Positions 1-64,000 of a DNA stretch of 64,000 bases are shown one piece after another. The position numbers and the translations under genes are program-made. The first letter of the stretch is position 1, and every line of letters starts with the position of its first letter. The notes below the pieces were generated by a model. It was not told the DNA's origin and searched no databases. It was given only the letters and a program-made list of their open reading frames with translations. The stretch lies in contig JAHHIL010000025.1 of the NCBI GenBank assembly GCA_019358975.1, forward strand, positions 1 to 64,000, read 5' to 3'. Source of the DNA: Trichocoleus desertorum ATA4-8-CV12. Its GTDB lineage: Bacteria > Cyanobacteriota > Cyanobacteriia > FACHB-46.

Positions 1-52
1 GCAGAGACTGACGCTCTTCAGATGTGAGGTCAACGATGTACTTTTCTGGCAT
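1..52 (-). CDS. IS630-type transposase, N-terminal end only (runs off the window)
   Basis: The reverse strand reads MPEKYIVDLTSEERQSL from an ATG at 52 into the window edge. The motif K-Y-I-V-D-L-T-x-E-E-R is the usual start of one group of IS630-family (helix-turn-helix plus DDE) transposases. Only 17 residues are visible, so intactness cannot be judged. It is unrelated in sequence to the complete IS630-type transposase at about 3 kb. The roughly 230 bases from here to the P450 stop codon show no other gene and probably hold the IS end. Confidence 0.6.
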   Translation of the reverse strand, partial: MPEKYIVDLTSEERQSL

Positions 53-285
53 GAGAGGTTCTGGTTTTTTACCAGTATCCCTGGGTCTGCTTTACCTGTC
101 AAAACCACATTGGTGAACTACTAGTTTTATGTTTCAGTAGATCGAAAATTCATGCCAGGGTAGGCAGATGAATTGTAGTAAATGCTGCTCAACGGCTTGA
201 GAAATGAACTCCAACTAGTGTTGAGCTGAGTTCTTGTTGCCAAACAATAGTATGGATCAATCTAGGGAGCAGGCGATCGCGAGCA

Positions 286-1677
286 TTACCCGGAAACAGC
301 CGCTCGTTGATGAGCGGCTGTCACCTGGAGGCGAAAGCGGTCAGAGGGGGCAACAGTTAGCCCTCGTCGTATAGGTCGAATGGGCTTAGCATTGACAATC
401 TCCATCTCTAGATGCGACACCAGCTCAAACAGTACCAACTTCATCTCAAACAAGGCAAAGGCGGCTCCAATACAGCGGCGATCGCCTCCCCCAAAGGGAA
501 AGTACTCGTAAGGGGAAAACTGTCGTTCTAAAAATCGCTCTGGTCTAAATTGCTTCGGCTCTGGATAGACCGCCGCTCGGTGATGGGCCAGATAAATCGA
601 GGGCATGATTAGCGTTCCGGGTTCAAGCGCGTAGCCCGCAATCTCTAGGGGCTGCTTCACCACACGAGGAAACGCACTGAAGGCGATCGGGTAGAGCCGC
701 AGGGTTTCTTGACACACCGCGCTGAGATACGGTAACCGCGCGATCGCCATTGGGTCGGGCGGACCCTGCATTCCTTCTATTTCTGCGAGCAGCTGGCTAC
801 GCACTTCTGGGAGGAAGGCGATCCAGTACAAAGCCCAAGCCAAAGCCGAGGCTGTCGTTTCGTGCCCCGCAAACAAGAGCGTCATGAGTTCATCTCGCAG
901 TTCGACCTCACTCAATGCTTGCCCTTCCGAGTCACGGGCTGCCATGAGCAGGGCCAAGATATCCGTTCGGTCCACCTCTGGTTGACTGCGGCGCTCGGCA
1001 ATCTCAGCATAAAGCAGAGCATCCACTTGCTGGCGGACCCGCAAGAAGCGCCCCCAAGGACTCCAAGCGCCCCAGTCCTGCTGCAAGAAGGGATAGAACA
1101 GGAACATGGCCCCGAAGGGAGAGCTGAACCCATCGAGCATTTGAGTCAGCGCCTGCCGCAATGGCTCATAGCGTGGCCCACCGTCGAGACCAAATACAGC
1201 TTTAAGAATCACCTGCAAGGAAATTGACTGCATCACGGGTCGCACGGCAAATGTGGTGCCCACTTTCCACTGACTCCTTACTTGGGCCGTCGTGTCTTGA
1301 ATCACTTGCGCATAGGAGCGCATGCGGTCGCCATGAAAGGGAGGCATCAAGAGCTGGCGCTGGCGTTGATGAGCCTGGCCTTCGAGCAAGACAATGCCAT
1401 GCTCACCGAGGAGGACTCTGAGAATCTGATTGCCTCCCCCAGCACTCAATTGCTCTGGTTTAGCCGTAAAAATAGCTTCTAGCGCTTCGGGGCTGCTGAA
1501 ATAGACCAAGGCAGGTTGGATGCCTGGGGGAGAGACGCGATAGTCATCGCCATACGCTTGAGTGCGAGCTTCTAACGTTTCTAGGGGACGAAACAGAAAG
1601 CGCAGACCCCAGAGGCGACGCTGCCAAGAAGGAGTGTTAGGGGGGCCATTCAGGAGTTGAGGGGAGGTGTCAGCCAT
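286..1677 (-). CDS. Cytochrome P450, cyanobacterial CYP110-like
   Basis: A 463-residue P450, a normal length for a soluble bacterial enzyme. The I-helix oxygen-binding motif AGHETT lies at residues 270-275, the K-helix ExxR (ETLR) at 324-327, and the haem loop FGGGDRRCIG at 395-404 with Cys402 as the expected haem ligand. The family binds haem and inserts oxygen into organic substrates using electrons from ferredoxin or a reductase. The overall look resembles the cyanobacterial CYP110 group, whose members oxidise fatty acids or terpenoids, but the substrate cannot be read from sequence. There is no membrane anchor. No redox partner or terpene synthase lies beside it; the gene stands alone between an IS630 fragment and the DUF4383/hli pair. 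Confidence 0.93.
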   Translation of the reverse strand: MADTSPQLLNGPPNTPSWQRRLWGLRFLFRPLETLEARTQAYGDDYRVSPPGIQPALVYFSSPEALEAIFTAKPEQLSAGGGNQILRVLLGEHGIVLLEGQAHQRQRQLLMPPFHGDRMRSYAQVIQDTTAQVRSQWKVGTTFAVRPVMQSISLQVILKAVFGLDGGPRYEPLRQALTQMLDGFSSPFGAMFLFYPFLQQDWGAWSPWGRFLRVRQQVDALLYAEIAERRSQPEVDRTDILALLMAARDSEGQALSEVELRDELMTLLFAGHETTASALAWALYWIAFLPEVRSQLLAEIEGMQGPPDPMAIARLPYLSAVCQETLRLYPIAFSAFPRVVKQPLEIAGYALEPGTLIMPSIYLAHHRAAVYPEPKQFRPERFLERQFSPYEYFPFGGGDRRCIGAAFALFEMKLVLFELVSHLEMEIVNAKPIRPIRRGLTVAPSDRFRLQVTAAHQRAAVSG

Positions 1678-1810
1678 GATGGAAGTGGGAGGGTCAGACT
1701 GAGCCGCAGTTCAAAGGTGCTACTTCATGGTAACTGGCAATCCGGGGGCAACTGGGTTCTCAGGCGATCGCTCTAGGAGTTCTGACTGTCAATTCTCAGC
1801 AAATAACCAC

Positions 1811-1841
1811 AAAAAAAGTAGTCCTCCTGGCAGGACTACTT
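1811..1841 (-). terminator. Rho-independent terminator
   Basis: A perfect 10-bp stem, AAGTAGTCCT (1816-1825) and AGGACTACTT (1832-1841), has a 6-base loop and is flanked at 1811-1817 by an A-run that becomes a U-run on the minus-strand transcript. It lies about 160 bases past the stop of the leftward DUF4383 gene and probably ends the hli/DUF4383 transcript. The stem could also slow read-through toward the P450 gene. Confidence 0.8.
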
Positions 1842-1999
1842 GAGTATTATTCGATTGAGGTTTTGATGGACTGCGGTAGAACCCTTGGTGGCGTAGCTGG
1901 AAAGGGATGGTTTTTCTACGAAGGAATCTGCTTTTGAGAAAGCGATACCACGACCAAATCAGCAACGTCCCCTTTGTCTACTGGGAAAAGATAGGCTTC

Positions 2000-2455
2000 T
2001 TACACGCTAGGCTGAGTTCCAGAGACACTCGGCCCCTCGACTTCTGCTGACTTCACAAAGCCGAAGTAGAAAGCGGTCGCAGCTGTAATGGCATTGAGCC
2101 AAACATTATTGCCAAAAAGTGGGGTTAGACCGAATAGGGTACTGGTCAAAGGAAACAGCCCAAGAATAAAGCCTGCTGCATAGAGAAGAGCAAAGATGCG
2201 ACTAAACACAATCGCTCCACTTAAGCTCGTAGATGCCGCAATTCCCCAAACACCCACTAAAATGCCGATGGCATTATGAAAGTAGTTGGTAGGAAAGACG
2301 CCGAAGATGTAGCCGAAGCCTGGTTCAGAGGTGAAGTTTGCAGAAGGAGTGACAAAAGCAGGCAAAAATCCAGCCAGGCCCAGTAACAAGAAAAGCAGAC
2401 CCAGGCTCAGAGCTGTATAACGAATTGCTGAAGCTGAAGAAGTTGATGTTTGCAT
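2000..2455 (-). CDS. DUF4383 integral membrane protein
   Basis: A 151-residue protein with four hydrophobic segments (roughly 13-33, 57-76, 83-105 and 118-134) and almost no soluble domain. The pattern fits the DUF4383 family of small bacterial membrane proteins, whose function is unknown. It lies 100 bases downstream of the hli gene on the same strand and ahead of the terminator at 1811-1841, so the two may be co-transcribed. That would link it to light or oxidative stress, but this is inference from position only. Confidence 0.75.
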   Translation of the reverse strand: MQTSTSSASAIRYTALSLGLLFLLLGLAGFLPAFVTPSANFTSEPGFGYIFGVFPTNYFHNAIGILVGVWGIAASTSLSGAIVFSRIFALLYAAGFILGLFPLTSTLFGLTPLFGNNVWLNAITAATAFYFGFVKSAEVEGPSVSGTQPSV

Positions 2456-2555
2456 GGCAGTATTTTGGTTCTTAAAGATTCTTGGTACGGACTAAATAAA
2501 GGTTTTGACGGGTCTTAAGGAAACCCAGACAGCCGATCCCTCATCACTGGAGTTC

Positions 2556-2762
2556 CTATCGAATCAGGTGGAGGACATCTCGCAGAACGCTGTAACCACC
2601 TAAATCCCAAAGCAGATATGCCACAAAACCGATCATGGCCAAACGACCATTCCATAACTCCTGCTGTGGGTTCCAGCCAAAGATCCAAGCATTGCGATCG
2701 GCACCGTTGTAAGCGGGGGCAACGGTAGGGACTTGAGCCGTATTGATGGTTGAAGTTTTCAT
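2556..2762 (-). CDS. hli: High-light-inducible protein (Hli/SCP, one-helix chlorophyll a/b-binding family)
   Basis: A 68-residue protein. A hydrophilic N-terminus is followed by FGWNPQQELWNGRLAMIGF and a single membrane helix (about 40-58). The E-x-x-N-G-R-x-A-M-I-G-F core is the chlorophyll-binding signature of the family: Glu and Arg make the inter-helix salt bridge, and Asn/Glu bind chlorophyll. Hli proteins pair in the thylakoid, bind chlorophyll and carotenoid, and quench energy under high light and during photosystem II repair. The usual second A of GRAAM is Leu here. This gene is a strong marker of a cyanobacterial origin. It probably leads a two-gene unit with the DUF4383 gene. Confidence 0.93.
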   Translation of the reverse strand: MKTSTINTAQVPTVAPAYNGADRNAWIFGWNPQQELWNGRLAMIGFVAYLLWDLGGYSVLRDVLHLIR

Positions 2763-2968
2763 GGTGAATCGTTCTCAAGGATGCTGTTTCGATTTCATGT
2801 TATCGAGTGGCTCTGCTGGGATGTTCTGCCATTAGGATTGGCTTTTATCTATATCTAAAGATTGGATAAGCAACACTCAGGTGGGGTAACCTCTCGTAAA
2901 AGGTAGAGGATGCACAGCCCCATGAACAGGAAGCCTAGGTGGGCTGGATAGGTGCTGGGCATAGTGTA

Positions 2969-4114
2969 ATACCAATTCTTGAAAATAGAGCTACAGATGC
3001 TATAAAGCTGGTGTGGAGTTTAAGCAATCGATATGGCAGGGGTATACCAGCTAGAGATTAGCGAGAGTGAAGTACAACTTAAACAACTGCTGAGACAGCA
3101 GAAAACAGCCTCTGCTAAAGAACGGGTGCAATTGCTGTACTTGCTCAAGAGTGAACAAGCCGAAACGGTACAGGCAGCAGCCGAATTGCTCGGTCGCCAT
3201 CGAGTCACGGCCCAAGAGTGGTTGCGACGCTACCGAGAGGGTGGGTTGGCGGGGATGTTGCAGACCCAAGCGCGGTCGGGTCGCCCTCGTGCAATTCCAG
3301 CATGGGCTGAGGCGGCTCTACAAAAACGTCTGGAAGCTCCTGAAGGGTTTGATGGCTACCAAGCCATTTGTGATTGGCTAGAGACTCAGTTGGGCCTAGA
3401 GGTGAAGTACAAGACGGTGCATAAACTGGTGCATGAGCGCTTGCAGGCGGCCCCGAAAGTCCCTCGTCCTCTCAGCGTGGAGCAATCGTCTGAGCAAAAA
3501 GAGGCATATAAAAAAAACTTGAGTGAGCACCTAGCGATGCTAGGGTGGGTGGCTCTCACGATTCTGGGGTGGAGTGGGAGTATCCGCTTTTTCTGCGGGG
3601 ATGAAACTCGCCTAGGACTCAAGACCCTCGGAGGGCGAAAAATCACGGCCAGAGGCATCAAGCCTGTGGGACAGGTGCAGTGGCAATTTGAGGCCACCTA
3701 CCTCTACGGCATTGTGGAACCGAAAACGGGAGCATCTTTTTTCTTTGAGTTTTCTCATCTCAATACTGACTGCTTTCAAGCCTTTCTCGACTTGGTCTCC
3801 GAGGAGTTTAAGAATGAGATATTGATCGTTCAGTTAGATAACGGAGCGTTTCACAAAGCCAAGCGCTTGAAGGTTCCTGCCAACATCGTGTTGTTCTTTC
3901 AACCACCCCATTGTCCAGAACTCAACCCCATTGAACAAGTGTGGCAATATCTCAAGCGGCGATTGCGTTGGAGGCTTCCTGCCACCCTCGACCAGTCGCG
4001 TCAGCAGTTGAAGGAACGCTTGGAAAGACTCACTCCAGAAGTGGTGGCCTCGATTACAGGACGAGACTTGATCCTCCCAGCGCTATCTGTAGCCGGGATT
4101 TAGAGAATTGGTAT
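2969..4114 (+). mobile_element. IS630-family insertion sequence, apparently complete
   Basis: A transposase gene is flanked by imperfect terminal inverted repeats. The left end reads ATACCAATTCTTG and its inner part CTACAGATGCT. The reverse complement of the right end reads ATACCAATTCTCT and CTACAGATAGC. The left end follows a TA dinucleotide, as expected for IS630, which duplicates TA; the exact outer base is uncertain by one or two positions. Length is about 1.15 kb. It sits between the hli promoter region and a gene-free stretch. Confidence 0.85.
3033..4103 (+). CDS. IS630-family transposase
   Basis: A 356-residue single-frame transposase. The N-terminal third holds a helix-turn-helix (about residues 50-75, QAAAELLGRHRVTAQEWLRR) and a winged-helix-like part. 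The C-terminal half is the DDE catalytic domain, with candidate acidic residues in FFCGDETRLG, LIVQLDNGAF and LNPIEQVWQYL (the D, D, E triad). The frame is intact and the terminal repeats are present, so the element could be active. Many IS630 elements need a frameshift between two ORFs; this one does not. Confidence 0.93.
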   Translation: MAGVYQLEISESEVQLKQLLRQQKTASAKERVQLLYLLKSEQAETVQAAAELLGRHRVTAQEWLRRYREGGLAGMLQTQARSGRPRAIPAWAEAALQKRLEAPEGFDGYQAICDWLETQLGLEVKYKTVHKLVHERLQAAPKVPRPLSVEQSSEQKEAYKKNLSEHLAMLGWVALTILGWSGSIRFFCGDETRLGLKTLGGRKITARGIKPVGQVQWQFEATYLYGIVEPKTGASFFFEFSHLNTDCFQAFLDLVSEEFKNEILIVQLDNGAFHKAKRLKVPANIVLFFQPPHCPELNPIEQVWQYLKRRLRWRLPATLDQSRQQLKERLERLTPEVVASITGRDLILPALSVAGI

Positions 4115-4618
4115 AACCTGCATATTTTGTATGGTTTTCTGGCACGAAAAAGCAGAGTGGAACTACGTCGAGCCTGATACCAGTGAGTGTCACGATGAGC
4201 ATCGACCCGGCAAACCAGCGTTCTGACTGTGCATGCAATTTGCTGCCCTTTCGGGCTCTGAAAGCTACAATCGCCGAGATCGGGGCGATTGCGCTTGCGA
4301 GGATAAAGTAGCCCCAAGAAGAGGTCGTTGGTCAAGGCACTGCCGTAACTAACTGGCTTGTGAAGCAAGAAGGTTGATTCCATGGCTCACTCCAACGCTG
4401 ACTACATGCGGCTTACCCGTGAGACATGAGTCACTCGTCTTACCAGTCTCTCAAAGGGGATCAGCTTAACCCGCCCCACTCGTCTTACCAGTCTTCCCCA
4501 GCACCACGCTCCTCATCAGACCCTCCAGGTGCTGTTGACCGCTCACTTTGCTAACTCAGGATTCTCTCTACAATCATCCGAGCCGCTTGACGCCAAGCAC
4601 GAGAACGGTACGCTTAAT
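4115..4618. other. Gene-free stretch between two insertion sequences, possible structured-RNA or dead-element remnant
   Basis: No convincing gene is visible. Two items stand out. First, 4276-4297 forms a hairpin with 8-bp arms, AATCGCCG(A) against CGGGGCGATT, inside a C/G-rich folded-looking region that runs to about 4375. Second, CACTCGTCTTACCAGTCT occurs twice, at 4432-4449 and 4477-4494. A 31-codon open frame starting at 4131 precedes the folded region. The layout (short coding tail, then structured RNA-like sequence, then direct repeats) looks like a decayed mobile element, but I cannot name the family. Confidence 0.3.
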
Positions 4619-4866
4619 GCAGTCAGGACTTACGCAGGGCAACTCTAAACTAAAGAGATGAGCTTTAGCAAACTCGAATACTGCCAATACCTTCTCAGCA
4701 GCCCGGTTAACTACACGGTGACGAACTTGGCCGACCACCTGGCGGGCATCAGCCATGACCACATCAACCGCTATTTGCGCGGCGAGAAGTTAACCCCTCG
4801 CCTGTTGTGGGACAACGTTAAACCGCTGCTGCAACCATCCTCAACTGCTTATCTATTGTTCGACGA

Positions 4867-5622
4867 GGCGTTGCTGAAAAAGTAATGCTAGCTTTGGCAT
4901 AATAGAGGGATGAAATGTCCTCAATGTCACTCCACTCACACGACTAAAAACGGGCACCGTCGAGGCAGACAGTGCTATAAGTGCAAGCAGTGTGGTCGCC
5001 AATTTCTCGAGTCTTACCGCCCTGGGGCTTACTCCGATGACATCAAGCAACTGTGTCTCAAAATGTATCTCAATGGCATGGGACTGCGGGGCATCGAACG
5101 AGTCACCGAGATCCACCACACGACGATCATGCACTGGATTCGAGAAGCTGGACATCCCCTTAGAGATGCTCCCGAAGCTGAAGAAATCCCAGAAATAACC
5201 GACTTGGATGAACTGCAAACCTTTGTCGGCCATAAGCGCCACAAACTCTGGATTTGGACGGCGGTCAACCACAAGCGAGCAGGAATTTTGGCCTGGGTCA
5301 TCGGTGAGCGCAGCAGCGAGACCTTCAAGGGGTTATGGGTGATTGTCAAGTGCTGGCACTGTTTCTTCTACGTCACCGATGGATGGAAGGTTTACTCAAT
5401 GTTCATTGAAGACGGCGACCAGATTGTGAGTAAGACCTACATGACCCGAGTAGAAGGAGAGAACACCCGTCTGCGGCATTACCTCGCGCGGTTGCACCGT
5501 AAAACCTTGTGCTACTCCAAGTCAGTTGAGATGTTGAAGTGTTCGCTCCGTTTACTACTGCACTACTTGAAGTATCGAACGGTTCCTCTACCCGCTTAGT
5601 TCATTACAATTTCAGCAACGCC
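4867..5622 (+). mobile_element. IS1-family insertion sequence with intact target duplication
   Basis: A 756-bp element. Terminal inverted repeats start GGCGTTGCTGAA on both ends, close to the GGTGATGCTG ends of classical IS1. It is flanked by a perfect 8-bp duplication TTCGACGA at 4859-4866 and 5623-5630, as expected for this family (8-9 bp). Deleting the element plus one duplication restores the reading frame of the host transposase, so the boundaries are certain to the base. Confidence 0.95.
4910..5599 (+). CDS. IS1-family transposase (single-frame InsA-InsB type)
   Basis: A 229-residue protein. An N-terminal zinc ribbon (CPQCHSTHTTKNGHRRGRQ, then YKCKQCGRQF) and a helix-turn-helix (LRGIERVTEIHHTTIMHW) match InsA. 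The DDE domain of InsB follows, with DLDELQTFVGHKRHKLWIWTAV and YVTDGWKVYSMF. In enteric IS1 the two parts are joined by a -1 frameshift; here, as in many cyanobacterial relatives, they are one continuous frame. The frame is intact, consistent with a recent insertion. Confidence 0.95.
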   Translation: MKCPQCHSTHTTKNGHRRGRQCYKCKQCGRQFLESYRPGAYSDDIKQLCLKMYLNGMGLRGIERVTEIHHTTIMHWIREAGHPLRDAPEAEEIPEITDLDELQTFVGHKRHKLWIWTAVNHKRAGILAWVIGERSSETFKGLWVIVKCWHCFFYVTDGWKVYSMFIEDGDQIVSKTYMTRVEGENTRLRHYLARLHRKTLCYSKSVEMLKCSLRLLLHYLKYRTVPLPA

Positions 5623-6156
5623 TTCGACGATACTGTCCTAGATAAGCGGCATTCCGCATCCATTGAACTGGTCAGACGACAATACAGCGGCAATGAGCAT
5701 CGCGTGATTTGGGGCATTGGCTTGATTAGTTGTGTGTACGTCAACGGTGAAACTGGACAGTTTTGGGTCATTGACTACCGACTCTATGACCCCGATGGCG
5801 ACGGGCAGAGCAAACTCGATCACGTTGCAACCATGCTCGATAGCGTGGTGTACAGCAAGCAGTTACCGTTTGCAACGGTGTTGATGGACAGTTGGTATGC
5901 CACCCAAAAGTTGATGGCACAGATTGACCAGTTCGAGAAGCTGTATTACTGCCCGCTCAAAACGAACCGACGCATCGATGGCAGCGGCGGCACTCAACCC
6001 TACCAACGGATTGACGAGCTGTCCTGGAGTGTTGAGGAGTTGCAAAAAGGTAGGTTGATCAAAGTTCGTGGCTTTCCCGCTGACAAGAAAGTGAAACTAT
6101 TCCGGGTCACTGTTTCTACCAACAGGACGGAGTTTGTCGCCACCAACGACTTGGCT

Positions 6157-6209
6157 CAATCTTCCAACGAATGCCACGCAAGATGTGTGTGGCATTCGTT
6201 GGAAGATTG
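6157..6209. repeat. Perfect 21-bp inverted repeat at the transposase frameshift
   Basis: The left arm 6157-6177 (starts CAATCTTCCAACG) is the exact reverse complement of 6189-6209 (ends GTTGGAAGATTG), with an 11-base loop. The transposase frame breaks inside the left arm. The right arm encodes the conserved GIRWKIEE block and must be ancestral, so the left arm appears to have been rewritten to match it. Confidence 0.9.
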
Positions 6210-6483
6210 AGGAGTTTCACCGAGAATTGAAGCAGTTAACAGGTGTTGAGGCTTGCCAGTGTCGCAAAGCCCGCATTCAACGCAACCACATCGCCTGTGC
6301 CTTGCTGGTCTGGAGTCGGCTCAAATCGGTCGCGTACCAAAGCGGCAGAACGATTTATCAGGTCAAGCAAGGGATGCTCTCGGACTACCTGATTGAGCAA
6401 CTCAAGCACCCGTCTGTACAAATGACTCTTGCGTAAGTCCTGGCAGTTTCAATCCTTCACAACTCCTTCATTATCATGCAGCT

Positions 6484-6584
6484 CAGAAGTCTTCAGGGCG
6501 AAGCGACTTCAATCAACCAAGCATTGGGGTGCTGCGCTTGATACTCTCGGCTAATCAAGCACAGCACCCCAATGACGACTTCTG
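6484..6584. repeat. MITE-like or regulatory long hairpin
   Basis: The outer ends CAGAAGTC (6484-6491) and GACTTCTG (6577-6584) are inverted repeats. Inside, 6522-6542 and 6554-6574 pair over 20 of 21 bases (CATTGGGGTGCTG...), with an 11-base loop. The unit of about 100 bases lies just upstream of the GNAT gene. It could be a non-autonomous mobile element or a transcript hairpin. No target duplication was seen. Confidence 0.6.
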
Positions 6585-6696
6585 AAAAAAGCGGTAACTG
6601 AGGTGTATTTTGAAAATCACGATTGATGGAATTGGGGAGCCAGAAAATATCAAGGGCCAATTGTCGGTTTGTCATCCATTGAGGAGTTCAGCTGAT

Positions 6697-7563
6697 ATGG
6701 AACACGAAAACATGATTGTCCGTCCAGCTCAGTGGAGCGATAAAACTGCGGTGTTGAACTTCTGCCAGCACACTTGGCTGGATACAGAAGACTATATCGC
6801 GGCTGTGTGGGATCAGTGGATGACAGATTCTTCTGGGCAGATCCTAGTAGCCACGTTGAAAGGCCAGCCAGTTGCCATGACGCGAGTGGTGCAACTGGCA
6901 AAACACGAAGGATGGTGGGAGGCCTTACGGGTCGATCCACAGTATCGAGGGCGAGGTCTGGTTCGTCTCTTGGACCCTGAGATCGATCGCTACTTCGAGA
7001 CTCGGGACATTACCACTGTTCGCTGCTGTGTTGCCACCTGGAACAAGGCTATGCCAGACACTGTCCAGCGACGGGGATATCAACCTGTTGCCTGCTATCT
7101 TAAGCATTCTGCAGCGGCGATCGCGGCACCGATGGAGCAACTCAGCCCACTGTACGAAAGTGATTTCGAAGCGGTTTGGCAATGGCTCCAGCAGAGTCAT
7201 GAATCGTCGCCGCTTTTTGTCTGTCGAGGTGCCAAATGGCAAATGCTCACGCTTGAGCAGTTGCACAAGCGATTAGGCAGTGGGAAAGTTTGGGGGTACT
7301 GGCAGAATCAGCAGTTACAGGGTCTGCTAATTCAAAGTCCCTTGGAGAGTGCTGATTCAACCTTATGGGTCGGGTTCATCGGAGGCACCGTTGATGAGAT
7401 TCCTGTTGTGTTGAGACAGATGCGGTATTTGGCACACCACCTCCAATACTCCAAAGTCAGCGGTTTCTTTCCTAAGACCAACCCCTTGCTCACGGCGCTA
7501 GAGCAAGCAGGCTATGGCGCTGTTGCAGGAGGTGAATTTTGGGTCTATGAAAAGCGGTTCTGA
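6697..7563 (+). CDS. GNAT-family N-acetyltransferase
   Basis: A 288-residue protein from the ATG at 6697, chosen because GAGGAG lies 10 bases upstream; an in-frame upstream extension to 6610 lacks a site. Residues about 1-140 form a GNAT fold, with the acetyl-CoA loop in LRVDPQYRGRGLVRLL (motif A, R/Q-x-x-G-x-G/A), followed by a strand-helix pair ending in a RRGYQPV-type segment. The C-terminal half is less conserved and may be a second, degenerate GNAT-like lobe. The substrate is unknown. The gene is free-standing and converges on the methyltransferase-HNH gene. Confidence 0.85.
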   Translation: MEHENMIVRPAQWSDKTAVLNFCQHTWLDTEDYIAAVWDQWMTDSSGQILVATLKGQPVAMTRVVQLAKHEGWWEALRVDPQYRGRGLVRLLDPEIDRYFETRDITTVRCCVATWNKAMPDTVQRRGYQPVACYLKHSAAAIAAPMEQLSPLYESDFEAVWQWLQQSHESSPLFVCRGAKWQMLTLEQLHKRLGSGKVWGYWQNQQLQGLLIQSPLESADSTLWVGFIGGTVDEIPVVLRQMRYLAHHLQYSKVSGFFPKTNPLLTALEQAGYGAVAGGEFWVYEKRF

Positions 7564-7647
7564 TCCCATTTAGCTAAGCTATCAAGGCAATGGCTATCAA
7601 GATTCGTCCCAGGCTTCAACATACAGCGTCAACGAAGCATTTCATCC

Positions 7648-9372
7648 CTACCCATTGGAAGTCGGCATCCACTCCGGCACCTGTTGATCATGCTTCAACC
7701 GCAATCGCTGGATCATCGCGGCTGCAAACAGGTCATCCAACGTCAGTGAATTAGCAACATGCAACAATCCCGGCAAGCTCGCACGGGCTTCATGGGTAAA
7801 GCGTAGAGGTATCAATGGGTTGCGGGATTGAAGATAAGCTTCACTCCACCACTCCTGCACTCGTGCTTGAGCGACTTGAAAGACCTCAGCACTCGGTAAG
7901 CGATCGCGCTTCTGCTGTTGATTAACCTGCCAATGAGCAGGCATCAAATTCCACAAATCATCACAGGGCCAGATAGACCAGGGAAAGCAATGGTCAATAT
8001 TCAAGGATTGCTCGCTCAGTTGTTTACCACTCCATACACAGAACAAATTCTTAGAGGACAAGAGATCTAGAGCCCGCTGCCGAGCAGCTGTCACATCTCG
8101 GCTTGGATCTGACCAAATCATGGCTACAGCAATTTCGGCTGGTTCAAGACCACGTCCCTGACCTGCGGCATAACCTTTCATCAGCCGAACCCACTCCGCC
8201 ATGACCACAGGCTCAATCCAAATATCAAAGCGCAACAACGCCATCCAGAGGTGTTTCGGGATGAGAATCTGCCCAAAGCTCGTCAAGTATGCCAAATCAA
8301 GCCAGATTTCACTTGGTGTCAGCACTCGAGAAGAGCGGATGACTCGAAGGATTTGACCTCCATTGGGATAGGTCATGTGATGGGCAGGCATTTTGGTAAT
8401 CGTCTGCGCTGCTTCTTTCAAGGCCTGATGCAAACCTTTAGCCACGGTTCCTACAAACCGCACTCCCACTCGCAAATCAAGGTGAGACACATTCGTGAGC
8501 GAACGGAAGCCTTCGCCCACAAATCCCAGCGCCTGCGTCCCTCGATTTGTCGGGGTTTGAGGTAAATCCGCCTCAACTAATGGCTTCAACAAGCGAATCC
8601 AATAGAGGGCAGCCAAACCCAGCGGGACACTCACAAAGTCATCGTCGTAGTGTTGAGCGACTCCGGCAGTACTGGCTGCAATGCGGCAAATAACCCGCAG
8701 TAGCGCCAATTTGTAAGTAGACGACTTAGAATCATTCAAGATGATGTGCCGCAGCAAGGGCAAAGCACCCGTACCATCATCGGGCAATGAGAGCGCAATT
8801 TGAGTCCAGGAAACTTGCGATCGCTGTAGCTGATCCTGACCTTCGACTTTGCGGACAATCGCCGCTCCGTGATTGCGGGCCAACCGTTCAATCTCTTCCC
8901 AAGAGACTTCATAAATTTGCCGCTCTGCTTCAGCTGGGCCATGCCGTAGGGTAATTGCCAATAGCCCACCAGGTTTTAGTAGCGTGATGACTTTGCGGAA
9001 GGCCCGCGATCGCTCTGTCGGCGGAACATGCATCCAGACGGCACTTAAAAGAATGAAATCGAATGTCAAACCCAAGTGGTGCAGATTTTGCAAACTTGGA
9101 AGGCGATCATCCATCCAGCGAATCTTAGAATCTGGATGGAGGCGCTGTCCTGCTTCTCGCATGGAGGCAGCTGGTTCAACGGCAACTACTTCATGACCCT
9201 GGGCTGCTAACCAAGCAGCATCCCGACCACTGCCAGCCCCAATATCAAGCACTAAGCTGGGACGATCCGAGAGCAAGCCTAATAGCCAACCATGAACCTC
9301 TGCTGCTTGAAGGCTTTCATACCCAGGAATAACAGCTGTCGCATTTTGCTCATACCACTCAACTGAATTCAT
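7648..9372 (-). CDS. Fusion of a class I SAM-dependent methyltransferase and an HNH nuclease
   Basis: 574 residues with two unrelated enzyme domains. Residues about 1-190 are a class I methyltransferase: motif I VLDIGAGSGRD at 41-51, the acidic end of strand 2 VVAVEP, the motif around FDFILLSAVWMHV, and LLKPGGLLAITLR. Residues about 195-330 look like the helical front part of a group of HNH proteins (SSTYKLALLRVICRIA). Residues 441-495 hold the HNH fold: Cys445, IDHCFPW with Asp460-His461, NLMPAHWQVN with Asn475, then KRDRLPS. A second zinc-type Cys partner is not obvious. The order and lengths suggest one continuous protein with no frameshift. The target is unknown; a DNA- or RNA-directed modification/defence protein is my inference. 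Confidence 0.85.
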   Translation of the reverse strand: MNSVEWYEQNATAVIPGYESLQAAEVHGWLLGLLSDRPSLVLDIGAGSGRDAAWLAAQGHEVVAVEPAASMREAGQRLHPDSKIRWMDDRLPSLQNLHHLGLTFDFILLSAVWMHVPPTERSRAFRKVITLLKPGGLLAITLRHGPAEAERQIYEVSWEEIERLARNHGAAIVRKVEGQDQLQRSQVSWTQIALSLPDDGTGALPLLRHIILNDSKSSTYKLALLRVICRIAASTAGVAQHYDDDFVSVPLGLAALYWIRLLKPLVEADLPQTPTNRGTQALGFVGEGFRSLTNVSHLDLRVGVRFVGTVAKGLHQALKEAAQTITKMPAHHMTYPNGGQILRVIRSSRVLTPSEIWLDLAYLTSFGQILIPKHLWMALLRFDIWIEPVVMAEWVRLMKGYAAGQGRGLEPAEIAVAMIWSDPSRDVTAARQRALDLLSSKNLFCVWSGKQLSEQSLNIDHCFPWSIWPCDDLWNLMPAHWQVNQQQKRDRLPSAEVFQVAQARVQEWWSEAYLQSRNPLIPLRFTHEARASLPGLLHVANSLTLDDLFAAAMIQRLRLKHDQQVPEWMPTSNG

Positions 9373-10112
9373 GACTGGACTGCCCTCAATCAGATCACCT
9401 GGCTACAGCCCACGCAGGCCGTGTTTAACGATCTTGATCAAATCACATGCGTTTGAAAAACTGCGAGACTCGTTCTTGCAATGGCGATAGAAGACACACT
9501 TCATTTGTTGCTGCAGAGGTTTTTCCAGTAGTAATCGCCCCACCTAGACCAAAGCACGATCGCTCCCGAACAAGCCCCTCAGTCACATTCACCATGGACG
9601 TAGTATTCAAGATTGAGGCCGGCGATCGCGGGTCCCATCGTACGGGAGAAACACCCCGGAACATGGGCAGCTAACTCAACGCTCTGTCATGGGACAGAGT
9701 TAGTCATTGCCCTTTTGCTACAAGCAGCCGTTGCCGCATCTTCTAGATAAGATTTGGAATTTTTGACGTGTCCTAGCGTTAGAGCTTTTTCTCGGAGTTT
9801 ATACGCTCCATTTAAAAACTTTTAATAGATATTCGCTGGAGAATTTGGGCAGTTTAAGTGAAGCTACCAGGCATCCCGCAACCCACTGCCTCAGTCATTA
9901 ACTTGATGCAAGCATTGGCAGGGTAATACCTCAGGAGTCTCACGATGGAACTAGGAGAAATTGTCAAGTGTCTAGTGCCAAACTAAATGACATCAAGACA
10001 AACTCCTGTTTCTATCTGCTTCAAACTCTCAGAAATTGCGATGATCTCGATTCGGCATCCCGAGAGATGAAGAGTTATTGACCATTAAATAATTTGAGTA
10101 CGAGGTACCAAG
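9373..10112. other. 740-base region without a recognisable gene
   Basis: I see no long coding frame. A 13-codon frame at 9945-9986 (MELGEIVKCLVPN) has a good CAGGAG site upstream and could be a leader peptide or a gene stump. A small hairpin, CTCTGTC/GACAGAG, is at 9682-9699. The region includes the promoters of the methyltransferase-HNH gene (leftward) and the haem-oxygenase-like gene (rightward). Confidence 0.4.
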
Positions 10113-10877
10113 ATGAAAGAAGTTCTGGCCCTGATCGAAAAAAAGAAGGAAGAGTTTGCTCAAACCCCTTTCATGGCGTTTTTGCAAGACAAAAGTATAG
10201 ATCCAAGACAAAGGCTAGCTTGGGCTCCAAGCTTTGCTCCTTTCGCAATGAGCTTTAAGGACTTTAATCACCTTGTCCTTCACAAAGAACCTGCAACCAG
10301 CAAACTTCAAGAGATGATTAACCAGCACGCCTACGAAGATGGACATCACTGGGTTTGGTTTTTGCAAGATTTGAAATTAATGGGATACGACTACTCCATC
10401 AACTTCACGGACACATTGAAGTTTCTTTGGGGTAAAGAAACACAAAAAGTACGCTCTATGGCTTATAACCTATTGGGCATGTGTGCTTTTGAAGATGATA
10501 TCTTGATGAAATTGACCATTATCGAATCGATCGAAGCAACCGGAAATGTAGCTTTATTTGAGATTGCACAAGTCGCAAAAGAACTCCAGCAAATTACCAA
10601 ACAGCATCATCCTTATTTCGGTCAGTCTCATTACGCCAAGGAGACGGGTCACATTCAAGCCGAGGTAGAGGACGTGAACCACTTCCTTGAAAGCATAGAG
10701 CTGACAGAGGCACAGAGGGAAAAAGCTTTTACGTTGGTAGAGCGAGTGTTTGCAGATTTCACAGAGTCAATGAATGAAATGCTAGCGTTTGCTCAAAAGC
10801 ATCCTTATGACCAAACGTTTATTACGAAGGCAGTATCACCCCTCTCTCAAGAAACACTTTCAGCAGTAGGGAGCTGA
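10113..10877 (+). CDS. Haem-oxygenase-like (TenA/HDO-type) all-helical protein
   Basis: A 254-residue, all-helical protein without membrane segments. The pattern of spaced acidic and histidine residues (NQHAYEDGHHWVWFLQDL, CAFEDDILMK, IESIEATGNVALFEIAQ, YFGQSHYAKETGHIQAEVEDVNHF) resembles haem-oxygenase-like diiron oxidases and TenA-like proteins, in which E, H and D side chains bind two irons. I infer a possible metal-binding oxygenase; the ligand set is not certain. Its A/T-richer codon use and short distance to an IS5-like remnant hint at transfer. Nothing beside it points to a pathway. Confidence 0.6.
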   Translation: MKEVLALIEKKKEEFAQTPFMAFLQDKSIDPRQRLAWAPSFAPFAMSFKDFNHLVLHKEPATSKLQEMINQHAYEDGHHWVWFLQDLKLMGYDYSINFTDTLKFLWGKETQKVRSMAYNLLGMCAFEDDILMKLTIIESIEATGNVALFEIAQVAKELQQITKQHHPYFGQSHYAKETGHIQAEVEDVNHFLESIELTEAQREKAFTLVERVFADFTESMNEMLAFAQKHPYDQTFITKAVSPLSQETLSAVGS

Positions 10878-11034
10878 GGCATTCCTTCGAAGCCGAGAGA
10901 CTCATCTGGTTTCTTCAAGCGTTTTATCAGAACCTCTCGGCACGTTTGCCCAGGCTCGCTTTCTCTAGAGCCGATATAGTTTTCACCTGTAGACCCTATT
11001 GACTGAGAAAAATTGCCGAACCACCTCTCGTTCA

Positions 11035-11279
11035 TCGGCGACAGAGTCTATGTCGGTCGCTGCAATACCAGCACTCCACATAAGAAGCCACCAAAGGGAG
11101 AATTAACTCAGGGGCAAAAGGAGTTTAATCGCTACCTGAGTCAAAAGCGAGTGTTTGTGGAACCTGTGATTCGAGTGATTCAAATTTTCCGGGTTGCCAA
11201 GGAAGAGTTTCGGATGCGTTCACGGATGTATGAGCTTGCGATTGGGTGTGTCTGTGGTTTAGTCCGTTTACGGGTGTAA
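11035..11279 (+). pseudogene. IS5-like (DDE_Tnp_4) transposase, C-terminal remnant
   Basis: The segment from TPHKKPPKGELTQGQKEFNRYLSQ to EEFRMRSRMYELAIGCVCGL matches the end of IS5-group transposases, where the conserved pattern is TPHKKPxxxxLTxxQKxxNxxLSxxRVxVEHxI followed by RFRxxxxxYRxR. The catalytic Glu-His of VEHxI is VEPVI here. Only about 80 residues remain; the first two catalytic Asp regions are missing. Confidence 0.75.
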
Positions 11280-11340
11280 TATGTCTAAAATCAGGGCTTT
11301 AGCAGCTTGACCTGCCCGTTTGTCTTATTTTTGAAGAGGT

Positions 11341-11505
11341 CTAGTAGTCACTATCCGCTACACAGATTCCCTGACACTTGATACCATTGGTTGCGGTTCT
11401 TAGGCAATGAGGACATAGGATCTTTTCAGCATTTGACTCCGAATGACTCTCGCCTTCTGCATTGGTTTGCACTATTTTTGGTTCAATCTGGGTATTAAGA
11501 GTCAT
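11341..11505 (-). CDS. Small conserved cyanobacterial protein with a CPHC...CQGIC motif
   Basis: A 54-residue protein. A polar, Glu/Ser-rich first half is followed by ILCPHCLRTATNGIKCQG and ICVADSDY at the very C-terminus. The four cysteines (C-x2-C and C-x3-C) suggest a zinc ribbon. I recall similar short cyanobacterial proteins ending in the same CxGxCVADxxY block, but their function is unknown to me. It has its own ATG and no overlapping better frame. Confidence 0.65.
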   Translation of the reverse strand: MTLNTQIEPKIVQTNAEGESHSESNAEKILCPHCLRTATNGIKCQGICVADSDY

Positions 11506-11751
11506 AGAAGTAACGCTTTATGAAGCTGCCGACTGCTTCATTCTACAGGCCAGCCTAGCCCTGTCATCGCTCCGAAGTTAGGAGAGCAATACCCTGAGGC
11601 GATCGCGCGCTCCTCGGCAGGCAGCATGATGACCCAATCACTTCGGGCCACTCGAATCCGCCGCCATACTTCCTTAATTCGGGCTCTTCAAGGGATGTTT
11701 TTGCTGAGCCATCCTTCAACTCAAGCTTCTACGTCCCAGCTTAGCCCCGCA

Positions 11752-12978
11752 TTATAGAGTCACGTCTACAGTCATTCCAGCTTGACGTAAGCGCTCTGCC
11801 AGCACCTCACCTAAGCCAGTTGCAGGCGTCAAAATGCCGCCACGTGTCTGGCTACCTGGTAGTTCATCGGGTTGCAAGGCTAGACTCAGAGCCGATTCAC
11901 AGACAAATTTGACTGTGGCTCGATTGCCAGGATCTCCTTGGTCTCGGATCAGTCCCCGCACTTGGCGACCATCTGTTGCAGTGCCCACCAGTTCACAGGA
12001 GAACCACCCTTCATTCATCGTTTGCTCAGAGGGTCCATCTCCCGGTTGCGGCAAGAGGGGTTGTAGGAACGATCGCGCTTGGGGTTGTTGCACAACGCCT
12101 GTAAACACGGCCAGACCAGCGGTAACACTCGTTGCTTTCAGCCAGGACAACGGTTCATCGAACTTGAGATACTCCTGATAGGTGAAGTCAGGTCCATAAG
12201 GGTCTTGCCATTCCTCGTAGAGAGCCGCGCTGCGACGAACGACGCGGGTATTGACAGGTCCCATGACGAAAGGAGCGACCCAAGTGTTGAGGTCGGCAGC
12301 AAAGGAGGGGGTTTGGGGGTCACGATGGCGTTCAGCCTGAGCGGAAGGGGGAGAGGAAGTGTTGGGGGGATTCAGCAGGAAGAGATCATTCATCTGAGCG
12401 GCCCCGGTGGAATCATAGAGATGGAAAGCCGAGGCCAGTGTTCCTCCGTTCAACCCGCCATACGCCTGAAAATAGGCCCGCACCTGCTGGCAAGGAACTC
12501 CTAGTTCTCGTTGTAGGTACCGCACCACGAGGTAGGTGCCCAGGTCCGAGGGCACGGAATCAAAGCCACAATAGGGAATGATTCGAGTGCCATCAGCCGC
12601 CGCTTGAGCTTGGTAGCGATCGATGAGGGTTCTGACCCAAGGTATTTCTCCCGTAATATCGACGTAGTGAGTTCTAAAGCGCACGCAGGCATCCACGAGG
12701 GCATTGCCATAGCGAGCAAAGGGACCAGCCGTAGTCAGCAGGACTCGGGTCTGAGAGACAAGAGCGGCGATCGCAGCTTCGTCGTGGCTGTCGGCAACGA
12801 GCACATCGACGGCAGCCCCGACTTCATCGCGAATCGCTTCCAGCTTCTGGCGGTTTCTGCCCGCGATTGCCCACCGCACTTCTCCCCCAGAGGCATGGTT
12901 GGCAAAGTATTGCACGGTCTGTTTGCCCACGAAACCACTGGCACCATAGAGGATGACATCATAAGGACGCTCAGACAT
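11752..12978 (-). CDS. Saccharopine dehydrogenase-like NAD(P)-binding oxidoreductase (trans-acting enoyl reductase type)
   Basis: 408 residues from the ATG at 12978, preferred over the upstream in-frame start at 13008 because AGGAG lies 10-11 bases before it. The N-terminal Rossmann motif YGASGFVGKQTVQYF is followed by AGRNRQKLEAI. The substrate-side segments (GPFARYGNALVDACVRFRTHYVDITGE, YCGFDSVPSDLGTYLVVRYL) are typical of the trans-acting enoyl reductase/saccharopine dehydrogenase-like family. In mycobacteria relatives reduce lipid intermediates with a polyketide synthase; no such synthase is visible here, so the substrate is open. It is divergent from the methyltransferase gene at 13143, with an SDR stump between them. 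Confidence 0.85.
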   Translation of the reverse strand: MSERPYDVILYGASGFVGKQTVQYFANHASGGEVRWAIAGRNRQKLEAIRDEVGAAVDVLVADSHDEAAIAALVSQTRVLLTTAGPFARYGNALVDACVRFRTHYVDITGEIPWVRTLIDRYQAQAAADGTRIIPYCGFDSVPSDLGTYLVVRYLQRELGVPCQQVRAYFQAYGGLNGGTLASAFHLYDSTGAAQMNDLFLLNPPNTSSPPSAQAERHRDPQTPSFAADLNTWVAPFVMGPVNTRVVRRSAALYEEWQDPYGPDFTYQEYLKFDEPLSWLKATSVTAGLAVFTGVVQQPQARSFLQPLLPQPGDGPSEQTMNEGWFSCELVGTATDGRQVRGLIRDQGDPGNRATVKFVCESALSLALQPDELPGSQTRGGILTPATGLGEVLAERLRQAGMTVDVTL

Positions 12979-13044
12979 CACAGAACCACTCCTAGTCACA
13001 GGCTGCACTGGCTACTATACTCTTTCGAAGCGATCGGAGTTCAC

Positions 13045-13101
13045 ATGGCCACTTATCTCGTCACAGGGGTAAATCGAGGCATTGGTTACGAGTACTGTCG
13101 G
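13045..13101 (+). pseudogene. Short-chain dehydrogenase N-terminal stump
   Basis: An ATG at 13045 opens MATYLVTGVNRGIGYEYCR, which is the first strand and glycine loop (TGxxRGIG) of a short-chain dehydrogenase. After 19 codons the family pattern stops and the sequence runs into the start of the methyltransferase gene. The rest of the SDR gene is deleted. The ATG may still be used and could affect translation of the next gene. Confidence 0.7.
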
Positions 13102-13142
13102 ATGTCAAAATGGCTGATACATTCCTCAGCCCTCTCTGCACG

Positions 13143-13925
13143 ATGAACCAAGAAGAAGTCACCCGTCAACAGTTTGACCAGACAGCCTCAGCCTACAGTA
13201 CAGCGCCGCTGTTTACGCGCGGCCAAGACTTGCAGTGGCTCGTGGAAGCCGCTCACCCAAGTCCTGATTGGCAGATTCTGGATGTGGGCTGTGGTGCGGG
13301 TCACACTGCCTTTGCCTTGGCTCCGTTCGTGCAGCAAGTAATAGGCATCGATCTCAGCGCTGGCATGTTAGCAGAAGCAGAGCGCAACTTGGGCGATCGC
13401 GGACTGAGCAATGTTTGGTTTCAACCCGCGATCGCTACAGCCCTCCCGTTTGCGGATCAGCAATTTGATTTAGTCACCTGCCGCTTTGTCGCCCATCACT
13501 TCCCGGCGATCGAACCCGCCTTGGCAGAAATTCACCGAGTGCTGAAGCCCGACGGGCAGTTTTTAGCCGTGGATGTGATTTCGCCCGAAGATCATGACTT
13601 GGCTCACTTCATCAACCGCATTGAACAGTTACGCGATCCCTCCCACTACTGGGAGTGGCAACTCTCTCAATGGCATACCGCGATCGCTTCAGCCGGGATG
13701 AATTTTGAAGTGCTCAAACAGTGGCGGTTGCCCATTGACTTTGAGGATTGGGTGACTCGACAACAAACGCCGCCTGCAGCTGTGATCCAACTAGAGGAGT
13801 GCTTAGACCACGCACCGCTATCGGTTCAGCAAGCCCTCGTGATGACGAGAGCACCACAACGGACGTTTCAACTTTGGGCCGCGCTGATGCGAGGAGTGCC
13901 TATCCCTGACAGTTCTTCTGTCTAG
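13143..13925 (+). CDS. Class I SAM-dependent methyltransferase (UbiE/MenG-like)
   Basis: 260 residues from the ATG at 13143. Motif I is ILDVGCGAGH (about 45-54), the strand-2 acid is in VIGIDLSAGMLAEAE, motif II is in LPFADQQFDLVTCRFVAHHF, and motif III is VLKPDGQFLAVDVISPE. This order is that of UbiE-like small-molecule methyltransferases. The substrate is unknown. An in-frame ATG at 13110 exists, but the added residues look like read-through from the deleted SDR gene. Confidence 0.88.
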   Translation: MNQEEVTRQQFDQTASAYSTAPLFTRGQDLQWLVEAAHPSPDWQILDVGCGAGHTAFALAPFVQQVIGIDLSAGMLAEAERNLGDRGLSNVWFQPAIATALPFADQQFDLVTCRFVAHHFPAIEPALAEIHRVLKPDGQFLAVDVISPEDHDLAHFINRIEQLRDPSHYWEWQLSQWHTAIASAGMNFEVLKQWRLPIDFEDWVTRQQTPPAAVIQLEECLDHAPLSVQQALVMTRAPQRTFQLWAALMRGVPIPDSSSV

Positions 13926-14219
13926 TCAGCATTGATATCCTCTTTTGTCTCTCTCCAGTGCAATCCTCCCAATGTGTCCAGGGGAAGTTGCAGCGCGATC
14001 GCCTCTGGTCACGCAGGTTGACACTCCATAAACTGCGATCGCCTCCCGTTCGCATTGGGAGAGCACTACAGCATCCAGCGACACGTCTGAAGAGCCTGCC
14101 TGCTCATAACCAGGCATTTTCTAAGCCTAAGCAAAATCATTGATTGCTGCAATTTTTAGGAAATCAGAGCCTTGGGTTTGTTGATCTACATCAGTTGCTC
14201 TCATTCAGCTCCACCTTTG

Positions 14220-14957
14220 ATGAAATTACTGGAACAGATCATTTGTTGGTCACTCCCCACTGCTGTTTGGCTGAGCCTCAGCGGTTGTGCCTGGAACGCT
14301 GTCGCCCTGAAACCTGCTCCCAGTAATTCAGGAAGCAATTCTGGAGCACCTCAGCTGCGCGAAGAGATACAGGTGAGTTCTAGTCCCTCTAGTCTCGATG
14401 CTACCGGGAGCGCTTTAGCTTCTGCGGGACTGAGTGAAACGCAAACAACATCTTTAAGCGAGTTAGGTATTCCAGCGCTCATTCCAGCTTATGTGCCACA
14501 AGGCTTCCAACTGGCTGAGGCGATCGCCAACTCTTGTACAGCTGGATCTCCCCGAAGCAGTCTTTGTCGAGAAGGCCCCCATTACACTTTGGTCTACCGC
14601 AATGCTCAAAAGACCTGTTTTCTAGTGAGGGCAGTTGGAGGTGGCGTAGGGGGCGGAGCGGGTGAGTTTGAGTTTCAGACTCGTACCACCTTACTCGGAG
14701 AGGTGAGTATCTTGTTTGGCGAGTCTTCTGGAGAGAATCAACAGCCCACCGCCGAGCAATTGCGAGTCGTGCAACCCAATCTCTCTAGCTTCCCAGCTGC
14801 CTTACAGTCGCCACCGAGTTCCTCTCGCTCACCTTACTATTGGGTAAGTGCGGGTGATGATACCTACTATCAAGAGACCTACGCTTGCGAGCAAAATGCC
14901 AGCCTGACGCCGCTCGAAGTGGAAAAAATTGTTCAATCCTTGGTCTTGCTCGAGTGA
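14220..14957 (+). CDS. Secreted lipoprotein of unknown function
   Basis: 245 residues. From the ATG at 14220 the N-terminus is a lipoprotein signal: Lys-containing n-region, hydrophobic stretch, then lipobox LSGC (Cys at about residue 23), followed by a Ser/Pro-rich linker. The mature part is a compact domain with paired cysteines (ANSCTAGSPRSSLC, KTCFLV, TYACEQ) and no membrane segment. I do not recognise the family. Export and lipid anchoring are inferred from the signal. An upstream start at 14172 would spoil the signal peptide. Confidence 0.7.
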   Translation: MKLLEQIICWSLPTAVWLSLSGCAWNAVALKPAPSNSGSNSGAPQLREEIQVSSSPSSLDATGSALASAGLSETQTTSLSELGIPALIPAYVPQGFQLAEAIANSCTAGSPRSSLCREGPHYTLVYRNAQKTCFLVRAVGGGVGGGAGEFEFQTRTTLLGEVSILFGESSGENQQPTAEQLRVVQPNLSSFPAALQSPPSSSRSPYYWVSAGDDTYYQETYACEQNASLTPLEVEKIVQSLVLLE

Positions 14958-15071
14958 GCGATCGCCCTCTGAGGTGAAGGATGGTTTGTAGCGAAGACTT
15001 CACACTTTGAAGCTAATCCGTAGGGCGATCGCGCATAATGAATACGACGAATTGGGTGGGGGCAGTAAAAT

Positions 15072-15521
15072 ATGACGGCTCCTTACAGTGGGGGATGTCA
15101 GTGCGGGCAAATTCGATACGAGATTCGGGCTGAACCTCTGACGCTTTATGCGTGTCACTGCAAAGAATGCCAAAAGCAATCTTCCAGTGCCTTTGGCCTG
15201 TCAATGCCTGTTCCTCGTGCCGCAGTTGTCATTCTTCAAGGGCAACCGAAACAATGGCAGCGAGTCTCGGATAGTGGGCGTGAAGTGAGTTGCTTGTTTT
15301 GTGGAGAATGCGGAACCAGGCTGTTCCATAACCCGGCTCGAAACGCCAAAATTACCAATGTAAAAGCTGGAACCTTAGATGATACAAGTTGGCTCAAGCC
15401 CGTTGGCAACTTGTGGACTCAGAGTTCGCAAAAGTGGGTCATTTTGAGTGAACAGATGTTAAACTACGAGGCGCAACCGAGCGACTTTAGCCAACTGTTT
15501 GAGCGCTTTGAGATTGAGTAG
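15072..15521 (+). CDS. GFA/CENP-V family zinc protein
   Basis: A 149-residue protein. Zinc-ligand motifs occur in family order: GGCQCGQIRYEI near the start, YACHCKECQKQSSSAFG, and FCGECGTRLFHN. Founding members were described as glutathione-dependent formaldehyde-activating enzymes, though many relatives have unknown substrates. It has a normal length and an intact frame. No formaldehyde dehydrogenase gene is nearby, so the role is open. Confidence 0.9.
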   Translation: MTAPYSGGCQCGQIRYEIRAEPLTLYACHCKECQKQSSSAFGLSMPVPRAAVVILQGQPKQWQRVSDSGREVSCLFCGECGTRLFHNPARNAKITNVKAGTLDDTSWLKPVGNLWTQSSQKWVILSEQMLNYEAQPSDFSQLFERFEIE

Positions 15522-15589
15522 TCTAGAAAGAATTCAGCTTGACCAGAAGGGACTGGCGCAAGTTCGTAGCGCTGCGATCGTTAAATTGC

Positions 15590-15681
15590 TTACAGTAGGC
15601 TTTGCACAGAGGTACTGCCTTGTAGTGTCATCTTGCCATTTTTGACGACCTGCTGACTTTGACAATTTGGGCAAGCACGAT
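15590..15681 (-). pseudogene. IS1-family InsA remnant
   Basis: The minus strand reads NRACPNCQSQQVVKNGKMTL and then QGSTSVQSLL before a stop. CPNCQSxxVVKNG is the zinc-ribbon start of IS1-family InsA proteins. The rest of the transposase is absent. It differs from the intact IS1 at 4.9 kb, so it is an older, independent insertion. Confidence 0.65.
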
Positions 15682-15784
15682 TGCAGTTAGAACCAGGCGA
15701 TTGAATTGAGATTGTGCAATCCGATCTTGAAGAACGGTACGCGAAGCGACAAAATAGGAGCCAGCGATCGCCTCAAGGCCAGTG

Positions 15785-16306
15785 ATGCTAGATTTGCTGC
15801 AACGGTTTCAAGAGCTACCAAAACTCTGTGGTGCGACTGTAGAGGAGAAATATTCAGGCAATTATGCTTGCCAGAGCGATGATCTCGACTTCTTGATCCC
15901 TCTACCCTATTTCGATATCCAGCTTGCGTTGCGACAGCGTGGAGTTGGACCCTCACTCTCGGTGATTGAGCAAGCCAATCAAATTTTGCGAGTTTGGACG
16001 GATGAGCACAATACGCCTTGGGATCGCTCGCTTCAGGAGCAAAGCGAGACATGGATTGAGCCCATAGTGATCGCCGAACAAGTGTGGGCTTATCCCAGTG
16101 CCCATGCCGTGATGCGAATTCCCGTTGAGTTGGGGGAGTTCTGGCGATGGGAAATAGTTCAGCCTTTTTATGTCCGAGAGGTTGAAGTTGAGGGGTTTGA
16201 GACGGGTGACTACGCGCGAGCAGTGACGACCTATGCATTAGTGGCAAAGGTGGTATTGCAGCGTCCTGTGCTGAGGGGACAGATAGGGCGGCTCTGCTGG
16301 AGGTAG
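15785..16306 (+). CDS. Hypothetical protein
   Basis: A 173-residue soluble protein starting at the ATG at 15785. It is rich in aromatic and acidic residues (ETWIEPIVIAEQVWAYPSAH, GEFWRWEIVQPFY), with no signal peptide or membrane segment. I do not recognise a domain. The frame is open throughout and the base composition matches neighbours, so I treat it as real. Confidence 0.5.
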   Translation: MLDLLQRFQELPKLCGATVEEKYSGNYACQSDDLDFLIPLPYFDIQLALRQRGVGPSLSVIEQANQILRVWTDEHNTPWDRSLQEQSETWIEPIVIAEQVWAYPSAHAVMRIPVELGEFWRWEIVQPFYVREVEVEGFETGDYARAVTTYALVAKVVLQRPVLRGQIGRLCWR

Positions 16307-16455
16307 CGCGCTCTAGCTAACTTTTAGGCTAATTGGGGACTGCTGTTAGTGCGAGGATCTGGCTCAATCTACGGCTCGACGGCTTGGAGATCCGCTTCTT
16401 GCCATCAGCCCTTTGCTCCTCGCCCCAGGACTGCTCATAACCAGGGAATCCAAGA

Positions 16456-17271
16456 TTATCTAAATCTGCATAGTGAAGCTGTCAAGAGATTATAGGCAGG
16501 AGAAATGGGTAAACAATAATCTGTGATCGGATCAATAATGACATATTGTTGCTGACTAGGGGGATTAGATACAGCTAGAATATTTTTCTGATTTAAGCTC
16601 AAAATTTTAATTCCTTTTTGAGATAGGCGTTGAAATAAGTAGCCAGACTGAATTTTGAGCAATTGACGTTGCGGATCAGGATCGAGAGAACGATGCAGGG
16701 CGAACTGGGGTTGGCAAAGAATTTCCTTCAAACTAGGAATGTTGAATGTCTGACAAAATTCAGGACTAAATCCAGTTTCTGTTTTTCCTAACGGAGTCCC
16801 CTCAATTCGTGGCATGAAGAGGACTCGCTTCAAGAGGGCGCTCCTAAAATCGGTTTGGAAATACAAGTAAACAGGACAGATTTGGAGCAGTGATTTTTCT
16901 TGCTCGTTTAACTTGGTTTTAAACTCCCAGGCTAATTCTATACTTCTAAGGAACTGCTTTCTGGGGTCTTCTGCATTCCATTGCCCTTCGGAACATTTCA
17001 ATGCCAAATTCGCTTGAGGAAAAAACTCCAATTTAAAGTTGTCCCCACCTAAGATGTGAATGCCCCGATTAAAGTTCTCACTGTAAGGATTAATGTTGTA
17101 CTTCTGTTTGTCGCTTTCTAGCGTCCTTATAAAATCAGTTAACTGTTGTAGGAGGTCAGAAAATTTGATGGATTGCTGCTGCAATTTCTGATAAATGTCG
17201 GGTTCTAAGTCGAGCGTGAGCTCTCCTTGAGAATAAGTTCGAATGCCAAAAGATGAAGCGGCTCTGTTCAT
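16456..17271 (-). CDS. Hypothetical protein downstream of the P-type ATPase
   Basis: 271 residues, soluble and A/T-rich compared with neighbours. The C-terminal half contains SQKGIKILSLNQKNILAVSN followed by QYVIIDPITDYCL, which loosely recalls the catalytic-loop and DxD-like layout of kinase-fold proteins, but the motif set is incomplete and I do not assign activity. It starts 38 bases after the P-type ATPase stop on the same strand, so the two are probably co-transcribed. Confidence 0.55.
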   Translation of the reverse strand: MNRAASSFGIRTYSQGELTLDLEPDIYQKLQQQSIKFSDLLQQLTDFIRTLESDKQKYNINPYSENFNRGIHILGGDNFKLEFFPQANLALKCSEGQWNAEDPRKQFLRSIELAWEFKTKLNEQEKSLLQICPVYLYFQTDFRSALLKRVLFMPRIEGTPLGKTETGFSPEFCQTFNIPSLKEILCQPQFALHRSLDPDPQRQLLKIQSGYLFQRLSQKGIKILSLNQKNILAVSNPPSQQQYVIIDPITDYCLPISPAYNLLTASLCRFR

Positions 17272-17308
17272 AATTAATTTCAGCTGAACTAAGAAGTTAG
17301 GTTTTGAG

Positions 17309-20134
17309 CTAGTGACGAGCGGTATACCAGCGAATCAATAGCTTCTCTGCTTCAATCCAAACAAAGACGAGAGAACTAAACCCAATACAAATCAGCAACT
17401 CCAAACTACTTAAATAATGAGTGTTGAAAAAGCTTCGAAGGGGCTCCACATAAACGAGCAACAGTTGCAAGATACTCGTGATGGCTACCGAGAGGAGAAC
17501 ATAGGGGTTCGAGAGCGGAGGGACTTCTACCGTTAATCGCGTATTGGAGCGAATGGCGATCGCGTGTCCCATCTGTGCCAGGCAGAGGGTTGTAAACACC
17601 ATAGTTTGCCAGCGATCGCGGTCTAGCAACTGACTCTGTACCTGCTCGGTATAACCGTATGCCCAGACCATCATCAAAATCGTGATCACGGCGAGAATAA
17701 TCCCAATCCGAATCATGTAAGAGCCTAAGCCTCTGGCAAAAATGCTCTCCTTGGGGTCTTTCGGGGGTTGTTGCATGACGACTGCTCGACCGGGTTCGAC
17801 GGCGAGAGCTAATGCTGGCAGTCCATCGGTGACTAAGTTCATCCAGAGAATTTGCAGCGGCGAGAGTGGCACACCCCCCAAGCCCAATAGAGGTGCGGCA
17901 GCGATCGTCAAGACCTCGCCAATATTGCTGCCGAGGATATAGCGAATGAAACGGCGAATATTGATGTAAACCACTCGACCTTCTTCTACCGCTGAGACGA
18001 TGGTGGCAAAGTTGTCATCTAACAGCACCATATCGCTGGCTTCTTTGCTGACATCGGTGCCTGTGATGCCCATCGCGACTCCGATATCGGCTTGTTTCAA
18101 AGCGGGTGCATCATTGACGCCATCCCCTGTCATGGCCACAATCTGTCCCTGCTGTTGGAGTGCTTGGACAATGCGTAACTTGTGCTCAGGGGCAACGCGG
18201 GCATAGACGCTGACGTGATGAACTTCAGCTTCCAGTTCTGACTGGGACAGCTTCTGGAGTTCCTGTCCGCTTAGGCAGCGATCGCCCACGGTTGCAATGC
18301 CCAGGTCTTGCGCGATCGCCTGGGCTGTGAGTTGGTGATCCCCCGTAATCATCACCGGGCGAATCCCCGCAGCACGACATTTGGCCACTGCATCACGCAC
18401 TTCCGGACGAGGGGCATCCAGCATACCCACCAACCCCAACCAGGTCAAATCGGTTTCAGCCTGATCGTCTGACTCCGATGACAACGCGCTCAGATTCTTG
18501 CTGGCAAACCCTAAGACACGCAATCCCCGGCTGGCAAGCTGATTGTTCTGCTCTAAAATCTGCTGTCGTTGCTGAGCTGTGATCGGTTGAATCTGATTGT
18601 CCTGCTGAATGTGGGTGCAATGTTCCAGCACCAGTTCGGGTGAACCTTTTGTAAACATGAGCAAGGGGCTGGTTCCCAGTTTGCCGGACGCATCCTGCAC
18701 CACCACGCTCATTCGCTTGCGTTCAGAGGAAAACGGAAACTCTGCAACACGAGGTAACTGCTGATCTTCCTGATCTTTGCGGAATCCCCCTTTTCCGGCG
18801 ACTGCCAGCAGTGCTCCTTCGGTCGGGTCACCCAAAATTGCCCAGTTGCCATTCTCTTTCTGCAAGACGGCATCATTGCAAAGCACACAGGCCATTAAGA
18901 GCGATCGCAATTCTGGCGCTAATTCGATTGAGATTGCTTGGGGCGATGCTGAACTCGTTTGCTGATAAAACTGACCTTCAGGGCTGTATCCCTCACCCGT
19001 TATTTGTGCAGTGTAGCGATGGGTATGGACTGCCTGCACCACCATCTTGTTCTGGGTCAAGGTTCCGGTCTTGTCAGAGCAGATTGTGGTCACAGAACCG
19101 AGTGTCTCCACCGCAGGCAATTTTCGGATCAGGGCGTTACGCTTCACCATGCGTTGCGTGCCCAATGCCAAGGTCACGGTGATCACGGCGGGCAATCCCT
19201 CTGGGACAACTGCAACCGCCATACTGAGAGAGACTTTGACTAACTCTTCAAACAGTGCGGGGTTAAATAGCGTACCTCCAGCAATTACGATCGCCACTAA
19301 GATTAACGAGCCCATGACTAATGTATTACCCAGTTGAGTCATGCGTTTTTGCAAAGGGGTGGGCTCGGTTTCAACCGATTGCAGTGCGGTGGCGATCTTG
19401 CCCAATTCGGTCTGCATTCCGGTGCCCGTGACCAGTACGGTGGCTCGACCCTGCACGACCTCCGTCCCACAAAAGACGAGATTGATGCGATCGCCTAAGG
19501 GTGCGTCCTCTGGTAACAGGGCATTGGCTTGCTTTTCAACGGCGTGAGCTTCTCCGGTGAGGGCGGCTTCTCGCACTTGCAAATTGGCTGCTTCCAAAAT
19601 GCGCCCGTCTGCTGCCACCTTTACCCCTGCCTCCAGCAGCATGATGTCGCCCGGAACCAGTTCCTTAGATTCCACCTCCACCGCTTTTCCACCCCGGATC
19701 AGCCGCACTTTGGAGAATGCCATGTTTTTCAGGGCTGCCAGGGCTTTTTCGGCTCCACTCTCCTGAAGATAGCCCAGTAGCCCATTCAGCAGTACCACTG
19801 CAAAGATCGCGACTGCGTCTTTGGGAAAGATGAACTGTCCTCTTGCTAGGGATTCGCGCACATCTAGAATCGTCGAGATAATTGCAACAGCGATCAGCAT
19901 CAGCAACATGATGTTCTTAAACTGATCCCAGAGAATTTCGAGGGGCGATCGCCCTTTCATCTCGATCAGTTCGTTGGAACCGTATTGCTGCAAACTCTGG
20001 TCAACCTGGTTCTGGGCTAAACCCTGGGCGCGATCGCTCTTGAGCAGCCAAAGGGCTTTTTCCGCTTCGATTGTATGCCAGGATTGGCTTGTAGAGAATT
20101 GAAAAATTTTAGGGCGCGAGGAGGTGGCAGGCAT
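17309..20134 (-). CDS. P-type ATPase, Ca2+/cation-transporting (PacL/SERCA-like, type II)
   Basis: A 941-residue P2-type ATPase, full length. The actuator loop reads LTGEA at 192-196 (usual TGES), PEGLPA is at 311-316 in the fourth membrane helix (ion-binding), the phosphorylation motif SDKTGTLT has Asp354, and the hinge is [18 protein letters not shown]. The membrane segments are at about 70-120, 270-325 and six more in the C-terminal 230 residues. This family pumps Ca2+ (or another cation) out of the cytosol at the cost of ATP. PEGLPA supports Ca2+-type specificity rather than heavy-metal CPC. It is divergent from the AAA-like gene at 20293 with a short shared promoter region. Confidence 0.93.
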
Positions 20135-20292
20135 AGGTCAACTCGGTTGCACTATAAAATAGTTCTTTAAATCTAGCCTTGCACTAAAAAATAGTGCAAG
20201 GCTCAGTGCATCGAAATTTCTTTTGAGGTGGTAAGGAAAAAGTAAATGGTTTCTTGGAAGGCTGGTTCAAGGGTGAGGACAATTGGTTGATC

Positions 20293-21408
20293 ATGATGAA
20301 CGATACGTTTAAGCCGCAGGGGTTGATTGGCAGGCAGGCTGAGCTAGAGCAAATCTGTGCAATTTTGGCGGCTGACCAAGATTTGATGCTGACAGGCGTG
20401 ACCGGCAGCGGGCGGAGATCGCTCATCCGTTACGCCGCCCATCAAGGTGGAGCCAGAGTTTTGGAGATCGACTGCCTGCGAGCCACCCATTCTTCTCGCT
20501 TTTTAGCGTTACTAGCAGAGGGGATGCTCCACATCTTTGCAACTTCAGAAGAACGAAGGTTGATTGAACAGTGGGCGGCTCACTATCCTTTGCACTTAGA
20601 GCAGCTGAGTGCACATCAAACCCGCTTTATTTGGCAGGCTTCCCTCAACGATGAATGGCTCATCCTGCAAGCCTTGCTGAAGCTTCCCCAGAGGATGGCA
20701 GAACAGCTCCGGTGCCGAGTCGTGTTTGTCTTTCAGAATTTTCCCCATATTCGCTCCTGGGATCGAGCCGGTCGCTGGGAAGCCCATTTAAAGCAGGAAA
20801 TTCAACAGCAAAACCGCGTCAGCTACGTGGTTCTTGCCACAACCCCAGAAGATTGGGTAGAAAACAGCCAGATTCAACTGGTCTCTCTGTTACCTCTGCA
20901 ACGCCAGGAACTGGAAACGTGGGTGGTTGAAGCAATGGCAGCAATTGGCCTAAAGTTTGAAGGAGATGCCTTGGAATTATTTTTAGATTACACCCAAGGG
21001 CATGTGGGGGATGCAATCGCCCTGGCGCGACGAATTTGGAGCGACCATCATGCCTTCTACCGAGATGAAGAAATTGGGGTTGCAGCGCCATCCCCCCTTA
21101 AGCTCATCCAACTTCATCATGTCCATTGCAGCACCTTAAGATTGGTCGAGGATCTTTCCATCACTTTTGAATCTCTCCTCCTACTCCTGCCTCCAATTCA
21201 GGCCCGGGTACTAGAGAGCTTAGCGATCGACCCGACCGATAGTCCTCATTCACGTTTTTATCTTCAGAAACACCAGTTTTCCAGAGGAGGGAGTTTTCAG
21301 GGCGCGCTGACAGGATTGGAACAAAAAGGATTAATTTATGGAGCGAAAGTAGGCTATCGAGTCGCCATGCCATTGTTATCTTTTTGGCTGAAACATCGTA
21401 TTTTATAA
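20293..21408 (+). CDS. AAA/STAND-like P-loop protein with altered Walker A
   Basis: 371 residues from the paired ATGs at 20293/20296; an upstream TTG at 20254 is less likely. The order is a nucleotide-binding start (LIGRQAELEQICAIL), P-loop LTGVTGSGRRSLIRYA with the Walker lysine replaced by Arg, Walker B-like RCRVVFVFQNFPHI, then LATTPEDW as sensor-like segment, an alpha-helical lid, and a C-terminal winged-helix-like end (SFQGALTGLEQKGLIYG). This resembles archaeal-type ATPases and STAND modules. Whether it hydrolyses ATP is doubtful given the G-x-x-G-S-G-R-R-S loop. The partner is unknown. Confidence 0.7.
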   Translation: MMNDTFKPQGLIGRQAELEQICAILAADQDLMLTGVTGSGRRSLIRYAAHQGGARVLEIDCLRATHSSRFLALLAEGMLHIFATSEERRLIEQWAAHYPLHLEQLSAHQTRFIWQASLNDEWLILQALLKLPQRMAEQLRCRVVFVFQNFPHIRSWDRAGRWEAHLKQEIQQQNRVSYVVLATTPEDWVENSQIQLVSLLPLQRQELETWVVEAMAAIGLKFEGDALELFLDYTQGHVGDAIALARRIWSDHHAFYRDEEIGVAAPSPLKLIQLHHVHCSTLRLVEDLSITFESLLLLLPPIQARVLESLAIDPTDSPHSRFYLQKHQFSRGGSFQGALTGLEQKGLIYGAKVGYRVAMPLLSFWLKHRIL

Positions 21409-21669
21409 GTTCGAGCGGTATTGTATTTCAGAAAGCGGCTGAGCCAGAAGTATGCAAGAGAGCACTGAAAAAGCAGGTTCGGATTTCTGACATCTTTCCG
21501 ACGCTGATGCTTTGCATACAGCGCGGGGTTCTCCTTTCATCCAGCCGACTTGTCCAAACCAATTGCTAGAAGGGCGATCGCCTACAGCTCATTGGCTGCT
21601 CACAACGGCCCATGTTCTCAAACACCAATCATCGGGAATCTTGTAATCTAGCCCTCCCAATTTCTGATC

Positions 21670-22059
21670 ATGAGCAGACTTCTGACCCTAGCTCGCTCAC
21701 TCCTGGCCCCCTTGCTGCCTCAACCAACCAGTGCTCCCCTCACTCCCACCATTAGCAGCTATGGGCAGAGTGAGGGTGGCGTTCCGATAGAAGCAATGCA
21801 ACCCATCATGGAGTGGCTGTTTGCAAGCCTTTTGAATGCTGGCTACTACGACACTGCTCCCCTCGTTTGGTACAACGATGCGACCCCCGATCCGCAGCTA
21901 GAAAAGGCAGTCAAGGACGGCATCAAAAGAGACGAACCCACCCTGCTTTACCGATGTGGATCACGAGTGCAACCCCCACCCAATGGCTATTACTGGCGCT
22001 TAATGGTAGAACACTCCTCCAACCGGATCTATCAGCTAGAAGTGAAGGAAGAGGATTGA
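21670..22059 (+). CDS. Hypothetical protein, first of a pair
   Basis: 129 residues, no signal or membrane segment. Features are a Pro-rich start, then EAMQPIMEWLFASLLNAGYY and a C-terminal YWRLMVEHSSNRIYQLEV that could form a small alpha/beta domain. It ends 6 bases before the next gene, which starts ATG at 22066, so they are probably translated from one mRNA. Function unknown. Confidence 0.55.
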   Translation: MSRLLTLARSLLAPLLPQPTSAPLTPTISSYGQSEGGVPIEAMQPIMEWLFASLLNAGYYDTAPLVWYNDATPDPQLEKAVKDGIKRDEPTLLYRCGSRVQPPPNGYYWRLMVEHSSNRIYQLEVKEED

Positions 22060-22065
22060 GTGGGA

Positions 22066-22431
22066 ATGACTGAGCCAAGCGTTAGACGTCAGCTACCAGA
22101 GTGCGATCGCTGCCTTTTCTATGCACATGATCCTCATCTCGTCTGCACGAATCATCCCGAGGGTGTGAGCGGTGATGCTTGCTTAGAGTTTCAGTGTGAC
22201 CCTACGGCAGAATATGAGGAGCTGTGGGAGCCAGAGAGGGCTAGCTACTACAACGGTGAGTTGATCATGACGCCAGAGCCACGGTGGTCATGCTTGGAGA
22301 AGTTGGCAATACTTGACTTACACCCCATGTTCACAGGCCGATGCCCCCAATGTGAGGCTGGCATTGCTTGCGAACAACCAGGAGTGCATTGGGATTGTGA
22401 GCACTGTGGCTGGAAAGATGATTCAGCGTAG
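22066..22431 (+). CDS. Hypothetical cysteine-rich (zinc-ribbon-like) protein
   Basis: A 121-residue protein from ATG 22066. Cysteines are paired in CDRCLFYA, LVCTNHP, GDACLEFQC, then GRCPQCEAGIACEQ and HWDCEHCGWK, giving two probable zinc-binding sites. The middle segment LELxP-like PEPRWSCLEKLAILDLHPMF is unassigned. It is predicted cytosolic. It follows the 21670 gene closely, so a shared function is likely but unknown. Confidence 0.55.
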   Translation: MTEPSVRRQLPECDRCLFYAHDPHLVCTNHPEGVSGDACLEFQCDPTAEYEELWEPERASYYNGELIMTPEPRWSCLEKLAILDLHPMFTGRCPQCEAGIACEQPGVHWDCEHCGWKDDSA

Positions 22432-22498
22432 AGATCTCATTGATTGAGCTGAAAGCTTCCTCTGGAGCAGGCAGGCGAGCGATTCTGAAGTAAAGGCT

Positions 22499-22675
22499 TC
22501 ACTTCAAGGGCACTTCTTGCCCCTTAGCTTCACGAAGAATAGCTAATGTCGTATCCTCGCCATGCTGGGTCTTTCTCAGGAAAACGCCTCTTACATATCC
22601 AGCTTGCGTGAACTCTGCGATCGCTACCGCGTAAACAATTGCTGACTCTGGTGTGGTGCGAATTTGAGTATTCAT
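22499..22675 (-). CDS. Small hypothetical protein
   Basis: A 58-residue frame from the ATG at 22675 (a longer frame to 22717 exists). The sequence MNTQIRTTPESAIVYAVAIA is followed by a basic/polar half. It looks like a plausible small alpha/beta protein, but I recognise nothing in it and a chance frame cannot be excluded. Confidence 0.35.
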   Translation of the reverse strand: MNTQIRTTPESAIVYAVAIAEFTQAGYVRGVFLRKTQHGEDTTLAILREAKGQEVPLK

Positions 22676-22829
22676 AGGTTTTCGTCCTGCTCTGGATGCC
22701 CAAGCCAAGAGCTTCAATGGAAGAGCTTGTGACGACTACCGTAACAACTGTGCCTTTCATTGGCAGTCAGGTGGTCCTGAGTGTTTCCTGTGGGACGATC
22801 CAGTGATGGGTCCACTTCCTGAGCCAGCA

Positions 22830-23633
22830 ATGCCAACTCCTTTTCTGCTTCATTTGCCAACTACTCAAGCTATTCCTGTCATCGCCAGTCTGCCTCACAG
22901 TGGCTTGCTGATACCGAAGGACATGGCTAACAGTCTAGAAACTCCTTATCAGCAGTATTTACCCAATCAAGATTGGCATCTCGACAAACTCTATGATTTT
23001 CTGCCCAGTCTGGGTATTACCGTACTGCAAAGCCTCTATAGTCGTTATGTGGTTGACCTTAATCGATCGCTGCAAGAACCGCTCTTCGGTAACTTCTGGC
23101 AATCGGTCACTGCCGAGAAGACCGCATTTAACGCTTCACTCTATCAAACCTTGCCCTCTCGAGAAGAGATTGAGCAGCGAGTTGAGCAATACTATCGGCC
23201 CTATCACCAACAGCTTCAACGCTTGCTAAACAAACAGATTGAGCAATTTGGGAATGTGTATCTGCTGGATTTACACAGTTTCTTAGGGTTGATCGAGGAT
23301 GAAATCTGCTTGGGCAATGGGAATAGTAGTACCTGTTCTGAACCCTTCATCTCAATCGTTGAGACTGCCTTTTGCTCGCAAGGGTATCAAGTAGTCCGGA
23401 ACAAAGTGTTTAGCGGTGGGTACATCACGCGACACTACAGTCACATGCCGCAGGTTGAGGCGTTACAGATTGAAGTTCGCTATCCGGTTTACCTGGATAC
23501 AAATCAACTGGGGCATTCTTCTGTACCGGATTGGCAGGTACCCGAGTTCGATCGCGCGAAACACAAGCTTAAGGTAATTTTCGAGCAAATTGTTGATGCA
23601 GTGATAGCTGCTCAACCTCACCGTTCCCGATAA
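22830..23633 (+). CDS. N-formylglutamate amidohydrolase family protein
   Basis: 267 residues from MPTPFLL at 22830; two in-frame starts at 22803/22806 are less likely. Family blocks are visible in order: SLPHSGLLIP, DWHLDKLYDFL, SRYVVDLNR, YYRPYHQQL, VYLLDLHSF, NKVFSGGYITRHY and EALQIEVRYPVYL. The His/Asp/Glu residues in these blocks are the expected zinc site. The family hydrolyses N-formylglutamate or related acyl amino acids at the end of histidine breakdown. No other hut gene is nearby, so the physiological substrate is unproven. Confidence 0.85.
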   Translation: MPTPFLLHLPTTQAIPVIASLPHSGLLIPKDMANSLETPYQQYLPNQDWHLDKLYDFLPSLGITVLQSLYSRYVVDLNRSLQEPLFGNFWQSVTAEKTAFNASLYQTLPSREEIEQRVEQYYRPYHQQLQRLLNKQIEQFGNVYLLDLHSFLGLIEDEICLGNGNSSTCSEPFISIVETAFCSQGYQVVRNKVFSGGYITRHYSHMPQVEALQIEVRYPVYLDTNQLGHSSVPDWQVPEFDRAKHKLKVIFEQIVDAVIAAQPHRSR

Positions 23634-24128
23634 AGCTTCTCCCTAAGAACATGATCTCTTCAGTCGGTCAGTGGATTTTGGCAGACTGACGTGGCTGGCT
23701 ATAAGGTTTTGATCGCCTGCGTCTCCTGTTCCACGGCTGTCGTCACCGCACTCAGCATTGATCGCTTCAACAGTGGTCTGAACAGACCATCGGCACGAGG
23801 AGATAGCTCTACTACCCTAGGGATCTTCTGAGCCCTGAAGCCGGGTTACTTTTATTGGCAAAACTCATTGACGCGAATGCCGTCATCGGACAGCGGCTAT
23901 CAACCATCCCTACGAGCTTCCAGCGCTGACATCCCTCAACGCGATCGCGCCTTAGCCCTTTACAACACAGTGACCCAGCGAGGAATACTTTGGAACTCAC
24001 CGAACCTCACTCAAAGCGTCAGTTAAAGTTTTGGTAGTGCTCAAGATGTAATACTATCCGTTGCTGTAGCCCTTGCAAATCAGGAATCTCATTACATCAT
24101 CATTACCAATTCTGAGCACTACCCGGAA
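23634..24128. other. 495-base region without a recognisable gene
   Basis: No convincing frame on either strand. A short + strand reading around 23935-24020 (RDRALALYNTVTQRGILWNS) has coding-like codon use and could be a stump of a lost gene. The rightmost part holds the promoter of the RHH gene at 24129. Confidence 0.35.
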
Positions 24129-24470
24129 ATGCAGGTGACGAGTATCCGATTGGAACCCGAACTGAAAGAGCGATTGCGGGAGATTTCCGGTGAACAGGGG
24201 TATCAAACCCTGATTCGGGAAGTCCTTTGGCAGTTTGTGGATCAGCAGCCAGTGCCTGATGGGGAACGATCTCGCGTGGTTAAACATGGGCGATCGCCCT
24301 TTCATCCCCCTGTGTTATCTATGTCGGATATTAGAGCGACGTTTAGGGCAGTCTCTCAACAAGAAGATCAATGTGCCATTACAGGACAGCGTATTCAACC
24401 ACAACAAAAGATGCTTTTAAGGTTAACAATAAATGGGAAGATTATTACTCTCAGTATGGCGATCGCTTAA
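24129..24470 (+). CDS. Ribbon-helix-helix (CopG-like) protein with C-terminal extension
   Basis: 113 residues. The first 40 (MQVTSIRLEPELKERLREIS and on to IREVLWQFVDQ) fit a ribbon-helix-helix: a beta strand with alternating residues, then two helices. The rest is a polar tail with a small C-terminal domain (CAITGQRIQPQQKMLLRLTI). RHH proteins bind DNA as dimers, often as repressors or antitoxins. No toxin gene is adjacent. Intact frame, modest confidence. Confidence 0.55.
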   Translation: MQVTSIRLEPELKERLREISGEQGYQTLIREVLWQFVDQQPVPDGERSRVVKHGRSPFHPPVLSMSDIRATFRAVSQQEDQCAITGQRIQPQQKMLLRLTINGKIITLSMAIA

Positions 24471-24793
24471 TAGTGCTTCCAGTAATGGGCATTGATCCGA
24501 GATACGTGTAAAAATTTATCATATAAGCATCAAAGCTTTGCTGGATAGGGTTTGCGGCGACCGAAATGAAAGCATTGACTGTTTGCTGGGCAGGCAGCTA
24601 TTCGGTTATTTGTAGCGCTGAAGCTCAGATGAGCAGATTCCTCCGGTGGTACCCAAGGAATTCAAGGTGGTCTGCTTCAATCACCCCCACTAATAAGTCG
24701 GTTAGTCTGGAAAGCTTCACATTTAATATGTTAGCCTCTGCAAAGGCCTCAATTAAACATGAATCCTTCCCGACAATATCGGCGCTAGCAACA

Positions 24794-26497
24794 ATGTCGT
24801 ATCCATCTAAACCCTCTGCTGAGCCTTGTGTAACGACCTTCGATGAGTTTGTGCAATTGGCGGATTATTCTCTGATGGATACCTTAAATGCCGATCCTGA
24901 TGCCACTGGAGATGGTGATGATCACCGGGCCCGCCAGGTTTTTTCTGGTCATTTCGTACCTGTGACACCCACGCCGCTTGCAGACCCAGAATATGTAGCT
25001 CATAGCCGCACTTTTTTTAAGGAACTTGGGTTGAGCGATGGACTGGCGCTTAATGAAAAATTTCGCCGTGTATTTTCTGGTGATCTCTCTGCTGCCCATG
25101 AGCCGATGCGTCAGGTGGGCTGGGCGACGGGTTATGCCCTGTCGATTTATGGCACCGAATATACCCAACAATGTCCATTCGGTACGGGTAATGGTTATGG
25201 CGATGGTCGAGCGATATCTGTATTTGAAGGAATCATCCATGGACAGCGCTGGGAAATGCAATTGAAAGGGGGTGGCCCAACGCCTTATTGCCGGGGTGCC
25301 GACGGGCGCGCTGTCCTGCGGTCAAGTGTGCGTGAGTTTCTAGCGCAAGACTATATGCAAGCGTTAGGTGTGCCAACATCGCGCTCTTTGACACTGTATG
25401 TTTCTAAATCTGAGACCGTTACCCGGCCTTGGTATTCTCAAGACTCCTACTCTATTGACCCTGATGTTTTGGTGGACAATCCTGTGGCCATTTCAACTCG
25501 CGTTGCACCCTCCTTTTTGCGCGTTGGTCAGCTAGAGTTATTTGCCCGCCGCACTCGCAGCAATGCTCATCCAAAAGCATTAGAAGAGTTGAGCATGATA
25601 GTGTCGCACTTAATTGAGCGAGAGTACAAAAGCGACATTAATCAAAGCCTTGGTTTTGCCGATCAATTAGTTGAGTTGGCTAAGCTATTTCGCCAGCGTC
25701 TCACTTCACTGGTGGCTAATTGGCTACGTGTTGGTTATTGCCAGGGTAATTTTAACAGTGACAACTGCGCTGCTGGAGGCTTTACCCTAGACTATGGACC
25801 CTTTGGATTTTGTGAAAAATTTGACCCTTGGTTTCAACCTTGGACTGGTGGCGGCGAGCACTTTTCATTCTTCAATCAGCCCATTGCAGCAGAAGCAAAT
25901 TATTACATGTTTTGGAAAGCAGTGAGACTGCTACTTACAGAAGATGCTGAAGCGTTAGAACAGTTCGAACAAGTAGGCCTCGGCTTTTCAGAAGCCATGC
26001 AAAAACAAATCCAAAAAATGTGGGCGGACAAACTTGGCTTGACTGAATATCACCCAAAGCTATTTGAAAAATTAATGCAGTTAATGACTGACTCAAAGGT
26101 AGATTACACCATTTTCTTCCGCGAGTTATCCCATATACCAGATGATATCTCAGCATTGAAAAAAAGCTTCTACGTTAAAACTTCACCACAACTCGATGAA
26201 CAATGGCAATCTTGGTTAAAAAGCTGGCGCGACCTCGTCATTAACGACGGCAATTTGGCTGAGATATCAACAAAGATGAAACAGACGAACCCAAAATACA
26301 CATGGCGAGAGTGGTTGATTGCCCCTGCCTACCAACAAGCCATGCAGGGTGACTATACTTTAGTTAAAGAGTTGCAAGAAGTCCTTAGCTATCCATATGA
26401 TGAGCAATCACAAGACGTAGAAGATAAATACTATCGTCTAAGACCTAAGGCGTTTTTTAACACGGGTGGCGTGTCGCACTATAGCTGTTCATCTTGA
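24794..26497 (+). CDS. selO: SelO (YdiU) protein adenylyltransferase, Cys at the selenocysteine position
   Basis: 567 residues from the ATG at 24794. The frame stays open upstream to 24566, but those 76 residues do not resemble SelO. The pseudokinase core is clear: GYGDGRA at about 134-140, [20 protein letters not shown] at 159-178, and [20 protein letters not shown] near 340 (metal-binding DYG). The protein ends in YSCSS; the Cys at the third-last place is where animal SelO carries selenocysteine. SelO transfers AMP from ATP to Ser/Thr/Tyr of redox proteins such as those of glutathionylation. No obvious ribosome-binding site precedes 24794, so the start is uncertain. The 323 bases before it hold no other gene. 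Confidence 0.92.
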
Positions 26498-26601
26498 ATA
26501 GCTGCGTGACAAGCAACTATTCAAACGATTTTACGTAGTTCTAGACTTTTGGCTCAACAAAAAATCAACGGTTTCAGACCATAACTAAACGGTAATTTAA
26601 T

Positions 26602-26849
26602 CTAAATCCAGTCCAGGGCTATTGACGGCAAGAGAAGAATGCCAACATCTGTATAATCCTGAAAACGCTTAAAAGCTCTACTCATCAAAGGAGCTACCGA
26701 TTTGAATGTCTTGAATTCTACAGAAAAGAGAGGTCGAAACATCCGCTCAGTAAAGGTTCTAGCCTTAAAGTTGTTTTTGCCGCGTTTGCGAAACAACCGG
26801 ATTCAATGCGGTCATTGAGAGCGTTTTGCCGTTTTGCCTTCTGAGTCAT
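26602..26849 (-). pseudogene. Degenerate small ORF, unrecognised
   Basis: An ATG at 26849, just after AAGGAGG, starts MTQKAKRQNALNDRIESGCF. The reading passes into another frame near 26790, where RKRGKNNFKARTFTERMFRP continues to a stop at 26602. Joining the two frames gives about 82 residues, so a single-base frameshift is likely. The family is unknown; the basic composition suggests a mobile-element protein. Confidence 0.35.
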
Positions 26850-26940
26850 TTCCTCCTTAAGTAGGATGAAGTGCAGGAGCCAGGAGCAAATCCTTAAACT
26901 ACAAATGTATAAGTTCAGTTCCCACAGAATCGATCGCTCA

Positions 26941-27408
26941 ATGCTCATCCCCAAACCATACATCCGTTACTCCCAAACTGTAGAAGTCAAGCAACCCGAC
27001 GAGGAGCGGCTGATTCACGAAATTGTTGATTCCGTTGCCCGGCAGGGGCAGAAGGTGTTTGACAAGCATCGCCATGCCATGCGTGGGGCTCATGCCAAGA
27101 GTCATGGCGGACTGAAGGGGGAACTGAGGATCTACGACAACTTGCCTGCCCATCTCGCGCAGGGATTGTTTCGCCAACCCCGCACTTATCCGGTGATGAT
27201 TCGCTTCTCAACCGTTCCCGGTGACATCATGCCGGATGGTCTATCTTGCTTTCGCGGCATCGCCATCAAGGTCATTGACGTGGCAGGACCGAAACTCCTG
27301 GAGACGGAACCTGATGCCGTAACTCAAGACTTTTTGATGATCAACAGTCCGGTTTTTCCATCGGGCACTATTGCTCGCTTTCTCCCAGAACTGTTGGACG
27401 ACAATTAA
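26941..27408 (+). pseudogene. Catalase-like protein, cut off by an ISL3 element
   Basis: The first 155 residues of a catalase-superfamily protein. Visible blocks are EEIVDSVARQGQKVFDKHRH-like N-terminal arm (here LIHEIVDSVARQGQ), HRHAMRGAHAKSHGGLKGEL with the candidate distal His, RTYPVMIRFSTVPGDIMPD, and FRGIAIKVIDV. The proximal haem ligand Tyr region and the whole second half are missing. The stop codon at 27406-27408 lies 3 bases before the ISL3 end GGGCTCTTCC. The gene was presumably a haem peroxidase/catalase before the insertion. Confidence 0.8.
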
Positions 27409-27411
27409 ATA

Positions 27412-29181
27412 GGGCTCTTCCGAGCTTTTGGTGATGCCGAGAAGTAGGGAGGAAACTATAGATCACCCCTTTCAGTGCTCCGCCCATGGAATTCCTTCAA
27501 GCTCTGTTGCCCAGTACCAGTCTGCTACGTTTGGAAAGCTACGCCATTGAGTCAGGCAATTGCCTCTTGCTGAATCTTTCCTCTACACAAACGATAGTCC
27601 CCTGTCCGCTCTGCGGTGGGCTGACTCACCGTATCCATAGCCACTATGAGCGGACGCTAGCTGACCTACCCTGCGCCCATTTCAGGCTGAGACTGATTCT
27701 TCAAGTATGTAAGTTTTTCTGCCCAAACTCTGAGTGTCGCCGCCGCATCTTCACAGAGCGATTGCCTGAAGTGGCTGCCCCTTGGGCGAGAAAGACGGTG
27801 CGATTGATACAGCGCTTGCAGTCAATTGGCTTAGCGCTGGGGGGTGCCGCAGGGGCTCGATTAGGCGATTGCCTGGGTTATGCTGTCTGCGGCAGTACCC
27901 TGCTGAACCAGCTTCAGCGACTTTCGCTGCCGAACTTTACCACCCCTAAGGTATTGGGCGTCGATGACTTTGCTTTCCGCAAAGGCCACAATTACGGCAC
28001 TATCTTGGTTAACCTGGAAACGCATCAACCGATTGCCTTACTGGCAGACCGTAAGGCAGAAAGCTTGGTCGAATGGCTACAGGCCCACCCTGGTATAGAA
28101 GTGCTCTCACGCGACCGCTCCAAAACCTACAAAAGTGCGATGACCGCAGGCGCACCGGATGCCATACAAGTTGCAGATCGCTTTCACTTGGTCAAGAACT
28201 TGAGTGAAACCTTAGAGCAAGCTTTTGGTAGCTACCGCAGTGAGCTAAAAGCGGCTGAACAATCGCAGCATCAAGCCACCGTTGCAGACGCTCTTGAAGA
28301 AACCGTTTTAGCTGTCCCACAGCCAACCGCTACGGAGAAGTCGCAGCAACAAATCCGACAGAACCAACAACGAAAAATAGAACACCAGAGGACGATCAAA
28401 TCCTTGCGAGCCCAGGGATGGTCTCGAGCCACGATTGCTCAGACGTTAGGCGTTAGCCTCAAGACCGTTCAACGCTACAGGCGCTTGCCAGATTTTCCAG
28501 AGATACCCTCTCGCCGGCCCACGTTCGGGCGCAGTCTACTCGATCCCTACAAGCCACAGCTTTTGAACTGGTGGAACTCGGGGATTAGAGAGCCTAGTAT
28601 CCTGATGAGATTGCTCAAACCCTGCGGCTTTGAAGGCTCTCTTCGGACCCTACAACGCTACATTAGTGGACTGTGCAAAGCACAGGGTCTACCATCCGTA
28701 AGGATTAAAGTTGCTCAGGCGTTGCCCAAAGTCGTGGACCCGCAGTCGCCACCCTTCACCCCGCGTCAAGCCGCCTACTTGGTCGTACTCAATCGAGAGA
28801 ATCGTCAGGCAGAAGAGACTGATCTACTAGAGCGCGTTAGGCAGCAGCATCCCGACTTGAGGCTGCTGGTTGAGTTAGCCGATGAGTTCTTGCAACTGTT
28901 AAGACAACGGCGGGCAGACGCATTCGATGACTGGCTGCTAAAAGCAGCAAGCTGCGCTCTCAAACCTTGGCAAACGTTTGCCAAAGGGTTATTTGATGAC
29001 TATGCTGCGGTCAAAGCGAGCCTCATGGCAGAGTTTAGCAACGGCCCTGTCGAAGGCTTGAACCACAAGTTGAAGCTGCTGAAGCGACAGATGTACGGCA
29101 GGGCTGGGTTAGAGCTACTTGCCAAGCGCTTCATTATGGCTGCATAAGGACAAGCTCAACGGAGTGCAGCAATCGTTTTCT
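27412..29181 (+). mobile_element. ISL3-family element, right end lost
   Basis: The left end reads GGGCTCTTCCG, typical of ISL3 ends (GGxTCTTxx). The matching right end, CGGAAGAGCC, is not found between the transposase stop (29147) and the start of the next element at 29182. The right 30-50 bases are therefore probably deleted. The left junction is in the catalase-like gene. Confidence 0.75.
27486..29147 (+). CDS. ISL3-family transposase
   Basis: 553 residues, full length. The N-terminal zinc ribbon (CPLCGGLTHRIHSHYERTLAD, then CKFFCPNSECRRRIFTER) and the DDE domain with LGVDDFAFRKGHNYGTILVN (first Asp), VADRFHLVKNLSE (second Asp) and SNGPVEGLNHKLKLLKR (Glu) are the ISL3 signature. An inserted helix-turn-helix (GWSRATIAQTLGVSLKTVQR) lies between the last two, as in the longer members of the family. 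The frame is intact although one IS end is lost. Confidence 0.93.
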   Translation: MEFLQALLPSTSLLRLESYAIESGNCLLLNLSSTQTIVPCPLCGGLTHRIHSHYERTLADLPCAHFRLRLILQVCKFFCPNSECRRRIFTERLPEVAAPWARKTVRLIQRLQSIGLALGGAAGARLGDCLGYAVCGSTLLNQLQRLSLPNFTTPKVLGVDDFAFRKGHNYGTILVNLETHQPIALLADRKAESLVEWLQAHPGIEVLSRDRSKTYKSAMTAGAPDAIQVADRFHLVKNLSETLEQAFGSYRSELKAAEQSQHQATVADALEETVLAVPQPTATEKSQQQIRQNQQRKIEHQRTIKSLRAQGWSRATIAQTLGVSLKTVQRYRRLPDFPEIPSRRPTFGRSLLDPYKPQLLNWWNSGIREPSILMRLLKPCGFEGSLRTLQRYISGLCKAQGLPSVRIKVAQALPKVVDPQSPPFTPRQAAYLVVLNRENRQAEETDLLERVRQQHPDLRLLVELADEFLQLLRQRRADAFDDWLLKAASCALKPWQTFAKGLFDDYAAVKASLMAEFSNGPVEGLNHKLKLLKRQMYGRAGLELLAKRFIMAA

Positions 29182-30662
29182 CTGGAGTTTAGACTAAACG
29201 AGGCAAAGAGCGATCGCCCGTAGAAGGGACAACCGCTCAAGGGACAATGCTGAGATTAACCACAATTCCAGCATTAACCATGAATAGTGTGGATCAGCTT
29301 GAGGCATTTCGCCAGTCAGTATATGAGCGCTTGGGGAAGGGACGAGACGCTCTCTTCGACCTGATGGATGCCATCCTGGTGAGTCGAAGTATTACTTCGT
29401 TTGCTGAACTCTCATTATCCGCAGTCTTTCGCCGCCAATGGCCGAGTGTGTATGCAGCGATTAGAGAGAGTCACCCCCCTCGCGATGAGCTACTCAAGTT
29501 ATACGCCCAGCATCTGCCTCAACCCTCACGCCTAGTCCTAGCAGGCGACCACACAGCTTGGAGCAGACTCTACGCCAGAACATTGCGAGACCGCACTTAT
29601 GAACATCAAGCACCACCCATGAGCGGCAGCAAACCTGTGACCGTAGGACATGGGTATAGTACCTTAGCCTGGATTCCAGAAGCCCAAGGCAGCTGGGCCT
29701 TACCCTTATTACATGAACGCATTAGCAGCTTTGAGAGTCCGATAAGCAAAGCAGCAGGGCAACTCAAAGCCGTGTGTGAACAGCTCCAGGGTCGTCCCCT
29801 CAGCCTGTGGGATGCTGAGTATGGCTGTGCCCCCTTCATTCTGCAAACTGCTGCCATTGCCTGTGACAAGCTGATGAGAGTGCGTTCCAACCGCGTGCTG
29901 TACAAGGCTCCTCCTGCTTATGCAGGCAAAGGGCGACCCCGGAAGCACGGTGATAAATTCAAGCTCAACGATGAGCAAACTTGGGGGCAAGCCGACCAAT
30001 GCCGAGACGTCGAGTCGGAGCGCCTCGGACCCCTGCGGTTGCAACTGTGGCACCACCTGCATTTCTCTCGCTCAGCCGCTCACCCCATGCATTTGATTCG
30101 AGTGGAACGACGAGCTGAGGGCCGAGTTCACCCACCTTTGTGGTTGGTTTGGGTCGGGCAGAGTCTCCCTGATTTGAATGAACTCTGGCAGTATTATCTG
30201 CGTCGCTTTGCCATTGATCATTGGTATCGCTTTGTCAAACAACGCTTGCACTGGTCGTTACCCCGCTTTGCCACTCCAGAACAAGGTCAAACCTGGAGCG
30301 ACCTGATGCCGCTTCTCACCTGGCAACTGTGGTTAGCCCGTCCCTGGCTCTGCCAGACTCCTTTGCCTTGGCAGAAACTCTCGCCTCTGCCCTCCCCCGG
30401 TCGAGTGGCTGATAGTTTCGCCCCCCTTTTAGCCCGAATTGGTTCTCCGGCTCCCAATCCCAAACCTCGGGGAAAGTCACCAGGGTGGCTACCTGGTCGG
30501 ACTCGGACTCGACGGATACGCTATCCCATCGTCAAAAAAGGTTTCAAACGACCTAAAAAGATGCCCATTCCATCTGCTTAAGTCTCCATCTCTTGTTGAA
30601 TCTCCAGATGCTCTCAGTTCAACTGCTGGACTGAGCAGCTTCGCTATTAGTCTAAACTCCAG
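29182..30662 (+). mobile_element. IS4-like element that ends inside a CRISPR repeat
   Basis: Terminal inverted repeats are CTGGAGTTTAGACTAA at 29182-29197 and its complement ending at 30662. The first base outside the right end, 30663, is inside a CRISPR repeat: only its last 27 bases (CTGTAAGGG...GAAGC) survive. The left flank is not the missing part of the repeat, and no target duplication is visible, so DNA was lost on at least one side. Confidence 0.85.
29280..30581 (+). CDS. DDE transposase of an IS4-like element
   Basis: 433 residues from MNSVDQLEAF at 29280; an in-frame ATG at 29247 adds 11 residues. Blocks are LVLAGDHTAWSRLYARTLRD (first Asp), PLSLWDAEYGCAPF (second Asp), and WQYYLRRFAIDHWYRFVKQR (the Glu/Arg-type helix is less clear). 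A basic C-terminus (GRTRTRRIRYPIVKKGFKR) is common in DNA-binding transposases. The frame is intact. Confidence 0.85.
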   Translation: MNSVDQLEAFRQSVYERLGKGRDALFDLMDAILVSRSITSFAELSLSAVFRRQWPSVYAAIRESHPPRDELLKLYAQHLPQPSRLVLAGDHTAWSRLYARTLRDRTYEHQAPPMSGSKPVTVGHGYSTLAWIPEAQGSWALPLLHERISSFESPISKAAGQLKAVCEQLQGRPLSLWDAEYGCAPFILQTAAIACDKLMRVRSNRVLYKAPPAYAGKGRPRKHGDKFKLNDEQTWGQADQCRDVESERLGPLRLQLWHHLHFSRSAAHPMHLIRVERRAEGRVHPPLWLVWVGQSLPDLNELWQYYLRRFAIDHWYRFVKQRLHWSLPRFATPEQGQTWSDLMPLLTWQLWLARPWLCQTPLPWQKLSPLPSPGRVADSFAPLLARIGSPAPNPKPRGKSPGWLPGRTRTRRIRYPIVKKGFKRPKKMPIPSA

Positions 30663-33600
30663 CTGTAAGGGATTCAAGTTGATCGAAGCCCCCAATTAGA
30701 AGATCAACTACATCAGCGCTGCATCCGTTTCAATCCCTGTAAGGGATTCAAGTTGATCGAAGCGGGATAAAGATAGGCCACCCACAAGGAGATAAACATG
30801 TTTCAATCCCTGTAAGGGATTCAAGTTGATCGAAGCTTCAGGATTGCTTGTGTATCCAATTTTTCCAGCGTGTTTCAATCCCTGTAAGGGATTCAAGTTG
30901 ATCGAAGCCTTGGGGTTGCTTCAAGCCTGACAGCCCACGTAGCGTTTCAATCCCTGTAAGGGATTCAAGTTGATCGAAGCCGCTGAAATTCACGCCTCAG
31001 AGCTACTGCAAATGATGGGTTTCAATCTCTGTAAGGGATTCAAGTTGATCGAAGCTTCAGATACGTTTACGGGCACAGCTGCAATCCCAGTTTCAATCCC
31101 TGTAAGGGATTCAAGTTGATCGAAGCCTCCATCCACCTGACATGGCAAACACGAACCTTCAGGAGCTGGGTTTCAATCCCTGTAAGGGATTCAAGTTGAT
31201 CGAAGCCTGGGAGCGATCGCAGAGTCAACTTATCAGCTAAGTGATGTTTCAATCCCTGTAAGGGATTCAAGTTGATCGAAGCGGTGCGATCAGTGAGGTC
31301 ATGAGTTAGGGCGATCGCCTAAGTTTCAATCCCTGTAAGGGATTCAAGTTGATCGAAGCTAATGACGAGCGATCGCCCATTCGTCATTTGATGGGTTTCA
31401 ATCCCTGTAAGGGATTCAAGTTGATCGAAGCCCAGAGGCGGTGGCGATCGCTGAACGTGGTGGGCTTGTGAGTTTCAATCCCTGTAAGGGATTCAAGTTG
31501 ATCGAAGCCACCTGGGTCTACGCCTACACCATCCTCCGAGGGGCCAACAGTTTCAATCCCTGTAAGGGATTCAAGTTGATCGAAGCACTGGCATTCCGTG
31601 AGCTTGCATTGCTTCGTAGAGGTTTCAATCCCTGTAAGGGATTCAAGTTGATCGAAGCTCCATATGGTGACAGTGGCGGTGACAGTGGCGGTGTCTCAAT
31701 CCCTGTAAGGGATTCAAGTTGATCGAAGCAGCTGAGCGTGAGTGTGCAGAATTGTCGGATTACTCAGCAGTTTCAATCCCTGTAAGGGATTCAAGTTGAT
31801 CGAAGCGATAAGTACGGGTTTTGCACTTTAGAAACTGAGAAGGTTTCAATCCCTGTAAGGGATTCAAGTTGATCGAAGCCGCTTATTGGCTCCAGCAATA
31901 GCGGTCGTGGCTTTGTTTCAATCCCTGTAAGGGATTCAAGTTGATCGAAGCACTGTGTCCGACACCCTCCTCGATGCCCTGAACGACGTTTCAATCCCTG
32001 TAAGGGATTCAAGTTGATCGAAGCGAAGCAGTCAAGTCAAAGCACAAGTCGGCTCAGACCCCTGAGTTTCAATCCCTGTAAGGGATTCAAGTTGATCGAA
32101 GCGACGTTCGCAGAGTTGGGTCTCCTCCTCCGTGAATTGTTTCAATCCCTGTAAGGGATTCAAGTTGATCGAAGCCGGGTGCCCCGCCTTCACTAGTAGA
32201 TCCTCGATCGTTTCAATCCCTGTAAGGGATTCAAGTTGATCGAAGCTTCCTGGTGCTACGGCAAATCTGGGGCGCATCTACGTTTCAATCCCTGTAAGGG
32301 ATTCAAGTTGATCGAAGCTCAGTTGAGGTTGGCAGTACGGTAGCAGGAAGGTTTCGTTTCAATCCCTGTAAGGGATTCAAGTTGATCGAAGCTTGGCATA
32401 GGGATAAGACGCGATCGCAAAACCTACGTTTCAATCCCTGTAAGGGATTCAAGTTGATCGAAGCGCGCTTCACCACGTCCATCATTTCGTTGGGCTTGGT
32501 TTCAATCCCTGTAAGGGATTCAAGTTGATCGAAGCTTTGCCCGCGATCGCTGAAGATGATGATCCGATGGGTTTCAATCCCTGTAAGGGATTCAAGTTGA
32601 TCGAAGCGGCGATCGCGCTAGCAGCACTGGACTTGGTAAAGCGTTTCAATCCCTGTAAGGGATTCAAGTTGATCGAAGCCCGTGTCTAACGTCCAATTAA
32701 TCTGAGTGGCTGCGTTTATCTGTTTCAATCCCTGTAAGGGATTCAAGTTGATCGAAGCTATTGTCTTGTTCGGTGGCTCAGCGGGTGGAGGTAAGTTTCA
32801 ATCCCTGTAAGGGATTCAAGTTGATCGAAGCAGATCGGATAGATCTGTATGTAAGCCCTTCTAGGGAGTTTCAATCCCTGTAAGGGATTCAAGTTGATCG
32901 AAGCATTTATCTTATTGCCTCCTTTTGGTTTGTCAATGTGTTTCAATCCCTGTAAGGGATTCAAGTTGATCGAAGCCGTTCTAGCGTTTACCAGCATCTC
33001 TCTTGGAGTTGTTTCAATCCCTGTAAGGGATTCAAGTTGATCGAAGCTTCGTGGGTGAGCAGTCGGACAGGTGCCAGCTCGTCGTTTCAATCCCTGTAAG
33101 GGATTCAAGTTGATCGAAGCACCCAGGATTACTGTTTGAGCTTTATAGCGAGCTGTTTCAATCCCTGTAAGGGATTCAAGTTGATCGAAGCTGCCGCCTG
33201 AATCTCTAGCCACTCCGGAGCTGTTTCAATCCCTGTAAGGGATTCAAGTTGATCGAAGCTGCCGCCTGAATCTCTAGCCACTCCGGAGCTGTTTCAATCC
33301 CTGTAAGGGATTCAAGTTGATCGAAGCACCATGACTCTGATTCTGCTGTTGCGGTGTTACATGTTTCAATCCCTGTAAGGGATTCAAGTTGATCGAAGCA
33401 TGGATCGCGATACGGGGCTGGGCTAAGTTCCAAGTTTCAATCCCTGTAAGGGATTCAAGTTGATCGAAGCTTTTTAGTAAAGCCTTAGTCAAAAAGAGAT
33501 CGGTACGGTTTCAATCCCTGTAAGGGATTCAAGTTGATCGAAGCTGGCGGTACTAGTGGCGGCGGCGGCAATCGAGTTTCAATCCCTGTAAGGGATTCAA

Positions 33601-36600
33601 GTTGATCGAAGCCGGATGATCAGCAACCAGTCATTGTTCTCCTGCTCGTTTCAATCCCTGTAAGGGATTCAAGTTGATCGAAGCGATTGCGATCGCCTTT
33701 GCACTGTACGTAAAAAATGTTTCAATCCCTGTAAGGGATTCAAGTTGATCGAAGCCCTGTAGATGCTCTACAGAGGAGAAGTTAGACGGTGTTTCAATCC
33801 CTGTAAGGGATTCAAGTTGATCGAAGCTGCCCATTCTGCGGGGCAGAGTTACCATAGTCGGCTGTTTCAATCCCTGTAAGGGATTCAAGTTGATCGAAGC
33901 CCTTGGGTTGCTTCGTCACGGCCTAGATCCCGCTGGGTTTCAATCCCTGTAAGGGATTCAAGTTGATCGAAGCTCCTTGAAAAACCAAACCAATATAGAA
34001 AAGAAGATTGTTTCAATCCCTGTAAGGGATTCAAGTTGATCGAAGCTGTTGCAGTGGATGGAGCGCACTTTGGTCATCGCCTGTTTCAATCCCTGTAAGG
34101 GATTCAAGTTGATCGAAGCCGTATGCCGACAGTAGACAGCCAACCTTTAAGGAGTTTCAATCCCTGTAAGGGATTCAAGTTGATCGAAGCGATTTAGTTG
34201 AGCAGCACAAGGCAGACTGGGCTGCGCGTTTCAATCCCTGTAAGGGATTCAAGTTGATCGAAGCCTGACGTTGCATCCGGCTTGCTCCAAACACTCACCC
34301 AATGCGTTTCAATCCCTGTAAGGGATTCAAGTTGATCGAAGCATTATGGGCGATCGCTCTTGTCAAACTTGATCTCGTTTCAATCCCTGTAAGGGATTCA
34401 AGTTGATCGAAGCGCTCCATGCCTTCGCCCCAGGTATATGCGATCAGCACATCGTTTCAATCCCTGTAAGGGATTCAAGTTGATCGAAGCATCGCCCAGA
34501 GGTGGGGGTTAGATTGTCGCTACGTTTCAATCCCTGTAAGGGATTCAAGTTGATCGAAGCGAAGTCACCTACACCAGCACTTTTGCATCCATCCTTGTTT
34601 CAATCCCTGTAAGGGATTCAAGTTGATCGAAGCCGATGGATTGGTTCCACCATCGTTCAGCCCCATAGTTTCAATCCCTGTAAGGGATTCAAGTTGATCG
34701 AAGCGCTCTTGAGCGTTGCGGGTTTGTTGCGATAGCTCGCGGCGTTTCAATCCCTGTAAGGGATTCAAGTTGATCGAAGCCGTCCGCTTCTGAAATCTTA
34801 AATGCAAGGTCTTGTGTTTCAATCCCTGTAAGGGATTCAAGTTGATCGAAGCCTGGGGGTCAACGTGCCTCGCCACAAGCTCTATGAGTTTCAATCCCTG
34901 TAAGGGATTCAAGTTGATCGAAGCCCGCGATCGCCTGGACGACTTGCCACAGCGGGAAAATTGCGTTTCAATCCCTGTAAGGGATTCAAGTTGATCGAAG
35001 CTGCGATCGCCTGATTGCCTCCAATGCACAAGCTACCTTCGTTTCAATCCCTGTAAGGGATTCAAGTTGATCGAAGCGATCGAGCGTGAGACTTTTAGAA
35101 TTTCCTGACACGTTTCAATCCCTGTAAGGGATTCAAGTTGATCGAAGCTGCCAATCACCCGTCGCACCTTGAGCGCTGTACCGGCGTTTCAATCCCTGTA
35201 AGGGATTCAAGTTGATCGAAGCGCCTGGGTGCAGAGAGCATCACTGTAAGGTTCCTCGTTTCAATCCCTGTAAGGGATTCAAGTTGATCGAAGCACCTAA
35301 CAATTGCTCTACACCGAGAAGAACGCTATGTTTCAATCCCTGTAAGGGATTCAAGTTGATCGAAGCTCGCTACCACCTTCTAGCCGAGGATGAAGACTAT
35401 GTTTCAATCCCTGTAAGGGATTCAAGTTGATCGAAGCATCTGTAGCGGCAAGCCCATCGTTAAACGCAGATGTTTCAATCCCTGTAAGGGATTCAAGTTG
35501 ATCGAAGCTCACGTCTGCGTCACGGTTGCCGCCGCCGTTGACGTTTCAATCCCTGTAAGGGATTCAAGTTGATCGAAGCTTCCCACCCCAACGGTGGTTC
35601 CCCAGTTAGCGTATGTTTCAATCCCTGTAAGGGATTCAAGTTGATCGAAGCGCAATGCGTTCTTCGGGGTCAAGGTAGCTACCCGTGTTTCAATCCCTGT
35701 AAGGGATTCAAGTTGATCGAAGCGTGATTTCTCATCCCAATCTCTAAAGATTGTTTTGTTTCAATCCCTGTAAGGGATTCAAGTTGATCGAAGCGCGATC
35801 GCGGCAAATCCCAAATTCCTTTATCTCTGTTTCAATCCCTGTAAGGGATTCAAGTTGATCGAAGCGATGATGTGTTGCCGTATTAGGAGCGATCGCAATG
35901 TTTCAATCCCTGTAAGGGATTCAAGTTGATCGAAGCGAATCTAAAACCATCTCTGTAGGTGCAATGGAATGTTTCAATCCCTGTAAGGGATTCAAGTTGA
36001 TCGAAGCGATCCGCTCCCACCCGTTTTCGCAGTCGAGCAACGTTTCAATCCCTGTAAGGGATTCAAGTTGATCGAAGCCGCTCGGACGAGGCGACCCCCG
36101 GCGGGTAGCTTTCTCTTGATGTTGTTTCAATCCCTGTAAGGGATTCAAGTTGATCGAAGCACCAGGAGGGTGGCAACTTCGGCCCTCACTCGTTTGAGGT
36201 TTCAATCCCTGTAAGGGATTCAAGTTGATCGAAGCATCACTGGAGGGGCGTTGTTATTCCAAGTTATAGGTTTCAATCCCTGTAAGGGATTCAAGTTGAT
36301 CGAAGCGTGGGTAACTTTTTACCCACTGCCTTGCGACCAAGTTTCAATCCCTGTAAGGGATTCAAGTTGATCGAAGCACGGTGAATGGTCCAGCGATCGC
36401 TGAGAGCAAGTTGTTTCAATCCCTGTAAGGGATTCAAGTTGATCGAAGCGTAAGGCAGATACAGCCCCAGGTCAACCCTGTTCAAGTTTCAATCCCTGTA
36501 AGGGATTCAAGTTGATCGAAGCTTCAACTCGGATACCCATCACGCTTGCTCACTTATTGTTTCAATCCCTGTAAGGGATTCAAGTTGATCGAAGCACCTG

Positions 36601-38691
36601 GGGAGGTGGTATTTACAGTGTCTAATCCGACTGGTTTCAATCCCTGTAAGGGATTCAAGTTGATCGAAGCGGATCGTAGGGGGCCGTTACTGCCATCGGG
36701 CCAGGTTTCAATCCCTGTAAGGGATTCAAGTTGATCGAAGCCGACTTTTCGGGGTCGCAATCCGCCACAAGCTCGTGTTTCAATCCCTGTAAGGGATTCA
36801 AGTTGATCGAAGCAAATTTATCAGCAGCCTTTGGAAGAAGAACCAACTAGTTTCAATCCCTGTAAGGGATTCAAGTTGATCGAAGCGCAGCCGCCAAATT
36901 GATTGAGTTGTGGGAGCGCGTTTCAATCCCTGTAAGGGATTCAAGTTGATCGAAGCGGTTTAGGATGGAGCTACCACACTGTTTTAATCCGTTTCAATCC
37001 CTGTAAGGGATTCAAGTTGATCGAAGCCTAATAACCCTTACCACTACTATCCGGGTGATTGCCGTTTCAATCCCTGTAAGGGATTCAAGTTGATCGAAGC
37101 GCCAAGTTGACCTCAACACCGTTGCAGCGCACCTAGTTTCAATCCCTGTAAGGGATTCAAGTTGATCGAAGCTCAGCGATCGCCCTCCAGATGGCGGATC
37201 ACTTCTCGTTTCAATCCCTGTAAGGGATTCAAGTTGATCGAAGCCCGCTTGATCGCGCCACTATAGGTACCCCACTTCAGTTTCAATCCCTGTAAGGGAT
37301 TCAAGTTGATCGAAGCTTGCTAATACTCCAGAGGCGTTGTCAACAGCGCTGTTTCAATCCCTGTAAGGGATTCAAGTTGATCGAAGCTCACGTTACGCTT
37401 GTCGATCGGCTCTCTGCTGCCAGAGGGTTTCAATCCCTGTAAGGGATTCAAGTTGATCGAAGCCTCGAAACACCCCGTCGCGGTCAATCCAGCCATAATG
37501 TTTCAATCCCTGTAAGGGATTCAAGTTGATCGAAGCGTTCAATGATGTGATGAGCGTCACACATACTTGCGTTTCAATCCCTGTAAGGGATTCAAGTTGA
37601 TCGAAGCTGACAATAACAACAAATTTCACCAAAAGGAAGGTCAAGTTTCAATCCCTGTAAGGGATTCAAGTTGATCGAAGCCCACCACCCATGAGCTTAG
37701 GAAGATGAAAGAGACGGTTTCAATCCCTGTAAGGGATTCAAGTTGATCGAAGCGCCCCTGAATAACTAAATTAATCTCAATGATTGCAGTTTCAATCCCT
37801 GTAAGGGATTCAAGTTGATCGAAGCATAAGTTCGTACCCGTTGCCGTGGGGCGAGGTGGTTTCAATCCCTGTAAGGGATTCAAGTTGATCGAAGCGATTG
37901 GGTGTTAGTAGACGAAGCCCAGGACTTAAACAGTTTCAATCCCTGTAAGGGATTCAAGTTGATCGAAGCGCCCAATCCAGAGCAACCCCCGATGCCTGTG
38001 TTTGAGTTTCAATCCCTGTAAGGGATTCAAGTTGATCGAAGCTCAGGAGTGGTTTAGGATGGTTCTATTAGCAAGTAGTTTCAATCCCTGTAAGGGATTC
38101 AAGTTGATCGAAGCATCCTTCAAGTCAAATTACAATGGCCATCCTGCCGGTTTCAATCCCTGTAAGGGATTCAAGTTGATCGAAGCGGAAGCCCTGCATG
38201 GACGATAAACTCTTCCAGCAATGTTTCAATCCCTGTAAGGGATTCAAGTTGATCGAAGCACGATCGCCAATTTCGCGCGATCGCTCGTAATTGCCGTTTC
38301 AATCCCTGTAAGGGATTCAAGTTGATCGAAGCCGCCCTCAAAGCAATCTATTAACATGGGTAGCTACGTTTCAATCCCTGTAAGGGATTCAAGTTGATCG
38401 AAGCGTTCTGACCCTCTTTTTGGTGAAATTTAGTGTTATTGTTTCAATCCCTGTAAGGGATTCAAGTTGATCGAAGCGATGGGGCGATCGCGCAAACCCA
38501 AATTCAGCTTGTTTCAATCCCTGTAAGGGATTCAAGTTGATCGAAGCACAACGGGTTACTTACCGAAATTCTGCTTTTTATGTTTCAATCCCTGTAAGGG
38601 ATTCAAGTTGATCGAAGCCATTCCCCAAGCTCCCAAAGCACCAATACCAGTCAAGTTTCAATCCCTGTAAGGGATTCAAGTTGATCGAAGC
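30663..38691 (-). CRISPR. Type I-D CRISPR array, 110 full repeats plus one truncated repeat
   Basis: The 37-bp repeat on the plus strand begins GTTTCAATCC and ends GATCGAAGC. In transcript sense (minus strand) it ends ATTGAAAC, the usual 8-base 5' handle, with a stem ATCCCT/AGGGAT. I counted 110 full repeats, from 30727-30763 to 38655-38691, and a 27-base remnant at 30663-30689: 111 repeats and 110 spacers of 31-43 bases (mostly 33-38). The leader is on the right next to cas2, so the newest spacers are on the right and the oldest on the left. Repeat variants are at 31019-31055 (CTC for CCC) and 31693-31729 (GTCTC). The left end is cut by the IS ending at 30662. Confidence 0.98.
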
Positions 38692-38943
38692 GACGGGTAG
38701 TTGAAATATAGACTGTATGCAGTTTTCAAGGTACAGTTTCGCGAATTGCCAGGATTATAGCATTGAGAACTGATGGTCCCTAGTCGGGTTGCTGCACATG
38801 CTTGCCTCAATGTCCCTTCTGGCAATAGTTTCAGAGATCGCGCGGATGGCATTAGTATGAGCAAGTCCTGTTTATCCCTGCCTAGTCAGCGTTTGAACCC
38901 ATTTTTTATTTGGCAAGCCCACTAACACCTACCCATCCGCGCT
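38692..38943 (-). promoter_or_regulatory. CRISPR leader
   Basis: 252 bases between the cas2 stop and the first leader-proximal repeat, the only non-repeat, non-coding DNA at this end. Position and array polarity make it the leader, holding the array promoter and Cas1-Cas2 integration signals. No gene is visible in it; the small frame across 38676-38864 is a chance frame. Confidence 0.8.
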
Positions 38944-39216
38944 CTAAGCAAAGAAGATTGTCTCGTCTCGCACGCCCTCGCCCCCAATGCGTTCTACTTT
39001 ATTGTGGCAGCAAGCGCAGAGAAAGTAGAAACGCACGCTGTCTTGCTCGGGCTTGATCAGTTTGCTCAATCGGTTCCGGAGTTTAGTGTATTGGGTTTCC
39101 GTCAGGTTGCACTCGAACAAACTGAATTGCATCCATTGCCCATAGGACTTGAGAATCTTATGAATCTTAGTGCGACGCTTATCCTCTGGAATGTCATAGG
39201 CGACAACCATATGCAT
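38944..39216 (-). CDS. cas2: Cas2, spacer-integration subunit
   Basis: 90 residues. The ferredoxin-like start VVAYDIPEDKRRTKI has the conserved Asp that ends strand 1, followed by SYGQWMQFSLFECNL and SVRFYFLC. Cas2 dimers bridge two Cas1 dimers and measure the spacer. It is the last cas gene before the leader and lies 12 bases after cas1. Start MHM could be either of the two Mets. Normal length. Confidence 0.97.
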   Translation of the reverse strand: MHMVVAYDIPEDKRRTKIHKILKSYGQWMQFSLFECNLTETQYTKLRNRLSKLIKPEQDSVRFYFLCACCHNKVERIGGEGVRDETIFFA

Positions 39217-39228
39217 GGCTAGTAACTC

Positions 39229-40233
39229 TTACTTGAGAACCAGGGGTGGGTACTGCTGCGTTTCTCCCATCAAGTATTTGGCCAGCAATCGAGCTTGAAT
39301 CTCGAAGGCTTCCTGATAGGTGCATTGAGTGCCGAGGACAGGATGCTTGAACTTGGACTGTTTCTTTTGCTCATACAAACGCAGAAAGGTCCGTCGTCCC
39401 TCATCTGAGAGGGAAACCGCTTGACTCAGTGCTTCGGTAGTAAAGTCGCTGAGCGTGAGCGATCGCCGATTGAGGGTAGCCAAGACCACAGCATCAACGA
39501 CTAGAGGACGAAACTCTTCCATCAAGTCCAGAGCGAGCGAAGGCCGTCCGTAACGTTGGGTGTGGAGATAGCCGAGATAGGGATCAAACCCCACAATGTT
39601 GACCGCACTTTGAATGTCGTGCAGCAAGAGGGCGTAGCCAAAGCTGAGCAAAGCATTCACGGGATCAGTGGGGGGACGGCGACGACGACTTTCAAAGCGA
39701 AAACCATCGGCTCGAATGAGGGCATCAAAACCCCCGAAGTAGGCAGCACTACCTGCCCCTTCCAATCCTCGCAGAGAGTCAATTGTATCCGTCGCATTAA
39801 TCGGAGCGATCGCCTGCTCTAAGCGGGTAATAGCAGCTTGCAGATTCAGCGCTGCGTTTTCTCGTTGCGCTCGTAGGAACATGCTTCGGTAGTTCTTCAA
39901 CTTGCCGCGAATGAAGCTGCGAACCACATGGATAGCTTTGTCCGAATCGCCTGCTGCTTGCCACTGGGCAGAACGGACAAAAATGTTTTTGGTTAAGGGG
40001 GGTTCTAGTCTGCCTAGGTAACGGCCTGTGCCCGTGAGGAAGCTCAGAGGAATTTTACGCTCTAGCAATTCCGTCAAAGCGGCAGGAGAAATCGTCGCTC
40101 GTCCCAGGACGACTACGCCTTCGACTTTCAGCATCGGGACATCCAGCAGCGTTTTCTTCTGAGCTTTCACCTGCAACCGTTCATCAGTTTTGCCGATAAA
40201 AGCATCATCTTGGGTGATGTAAACTGTGCCCAT
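39229..40233 (-). CDS. cas1: Cas1, spacer integrase
   Basis: 334 residues from MGTVYITQ at 40233, preferred because AGAGGA lies upstream and the 22 extra residues of the longer frame overlap cas4. The N-terminal beta domain (DVPMLKVEGVVVLGRATISP) and the helical catalytic domain are complete. The catalytic Glu is in RGLEGAGSAAYF, the His in GYLHTQRYGRPSLA, and the acidic pair in LALDLMEEFRPLVVD. It integrates new spacers at the leader end with Cas2; Cas4 selects PAM-containing prespacers. Confidence 0.97.
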   Translation of the reverse strand: MGTVYITQDDAFIGKTDERLQVKAQKKTLLDVPMLKVEGVVVLGRATISPAALTELLERKIPLSFLTGTGRYLGRLEPPLTKNIFVRSAQWQAAGDSDKAIHVVRSFIRGKLKNYRSMFLRAQRENAALNLQAAITRLEQAIAPINATDTIDSLRGLEGAGSAAYFGGFDALIRADGFRFESRRRRPPTDPVNALLSFGYALLLHDIQSAVNIVGFDPYLGYLHTQRYGRPSLALDLMEEFRPLVVDAVVLATLNRRSLTLSDFTTEALSQAVSLSDEGRRTFLRLYEQKKQSKFKHPVLGTQCTYQEAFEIQARLLAKYLMGETQQYPPLVLK

Positions 40234-40247
40234 CGTGACTTGATCCT

Positions 40248-40835
40248 CTAATGGGTTTCTTGATATCGATCGACTTTCGGAGCTGCTTGAGGCAGACACT
40301 GCTGCCGTAAGCTACAGCCGCGACAACGAGGAGAATAAATTGCGGGTGGCATTTGACCTGTTTCGAGCAGCGTCTTGACCGCCGCTAGCGTGGCGATCGC
40401 CGCTTGTCTGAGTTCATCATTGAGGGCAATCGCTTGGCGTTGATGAGATTGCGCGTAGTAGACAAAACCTTGCGTGATGGGCTGACCTGTCATTTCTTCC
40501 AGGCACAGCGCTTGGGCACAAACTTGTAGAGCATCATTATCAAACTCTCCTTTCGCGCTGCGTTTGTACTCCACCGGATACCAGCAGCCGTCATGAGCTT
40601 CAATCAAGTCAGCCTTACCAATCAAGCCATAACGCTCTGACTTCAACCAAACGGCGCGAACTTGCCATACTTCTTCACGGTAGCCATCGCCAACCGTGTG
40701 CACCCGCTCATGCAGGTGAGTGCCCTCTAAGGTGTATTGATTGTCCAGGAACTCTCCAGCACAAAACATGCGCCAGCAACGGTGGGGGCAGTAGTCGTAC
40801 TGGTTGAGGGCCGCGATCGGGATATAGTCATTCAT
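40248..40835 (-). CDS. cas4: Cas4, prespacer-processing RecB-like nuclease
   Basis: 195 residues. Fe-S cluster cysteines lie in QYDYCPHRCWR near the N-terminus and in RCRGCSLRQQC near the C-terminus. The RecB nuclease core contains EGTHLHERVH, GKADLIEAHDG and YPVEYKRSAKG (the D, E-x-K motif). Cas4 trims prespacers and helps choose PAM. The ATG overlaps the cas6 stop by 4 bases (ATGA), so the two are translationally coupled. Confidence 0.95.
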   Translation of the reverse strand: MNDYIPIAALNQYDYCPHRCWRMFCAGEFLDNQYTLEGTHLHERVHTVGDGYREEVWQVRAVWLKSERYGLIGKADLIEAHDGCWYPVEYKRSAKGEFDNDALQVCAQALCLEEMTGQPITQGFVYYAQSHQRQAIALNDELRQAAIATLAAVKTLLETGQMPPAIYSPRCRGCSLRQQCLPQAAPKVDRYQETH

Positions 40836-41665
40836 AGCCGTCTCAGCATGCCCATGCCCATTGGGGTTTTACGGCCTACCCCGGCGTATAAAGCAAAGTC
40901 TGCTAAGGTGTTGATTTGTTTAATGGTCAGGGGTTCTACGTCACCCAGAATCCGAAAGCTCAGTGCCCCGACACAGCCAATAAACTTACTGCGTGCGTCC
41001 GCCACCATTTCTGTGCGGATGTCGAAGAAGCTGGGAAAAATAGAGACCAATAAATCCTCAGGAAACTCAATGCCACTGTACTGATTCCACCGCCGTAATA
41101 AACTATTGAAGACCAGTTCTCTCGTGGGCAGCGCAGAGTCATAATGAGCTTGACGAAAAGCAGTGGGGGTGCAAAAAGAGAAGTGAATTTGTCGCGCCTT
41201 CTGGTCTCCATTGGTACCGTCGGCTGCTTGTTGATAGAGTCGAGCATAGGTCGTGAAGTTGGTCCAAGGCTGAGTCGATTGCGGGGTACCTAAAACACTG
41301 GTGATTTGTAGATCAGCGGGTCCCAGATGCCAAGGCTGTTTAGGATTCAGGTTGAGCCAGAGCTGGGTGAGATGACCAAATAAGGAGTCATCGAGTAAAG
41401 AGATCCGCCACCAACAGGGAGTTCCCGCTGGAATGGCTTTTAGGTGCTCCCATTGCAGGGAGTGACTCCGTGAAGGGCGATCGCTCACTTGCAGCGGACT
41501 CAGCGTAAAAGCTTTATCCATCTGTTGTCCATGTAGGCGATCGCCTAAGGCTTGATCGACTGAACTGACAAGGGTCAGGAACAGAGCGTGGAGATGCTTC
41601 CCGCTCAGGTATCCTGCTGGAATGGGCGAGGTTGGCAGTAAGTTAAGCACCAGACTGTGTGGCAT
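40832..41665 (-). CDS. cas6: Cas6, crRNA-processing endoribonuclease
   Basis: 277 residues. The N-terminal strand SLVLNLLPTSPIPAGYLSGK and the C-terminal glycine-rich loop GVGRKTPMGMGMLRRL are family hallmarks; His26 (KHLH) is a candidate catalytic residue. Cas6 cuts in the repeat to leave the ATTGAAAC handle. The first 45-50 residues are related to, but clearly different from, a decayed cas6 start at 42560-42732. The gene follows hepT by 7 bases. Confidence 0.9.
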   Translation of the reverse strand: MPHSLVLNLLPTSPIPAGYLSGKHLHALFLTLVSSVDQALGDRLHGQQMDKAFTLSPLQVSDRPSRSHSLQWEHLKAIPAGTPCWWRISLLDDSLFGHLTQLWLNLNPKQPWHLGPADLQITSVLGTPQSTQPWTNFTTYARLYQQAADGTNGDQKARQIHFSFCTPTAFRQAHYDSALPTRELVFNSLLRRWNQYSGIEFPEDLLVSIFPSFFDIRTEMVADARSKFIGCVGALSFRILGDVEPLTIKQINTLADFALYAGVGRKTPMGMGMLRRL

Positions 41666-41672
41666 GGTTGTG

Positions 41673-42125
41673 TTAATCCTCCTCTAACGTATCGAGATAT
41701 ATCTGAATCTCTTTGATATAGGGCGGGTATTGCTGGAGGGCCTTTTGGAGCGCGTGATATACTTGCACAGGATTAATTTCGTCATATTCATGGGCAAGGA
41801 CGTTCCGAAAGCTACCAGAGGGTGCCAGTTGGGTTGCAAGTTCTGGAGCGATGAAGCCGTTTTCACCCATGAGGATAAAGGACTCAAAGTTTTTGAATGC
41901 TTGGGAGTCCGTGGGCACTAGATTGGCGGCTCGTTTGAGCAGTGTTTTATTGATGCTCAAGGCGGAGTCGATGATTGTCTCAAGCAAACGCTCGATCGCA
42001 GCCTGCCTAAAATCATCTTGCAGATACTCTTCAAGCGTGAGCGCTTCAAATTCCTTGAGCCGATCGATGCGCTGCACCATCCGGCTGAGCTTCTGAGCGA
42101 TCGCTTCTGGGTCTACTCTGCTCAT
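41673..42125 (-). CDS. hepT: HepT, HEPN-domain tRNA-cleaving toxin
   Basis: 150 residues from MSRVDPEA at 42125, all helical. The HEPN active loop RNVLAHEYD matches R-x4-H-x-Y: Arg107, His112 and Tyr114 from this start. In the well-studied cyanobacterial HEPN-MNT pair the toxin trims tRNA 3' ends and is silenced when MntA adds AMP to the Tyr. All three key residues are present, so it should be active. The ATG overlaps the mntA stop by 4 bases. The pair sits inside the cas operon between cas3' and cas6. Confidence 0.9.
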   Translation of the reverse strand: MSRVDPEAIAQKLSRMVQRIDRLKEFEALTLEEYLQDDFRQAAIERLLETIIDSALSINKTLLKRAANLVPTDSQAFKNFESFILMGENGFIAPELATQLAPSGSFRNVLAHEYDEINPVQVYHALQKALQQYPPYIKEIQIYLDTLEED

Positions 42126-42559
42126 ACCCCCCACCGCTGTAGCGCTTGAAGCACCTGTTCTCGCTGGGTATGGCGATACTGTTTCAGTTCCTCTTGTGTT
42201 TTAAGGGCTTGTTGCTGGAACTGGACGAACTCCCCTGGTGTTTTTTCATAGATCACCTGTCCATCACGGGCAACAAAGTGGGCCAGAATATCTGAGCAAG
42301 TGCTTAAATCAACCAGGTCGATCGTTTTGTCGGAGACTTGCAGCAGATGACAAAGTGTATCTAATAGATCGGAACCAGGGATCCAGGAGGATTTGCAATC
42401 GCTAGGATGGCTTGGTTCAGCCAGAAAGGCAAAATCCCAATCGCTGCTGAGGTCAGCCTCGCTTCTAACTCTAGAGCCAAAGAGAATAAGAAGTTTGAGA
42501 TTAGGGTGATCTCTAGCGAATCTGGTAGATGCAGCTTTGAGAATTCCAAGTTCGTTCAT
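42122..42559 (-). CDS. mntA: MntA, minimal nucleotidyltransferase antitoxin
   Basis: 145 residues from MNELGILKAAS at 42559. The nucleotidyltransferase signature is LLILFGSRVRSEADLSSDWD, that is G-S followed after 10 residues by D-x-D. A C-terminal helical segment follows. The known role is to AMPylate the HepT tyrosine and neutralise it. The open frame continues upstream to 42664, but those 35 codons come from the decayed cas6, so the start at 42559 is chosen. Co-transcription with cas3' is likely. Confidence 0.9.
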   Translation of the reverse strand: MNELGILKAASTRFARDHPNLKLLILFGSRVRSEADLSSDWDFAFLAEPSHPSDCKSSWIPGSDLLDTLCHLLQVSDKTIDLVDLSTCSDILAHFVARDGQVIYEKTPGEFVQFQQQALKTQEELKQYRHTQREQVLQALQRWGV

Positions 42560-42732
42560 AGTAAGTCTGGGTAGATTAAGATCGTTCACCTGAATTGAGA
42601 AATAAAGTGGAAGCTGGCGATTGGTAAAGGCTTGCTCAACAGAACTTGTAAGGGTCAGAAACAATGTATGGAGATGTATCCCGCTGGAATTGGAGATTGA
42701 GGCAGGAGATTGAGAACTAAACTATGAGGCAT
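42560..42732 (-). pseudogene. Decayed 5' end of a second, divergent cas6
   Basis: The minus strand starts ATG at 42732, 2 bases after the cas3' stop, and reads MPHSLVLNLLPQSPIPAGY, nearly identical to the start of the intact Cas6 (MPHSLVLNLLPTSPIPAGY). A frameshift occurs near codon 21; the other frame then gives HTLFLTLTSSVEQAF, matching Cas6 HALFLTLVSSVDQAL. Similarity fades at the mntA start. The DNA differs at many silent sites, so it is not a fresh duplication but an older or foreign cas6 allele. Confidence 0.85.
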
Positions 42733-42734
42733 AA

Positions 42735-45023
42735 TTAAACCACCCAAAACTCTTCTTCATCGGGGCACTTTAAGGCAACTCCAGCAGAAGCGATCGCTAG
42801 AATGCCAGATAAACTGGAGAAAAATAAATACTGTGCTGGTGAAGTAGAAGTATAGGATGAAATATGGATTGGATAACACTCTAATCCTTGCTTTTTCAAC
42901 CGTGCGATTGCCCAAGCATTTTTTGAACTTTCAGAAACAATGACACCTGGAATGAGTGTTGCATTGATTGCCTCTTTCAGAGATCTCGGTAACTCTGTTG
43001 GACGAGTGCTTTCCCCTTGCATTCTGGTAATACTACAACCTTCAAATGCAAACAACTTGCATAAATAAAGATTTTTGAAATCCTCTAAATCTTCAATTTG
43101 TAGAGAGAATGCTAATTTGTAAGGTTCTTCAGCCCGTTTAGTTAGGACGATGCGATCACCATCGCTCTCAAATTCAAGAAATCTTAGTAGGTGAATGGGA
43201 TCAAGATCCGTTTCTCCTACCTCATCTAATAGCAAGTAATGAGGATCATAGATTTTGACATTGCCAAATAAGCTGTCTCGAAATCGAAACAGTGGTGCAT
43301 AGCTTGATTTGAGGATGGTTGCATACTCCTGCAAATTCTTTGCAATTTCCTGATTCTGCTGAATGTATGCCTCTACTGTCTTATCAGATGTTAGCTGTTC
43401 AACGTCTTCAGGGCAGTAGACTTTTAGGTAACTCCATACAAAGCTTTTTCCACCTTTGACGTACTGCCAATCTTTCTGGATTTCCTTTATAGTCTTACGA
43501 GCAATTTCCTCCGCGCCTTTTAGGAGCTTCATGCGTTTGCGATAGAAATCCCAATCTCGTTTACCACCTAGTACACTTTGCAGGGTTTGATAAAGCTGAA
43601 TAATCAGAGATTCTTCAGGCAAGGTTTCAAGCAAATCCTCAAGTTCTAGTAAAGGCTTTGCGATTTCCAGAAATGCTTCTGAGCGCCAATAGATTTCTAA
43701 GAAGGGGCGCTTCATGCAGTCCAGGCTGTCTAGCATTTGATTGAGAGCTTCTCGCCCACTGGAGCAGTCCAAGTTTTCAATTCCTTGTTCCCAAGCTTGT
43801 TCAGGAAGATAGGCGATCGCTTCAGAGGGAATATTCGTTTGCTTCTTGCCCAATACTCGTCCCACACGACCAATACGTTGCCAGAAGGAGAAGCGATTGC
43901 GGGTTGAAAAGATAAGCCAATCTAAGTTTTGGCGATCGGGTTCAATGTCTCGTTCAAAGTTAAATCCAACATCAACTGTGCTGGTGGCAAGAATAACTTG
44001 CTTCTGTGCAGCTTGTTTACGTTGCTCGGTTTTAGTGTCGCCTGTAATACGCCCACAAAAATTTGCATACCCTCGTTCTCGCAAGCAAGTCGCAACTCGT
44101 CCTAACGTATCCTTTGCATCAAGAATGACTGCACCATTTTGATCAGGATAGTTCTCTAAGCGTTTGATCACTTCATCTGTGATTTCCGTAACAAACGCCT
44201 GCTTGTCTATCTGCTTACGAATTTCAAGACTAACAGCTGTTTGTGAAGGCTTTAGGTGATTAGTTTGAAATTCTCCATTGATGTCAGCAATTCTGACACC
44301 AACATCTCTTAACCGCTCTAAAGCCGCTTTACAGGCTAGTTCTGGTGTCGCTGTTAGAAGAATAACTTTGCGGTTGTATTGAAAATAGCGAAACTCTTTG
44401 GAGAGAGCTAGGTAGAAGAACAGGCTAACAAGCTGTTTAGCATCGTACAAGTGAAACTCGTCAAATATAACCGTAGCAAAACTGCTGTAAAATTCACTGG
44501 CGATGTTGACCCGATCCTTAGAACCATACTGGAAAAAGGCGGCGTAGTAGAAGATATCTGGATTAGTAACCAGCAAAATGGGTTTGCTAGCACATTCAGG
44601 AAAAAGCGTTGCAGGTTCACGTAACACGTTATAAAGCTTTTCTCCTGGACGCCCCGCTATACGTTCAGCAGCCCATTCCTTAATGTGTCTTGCAGAGGCC
44701 GCTTTGACAATGTGAGGTAGACCTGCATCTCGTACAAATTTTTCAGCAGCTTCGGTTTGTTGCTCAATCAGGGCGTTGGTTGGCGCAATGTATATAGCGT
44801 TGCGATCGCGGTTATGCCACAACACACTCAAACCAGCTTTAGTTTTTCCGGTTCCCGTAGGGGCAAGATCTAGAATGATGTCATTGTTTGCTGCTGCCTG
44901 AAATACATCAACCTGATGTTGAAGAGTTTGATGATTGAATGCTTTCAGTAATGGAGGTGGAAGGTCAGGGTTAGGGCAGGCTGCGATGCTGCGAGGTTCG
45001 AGATTAATTTTAAGACTGCTCAT
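42735..45023 (-). CDS. cas3: Cas3' helicase of type I-D (no HD domain)
   Basis: 762 residues from the ATG at 45023 (a GTG at 45038 adds 5). SF2 helicase motifs: Walker A APTGTGKT (residues 59-66 counted from the GTG), motif II DEFH (193-196), motif III LLTATP (about 228-232), and motif VI WQRIGRVGRV. There is no HD nuclease domain, as expected in I-D, where the HD is on Cas10d. It overlaps csc1 by 14 bases. It unwinds target DNA for the Cas10d nuclease. Confidence 0.95.
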   Translation of the reverse strand: MSSLKINLEPRSIAACPNPDLPPPLLKAFNHQTLQHQVDVFQAAANNDIILDLAPTGTGKTKAGLSVLWHNRDRNAIYIAPTNALIEQQTEAAEKFVRDAGLPHIVKAASARHIKEWAAERIAGRPGEKLYNVLREPATLFPECASKPILLVTNPDIFYYAAFFQYGSKDRVNIASEFYSSFATVIFDEFHLYDAKQLVSLFFYLALSKEFRYFQYNRKVILLTATPELACKAALERLRDVGVRIADINGEFQTNHLKPSQTAVSLEIRKQIDKQAFVTEITDEVIKRLENYPDQNGAVILDAKDTLGRVATCLRERGYANFCGRITGDTKTEQRKQAAQKQVILATSTVDVGFNFERDIEPDRQNLDWLIFSTRNRFSFWQRIGRVGRVLGKKQTNIPSEAIAYLPEQAWEQGIENLDCSSGREALNQMLDSLDCMKRPFLEIYWRSEAFLEIAKPLLELEDLLETLPEESLIIQLYQTLQSVLGGKRDWDFYRKRMKLLKGAEEIARKTIKEIQKDWQYVKGGKSFVWSYLKVYCPEDVEQLTSDKTVEAYIQQNQEIAKNLQEYATILKSSYAPLFRFRDSLFGNVKIYDPHYLLLDEVGETDLDPIHLLRFLEFESDGDRIVLTKRAEEPYKLAFSLQIEDLEDFKNLYLCKLFAFEGCSITRMQGESTRPTELPRSLKEAINATLIPGVIVSESSKNAWAIARLKKQGLECYPIHISSYTSTSPAQYLFFSSLSGILAIASAGVALKCPDEEEFWVV

Positions 45024-45807
45024 TGGTTCGTCCGCCACAAAACCTTAAGTTTGCGGGTAAAGTGAAATTGCCAACTCGCCAGGCGGCTCCATAGAATTGC
45101 AGATTTTTCAACAACGAAACGGGAGGTATGGAGATTAGGTCAAACGCAAGCAAGTTGAGACTACGGGGTATATCAGCCGCACTGAAATAAGCACTACAGG
45201 AGTATTCACCTTCTGGAAGCGGTATAACCGTTAATTCCTGCACAATATCAACCCGCACCTTACTGGTAAATTTGCCCACTCGAATATATTCAGGAAGTTC
45301 TTTGTTGCCAAACACAAGGGTCTGGAATCGACTACCTCGCTCAATAACTCGCAATCTTCCCGTTTGAGGAAAGTTACTTGGACGATAGGTATTTGGCTTC
45401 TTTCCAGTTCGTTTGAGCGGCAAGTCTTCCCGCGCGGTTGCGACCCGGTTGTTGGTCATGGCATACCAGTAGGAATCTGACAATGCATTGAACCGCTCAA
45501 ACCGGAATGATACATTCCCATCTTTGGGAAACGCCGGAAGGATATAGCATTGTTCTGCTAACGGAACCAAGTCTTCTAGATATTTGGGCTGCCCTGTATC
45601 TTTTCCTGTGAGGCGATAGGGCGATTGCGCCCAGCCTAGTGCATAAGCCAAAGCATAGTTGCCGATCGTACCCTCGGTGTAATAGGTGTCTGATAGTTCT
45701 CGGGAAGCGAAAAAAACGGGTTCAGCACACCATAGTTCGATGAGCCGGGCGGTTTGAAAGGATGGCCTAGACTCAGGAGAATTCAATGAAATTTCTAGTT
45801 GTGGCAT
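45010..45807 (-). CDS. csc1: Csc1 (Cas5-type subunit of I-D Cascade)
   Basis: 265 residues. It starts with a RAMP-like strand, ARLIELWCAEPVFFASRELSD, and ends in a glycine-containing strand, LRFCGGRT. Position between csc2 and cas3', length and the I-D context identify it as Csc1, which caps the 5' handle of the crRNA. It starts 3 bases after the csc2 stop and overlaps the cas3' start. Confidence 0.9.
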   Translation of the reverse strand: MPQLEISLNSPESRPSFQTARLIELWCAEPVFFASRELSDTYYTEGTIGNYALAYALGWAQSPYRLTGKDTGQPKYLEDLVPLAEQCYILPAFPKDGNVSFRFERFNALSDSYWYAMTNNRVATAREDLPLKRTGKKPNTYRPSNFPQTGRLRVIERGSRFQTLVFGNKELPEYIRVGKFTSKVRVDIVQELTVIPLPEGEYSCSAYFSAADIPRSLNLLAFDLISIPPVSLLKNLQFYGAAWRVGNFTLPANLRFCGGRTNEQS

Positions 45808-45809
45808 CG

Positions 45810-46823
45810 TTACTCTTCCTGGTTTCCATTACGTCCTCTCTTCTTGCTTTCGCTTTTCACTTTGCGAAGTGATTCGTAAGTTTTATCAAGGCGGTTGAGA
45901 AACGTTTCTTGTTCAGCCAAATCCCAATGGCGATCGACATCAGCAATTAATTCATTGAGTTCATCAACAGACAATTGCATGGAAATTCCTCGCTTGTTTG
46001 TCCAGTTAGCAATGACTGATTGAGTAACGGAAACAAGAGCGTCAGTGTTGAATGGATGCTCGATCGGCTTACCATCAGCAATCAGCTTGTCGTACACGCC
46101 CTGCACTAATTCCAGAGAACTGGGCAGTTCAGCAATGCCGCCGAAGACACCAAGAATCTGATTCTCCATCCGTCCAACTCGGCTTGAAACGGCTCCATAG
46201 CGACTGGTCAGTAGAATGTTGCCGAGAGCGTAACGCATTTCATCAGCCGTTACATCCTTAAAGGTGACAATATCGAGAAAATGAACACCTGGTTTAATGT
46301 ATTCACTGGTATTCAGGGCAGTCGAAGGGTTGCCCTTCTCATCGCGCATTGTGCCATTCTCAAAGATGGCGTTGATGGTGCGATCGCCAGTTAATTCGGT
46401 TGCAGGCAGAACGCTAAATGCATCTTCAGTCCAGACACGGCTTTTCTGCGCTCCTTCACCACCAGCTGCAAACCCATAAAGGAAGCAGTCGATACACATT
46501 TCACAAGGAGCGTTTGTGTTAAGCGCACAGATAGCATTGCTCTTAGGCGCAGTGTAAAGCAGACCATTCGATCGCAAAAACTCTCTTCCTTTCCGTCGCT
46601 CTGGCGCAATCTGCTTACGTTTCGTCATGACTAGACGAGGAATCGATTCAGTGTTTTCAATCCCTGCCTGAACATATTCACTGCACATCGGTTCGCCTGT
46701 TCCTTCCGTGCGGAAAATCGTTTCTGATTGTGTAGTGCGAAAAACGACAACCCCGATCGTGCGACCTTTAGGAAAGTTTTCGTAGCTGGATGCGAGAAAT
46801 GGTTGCAACCTCTCAATTGTCAT
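45810..46823 (-). CDS. csc2: Csc2 (Cas7 backbone subunit of I-D Cascade)
   Basis: 337 residues. Typical blocks are IGVVVFRTTQSETIFRTEGT, a zinc-type cluster in NAPCEMCIDCFLYGFAAGG, and LLTSRYGAVSSRVGRMENQI. Multiple Csc2 copies line the crRNA spacer and cut or hold target nucleic acid. AGGAG lies 9 bases before the ATG. It is 12 bases after cas10d and 3 before csc1, so the operon is tight. Confidence 0.95.
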   Translation of the reverse strand: MTIERLQPFLASSYENFPKGRTIGVVVFRTTQSETIFRTEGTGEPMCSEYVQAGIENTESIPRLVMTKRKQIAPERRKGREFLRSNGLLYTAPKSNAICALNTNAPCEMCIDCFLYGFAAGGEGAQKSRVWTEDAFSVLPATELTGDRTINAIFENGTMRDEKGNPSTALNTSEYIKPGVHFLDIVTFKDVTADEMRYALGNILLTSRYGAVSSRVGRMENQILGVFGGIAELPSSLELVQGVYDKLIADGKPIEHPFNTDALVSVTQSVIANWTNKRGISMQLSVDELNELIADVDRHWDLAEQETFLNRLDKTYESLRKVKSESKKRGRNGNQEE

Positions 46824-46834
46824 TGGAATAACTC

Positions 46835-49615
46835 CTATTTTGTTACAGTTTCTAGTTCAGTCTGGGCAGGTTGAGTTTGAGCTTTCAATTCTTGACGAGC
46901 TTGTTGTAAGAAGAACAGATAAGCTGCCTCTAGTGTTTTGCTGTCGGTTAATAACCGCTCTGGGCGGGAGTGATAAACGTCCTCAAATAGCTGGCGCAAC
47001 ACTTGATAAAACTGTTTAATCTGCTCATATTTTGTTGCGCCAACTCCGTGTTCTCGAATGCGATCGAGCCGTTCATGATATTCCTGCACGAGTGCAGCAA
47101 AAATCGTTTCCCAATCCATGTGGGATTTTCGCGATCGCACGGCTTTAATAAATTCAGAAAAGGGTTCAGCCTGTGACGTACGCCGAAAGGAACTACCACG
47201 CAATTTGGCTACTTCGGCAATATGCGCCGCTTGTTTGAGATAGTGTGAAACGCGATCGTGTTCTTCTGACATGAGGCTCCTTAATAGAGTTGTTAAAGGT
47301 TCTCGAATACGAGTCCAGATGATTTCCAGGTTTGGATCATCCTGTTCCCGCAAAATCCACCGTAACAAGACGTGATAGAGGTTAAGGGGACGTTGAGCGG
47401 CACGAGCCAAATCGTAAAGACAGTCATCTTTCTTCTGAAGGCTGGCAACACTAATAACCAGTTTCCCCACGCACTGCAATCGCTCTAAAACCTCTTCCGC
47501 AGTTATGCTAGTTTTTTGTTCCTGCTGCGATAGATGCCCTTGCCGTTGATAAATACCCGAACCAAGCAAAGGTTGCAATGCAGAAGGAAGCCCCTCAACT
47601 CTGCCAAATATCTCCCACTCTGGTTTAACTTCTAAATTGGCACTTAAAATAAAAGGAAAGCCAAAATCAAACGCTAGAGAGAGTTCTAATGCCAAACGTA
47701 GCGACTTAAGCAAAGCGACTGAACTGTTAACGTCACCCCAAACAACAGGAATGGTAACTGTGGAGAAAGTAAACTCTGGGCGTTTTGGTAGTGAAAACCC
47801 CTCGAATTTGTCAGATTCAAACGCTATTTGATTATCACGGTATAACTGCAATTCATTAACTTTAACTGCTCCACCGTCAGCGTTCGTGTTTGCAGTATCT
47901 TTAAGCCATTTACGCCAAATGCCCTGGAGCTCAGAACTGGAACCTTTTGGTAGCGAGAAATGTAAATAATAAGTGTGAACTGGGGCTTCACCACCAGATT
48001 TTGATTTCTTCTTAGCATTAGGGAAGCCAGCACCAACTTGCATTAGCTGATAACCCAGAGCTGCTAAGGAATCAGCACATCGAACAGGATCACCACTAGA
48101 GCCTCCTCGTAGACGATTAGAGAATACTTGTACCTTTGTTTCAGGAGGCATTTGAGGTTTCCTAAGCTCACTGACCTCAGCACGAATAGAACCTAACGAT
48201 GATCTTTGGCTGGGATTAGCTTCAATATAGGTAGATAGCTCCTCAAAAAAACTCTGCTTGCGTGAAATAGGTAGATTGAGAAGATATCTAACAGCCTCTA
48301 TCAAGCTCTTTGAGACTTCTGAGGTACTTGTCGTCTCATCTGTTTTTGTCAGACGCATTTGGAAAGATTCTTTTATAGCCTCTTGAACACCATTCATTCT
48401 CCGTGTAGAAGCCTTACCTGCAAATAAACAGCGTCCATATTGTTCTTCAAATGCCTCTAGAGCTTTGCACTGTTGATCTGATAAGCCCATGTGATTAGAA
48501 ATTCTTTTCCAAACCTGGTTTGGTGTGAGTTGTGGCTTGACTTGCCGATAACTGACATATGCTGCCTTCAAACCTTCAGAGATAGCGAACTCCTCAGCTG
48601 TGGAAATAGGAACCAAGCCCATTTTGGCTGCATGAGTAACTGCATCCTCACCAGCTTTTCTACAGTATTTTTCAATGGATTCTGCTACTTTGCTAGCCTT
48701 GTAATTTGAGTATTTCTTAGCTAATAAGATATCAACTCGCTCAAGTGCTGCTTCTGGATCTTGTTGAATAGCTTGATAATCAACCTTAATCCCATTTGTA
48801 CTTTTGTCTGTGATTAATTGTTCAATGTTGCTACCAAAAACGCGATCGATCCGTTTTTGCCAATACTTCGCGATTTCGATCGTCAAGTCCTCTTCAGGAA
48901 ATGCTTCACCCTCAAAAATTTGACCGTCCGGATCAATTGCAAGCGTATGTAACCCGTGTTTGTGCAGAACTTCCTCACAAGCAAACAGTAGTAATGATGT
49001 TAAATACCCTCGATCTTCTGATAGCCTGACCTTGAATAGTCTGCTAGGACGACCAAATGCAACTGTTAATTCGTTTTCAACTTTCCGAATCCGCTTATCT
49101 TCTTCAATGCCCAAATCAAAGAGATCGCCACCAATCAGCATGGCTGACCAGCGTTTAATTTGATCTTTAACCTGGGGATCTTCTCCGATAAAACGCATTC
49201 CATCTGAGTTGTTATGACCTGAATGGCTCTCAATCAAGCGACGAACGAGTTCTAGATCGTCGTCTGTCTTCACTAATTCATCTACACCTGCTCGGCTGAG
49301 TTGTTCTTTTAGGAAGGAGCGATCGCGTGCCAACTTTTTAACACTACCCCCACCTTCAATTAACTTGTTCAAATCATGAACAGCCGTTGCAGCCAAAATC
49401 AAAGTCCGTTTCTCTTCAGATACTTTTGCAATTTTGCTGACAGTAAGAACAAATTGACAAGCTGAATCTAAATGTTCAGCTAAAGTTCGCCCTTTACGCG
49501 ATCCATACTGTCCATGCGCTCCATGTAACTCATACAGAGTAGGACGAATCTCTTTAAAGTAGAGTTCATCTAAACCCTCTGGTTCTTGCTTTAAGAGTCG
49601 ATGACGCTTCAACAT
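46835..49615 (-). CDS. cas10d: Cas10d (Csc3), large subunit with HD nuclease
   Basis: 926 residues. The N-terminal HD domain has AEHLD (His48), TAVHDLNKL (His80-Asp81) and IESHSGHN (His131 and His134). A zinc-like middle part and a degenerate palm region follow, without the GGDD of type III Cas10, so no cyclic oligoadenylate synthesis is expected. Cas10d is the I-D marker and provides the DNA-cutting nuclease next to the Cas3' helicase. It is complete and leads the Cascade genes. Confidence 0.95.
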   Translation of the reverse strand: MLKRHRLLKQEPEGLDELYFKEIRPTLYELHGAHGQYGSRKGRTLAEHLDSACQFVLTVSKIAKVSEEKRTLILAATAVHDLNKLIEGGGSVKKLARDRSFLKEQLSRAGVDELVKTDDDLELVRRLIESHSGHNNSDGMRFIGEDPQVKDQIKRWSAMLIGGDLFDLGIEEDKRIRKVENELTVAFGRPSRLFKVRLSEDRGYLTSLLLFACEEVLHKHGLHTLAIDPDGQIFEGEAFPEEDLTIEIAKYWQKRIDRVFGSNIEQLITDKSTNGIKVDYQAIQQDPEAALERVDILLAKKYSNYKASKVAESIEKYCRKAGEDAVTHAAKMGLVPISTAEEFAISEGLKAAYVSYRQVKPQLTPNQVWKRISNHMGLSDQQCKALEAFEEQYGRCLFAGKASTRRMNGVQEAIKESFQMRLTKTDETTSTSEVSKSLIEAVRYLLNLPISRKQSFFEELSTYIEANPSQRSSLGSIRAEVSELRKPQMPPETKVQVFSNRLRGGSSGDPVRCADSLAALGYQLMQVGAGFPNAKKKSKSGGEAPVHTYYLHFSLPKGSSSELQGIWRKWLKDTANTNADGGAVKVNELQLYRDNQIAFESDKFEGFSLPKRPEFTFSTVTIPVVWGDVNSSVALLKSLRLALELSLAFDFGFPFILSANLEVKPEWEIFGRVEGLPSALQPLLGSGIYQRQGHLSQQEQKTSITAEEVLERLQCVGKLVISVASLQKKDDCLYDLARAAQRPLNLYHVLLRWILREQDDPNLEIIWTRIREPLTTLLRSLMSEEHDRVSHYLKQAAHIAEVAKLRGSSFRRTSQAEPFSEFIKAVRSRKSHMDWETIFAALVQEYHERLDRIREHGVGATKYEQIKQFYQVLRQLFEDVYHSRPERLLTDSKTLEAAYLFFLQQARQELKAQTQPAQTELETVTK

Positions 49616-49737
49616 CTCAGTTCTATTCTAATAGTTGAGTCTGTAGTGACAGAGTGATTAATGAGATGAACGCTAAACAGTATGAAAATCTCTCTATTTT
49701 GAATCGCCTCTGGTAATATTCCCGTCTAGCAATCACT

Positions 49738-49941
49738 CTAACTAGAGCGTTTGGTAACAGCGATCGCCCGATACTCATACTGGCGATCGCTCCCCCTACG
49801 TTTTTCAATTTGGTAGCCATGTTTCTTAGTAGCAATATGCATCGTTGCAGAAAAGCGGTGCCCCACTTCCTGCACCAGTTCCCCAGTTGAATGCCAGTGC
49901 CCATCACTCAGAACTGAAGACAACCGTTTCAATTGTGTCAT
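49738..49941 (-). CDS. Small winged-helix DNA-binding protein at the head of the cas operon
   Basis: 67 residues from MTQLKRLSSVLSDGHWHSTG at 49941. HWHSTGELVQEVGHRFSATM forms a helix-turn-helix, and GYQIEKRRGSDRQYEYRAI is the wing. The same layout is seen in small regulators near cyanobacterial cas operons. It lies about 120 bases upstream of cas10d on the same strand and is divergent from the WYL gene, so it may regulate either or both. The longer frame to 50043 is not needed. Confidence 0.75.
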   Translation of the reverse strand: MTQLKRLSSVLSDGHWHSTGELVQEVGHRFSATMHIATKKHGYQIEKRRGSDRQYEYRAIAVTKRSS

Positions 49942-49988
49942 CACAAACTTCCTGGGTAAACCGCCATATCTGCACTTAAAGCTAGTGC

Positions 49989-50023
49989 TGTGATAAAATA
50001 TGCTTACAAAACGAAGTATCACA
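49989..50023. promoter_or_regulatory. Inverted repeat in the shared cas/WYL promoter region
   Basis: TGTGATA at 49989-49995 and TATCACA at 50017-50023 are inverted, spaced by 21 bases, between the divergent starts at 49941 and 50069. This is a plausible operator for the WYL protein or the winged-helix protein. No experimental consensus is known to me. Confidence 0.5.
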
Positions 50024-50068
50024 CAGACTTCTAAGAAGTGCAACTAAATTTCTTGATCTTCTCTCAAA

Positions 50069-50920
50069 ATGCCTAGAAAGAAGGAAACGTTAACGCTATC
50101 TGTTCCGCCCGGTACAAAAGAAAAGCTAGAGGCGATCGCTGGACGGTTAGACTTGCGTTGGGGTGAAAGCCCTAGTGCCTCAAAATTAGTTGCAGCAATT
50201 GCTCAAGAAGAAGTAGAAGTTGGAATGTTTCGCCCTTTGATCCCAGGGCAGATTGATGCTTTACGGCAATCAGTCAAACTTCTGATTGATGCAGGCTGCA
50301 TCGAAGCAGCAAAAAGTGTAATTACAATCTTGTTAGAGCAAGGAGATCTAGAAGCTCCATTACGACAAACGTTGCTGCAACAACTTACCCAGTCGATCGC
50401 TGCATGGCGAGAGCAAATTGACCAGTACATCGCACAAAAGCAGCCATTTTGGGTTTCCTACCGTAACTCACAAGGAACATTGCTTGAATTTAATGCGCGT
50501 TATGCCGAAGTTCACTTCCAAGAAAAGCGTTTCTATTTACAAATTTGGTGCGAAGAAACGGCGGATGTTGAAGCAGATATTCCTGATTTACCGGAGCTTT
50601 GGCACAACCGCTGCCTCCGGTTCGATCGCATTCAGGACATTCAGCCTATTGAAGGAGAATGGCGAGGAAAACTTGATTCCATAAAAGTGTACTTACAATT
50701 TAAGGGATGGATGGCCAATGCGTATGAACCTAAGCCAGGGGATGATGAAAATCTAGTCATTGGTGATGTTCGTCAAGTTGCCCGTCGAGTTGCTAATCCC
50801 TTCTGGCTCATTCGAGAAGTCTCTCGCTACTGGGAAAATTGTGAAATTATTGCACCAGATGCGCTGCGCGACCGCTTCCGGCAAAAATTTCAAGCTCTAT
50901 CAGCCCTGTACGATGTCTAA
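50069..50920 (+). CDS. WYL-domain regulator of the I-D system
   Basis: 283 residues. An N-terminal DNA-binding part (PRKKETLTLSVPPGTKEKLE) looks like a ribbon-helix-helix, with a helical linker (IDALRQSVKLLIDAGCIEAA). A WYL-type beta barrel follows, with WVSYRNSQGTLLEFNARYAE, FYLQIWCEETADV and a C-terminal PFWLIREVSRYWENCEI. In Synechocystis the I-D CRISPR1 array is controlled by a WYL protein (Sll7009), and this gene has the same relation to the cas operon. It is divergent from the cas genes. Regulation is inferred from that precedent. Confidence 0.85.
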   Translation: MPRKKETLTLSVPPGTKEKLEAIAGRLDLRWGESPSASKLVAAIAQEEVEVGMFRPLIPGQIDALRQSVKLLIDAGCIEAAKSVITILLEQGDLEAPLRQTLLQQLTQSIAAWREQIDQYIAQKQPFWVSYRNSQGTLLEFNARYAEVHFQEKRFYLQIWCEETADVEADIPDLPELWHNRCLRFDRIQDIQPIEGEWRGKLDSIKVYLQFKGWMANAYEPKPGDDENLVIGDVRQVARRVANPFWLIREVSRYWENCEIIAPDALRDRFRQKFQALSALYDV

Positions 50921-50986
50921 ATTCTCAAAATCACCGTGTAAAGGTACTGAAACCTTGAAAGCCTATATTCATGGAACCTATGCACT

Positions 50987-52039
50987 CTACTCATAAGACA
51001 TCATTGTAAGATTCTGCATCAATTGCTCAGTAGGAACCCAACCCTGGTGCACATGGAGAGTGTGATGAACCCCGTTTAATGTGGTCGCTGCAAGCACTTT
51101 ACCTTGCGCTTTGGCCCAATCAAACCACTGTTTGAAGTCAGTTGCTAGTGCAGAAGTGGCAGATCCCGCGATAGACAGGCTCCAGCCTTGGGCAATGGCT
51201 TGATGTAGATAGGCGATCGGATTACGGATGGAGTGTCGCTGTTGCTGGTGTTGGAGGTAGGCGATCGCGGCTGGGACTCGGTCTGGAAACTGAGCGATCG
51301 CTACCTTCAGTGACTTTGGTAGTGAAGAACCGGAGGGCCGCCCGAGCGCTTGGGCGACAGCCTCAATGAGTTCTGGGAATTCTAAGTCTTGATTGTTCAA
51401 AAAATTCCCAGAACTAGGGACGCAAGAGTTGTCTTTAGCAGAATTGCTCAACTCGGTACTGGGAACAGAACAGCGATCGCTCGACTTTGGCAACTCGGAC
51501 AACTCCCCAGCTTTAACGGTTGCCACTGTTTCAACTCTTTCAGCTTCTGCAACAACCACTGTTGCTTGTTCTGAAAAAGAAATCTCTGAAGAGGTCTCTG
51601 AATTTGAGGTGCGATTACTTCGCACGTCGAGGCGATCGCTGTTCACGGATCGAGGTGTGATGAGATCGCACAAGTTGCCCGCAAACGCCTGCAATCTCTC
51701 ATAGTTAATGCGATAGAACATCACGCGCTTGTACTGAGTAAGCCAATGTTGAGCCGTTTGGATGAGACCCAATTTTTTCAGGTTGGCGATCGCTTTTCTT
51801 AAGCCGTACTCGCTCATCCAAGGAAACTGTTTTTGCCAAGCTTTGAGGGAGTTATAGATCCACTTCACCCCATTGCTCAGCCAACCCCTCGTTTCCGAGT
51901 TGACGGTCCAATAGTGCAGTTGTTGCAGGAATGCCCCTTCATCAAATCCGGTGCCTGTTCTGCCCAGTGCTTGTTTAAGGAGCCCGGTGAGTTGAGGGGG
52001 AATGGGAATGGAATTGACTTCCAAGGTTTTGGAGTTCAT
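50987..52039 (-). CDS. Replication-initiator-like (DnaD/phage replisome-organiser-like) protein
   Basis: 350 residues. The front FLQQLHYWTVNSETRGWLSN and WIYNSLKAWQKQFPWMSEYGLRKAIANLKKLGLI is a winged-helix layout seen in plasmid and phage replication initiators. A long low-complexity linker (about 125-215) is rich in Ser and Glu. The C-terminal DnaD-like helices (YLQHQQQRHSIRNPIAYLHQAIAQGW) resemble replisome organisers. It may mark the edge of a plasmid- or ICE-like block. Function is inferred from layout only. Confidence 0.6.
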   Translation of the reverse strand: MNSKTLEVNSIPIPPQLTGLLKQALGRTGTGFDEGAFLQQLHYWTVNSETRGWLSNGVKWIYNSLKAWQKQFPWMSEYGLRKAIANLKKLGLIQTAQHWLTQYKRVMFYRINYERLQAFAGNLCDLITPRSVNSDRLDVRSNRTSNSETSSEISFSEQATVVVAEAERVETVATVKAGELSELPKSSDRCSVPSTELSNSAKDNSCVPSSGNFLNNQDLEFPELIEAVAQALGRPSGSSLPKSLKVAIAQFPDRVPAAIAYLQHQQQRHSIRNPIAYLHQAIAQGWSLSIAGSATSALATDFKQWFDWAKAQGKVLAATTLNGVHHTLHVHQGWVPTEQLMQNLTMMSYE

Positions 52040-52083
52040 ATTTGTATTTTTCTGATGAGTTCAAAGGCTTGACGGAAGGTGGT

Positions 52084-52599
52084 TTAACCTAGCTGCTGTG
52101 AGTGCTGGGAAGCCGCTCGTTGGAGCCGTCTGCCGGTTCCCCGCACAAGCTGTTGAAGTCGGGTGATTTCTGCCTCAACGGCTTGGCGTTGTTGCTCTAG
52201 CACTTCTACTTGATGGCCTCGGGCGATCGCGGCTCTCACTTCTCCCACGACGCGATGGGAGAGATGTTTAGTTTTGACTTTGGGCTGTCCTGAGGGCTTG
52301 TATTCTCCGGTCAGCCAGCGCAGTTGGTAGTAAAGATATTGCTTACCGTTCTTGCTCTTGGTGTAGGTCTCAATCCACTGGTCGCGATAAACTTCTCCTT
52401 CCTCGGTAATTGCTTGAATTGCCTGAGTTAAGCGATCGCGGTCGTAGTGGAGGGAGTTGAGGAGTGTGAGATAGGTGGGGAGCCAATGAAGTTCTGGGAA
52501 TGCATCGAGGTCTAAAACGAGAGAATTTCCCAGAACAGCAGGCAAGCCTGAGCCGCCAGGGGAACTAGGGTCGGCAGTGACAGAAGCGAAATATGACAT
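52084..52599 (-). CDS. Hypothetical protein with C-terminal coiled coil
   Basis: 171 residues from MSYFASVTAD at 52599; a start 5 codons earlier exists. The core contains GEVYRDQWIETYTKSKNGKQ and YLYYQLRWLTGEYKPSGQPK; I recall similar cyanobacterial proteins of unknown role. The last 50 residues are a heptad-like helix with Gln/Leu (EVLEQQRQAVEAEITRLQQL). It lies between the DnaD-like gene and a hypothetical gene on the same strand. No function assigned. Confidence 0.6.
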   Translation of the reverse strand: MSYFASVTADPSSPGGSGLPAVLGNSLVLDLDAFPELHWLPTYLTLLNSLHYDRDRLTQAIQAITEEGEVYRDQWIETYTKSKNGKQYLYYQLRWLTGEYKPSGQPKVKTKHLSHRVVGEVRAAIARGHQVEVLEQQRQAVEAEITRLQQLVRGTGRRLQRAASQHSQQLG

Positions 52600-52800
52600 C
52601 AGAAACTGACCCACAACTGAGGTGGGTGACAGGATGGATGATGGTTTGGGTCGTTAATTGTTGGCTAGTAGGGAGAGAATTGAGGTTCTATCTCCCTACT
52701 GAGGAAATGACTAATCAATGAGAGGGCTGGTTGGTAGAGCGATCGCCACCCTCTTGAGAGTCAAGCGATCGCTCTCCTTTAGAGATGCTTGAGCGGATGC

Positions 52801-53259
52801 TTAGAACGGCAAAGCCAAATCATGTAAGTCTTTAGAGACCAGCACTAACCACCAGCCATTGTGGTAGCCGAGGGCAACCGTGCCAAAGTCGAAGCGTTTT
52901 TGGTCTTGCTCCCAGATCCACATTGCTTGAAGCGCTGAGTCGAGGGTAGAACGGCGTGAGAAGGGAATGAGTTCGGAAACTGCTTGCCCAACCTTTCGAG
53001 CAGATCTCTGGATAGATCTTGAGCCGACAGTAGCGTTCAGCCGCTGCTCATCCTGTTGGCATGTAGGGCAGCTAAACCTGATCTGGGTATTGCAGGAGTC
53101 AGGGATAGAACGGCATCCTTCTGCATAACCCTGGAGGTAGCTGCTGTTGTTGCAGAACTGCGGGTGATGAGTACGTCGATTTATCCCATCCCGAAAGCCA
53201 GCACTAAAAATCTGATCGGGCGCGACAATGGGGTTGCGTCGAGGAAATCTTGATAGCAT
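52801..53259 (-). CDS. Hypothetical protein with cysteine motifs
   Basis: 152 residues. An N-terminal DQIFSAGFRDGINR and YLQGYAEGCRSI resemble a short repeated G-x-x-x-G pattern; SCPTCQQDEQRL is a possible zinc ligand pair. The C-terminal WIWEQDQKRFDFGTVALGYH is aromatic. I recognise no family. Nothing in the frame looks broken. It is part of the same leftward set as the two genes before it. Confidence 0.5.
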   Translation of the reverse strand: MLSRFPRRNPIVAPDQIFSAGFRDGINRRTHHPQFCNNSSYLQGYAEGCRSIPDSCNTQIRFSCPTCQQDEQRLNATVGSRSIQRSARKVGQAVSELIPFSRRSTLDSALQAMWIWEQDQKRFDFGTVALGYHNGWWLVLVSKDLHDLALPF

Positions 53260-53538
53260 AGGTATACACCTTTTAACTAAGGGTTATTTGAGGGCGATCG
53301 CTGCTGTGGAAAGTGGGCGATCGCTTTCTCATTGGCTCCCTCTGCATCTCTCAACCTGGCTTGGGACAGGCTTAGGCTGCATTAATTACAAGTTCAAAAT
53401 TTTTGTAAATACGCCGTTTTAGATATGGGCAGTCCAAGTCTTAGGAACAATTAGTTTCCTAGTAGATCAGGTTGTTAAGGAGAGTTGAGACGGCTTAGCT
53501 ACTGACTCTGTCCTTCTCGTACTGCAATGCTGGAGCAA

Positions 53539-53739
53539 TTATTTACCCTGATTTTCTTCTGGCGGGGTATAGCCGCTTTGTTTAGCTACGTCTTCAAGTA
53601 TTTTTTCAATAAAGTTTGAGAGCGAACGCTTTTCAGTACTCGCTTGCTTTTCCAAAAAAGCTTTTAATTCAAGATCACAGACAAAAGTGATCCGCTCTCT
53701 GTTCGTAGGCACGTCTTGAAAAAATATTGAGTTGTTCAT
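53539..53739 (-). CDS. Ribbon-helix-helix regulator
   Basis: 66 residues from MNNSIFFQDVPTNRERITFV at 53739. RERITFVCDLELKAFLEKQA and SLSNFIEKILEDVAKQSGYT give strand-helix-helix. RHH proteins bind palindromic operators as dimers; such a palindrome lies 48 bases upstream at 53787-53816. It is divergent from the cluster that starts at 53915, so it probably represses itself and perhaps that cluster. The longer frame to 53850 crosses the palindrome and is unlikely. Confidence 0.7.
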   Translation of the reverse strand: MNNSIFFQDVPTNRERITFVCDLELKAFLEKQASTEKRSLSNFIEKILEDVAKQSGYTPPEENQGK

Positions 53740-53786
53740 GTTTATCGTATCCCCTACGCTGAACTTCATTGAAACTCTCTGCAAAA

Positions 53787-53816
53787 GTTCAGAACCTCGT
53801 TGACTAAGTTCTGAAC
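53787..53816. promoter_or_regulatory. Palindromic operator candidate
   Basis: GTTCAGAAC (53787-53795) and GTTCTGAAC (53808-53816) form a 9-bp inverted repeat with a 12-base spacer, between the divergent RHH gene and the 53915 gene. An RHH dimer pair would fit this spacing. Regulation is inferred. Confidence 0.65.
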
Positions 53817-53914
53817 CTAATCTAGCATGATTCGTATGAACTAGGCGCAACTTTCTTATCGTCTACCCACGCCGCCAGTTGCTATCTACGAACATTTTTT
53901 AAGGGCTTACGAAC

Positions 53915-54709
53915 ATGACTAAATACCTTGATGTATTGGCTTTTAAGCCGATCGCAGACCCGATTACCGATTCCCAGGAAACGCAACTGCAACCCACTCA
54001 GGAGCCTTTGAGCCCAGAAGCTACGACTTCCCTTATCACTTCTCACGAAGGTGGTGCGAATTCTCATTTAGTCCTGTGGCGACCGAGCGAGCCGCAGTTC
54101 ACGAAAGCGATCGCGGAGTACTACGGCGTATCCCGCAAGTCTGTCCAGCAGTGGTTTCAAAAGATCAAAGAAGCGTGCCCTTGGTTTAGTGAGGTGGATT
54201 TAAGACTGCCCGACGATCGCTACACCCCGCTTTGCATCGAACTCATGGGTGATTACCGTCTCTCAGGGCTACCGCTTGAGGCTTGGAAAGCTAAAGTTTG
54301 GGAGCAAAACCCAGACCTCGTGGCGGCTTATCAAATCTCAAAGCCGCCTGCTGAGCAGGTTCAAACTGCTGCTCCCACCACCGCTATCACGCTAAGGCCC
54401 TCCGAGACCCCGATCGCTGTGCCGCAGGTTGAAAGCTTGAACCTGAGCGTCATTGACTCCACTCAACGGCTGACCGAGGCGATCGCGAGCTTAAACACGA
54501 CGCTGCAACAGTTTGTGACCAACGACCAAACGCTGGAAGCTGCTTTAAGAGAACAGGCTAGCCAGAAGGGCACCCGTCTCGGCACTGAACTCGCCATTAC
54601 CGAAGTCGGCAGCATGGTGCAAGCCACGGAAGCGGTTCGGGTGGAACTGGCAAAAAAGTTGGGTCTGCTGTCGAATCCCAGCGAATCTCCACCGTCCCCC
54701 TCTATCTGA
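53915..54709 (+). CDS. Helix-turn-helix protein with possible frameshifted membrane tail
   Basis: 264 residues in the zero frame. After a polar lead, TKAIAEYYGVSRKSVQQWFQ is a helix-turn-helix; residues about 85-140 form a small domain; a Pro/Thr-rich linker and a heptad-like helix (VIDSTQRLTEAIASLNTTLQ) follow. The zero frame stops soon after the slippery site A-AAA-AAG at 54652-54658. A -1 shift there continues for 57 codons to 54828 and encodes VPLYLIVLVLAVAVLGGWAW, a clear membrane segment. Either a programmed frameshift makes a membrane-bound form, or a mutation cut off the tail. The head probably binds DNA. It leads a rightward cluster that ends with an FtsK/HerA-like ATPase. Confidence 0.65.
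   Translation: MTKYLDVLAFKPIADPITDSQETQLQPTQEPLSPEATTSLITSHEGGANSHLVLWRPSEPQFTKAIAEYYGVSRKSVQQWFQKIKEACPWFSEVDLRLPDDRYTPLCIELMGDYRLSGLPLEAWKAKVWEQNPDLVAAYQISKPPAEQVQTAAPTTAITLRPSETPIAVPQVESLNLSVIDSTQRLTEAIASLNTTLQQFVTNDQTLEAALREQASQKGTRLGTELAITEVGSMVQATEAVRVELAKKLGLLSNPSESPPSPSI
54652..54658 (+). other. A-AAA-AAG slippery heptamer in frame (candidate -1 ribosomal frameshift site)
   Basis: Zero-frame codons are gcA AAA AAG, which is the strongest bacterial -1 slippery sequence (as in dnaX). Reading in -1 from 54658 gives an uninterrupted frame to the TAA at 54826-54828. The zero frame stops at 54709. No strong downstream hairpin was identified by eye. Confidence 0.55.
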
Positions 54710-54863
54710 TTGTCCTGGTCCTCGCGGTTGCTGTGCTAGGTGGCTGGGCTTGGATCGGGGGCGATCGCCCAACGCTCAGCCTAGAAAACCCCTGCCCTAG
54801 GCATTCACTGTTTTGTCCTAGTGACTAATTATCCACTAGGACTCATTTCCTGAGGTACCCCCA

Positions 54864-55031
54864 ATGATTACCACCGAAATTCAACTCCCCGACTCGCTGT
54901 TTGACCAGCTCCAACAGGTACTCAATATGCATCCCACCCTGTCTTGGGATGCGGTCCTCTGCCAAGCCCTCGATGCCTACTTGCCGCAACTCGTGGACTC
55001 AGAGCCTCAAGACTCTAGTCCGCTTCCTTAA
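54864..55031 (+). CDS. Small protein with antitoxin/RHH-like look
   Basis: 55 residues: MITTEIQLPDSLFDQLQQVL, then NMHPTLSWDAVLCQALDAYL and a short acidic tail. The strand-helix-helix pattern is that of a ribbon-helix-helix protein. It starts 36 bases after the -1 frame end and 27 bases before the next gene. TGAGG precedes the ATG by 8-12 bases. Function unknown; it could regulate the cluster or act as an antitoxin. Confidence 0.65.
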   Translation: MITTEIQLPDSLFDQLQQVLNMHPTLSWDAVLCQALDAYLPQLVDSEPQDSSPLP

Positions 55032-55058
55032 ATCCTCACGCCAGGAGACTTCAAGGCT

Positions 55059-55877
55059 ATGACGCCCAATCCTTACCTCCAACACCTGATTGCAGACCCA
55101 ACTTTCGGTTATCTCTTCCCCCATCGCTTGACTTTAGCGGCTTTCGGGGTGCCGAATGACTATCATTTGCGCAAGCACTACCCGCGCCTTGTGGAAGGCC
55201 AGCATTACCTAAAAATCCGAGGAACGGACCATGTGGAGCGCTTGTTCTACACTCTGGTGGGTTTGTTGATGCTTGCGGATCTCGTCAATACCCCCCAGTC
55301 ACAAGCGTTTAAGCAAGCTTTAGTAACGCACACTCAACCTCCGGGAGCGATCGTTCCGGCTCCCAGCCCTTCCCTCACGCCATACCCTTCGGGTGGTGCC
55401 GCCTATTCGACCCCAGACTCCACCTTCCATGAACCTTACCCAGAGTCCTATCCGACCCCTGCGCCCACCTCAGTTGCGCCCTATCATCTTCCGGCGATCG
55501 TTTGGGTGAGCGGAAGAGAGCAACCGAGCGATCGCCCGCTGCCCCGCTTCGCCACGAACATTCCCACCCCTCAAGACACCGCTGCTCTCATCTTTGAAGC
55601 CCAACGGGTTGCGGGTGAGCAAGCCCAACAAACCGCCCAAGCCCTCCTACAAGCCCAACGCCTGGTGGCGGAGCAGCAACCAACGGAAATCCACGTTAAC
55701 GTCAATCTTTGGAAGCGCTGGGATGACTGGCTCTCCCGTCAAGATACGTGGGCCGTGCTGCTGATCGTGACCTCGCTGGTGGCAATGGCAGGCATCGGCA
55801 CCTACCTACTCGTCAGCGCGGCTGTGCGCCCTACTCCCGCCCCGCTGATTGTGTCCCCTCAAAGCCAAGGCAGGTAA
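55059..55877 (+). CDS. Membrane-tethered protein with DNA-binding-like head
   Basis: 272 residues in three parts. The head (about 1-90: FGVPNDYHLRKHYPRLVEGQ, ERLFYTLVGLLMLADLVNT) resembles phage antirepressor N-termini. A Pro/Ser/Tyr-rich linker (about 95-185) and a Gln/Ala helix follow. A membrane segment, about 231-256, lies near the C-terminus (WAVLLIVTSLVAMAGIGTYL). The plan is the same as the frameshifted 53915 product: DNA-binding-like head, disordered linker, C-terminal anchor. The head would face the cytosol. Not a known family to me. Confidence 0.6.
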   Translation: MTPNPYLQHLIADPTFGYLFPHRLTLAAFGVPNDYHLRKHYPRLVEGQHYLKIRGTDHVERLFYTLVGLLMLADLVNTPQSQAFKQALVTHTQPPGAIVPAPSPSLTPYPSGGAAYSTPDSTFHEPYPESYPTPAPTSVAPYHLPAIVWVSGREQPSDRPLPRFATNIPTPQDTAALIFEAQRVAGEQAQQTAQALLQAQRLVAEQQPTEIHVNVNLWKRWDDWLSRQDTWAVLLIVTSLVAMAGIGTYLLVSAAVRPTPAPLIVSPQSQGR

Positions 55878-55881
55878 TGCT

Positions 55882-56358
55882 ATGCGACGAATGGTGAAGT
55901 ATTCTCCGAGTCCCGATGAATCCCGTCCTTCTCTAAATGCTCATCTCGTTACCCCCCGCACGCGCGAGCTGAGCGAAACTGAACTCAACACGGAACTGGA
56001 GCGCCTCAAACGCCAACAGCGCGGCGTGAAACTGGCGATCGCGGAAGCCGAGTTAGAAAAAGAGCGCATTAGCCTGACTCAAAAGCGGGTAGAAGTGGGC
56101 ATTGCCAAGGTTAACCTCGAGTCCACCAAATGTGATTTCCTCGCTGCCGCTCACAAACTCGTGGAAAAACGGGCCAGAGTGGCGATCGCCAGCGATAATG
56201 CTCAGTCGGCCCTCAGCGAGTGGAGCATGAACCAGGATGCCATCCGAGAGAAGGTACAAAGCATCCACCTCTCGGTTCAGGAAGCGACCCAAAAGAACGT
56301 GGACAAGGAAGATGACCTGCACCTGCGAGGAGTGGTATCTCGCTTCTCTTTACGCTGA
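55882..56358 (+). CDS. Coiled-coil hypothetical protein
   Basis: 158 residues from MRRMVKYSPS at 55882, 4 bases after the previous stop. Residues about 30-110 are almost all charged helix with heptads (LNTELERLKRQQRGVKLAIA and on), a coiled coil. There is no membrane segment. Its stop overlaps the next start (TGATG), so the cluster is tightly coupled. It may link the membrane proteins to the ATPase through helical contacts. Confidence 0.6.
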   Translation: MRRMVKYSPSPDESRPSLNAHLVTPRTRELSETELNTELERLKRQQRGVKLAIAEAELEKERISLTQKRVEVGIAKVNLESTKCDFLAAAHKLVEKRARVAIASDNAQSALSEWSMNQDAIREKVQSIHLSVQEATQKNVDKEDDLHLRGVVSRFSLR

Positions 56359-56645
56359 TGCTCGATGGAGCGGGATGGACCCGAAACACGTTCATGAAAC
56401 GCCTCGCGATCGCCTTGTCTTGCCTGCTCTGCCTCAACCTGCTGACGATGGGACTGCGCTGGCTGGTGGTCAGCCAAAGGCTTTCCTTACCCAATGTGGG
56501 ATTGATCGTCCTAGTAGGAGTAGGTATGGTGACCTTGACCTACTTTGCCACGCTGGAAGCCAGTCCCCATTATTCCCTCTATCACCGGGAAGCCAAAATC
56601 TACGCAACAGCGGCCTTAGCGGGTGTGCTGTTGGGATTACTCTAA
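56358..56645 (+). CDS. Small integral membrane protein
   Basis: 95 residues. The start ATG at 56358 overlaps the previous TGA by one base. Three hydrophobic stretches: about 14-32, 46-62 and 80-95. A later in-frame ATG at 56394 would give an 83-residue form. No family recognised. It lies directly before the ATPase gene and its end nearly touches it. Confidence 0.55.
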   Translation: MLDGAGWTRNTFMKRLAIALSCLLCLNLLTMGLRWLVVSQRLSLPNVGLIVLVGVGMVTLTYFATLEASPHYSLYHREAKIYATAALAGVLLGLL

Positions 56646-56670
56646 GTGCTGCCACTGGAGGGGGTGCAAT

Positions 56671-58980
56671 ATGACCGCTCGCGATCGCCCTTCAAATCAT
56701 ATCCTAGTGGTTCTGGCCCTCCTGTCGCTGTTTAGCTTTGTGGGGATTGGCGATCGCTCCAATCAATGGCTCTGGGTCTCTCTGCGAGGGGTCGGCTGTG
56801 GAGCCGCGCTGGCGGCGGCTTACGGCTACTCCCAGGAAGAAGAGACTATCCAGGCCACGGATGAACATACCCGCCTGCTTGAGGTTGCCAACGAAGTTAG
56901 AGAGGGGTATGAGTGGCAGCAGTACAACCTCCAATTGCAGCATCGACGCGAGATTGAGCAGTATGAACAAGCCCTGATGCAACTCCAAACCCAACTGCAA
57001 GCCGCAGAAGTCGTGAACTTTGAGCAGATGGAAGCAGAGCGAGAACGAATTGCCCTCGACTATGATCGCCTGCAAAAAGAACGGGAACGCTTGACCCAGG
57101 AACAAGCCTTATTGGAAGAGCATTACGATCGCCAACAGCAAGGCCTCGAAGCCCGAGAAGCGGCATTAAGCGAGCGTGAGGAAGAGTTTGAAGCCGCCAT
57201 GCGAGAGCAAATTGCCCAAGAGCGCGATCGTCTCCAAGCCCAAGAAGATGCCCTGAATGAACGGGAACGCTTGATGGTGCAGCACTTTGAGCAGGAATGG
57301 GCCGAACGCGAGGAATTCTACGCCGCGATCGCCGATGCCGCCGTGCAGGAGTCTTACAACCTCAAAAAACCAGACCTGCCCCGAGGGAGTGGCCCTGAAG
57401 AACTCCTGGCGCGCGAAGCGATTCGCTGCTTGTATGAGCATGGCATTGTGGTGAAAAAGCCCTTTGTCCGACCCCTGCCGCGCGATCGCTTTGAGCTGTG
57501 CTTTGAAGTGCTACCCGTGCTGGTGGATGGCAAACTCAGCACCCCGATTCGTTCTAGTGGCGAAGCCCTCAAGAAAATTAACAAAGACCTGCTTAAATCG
57601 CTGCGGATTGCTGTGCCCGGTTGTTGTGCGGACCCGATTATAGAGCCGATCGATGGGGGGTTAAAGCTCATCTTTGATGTCTCGGGCACTGATTGGGACG
57701 CTCTCGAGCGCGATCGCAAAGCTCGAGCCGATGCCATTCAAGACCCCGACCCGAGTCACCTCGCCACCTTCGTCAAGGAAAATCCGCAAATCTGCTTGAT
57801 GGGAGACTCTGGGGAAGGCAAGACCACCTTGATTAACAACCTGATTCTCCTGATGGAGCAAGATTTGGGTGACAATGTGGGCTTGATTCTCACTAACCCC
57901 AAACCCAACGAAGAAACAGACCTCAGCAAGCTCAAGTATGCCGATTTCGACTCCAGCATCTTTGGCTTATTAGAAGCCGCCACTGAAATCCTCTATCGCC
58001 TCGATTTGAACACCCATGCTCTGCTCAAGCGCCGCACCGTCCCCGACAATCCCCTCCCCGTCTTTACGCCGCTGATTTACTTCTTTGATGAGTTCTCCGA
58101 GATTGCTGGGGTGTGGAATCGCTGCAAACCAGAAGTGATGGAAGAGACGCTAGATACCTTCGCGGCCACGCTACCCCCTGAGAAACTGCATGTGATGGAT
58201 TTCATCCGCAAGCGCGTGTCTCCGAGCTCCTTTGCTGGAGATTTGCTGAAGTTCTGCTGGCGGGTGGGACGCACCGAAAAAGTCAAGCTGCTGGTCGCCG
58301 GACAAAATCTCAAAGCCTCGAGTATTGGGGTATTGATTACCGACTTAAATCAAACGGCGATTCTGTATCTCGGTGAAGCCATTCGAGAAGGGATTGAAAA
58401 GCGAGTCTCTTCCTGGCAAAAAGAATCCCTCAACCAAGAGTATGCCCATCGCAGTCAAAAAGTGGCAGAGAAAAAAGCCAATCGCTTTTATGGCTTATTT
58501 ATCCCCAAAGGCAGTAAAGCTTATTTTTCTACGCTACCGGATGAATCCACTTTTGCTCAAGATAACTCAGGGGTTGAGACGGTGCAGCGCCAAGATGAGC
58601 CCGCACCGGATGCACCCACCGCACCGGATTTAGTGCAAGAGTTAGAACATTTATGGCAACTGCCTTCTAAGGATAGTGACTCCCACCGCACCGACGAAGA
58701 CCGCACCCGCACCAATGCGGTGCCGAGCCAGTTTGACCCCCTCGACCCTGAGATTAACCCTCAGCTCACAGAAGTGGTTCTGAAGAACTTCGATGTCTAC
58801 AAATCCCAAACCAAAGTCATTGAAATGGTGTGGAATGTGGGCAAGTCTGGCACCAGCAATAAGTACCGAGCCGCCAAGTGGAAATTCAGGCGCATTCTCA
58901 AAAAGCACGATCGCAACCTACCCGGAAAACAATGGGGTGAAGACCCGGATGACTTCAAGAAATTCCACGAGATTATCTAG
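56671..58980 (+). CDS. Membrane-anchored coiled-coil FtsK/HerA-like ATPase
   Basis: 769 residues from MTARDRPSNH at 56671. Two membrane segments lie at about 10-26 and 33-50. A coiled coil covers about 60-215. A middle domain (about 245-345) leads to the P-loop: Walker A GDSGEGKT at 378-385 and Walker B LIYFFDEF at 468-475. A DFIRKR and VAGQN-type sensor segment follow. The C-terminal 130 residues carry a Pro/Asp-rich linker and a basic winged-helix-like end (VWNVGKSGTSNKYRAAKWKF) that could bind DNA. This order (anchor, coil, motor, DNA-binding tail) recalls FtsK and conjugative coupling ATPases, but no relaxase is nearby. A second degraded copy of its C-terminus follows. Confidence 0.75.
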   Translation: MTARDRPSNHILVVLALLSLFSFVGIGDRSNQWLWVSLRGVGCGAALAAAYGYSQEEETIQATDEHTRLLEVANEVREGYEWQQYNLQLQHRREIEQYEQALMQLQTQLQAAEVVNFEQMEAERERIALDYDRLQKERERLTQEQALLEEHYDRQQQGLEAREAALSEREEEFEAAMREQIAQERDRLQAQEDALNERERLMVQHFEQEWAEREEFYAAIADAAVQESYNLKKPDLPRGSGPEELLAREAIRCLYEHGIVVKKPFVRPLPRDRFELCFEVLPVLVDGKLSTPIRSSGEALKKINKDLLKSLRIAVPGCCADPIIEPIDGGLKLIFDVSGTDWDALERDRKARADAIQDPDPSHLATFVKENPQICLMGDSGEGKTTLINNLILLMEQDLGDNVGLILTNPKPNEETDLSKLKYADFDSSIFGLLEAATEILYRLDLNTHALLKRRTVPDNPLPVFTPLIYFFDEFSEIAGVWNRCKPEVMEETLDTFAATLPPEKLHVMDFIRKRVSPSSFAGDLLKFCWRVGRTEKVKLLVAGQNLKASSIGVLITDLNQTAILYLGEAIREGIEKRVSSWQKESLNQEYAHRSQKVAEKKANRFYGLFIPKGSKAYFSTLPDESTFAQDNSGVETVQRQDEPAPDAPTAPDLVQELEHLWQLPSKDSDSHRTDEDRTRTNAVPSQFDPLDPEINPQLTEVVLKNFDVYKSQTKVIEMVWNVGKSGTSNKYRAAKWKFRRILKKHDRNLPGKQWGEDPDDFKKFHEII

Positions 58981-59379
58981 CATCAACCGTAACCGTATCT
59001 TTGTTATTAGAAACTGCTAGCCCGTTGGCTTGCCTGTGCGGAGCCCGTATCGCCCAGAGGGTGGGTGGAAAGAGGGTACTGAAACAGCACGTCCCCCTCA
59101 AATTCTGCTCTGACTTACAGTAAAACTTCGTCTGCTTTAGTCCAAGTGAACCCCAGCCGACAACAAAGCACAACTGGGACAACCTCAACCAATTATCAAA
59201 CTGAACTTGTCCCGCAACTTTGGATCACTCAGTCTATGACAAATTCAGGAGCACGCCTTGTACCGACAGGTGATCGGATACCAACCTTCCAGCAATATCT
59301 TGATATTGCCTTGACCTTGATTCTAAGGAAGTGGCTGACGAATCACAACTTATCTCCTGAGGCGGTGCGGTCCCAACCT

Positions 59380-59645
59380 GACCTTGCACCCGACGCACCG
59401 ACCGCACTCAGCGCACCGGAATGGGTGCAAGAGTTAAAACGCTGATGGCAACTGCCTTCTAAGGGTGCTACCCTCAACCGCACCGATGCTGATAGCACCC
59501 GCACCCCTGTGGTGTCGAGTCCGTTTGACTCCCTTGATCCCAAGGTTAACCCTCAATGAAAGTGAGAGAAATAGTGTTGAATGTCAGCAAGTCTGGAACG
59601 AGCCAGCAGTGCCAAGCGGTGAAGTGGAAATGGAGTGACTACTGT
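59380..59645 (+). pseudogene. Degraded tandem copy of the ATPase C-terminus
   Basis: The segment reads APDAPTALSAPEWVQELKR, stop, WQLPSKGATLNRTDADSTRT, then SPFDSLDPKVNPQ, stop, and NVSKSGTSQQCQAVKWKW. It matches the ATPase linker and C-terminal end (58606-58890), with stop codons and an internal deletion of about 15 codons. It may come from a local duplication or recombination with a second copy of the cluster. An open frame begins upstream at 59146, but its first part is unrelated. Confidence 0.85.
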
Positions 59646-59668
59646 TTGAGTCTACAGGGGTTCCGACT

Positions 59669-60262
59669 ATGGTTGAAGAACCAATGCTGCCTCAGTATCA
59701 TAGGGTGAATGTTGATGGGGCTGAAACATCATCTGTTGCTGGGGTGATTGGGGCGATCGCGCTTGCTTCCTGCTCGCCTCAAACCCGCTTGTCAAATCCG
59801 GTGTCGGTTCAAAACCGTGAAACTCAGCTTCAAACCGTTCCCCTCAATCAAGCCGATATCGTCATGGGGCAAACCGTTTATGTTCCCATTTATTCGCATA
59901 TCTATCATCACAATAGCCAAGATCGGGTCATGAATTTATCAGCGACCCTTAGCGTTCGCAATACAGACTCGACCAATTCAATCATCCTTACCTCTGTGAA
60001 GTACTACGATACAGATGGTCAACTCATGCGGCAAGAGATTGAGCGTCCAGTGGCCCTAAAACCCCTGGCTTCCACTAGCTTCTTTGTGGCAGCAGATGAT
60101 ACGAGTGGTGGGTCAGGTGCAAACTTTGTGGTGGAATGGGTTGCAGAAAAAACGGTGTCAGAACCTGTGATTGAAGCAGTCATGATCAACACCTCTGGAG
60201 GGCAGGGAATTTCATTTATTAGCCCTGGGAAAGTGGTTGAGCAGTATGGCGATAGAAACTAG
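59669..60262 (+). CDS. DUF3124 protein, probable lipoprotein
   Basis: 197 residues. The N-terminus has GAIALASCSPQ, a lipobox (L-A-S-C), although the leading region before it is less hydrophobic than usual, so the start could be altered. The mature domain matches the cyanobacterial DUF3124 pattern: GQTVYVPIYSHIYHH, RVMNLSATLSVRNTDSTNSI and ASTSFFVAADDTSGGSGANF. Function unknown. Confidence 0.85.
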   Translation: MVEEPMLPQYHRVNVDGAETSSVAGVIGAIALASCSPQTRLSNPVSVQNRETQLQTVPLNQADIVMGQTVYVPIYSHIYHHNSQDRVMNLSATLSVRNTDSTNSIILTSVKYYDTDGQLMRQEIERPVALKPLASTSFFVAADDTSGGSGANFVVEWVAEKTVSEPVIEAVMINTSGGQGISFISPGKVVEQYGDRN

Positions 60263-60321
60263 CATCAGCCAGCTTGAATCTATATTTGGGTGGCTTTGTT
60301 CTGAGAAGTGGAGGTTAGATT

Positions 60322-61545
60322 TTGGTGTTTGGTTCTGGACCCGCAGGACTAGCGATCGCCGCTGCTCTTTGTGATGAAGGATTGAACGTTGCGGGTTTAG
60401 CGCCCGTTCTGCCTCCGGTTGAGTGGTCAAACACCTATGGGATCTGGTGTGATGAATTAGACCCGATGAACTTGACGCATCTTTTGAGCCACCGTTGGCA
60501 AAACAGTGTGGCTTATGCGGCTCAACAAGAAATTTCGCTTCAACGCGAATATGGCCTATTCGATAACGTCAAACTTCAAAACTATTTTTTGGAACGCTGC
60601 GATCGCGGCAAAATGACCTGGTGTCAGGGCACTGCTGCCACCGTGGAGCATCTAGCTAATTGCTCTTGTGTCACAACCACAGCAGGAACGACTTTATCCG
60701 CCAGACTTGTGATCGATGCCAGTGGTCACAAACCAGCGCTGTTAAAAAGACCCCAAAGCGATCGCATCGCTTACCAGGCAGCCTACGGCATCGTGGGCAG
60801 ATTCTCTGCACCCCCGATTGAATCCCAGCAGTTTGTCTTGATGGACTACCGCTCAGATCACCTGTCACCTGCGGAACGCCAAGCGCCTCCCACCTTCCTC
60901 TACGCGATGGATTTAGGCAATGATGTCTTTTTTATAGAAGAGACGTCATTGGCGAGCAGTCCTGCTGTGACGTTTGAGGTGTTGCAGCAGCGGTTAGAGC
61001 AGCGGCTTGCCTTTCGAGGGGTGCAGGTGAAAGAAGTGCAGCATGTGGAATACTGTTTGTTTCCCATGAATCTGCCGTTACCTTCGCTCGACCAGGCAGT
61101 GATGGGGTTTGGTGGGGCAGCGAGTCTGGTGCATCCCGCCTCAGGTTACATGGTGCGGGCTCTGCTACGACGTGCGCCTGGGGTCGCGAAGGCGATCGCC
61201 CATGCGGTTGAGAATCTGGAAGCTCCCTCCACCAGAATTGCTGCACTTGCATGGCAAACGCTGTGGTCAAGTGATGAGAGGCGTAAACGCGCCCTCTACC
61301 TATTTGGTTTAGAGAATTTGATGCGGTTTGATGAACAAACGCTCCAGGCTTTCTTTGCCTCCTTCTTTCAGTTGCCGCGATCGCAGTGGACTGCTTTTCT
61401 GGCAAATACCCTCTCTACCCCCGAAATGTTGCAAACGATGATGAACTTATTTGGTCGCACCACCCCTGAAGTTCGCTGGAATTTAATGCGCTCTGCCTGG
61501 AGCGATCGGGCGTTGCTTTGGGAGGCGTGGGTCGCTTCAGAATGA
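60322..61545 (+). CDS. crtL: Lycopene cyclase, CrtL type
   Basis: 407 residues. The FAD-binding loop FGSGPAGLAIAAALCDEG begins at residue 3, followed by family blocks NTYGIWCDELD, RLVIDASGHKP, YQAAYGIVGRF, FLYAMDL, EETSLASSP and CLFPMNLPLPS with GGAASLVHPASGYMVRALL. The enzyme converts lycopene to beta-carotene (or epsilon rings) at the membrane with FAD. The start is TTG at 60322: GGAGG is 7 bases upstream and a stop codon blocks longer ATG starts. The N-terminus is a few residues shorter than usual. Intact otherwise. Confidence 0.92.
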   Translation: MVFGSGPAGLAIAAALCDEGLNVAGLAPVLPPVEWSNTYGIWCDELDPMNLTHLLSHRWQNSVAYAAQQEISLQREYGLFDNVKLQNYFLERCDRGKMTWCQGTAATVEHLANCSCVTTTAGTTLSARLVIDASGHKPALLKRPQSDRIAYQAAYGIVGRFSAPPIESQQFVLMDYRSDHLSPAERQAPPTFLYAMDLGNDVFFIEETSLASSPAVTFEVLQQRLEQRLAFRGVQVKEVQHVEYCLFPMNLPLPSLDQAVMGFGGAASLVHPASGYMVRALLRRAPGVAKAIAHAVENLEAPSTRIAALAWQTLWSSDERRKRALYLFGLENLMRFDEQTLQAFFASFFQLPRSQWTAFLANTLSTPEMLQTMMNLFGRTTPEVRWNLMRSAWSDRALLWEAWVASE

Positions 61546-61599
61546 GTGTTTTTGCCTGGATACCCGTGAGGAAGGGAAATGCGATCGCCTAAAACTAGC

Positions 61600-62176
61600 C
61601 TATTGGCCGACTGCAAAGACTTGCTCTGCGGTGAGTTGCAGTTCTGGAAAGGCAGCAGAAATGATGCGATCGCTACCCCGAAACTGCTGAACTTGATACT
61701 CCCCGTCAACTAATTGGTAAATCGAGAGGGTTGGTTGTTTAGGTGAGCCCATATAACGCCTACCCCCTAAGCCGAGGTAATGTTCAACAATCCAATACTC
61801 TGGGATTTGCAGTGCCTCGTAATCAATAAATTTGTGTCCATAGTCGTCGCGCCAATGGGTGCTGACAATCTCGATCACAACTCGCACTGATGTGCCTTGG
61901 GTAATCGTGGAGCGTCTCTTCCAAAGGGGTTCTTCCGCCAACGCAGGCTGATCTAGAACAATGACATCGGGGTTGTAGCCTGACTTACCTGTATCGACTG
62001 GCTTGACGATCGCTTGGCGAGGAATGACGTAGGGCAACTGCAAACCGCTTGATTTCTAGGAATAACTCACCCGCTAGAAACCCACCCACTTGCTCATGCG
62101 TACCCGTCGGTTGCATCTCGATGACGACCCCATTCCACAATTCGTAGCGACCGTAGCCATCTGGATACCAGTCCAT
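61600..62176 (-). pseudogene. Uma2-family (DUF820) nuclease, frameshifted
   Basis: The N-terminal part from the ATG at 62176 reads MDWYPDGYGRYELWNGVVIE to EIKRF. The frame then changes near 62040, and LPYVIPRQAIVKPVDTGKSG continues in another frame with the catalytic blocks YNPDVIVLDQPAL, SVRVVIEIVSTHWRDDYGHK and YEALQIPEYWIVE to a stop at 61600. A single-base indel near 62035-62045 separates the two. The fold is a PD-(D/E)xK nuclease domain abundant in cyanobacteria. Sequencing error cannot be excluded. Confidence 0.85.
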
Positions 62177-62650
62177 CTGGCTACGGTCATCAGTTGAGGA
62201 AGCGCTTACACCATTGCTTTGAAGCCCTCAGATCTGGGTTAATTCTAAGTGTAGTTGAATGGCAGAGATGCATTAACATCAAGCGCGATCATAACGCCTG
62301 CTTCTGGCTCTTACGCAGAATTGTTAAGCGATCGCAACCGATAGATTGTAGGACTCGTTGTGGGCTGAATTGAGATTGGCATTCGGGAGATGACGCTGAG
62401 GAGAAGAGGAGATCTAGGGGCATTTCGAGGGTTGAGGTTGTGAGCCGTGCCTGTTGAAGGATAGGGGCATCGAATACAATCTCAATTCATCCCTCTATTC
62501 TGCAACGCCCAAAATCGTGCTTTGGTTCTTGCGACCCAGATGCTAGCAGATGGGACATTGCAGCGGTGCACCACTGCGATCAGTCGCTCAGCCGGGAACT
62601 TGAGCGGATGTCTCAGGAATTGCCAGAGGCGTGAAAGGTGCGATCGCACC
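62177..62650. other. 475-base region with no gene seen
   Basis: No frame longer than about 60 codons has coding-like composition. It includes the upstream region of the Uma2 remnant and the downstream region of the HU gene. Only the terminator at 62654-62677 and isolated HIP1 sites are recognisable. Confidence 0.5.
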
Positions 62651-62653
62651 CCA

Positions 62654-62677
62654 CAAAAAACCTCCCACTTGGGGAGG
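62654..62677 (-). terminator. Rho-independent terminator of the HU gene
   Basis: CCTCCC (62661-62666) pairs with GGGAGG (62672-62677) around a short loop. On the minus strand a run of U (from A at 62654-62660) follows directly. It is 24 bases past the HU stop. Confidence 0.88.
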
Positions 62678-62701
62678 CAGCGGCGGTTGAAAGGCAGCGG
62701 C

Positions 62702-62977
62702 TTAACTTGCCACTTTGTCCTTAAAGAGTTTTCCAGCAGAGAAGGCAGGAACCTTTGTGGCTGGGATGGTCATCGCTTCCCCCGATTTGGGATTGCGACC
62801 TTCGCGAGCTTGGCGCTCTCTGGCTTCAAAGCTTCCGAATCCGACTAACGTGACTTTGTCTCCTGCCGCCACAGTGGCTTGAATCACATCAAACGCAGCT
62901 GTGAGCGCGGCTTCGGCTTGCTTCTTGGTCACGTTGGCTTTTTCTGCCACGGCATCTACGAGTTCACCCTTGTTCAT
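62702..62977 (-). CDS. hup: HU-family DNA-binding protein
   Basis: 91 residues, normal length for HU. MNKGELVDAVAEKANVTKKQ, GDKVTLVGFGSFEARERQ, GRNPKSGEAMTIPATKVPAF and SAGKLFKDKV are the canonical HU blocks, including the beta-arm with the Pro that intercalates DNA. HU compacts and bends chromosomal DNA. The gene is single, with its own terminator at 62654-62677. Confidence 0.97.
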   Translation of the reverse strand: MNKGELVDAVAEKANVTKKQAEAALTAAFDVIQATVAAGDKVTLVGFGSFEARERQAREGRNPKSGEAMTIPATKVPAFSAGKLFKDKVAS

Positions 62978-63252
62978 AGAAGTTGCGAGAGATCTCTAGA
63001 GGGCTCGGTGTGATTATAGTTCAGGTTTCTCAGGAGCGATCGCGCGTTCCCCAACGAATCAGCCCAGTGCTGGCGATCGCGATCCGGTTGCATGAGATCG
63101 CACTACCACCCAGATTTGCTTCAGCCTGCAATCCCAGTCAAAATTTACCTGATGCAGGGGAACCGAACGGGTTTTAATGTCGAACCGGGAGGGCGATCGC
63201 TAGGATCAAATTGATGGGGCACCGTTCCCTACCCTGCACTGATTTCTAAGCG

Positions 63253-63537
63253 ATGCCTCAGCCCTGCCAACTTTGCCAGCGAGAGATGTCTGCTCTCACT
63301 GAACACCACCTCATTCCTCGTCAAAAGACGAAACGCAAGGGTCAAGACCCCAGCCCCACCATTCAAATTTGCTCCGTCTGTCACCGCCAAATCCATACGC
63401 TCTACGACCACTCCCATCTGGCCCTCCACCTGAATACGCTTGAGAAGCTGAAGCAAGACCCTCAGCTACAAAAATTCCTCGCTTGGGTTCACAAGCAAGA
63501 CCCGAATAAGCGAGTGAAAATAGATCGAAAGCGTTGA
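63253..63537 (+). CDS. Small HNH-endonuclease-like protein
   Basis: 94 residues. The zinc pair CQLCQREM is followed by LTEHHLIPR, then TIQICSVCHRQIHTLYDHSH, which gives a C-x2-C, H-H, C-x2-C-H layout of HNH nucleases. A basic C-terminus (NKRVKIDRKR) could bind DNA. It has no partner gene nearby. Similar short HNH proteins are common in cyanobacteria, with unknown roles. Confidence 0.8.
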   Translation: MPQPCQLCQREMSALTEHHLIPRQKTKRKGQDPSPTIQICSVCHRQIHTLYDHSHLALHLNTLEKLKQDPQLQKFLAWVHKQDPNKRVKIDRKR

Positions 63538-64000
63538 CCCTTGTCTGAAGCCGTTAAAATTAGTTCCAGATTGGCAATTTGTCGCGGGTGAACTGAAGTG
63601 GTGAGTTTCGCGGCTTCAGTTCACCCCACCGCTCCAGGAAAACTGGTTTGATCGCATGGGTGGAGCGATCGCCAAGAAGGAATGGATTTTCACGTCTAAC
63701 CATGAATTGTCCAGTTCGGGATATTGGCTAGATGTCCAAATCCTTAAGACGGTTTTGCGTTACAGCAGTCGGTGGCGTTTGGACGTTGGCCGAAGCCTGT
63801 GAAACGAAACTATAAACGCCTGCGGCTCCTGGTACTCAAGATTTTGCTGGTTGTTTCGTCCTGCTCAGGAATCGCGATCGCTCGACCTGGGTTGGAGGTG
63901 CGAGCAATTCAAAAAAAAAGGTATTCCTTTGCTCCACCTGGCTCCGGTTTGTTGCTAGCAGCAGCTTCTTCCCGGTCTGCTTGATCTCTGTTCTCTAAAA
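63538..64000. other. Gene-poor end with a long hairpin
   Basis: The main feature is a perfect 13-bp inverted repeat GGGTGAACTGAAG (63586-63598) and CTTCAGTTCACCC (63614-63626), with a 15-base loop, about 50 bases past the HNH stop. It lacks a U-run, so it may be a processing or regulatory hairpin rather than a classical terminator. The 70-codon frame near 63772 looks like a chance frame. Confidence 0.6.

Follow-up and report, generated by a model that had tools for sequence, protein, structure and literature searches.

Conserved -1 frameshifts are rare in bacteria outside insertion sequences, phages and a few housekeeping genes. In E. coli dnaX (tau/gamma), ribosomes shift by -1 at an A_AAA_AAG heptamer that is decoded by a single type of tRNA-Lys(UUU), and the two products share their N-terminal part. 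The dnaX shift is driven by a Shine-Dalgarno element and a hairpin, and it shortens the protein. The frameshift site of the lambda tail-assembly proteins gpG and gpGT is G_GGA_AAG, and the part added in gpGT is a tail-tube-binding domain. In the literature, G_GGA_AAG is also described as the site of the G-T shift in a halovirus and, in E. coli, as a heptamer that is highly prone to shifting. In E. coli copA, a -1 shift leads to the production of a membrane and a soluble protein with a common N-terminal part; the zero frame encodes a membrane ATPase and the shifted frame a soluble chaperone.

Here, we describe a gene on a stretch of 64,000 nucleotides from the cyanobacterium Trichocoleus desertorum ATA4-8-CV12 (the window), for which, as far as sequence can establish, programmed -1 ribosomal frameshifting in all likelihood gives rise to a soluble and a membrane-anchored form of one protein. 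The gene resembles dnaX in its A_AAA_AAG heptamer, the direction of the shift, the single type of tRNA-Lys(UUU) and the shared N-terminal part; however, its shift would lengthen the protein and add a transmembrane (TM) helix, and no conserved stimulator was found. The lambda-type site G_GGA_AAG is used by 18 members of the gene family, whereas the proteins, their neighbours and the host element are unrelated to those of lambda. As in copA, a bacterial -1 shift separates a membrane from a soluble protein, but the polarity is reversed and the proteins are unrelated. The gene has the following features:

53915..54709, + strand: zero-frame gene encoding the soluble form, 264 aa (translation and family alignment)
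54637..54645, + strand: weak Shine-Dalgarno-like stretch UCGGGUGGA, a possible 5' stimulator, present in the window's subclade only
54652..54658, + strand: slippery heptamer A_AAA_AAG (gcA AAA AAG) in the zero frame
54707-54709, + strand: zero-frame stop codon TGA, 16 sense codons after the heptamer
54652..54828, + strand: -1 frame extension of about 56-58 codons, ending with TAA at 54826-54828 and reachable only via a -1 shift
54694..54753, + strand: predicted TM helix VPLYLIVLVLAVAVLGGWAW of 20 residues in the -1 frame

The first-pass annotation of the window had pointed to the heptamer and to a -1 frame that stays open to position 54828 and encodes a strongly hydrophobic stretch. Both are indeed present, and the hydrophobic stretch corresponds to VPLYLIVLVLAVAVLGGWAW, whose best 19-residue Kyte-Doolittle mean is 2.52. 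The TM coding sequence contains the zero-frame stop codon, and no ATG, GTG or TTG precedes the TM segment in the -1 frame. Most ribosomes would read through A_AAA_AAG, add a short hydrophilic tail and terminate, thereby producing a soluble protein in which a helix-turn-helix-like head is combined with a coiled coil. Some of the ribosomes would slip by -1 while tRNA-Lys(UUU) occupies the AAA and AAG codons; after re-pairing on AAA AAA, they would translate the extension, which would add a basic stretch and one TM helix (predicted junction peptide of the fusion: ..ELAKKVGSAVESQR). In the slip product, the same head and coil would be anchored to the inner membrane, with a presumably cytoplasmic head. 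The putative coiled coil could allow both forms to co-assemble, and the slip frequency would then set the number of anchors per complex.

The 53915 protein consists of the helix-turn-helix-like head (residues about 54-140), a linker, the coiled coil (about 175-248) and a short acidic tail. A model of the zero-frame protein, which was built from a 2-sequence alignment and is of low confidence (mean pLDDT 50), contains helices at 60-70, 74-87 and 179-248. The head protein has no match in PADLOC, PHROGs or NCBIfam. HTH_23 matches nine of 25 members, always sub-threshold (best E 0.006) and with the window protein below the cut-off, and other helix-turn-helix models match single family members weakly. 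These matches lie below curated cut-offs; the head is a putative, though likely, DNA-binding domain. Sub-threshold matches to Gag_p10 in nine members were attributed to chance.

Profile searches of 390 cyanobacterial genomes identified relatives at 27 places in 20 genomes. Removal of repeated copies and addition of the copy on plasmid AP017309.1 of Leptolyngbya sp. NIES-3755 gave 27 distinct members, all of which belong to the Cyanobacteriota and whose identity to the window protein falls to about 21-28%. A plasmid search returned one relative, searches of viral contigs and phages returned none, and further searches yielded only one weak outgroup (L051, E 3.8e-4), a distant relative that has neither the heptamer nor the -1 TM. 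No report of the family was found in the published literature searched; the supplementary cluster tables of the 2013 GeneTack survey (PMC3711429) may hold an earlier listing. At 8706-8809 of AP017309.1 (L007), LEP3755_65670, which corresponds to the zero frame, and LEP3755_65660, which covers 33 codons of the -1 TM tail, are annotated as separate hypothetical proteins, which hides the fusion. Genes whose products are currently annotated as hypothetical and soluble would, in this family, also encode membrane segments that have escaped notice. On contig 427 of genome G162 (L101), two members lie 7 kb apart (5665-6585 and 13607-14398), one with G_GGA_AAG and one with A_AAA_AAG, as if related elements had inserted side by side.

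A zero-frame heptamer is present in 26 of the 27 members, as A_AAA_AAG in eight and as G_GGA_AAG in 18, and it is followed by the zero-frame stop codon after 9-16 codons. None of 154 control genes, which were taken from the retrieved loci, carries either heptamer within its last 20 codons; the background for both types in the zero frame is seven per 44,877 codons, corresponding to 0.003 expected per 20 codons. The layout therefore greatly exceeds what chance would produce. The heptamer and the -1 TM occur jointly in 25/27 members, a count that does not represent independent events since the members are related. The first-pass annotation had suggested that homologues would tell a programmed site from a mutated copy, and their two-frame layout, which is kept down to the lowest identities, speaks for the former. 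The closely related L006 (Cyanobacteria bacterium FACHB-502, 64% identity) has the identical heptamer and split, and the sequence of its -1 frame hydrophobic segment is quite unlike that of the window. The 53915 copy could also be a frameshift mutant or a sequencing error derived from an ancestor with one frame through the membrane segment, as the run of six A is a common site of indels and the tail lacks a separate start codon. However, the split layout recurs in independent assemblies including the complete plasmid AP017309.1, a divergent second member on contig 33 of the host genome (L002) is split at a G_GGA_AAG site, and a tail encoded in the zero frame, which had been named as the refuting case, was found in none of the homologues. 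This explanation can be considered refuted and retains practically no probability. Given the conservation of site and hidden anchor, the predicted slip is neither an accident nor a sequencing error. Both exceptions have the appearance of decayed genes: L012, whose draft genome is 72% complete, has G_AGA_AAG in place of the heptamer and keeps the TM, and L017 keeps G_GGA_AAG and loses the TM at a rearrangement, where the -1 frame departs from the family mid-helix. Visual inspection of the open frames in the 5 kb that follow L017 revealed no FtsK-like gene; the 3' part of this element therefore appears to be lost.

The slip site is conserved at the nucleotide level. The second lysine of the heptamer, K248, is one of five invariant columns in an alignment of 25 proteins, and GGGAAAG is the longest invariant block in a DNA alignment of 11 members. 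The codon that precedes the heptamer encodes P, V, L or A and always ends with the base that the heptamer needs (G or A), and the glycine of the heptamer region is always encoded by GGA, which accounts for 19% of glycine codons. Given the amino acids, the probability of the codon set is 0.017-0.041 per gene. As the amino acid varies while the third base is fixed, the motif is selected at the nucleotide level. Such a motif could also direct slippage of RNA polymerase on the A6 run instead of ribosomal slippage: A runs are slippage-prone, and A_AAA_AAG is used by the window's subclade and the group of L005, L031 and L033. However, 18/26 sites are G_GGA_AAG, in which no run exceeds three bases, leaving a polymerase slip of the right phase without basis and excluding transcript slippage as the family-wide mechanism. 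Six A are, moreover, short for known transcriptional slippage. For comparison, Thermus dnaX has a run of nine A (PMC3711429). Tandem re-pairing of tRNAs in the -1 frame is ideally accommodated by both slip motifs, and we consider the transcriptional explanation very improbable. Ribosomal slippage also agrees with the tRNA set of the host: among the tRNA genes typed, tRNA-Lys has the anticodon UUU only, which suggests that the tRNA decoding AAA also decodes AAG and is able to re-pair well on AAA. A tRNA-Lys CUU gene is likely to be absent from the host, with the reservation that the tRNA list lacks a few expected species.

The hidden tail is conserved as a membrane anchor. A TM segment is encoded in the -1 frame of 26/27 members (mean hydropathy 1.78-3.09, with L012 in addition), whereas hydropathy in the +1 frame never exceeds 1.05 in the family and this frame encodes no TM. 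The -1 frame tails are 46-80 codons long, and 0-5% of dinucleotide shuffles of 200-base tails have a -1 frame that is open and encodes a TM. The mean net charge is -1.0 for the zero-frame tail and +2.2 for the -1 frame segment that precedes the TM; according to the positive-inside rule, a basic segment ahead of the TM and an acidic zero-frame tail fit a cytoplasmic head. Pairwise dN/dS values of the tail lie mostly between 0.3 and 0.7 where dS is unsaturated, with the L004/L014 pair near 1 and the pair of the decayed L017 above 1; this selection signal (dN/dS, pS/pN) is modest and partly confounded by the start of the next gene, which overlaps the tail in some members. The -1 TM might be translated as a separate small membrane protein by termination and reinitiation at the overlapping stop codon, as suggested by the 33-codon open reading frame annotated on AP017309.1, which starts inside the TM, and by start codons near the stop in some members (TTG or GTG in five, ATG in one). 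However, 19/25 members have no ATG, GTG or TTG ahead of the -1 TM, indicating a tail without a start of its own, and the starts that do exist often cut into the TM. Reinitiation would also leave the conserved heptamer and the basic residues ahead of the TM unexplained, and there is very little chance that it accounts for the family. A fusion protein might in turn be made merely to be degraded, in which case the shift or the stop would have a role in regulation or quality control. Frameshift products that end in a hydrophobic segment may undergo FtsH-type degradation, and the -1 product may be minor given that no strong stimulator was found. On the other hand, hydropathy, basic flank and tail length are retained although the residues diverge, and dN/dS of the tail is mostly below 1. 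We therefore regard a purely regulatory shift as unlikely, if somewhat less so than the explanations above, and favor a membrane-anchored product that is put to use. The 27 members and their two interchangeable slip sites form a compact family in which the shift appears to decide between cytoplasm and membrane.

Stimulatory elements are not apparent in the family as a whole. A stem or pseudoknot 3' of the heptamer had been envisaged for the window; however, its 80 downstream bases are less stably folded than their shuffled versions (z 0.93). When segments of 40-80 bases were folded at two offsets in 26 members, no downstream stem or pseudoknot emerged consistently; L006 deviates most from its shuffles (z -3.7), and a few other members are near -3. 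In bacteria, a downstream hairpin or pseudoknot is not obligatory (PMC4066793). Of the upstream Shine-Dalgarno-like stimulator that had also been suggested, part of the family has a weak candidate stretch, which is missing from most G_GGA_AAG members. The duplex of UCGGGUGGA has an energy of -5.9 kcal/mol, which is unexceptional within the gene (rank fraction 0.21). Most of the window's subclade has GGGUGGA/GAGUGGAG and L033 has AGGGAGA, which are likewise unremarkable within their genes. In E. coli, shifting at these heptamers is infrequent when stimulators are absent, and the anchored form may therefore be rare.

Heads, coils and slip sites occur in different combinations within the family. 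At least four types of coil, which are not recognisably related to each other, are each followed by a heptamer, a short tail, a stop codon and a -1 TM. The type of heptamer conflicts with the tree of the heads, in which well-supported branches force at least three changes. For instance, the heads of L029 and L022 are 67-76% identical to that of the window, and their coil and G_GGA_AAG tail are those of another group; L031 and L033 combine the type of coil and tail found in L005 with a different head. It is tempting to speculate, albeit with considerable reserve, that the heptamer, about 13 codons and the -1 TM constitute a selected, mobile "frameshift anchor" cassette that has been recombined onto different heads and unrelated coils on cyanobacterial plasmids, and that, in a segregation or transfer machine linked to FtsK, its slip rate determines how many DNA-binding subunits are free relative to those tethered to the membrane.

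The frameshift gene heads a series of genes that leads to an ATPase. In the window, it is accompanied by the following genes:

50987..52039, - strand: replication module of the element, DnaD-like helicase loader/replication initiation protein (PHROG 6493, E 6.6e-21)
55059..55877, + strand: protein with a different head, a linker and a C-terminal TM in one frame, found in 8/18 loci examined
55882..56358, + strand: charged coiled-coil-like protein
56358..56645, + strand: small protein with two hydrophobic segments
56671..58980, + strand: FtsK/SpoIIIE-superfamily ATPase with an N-terminal hydrophobic segment and a long coiled coil

The C-terminal membrane segment that the first-pass annotation had assigned to the 55059 protein was recovered, the protein being hydrophobic from residue 230 on. 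In other loci, the frameshift product would be the sole protein of this kind found. No Pfam or NCBIfam model matches the ATPase above cut-off; its profile matches FtsK/SpoIIIE (4nh0, E 2.5e-8), EccC (1.2e-7) and FtsK (2e-6) in the PDB, and the Walker residues G383, K384, D473 and E474 are invariant. An FtsK-like ATPase is encoded 0.8-3.1 kb downstream of the frameshift gene and on the same strand in 15/19 places, and the family is an indication of a hitherto undescribed system, linked to FtsK, that is carried by cyanobacterial plasmids. The complex of heads and coils could hold the DNA of the element at the membrane next to the FtsK-like ATPase for segregation or transfer. That mixed complexes of both forms act as such a tether is a tentative proposal, which we hold with slightly less reserve than that of a mobile cassette. 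Relatives of the ATPase are found in 15 elements, and the ATPase may be the hallmark of a system for plasmid transfer or segregation that has no name as yet.

Among the genes of the elements are those for plasmid replication (of the CyRepA1 family or DnaD-like) and for Uma2 nucleases; two elements also encode a relaxase. Several resemble CyRepA1-type cyanobacterial plasmids in that they encode a CyRepA1-family protein (NF042913, E 9.3e-97 in L096) or a MobP-like relaxase; in contrast, the window element has the DnaD-like replication protein instead, and the CyRepA1-like cluster was detected in other loci only. In the literature searched, there is no published account of a frameshifted gene on CyRepA1-type plasmids. 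Directly beside the plasmid-like element of the window, a CRISPR-Cas-like run of genes extends from 39232 to 50920 and includes a WYL-domain regulator at 50069 (PADLOC WYL, E 2.4e-12). Downstream of the ATPase, and probably outside the element, 59669-60259 encodes a DUF3124 protein (E 1.4e-52).
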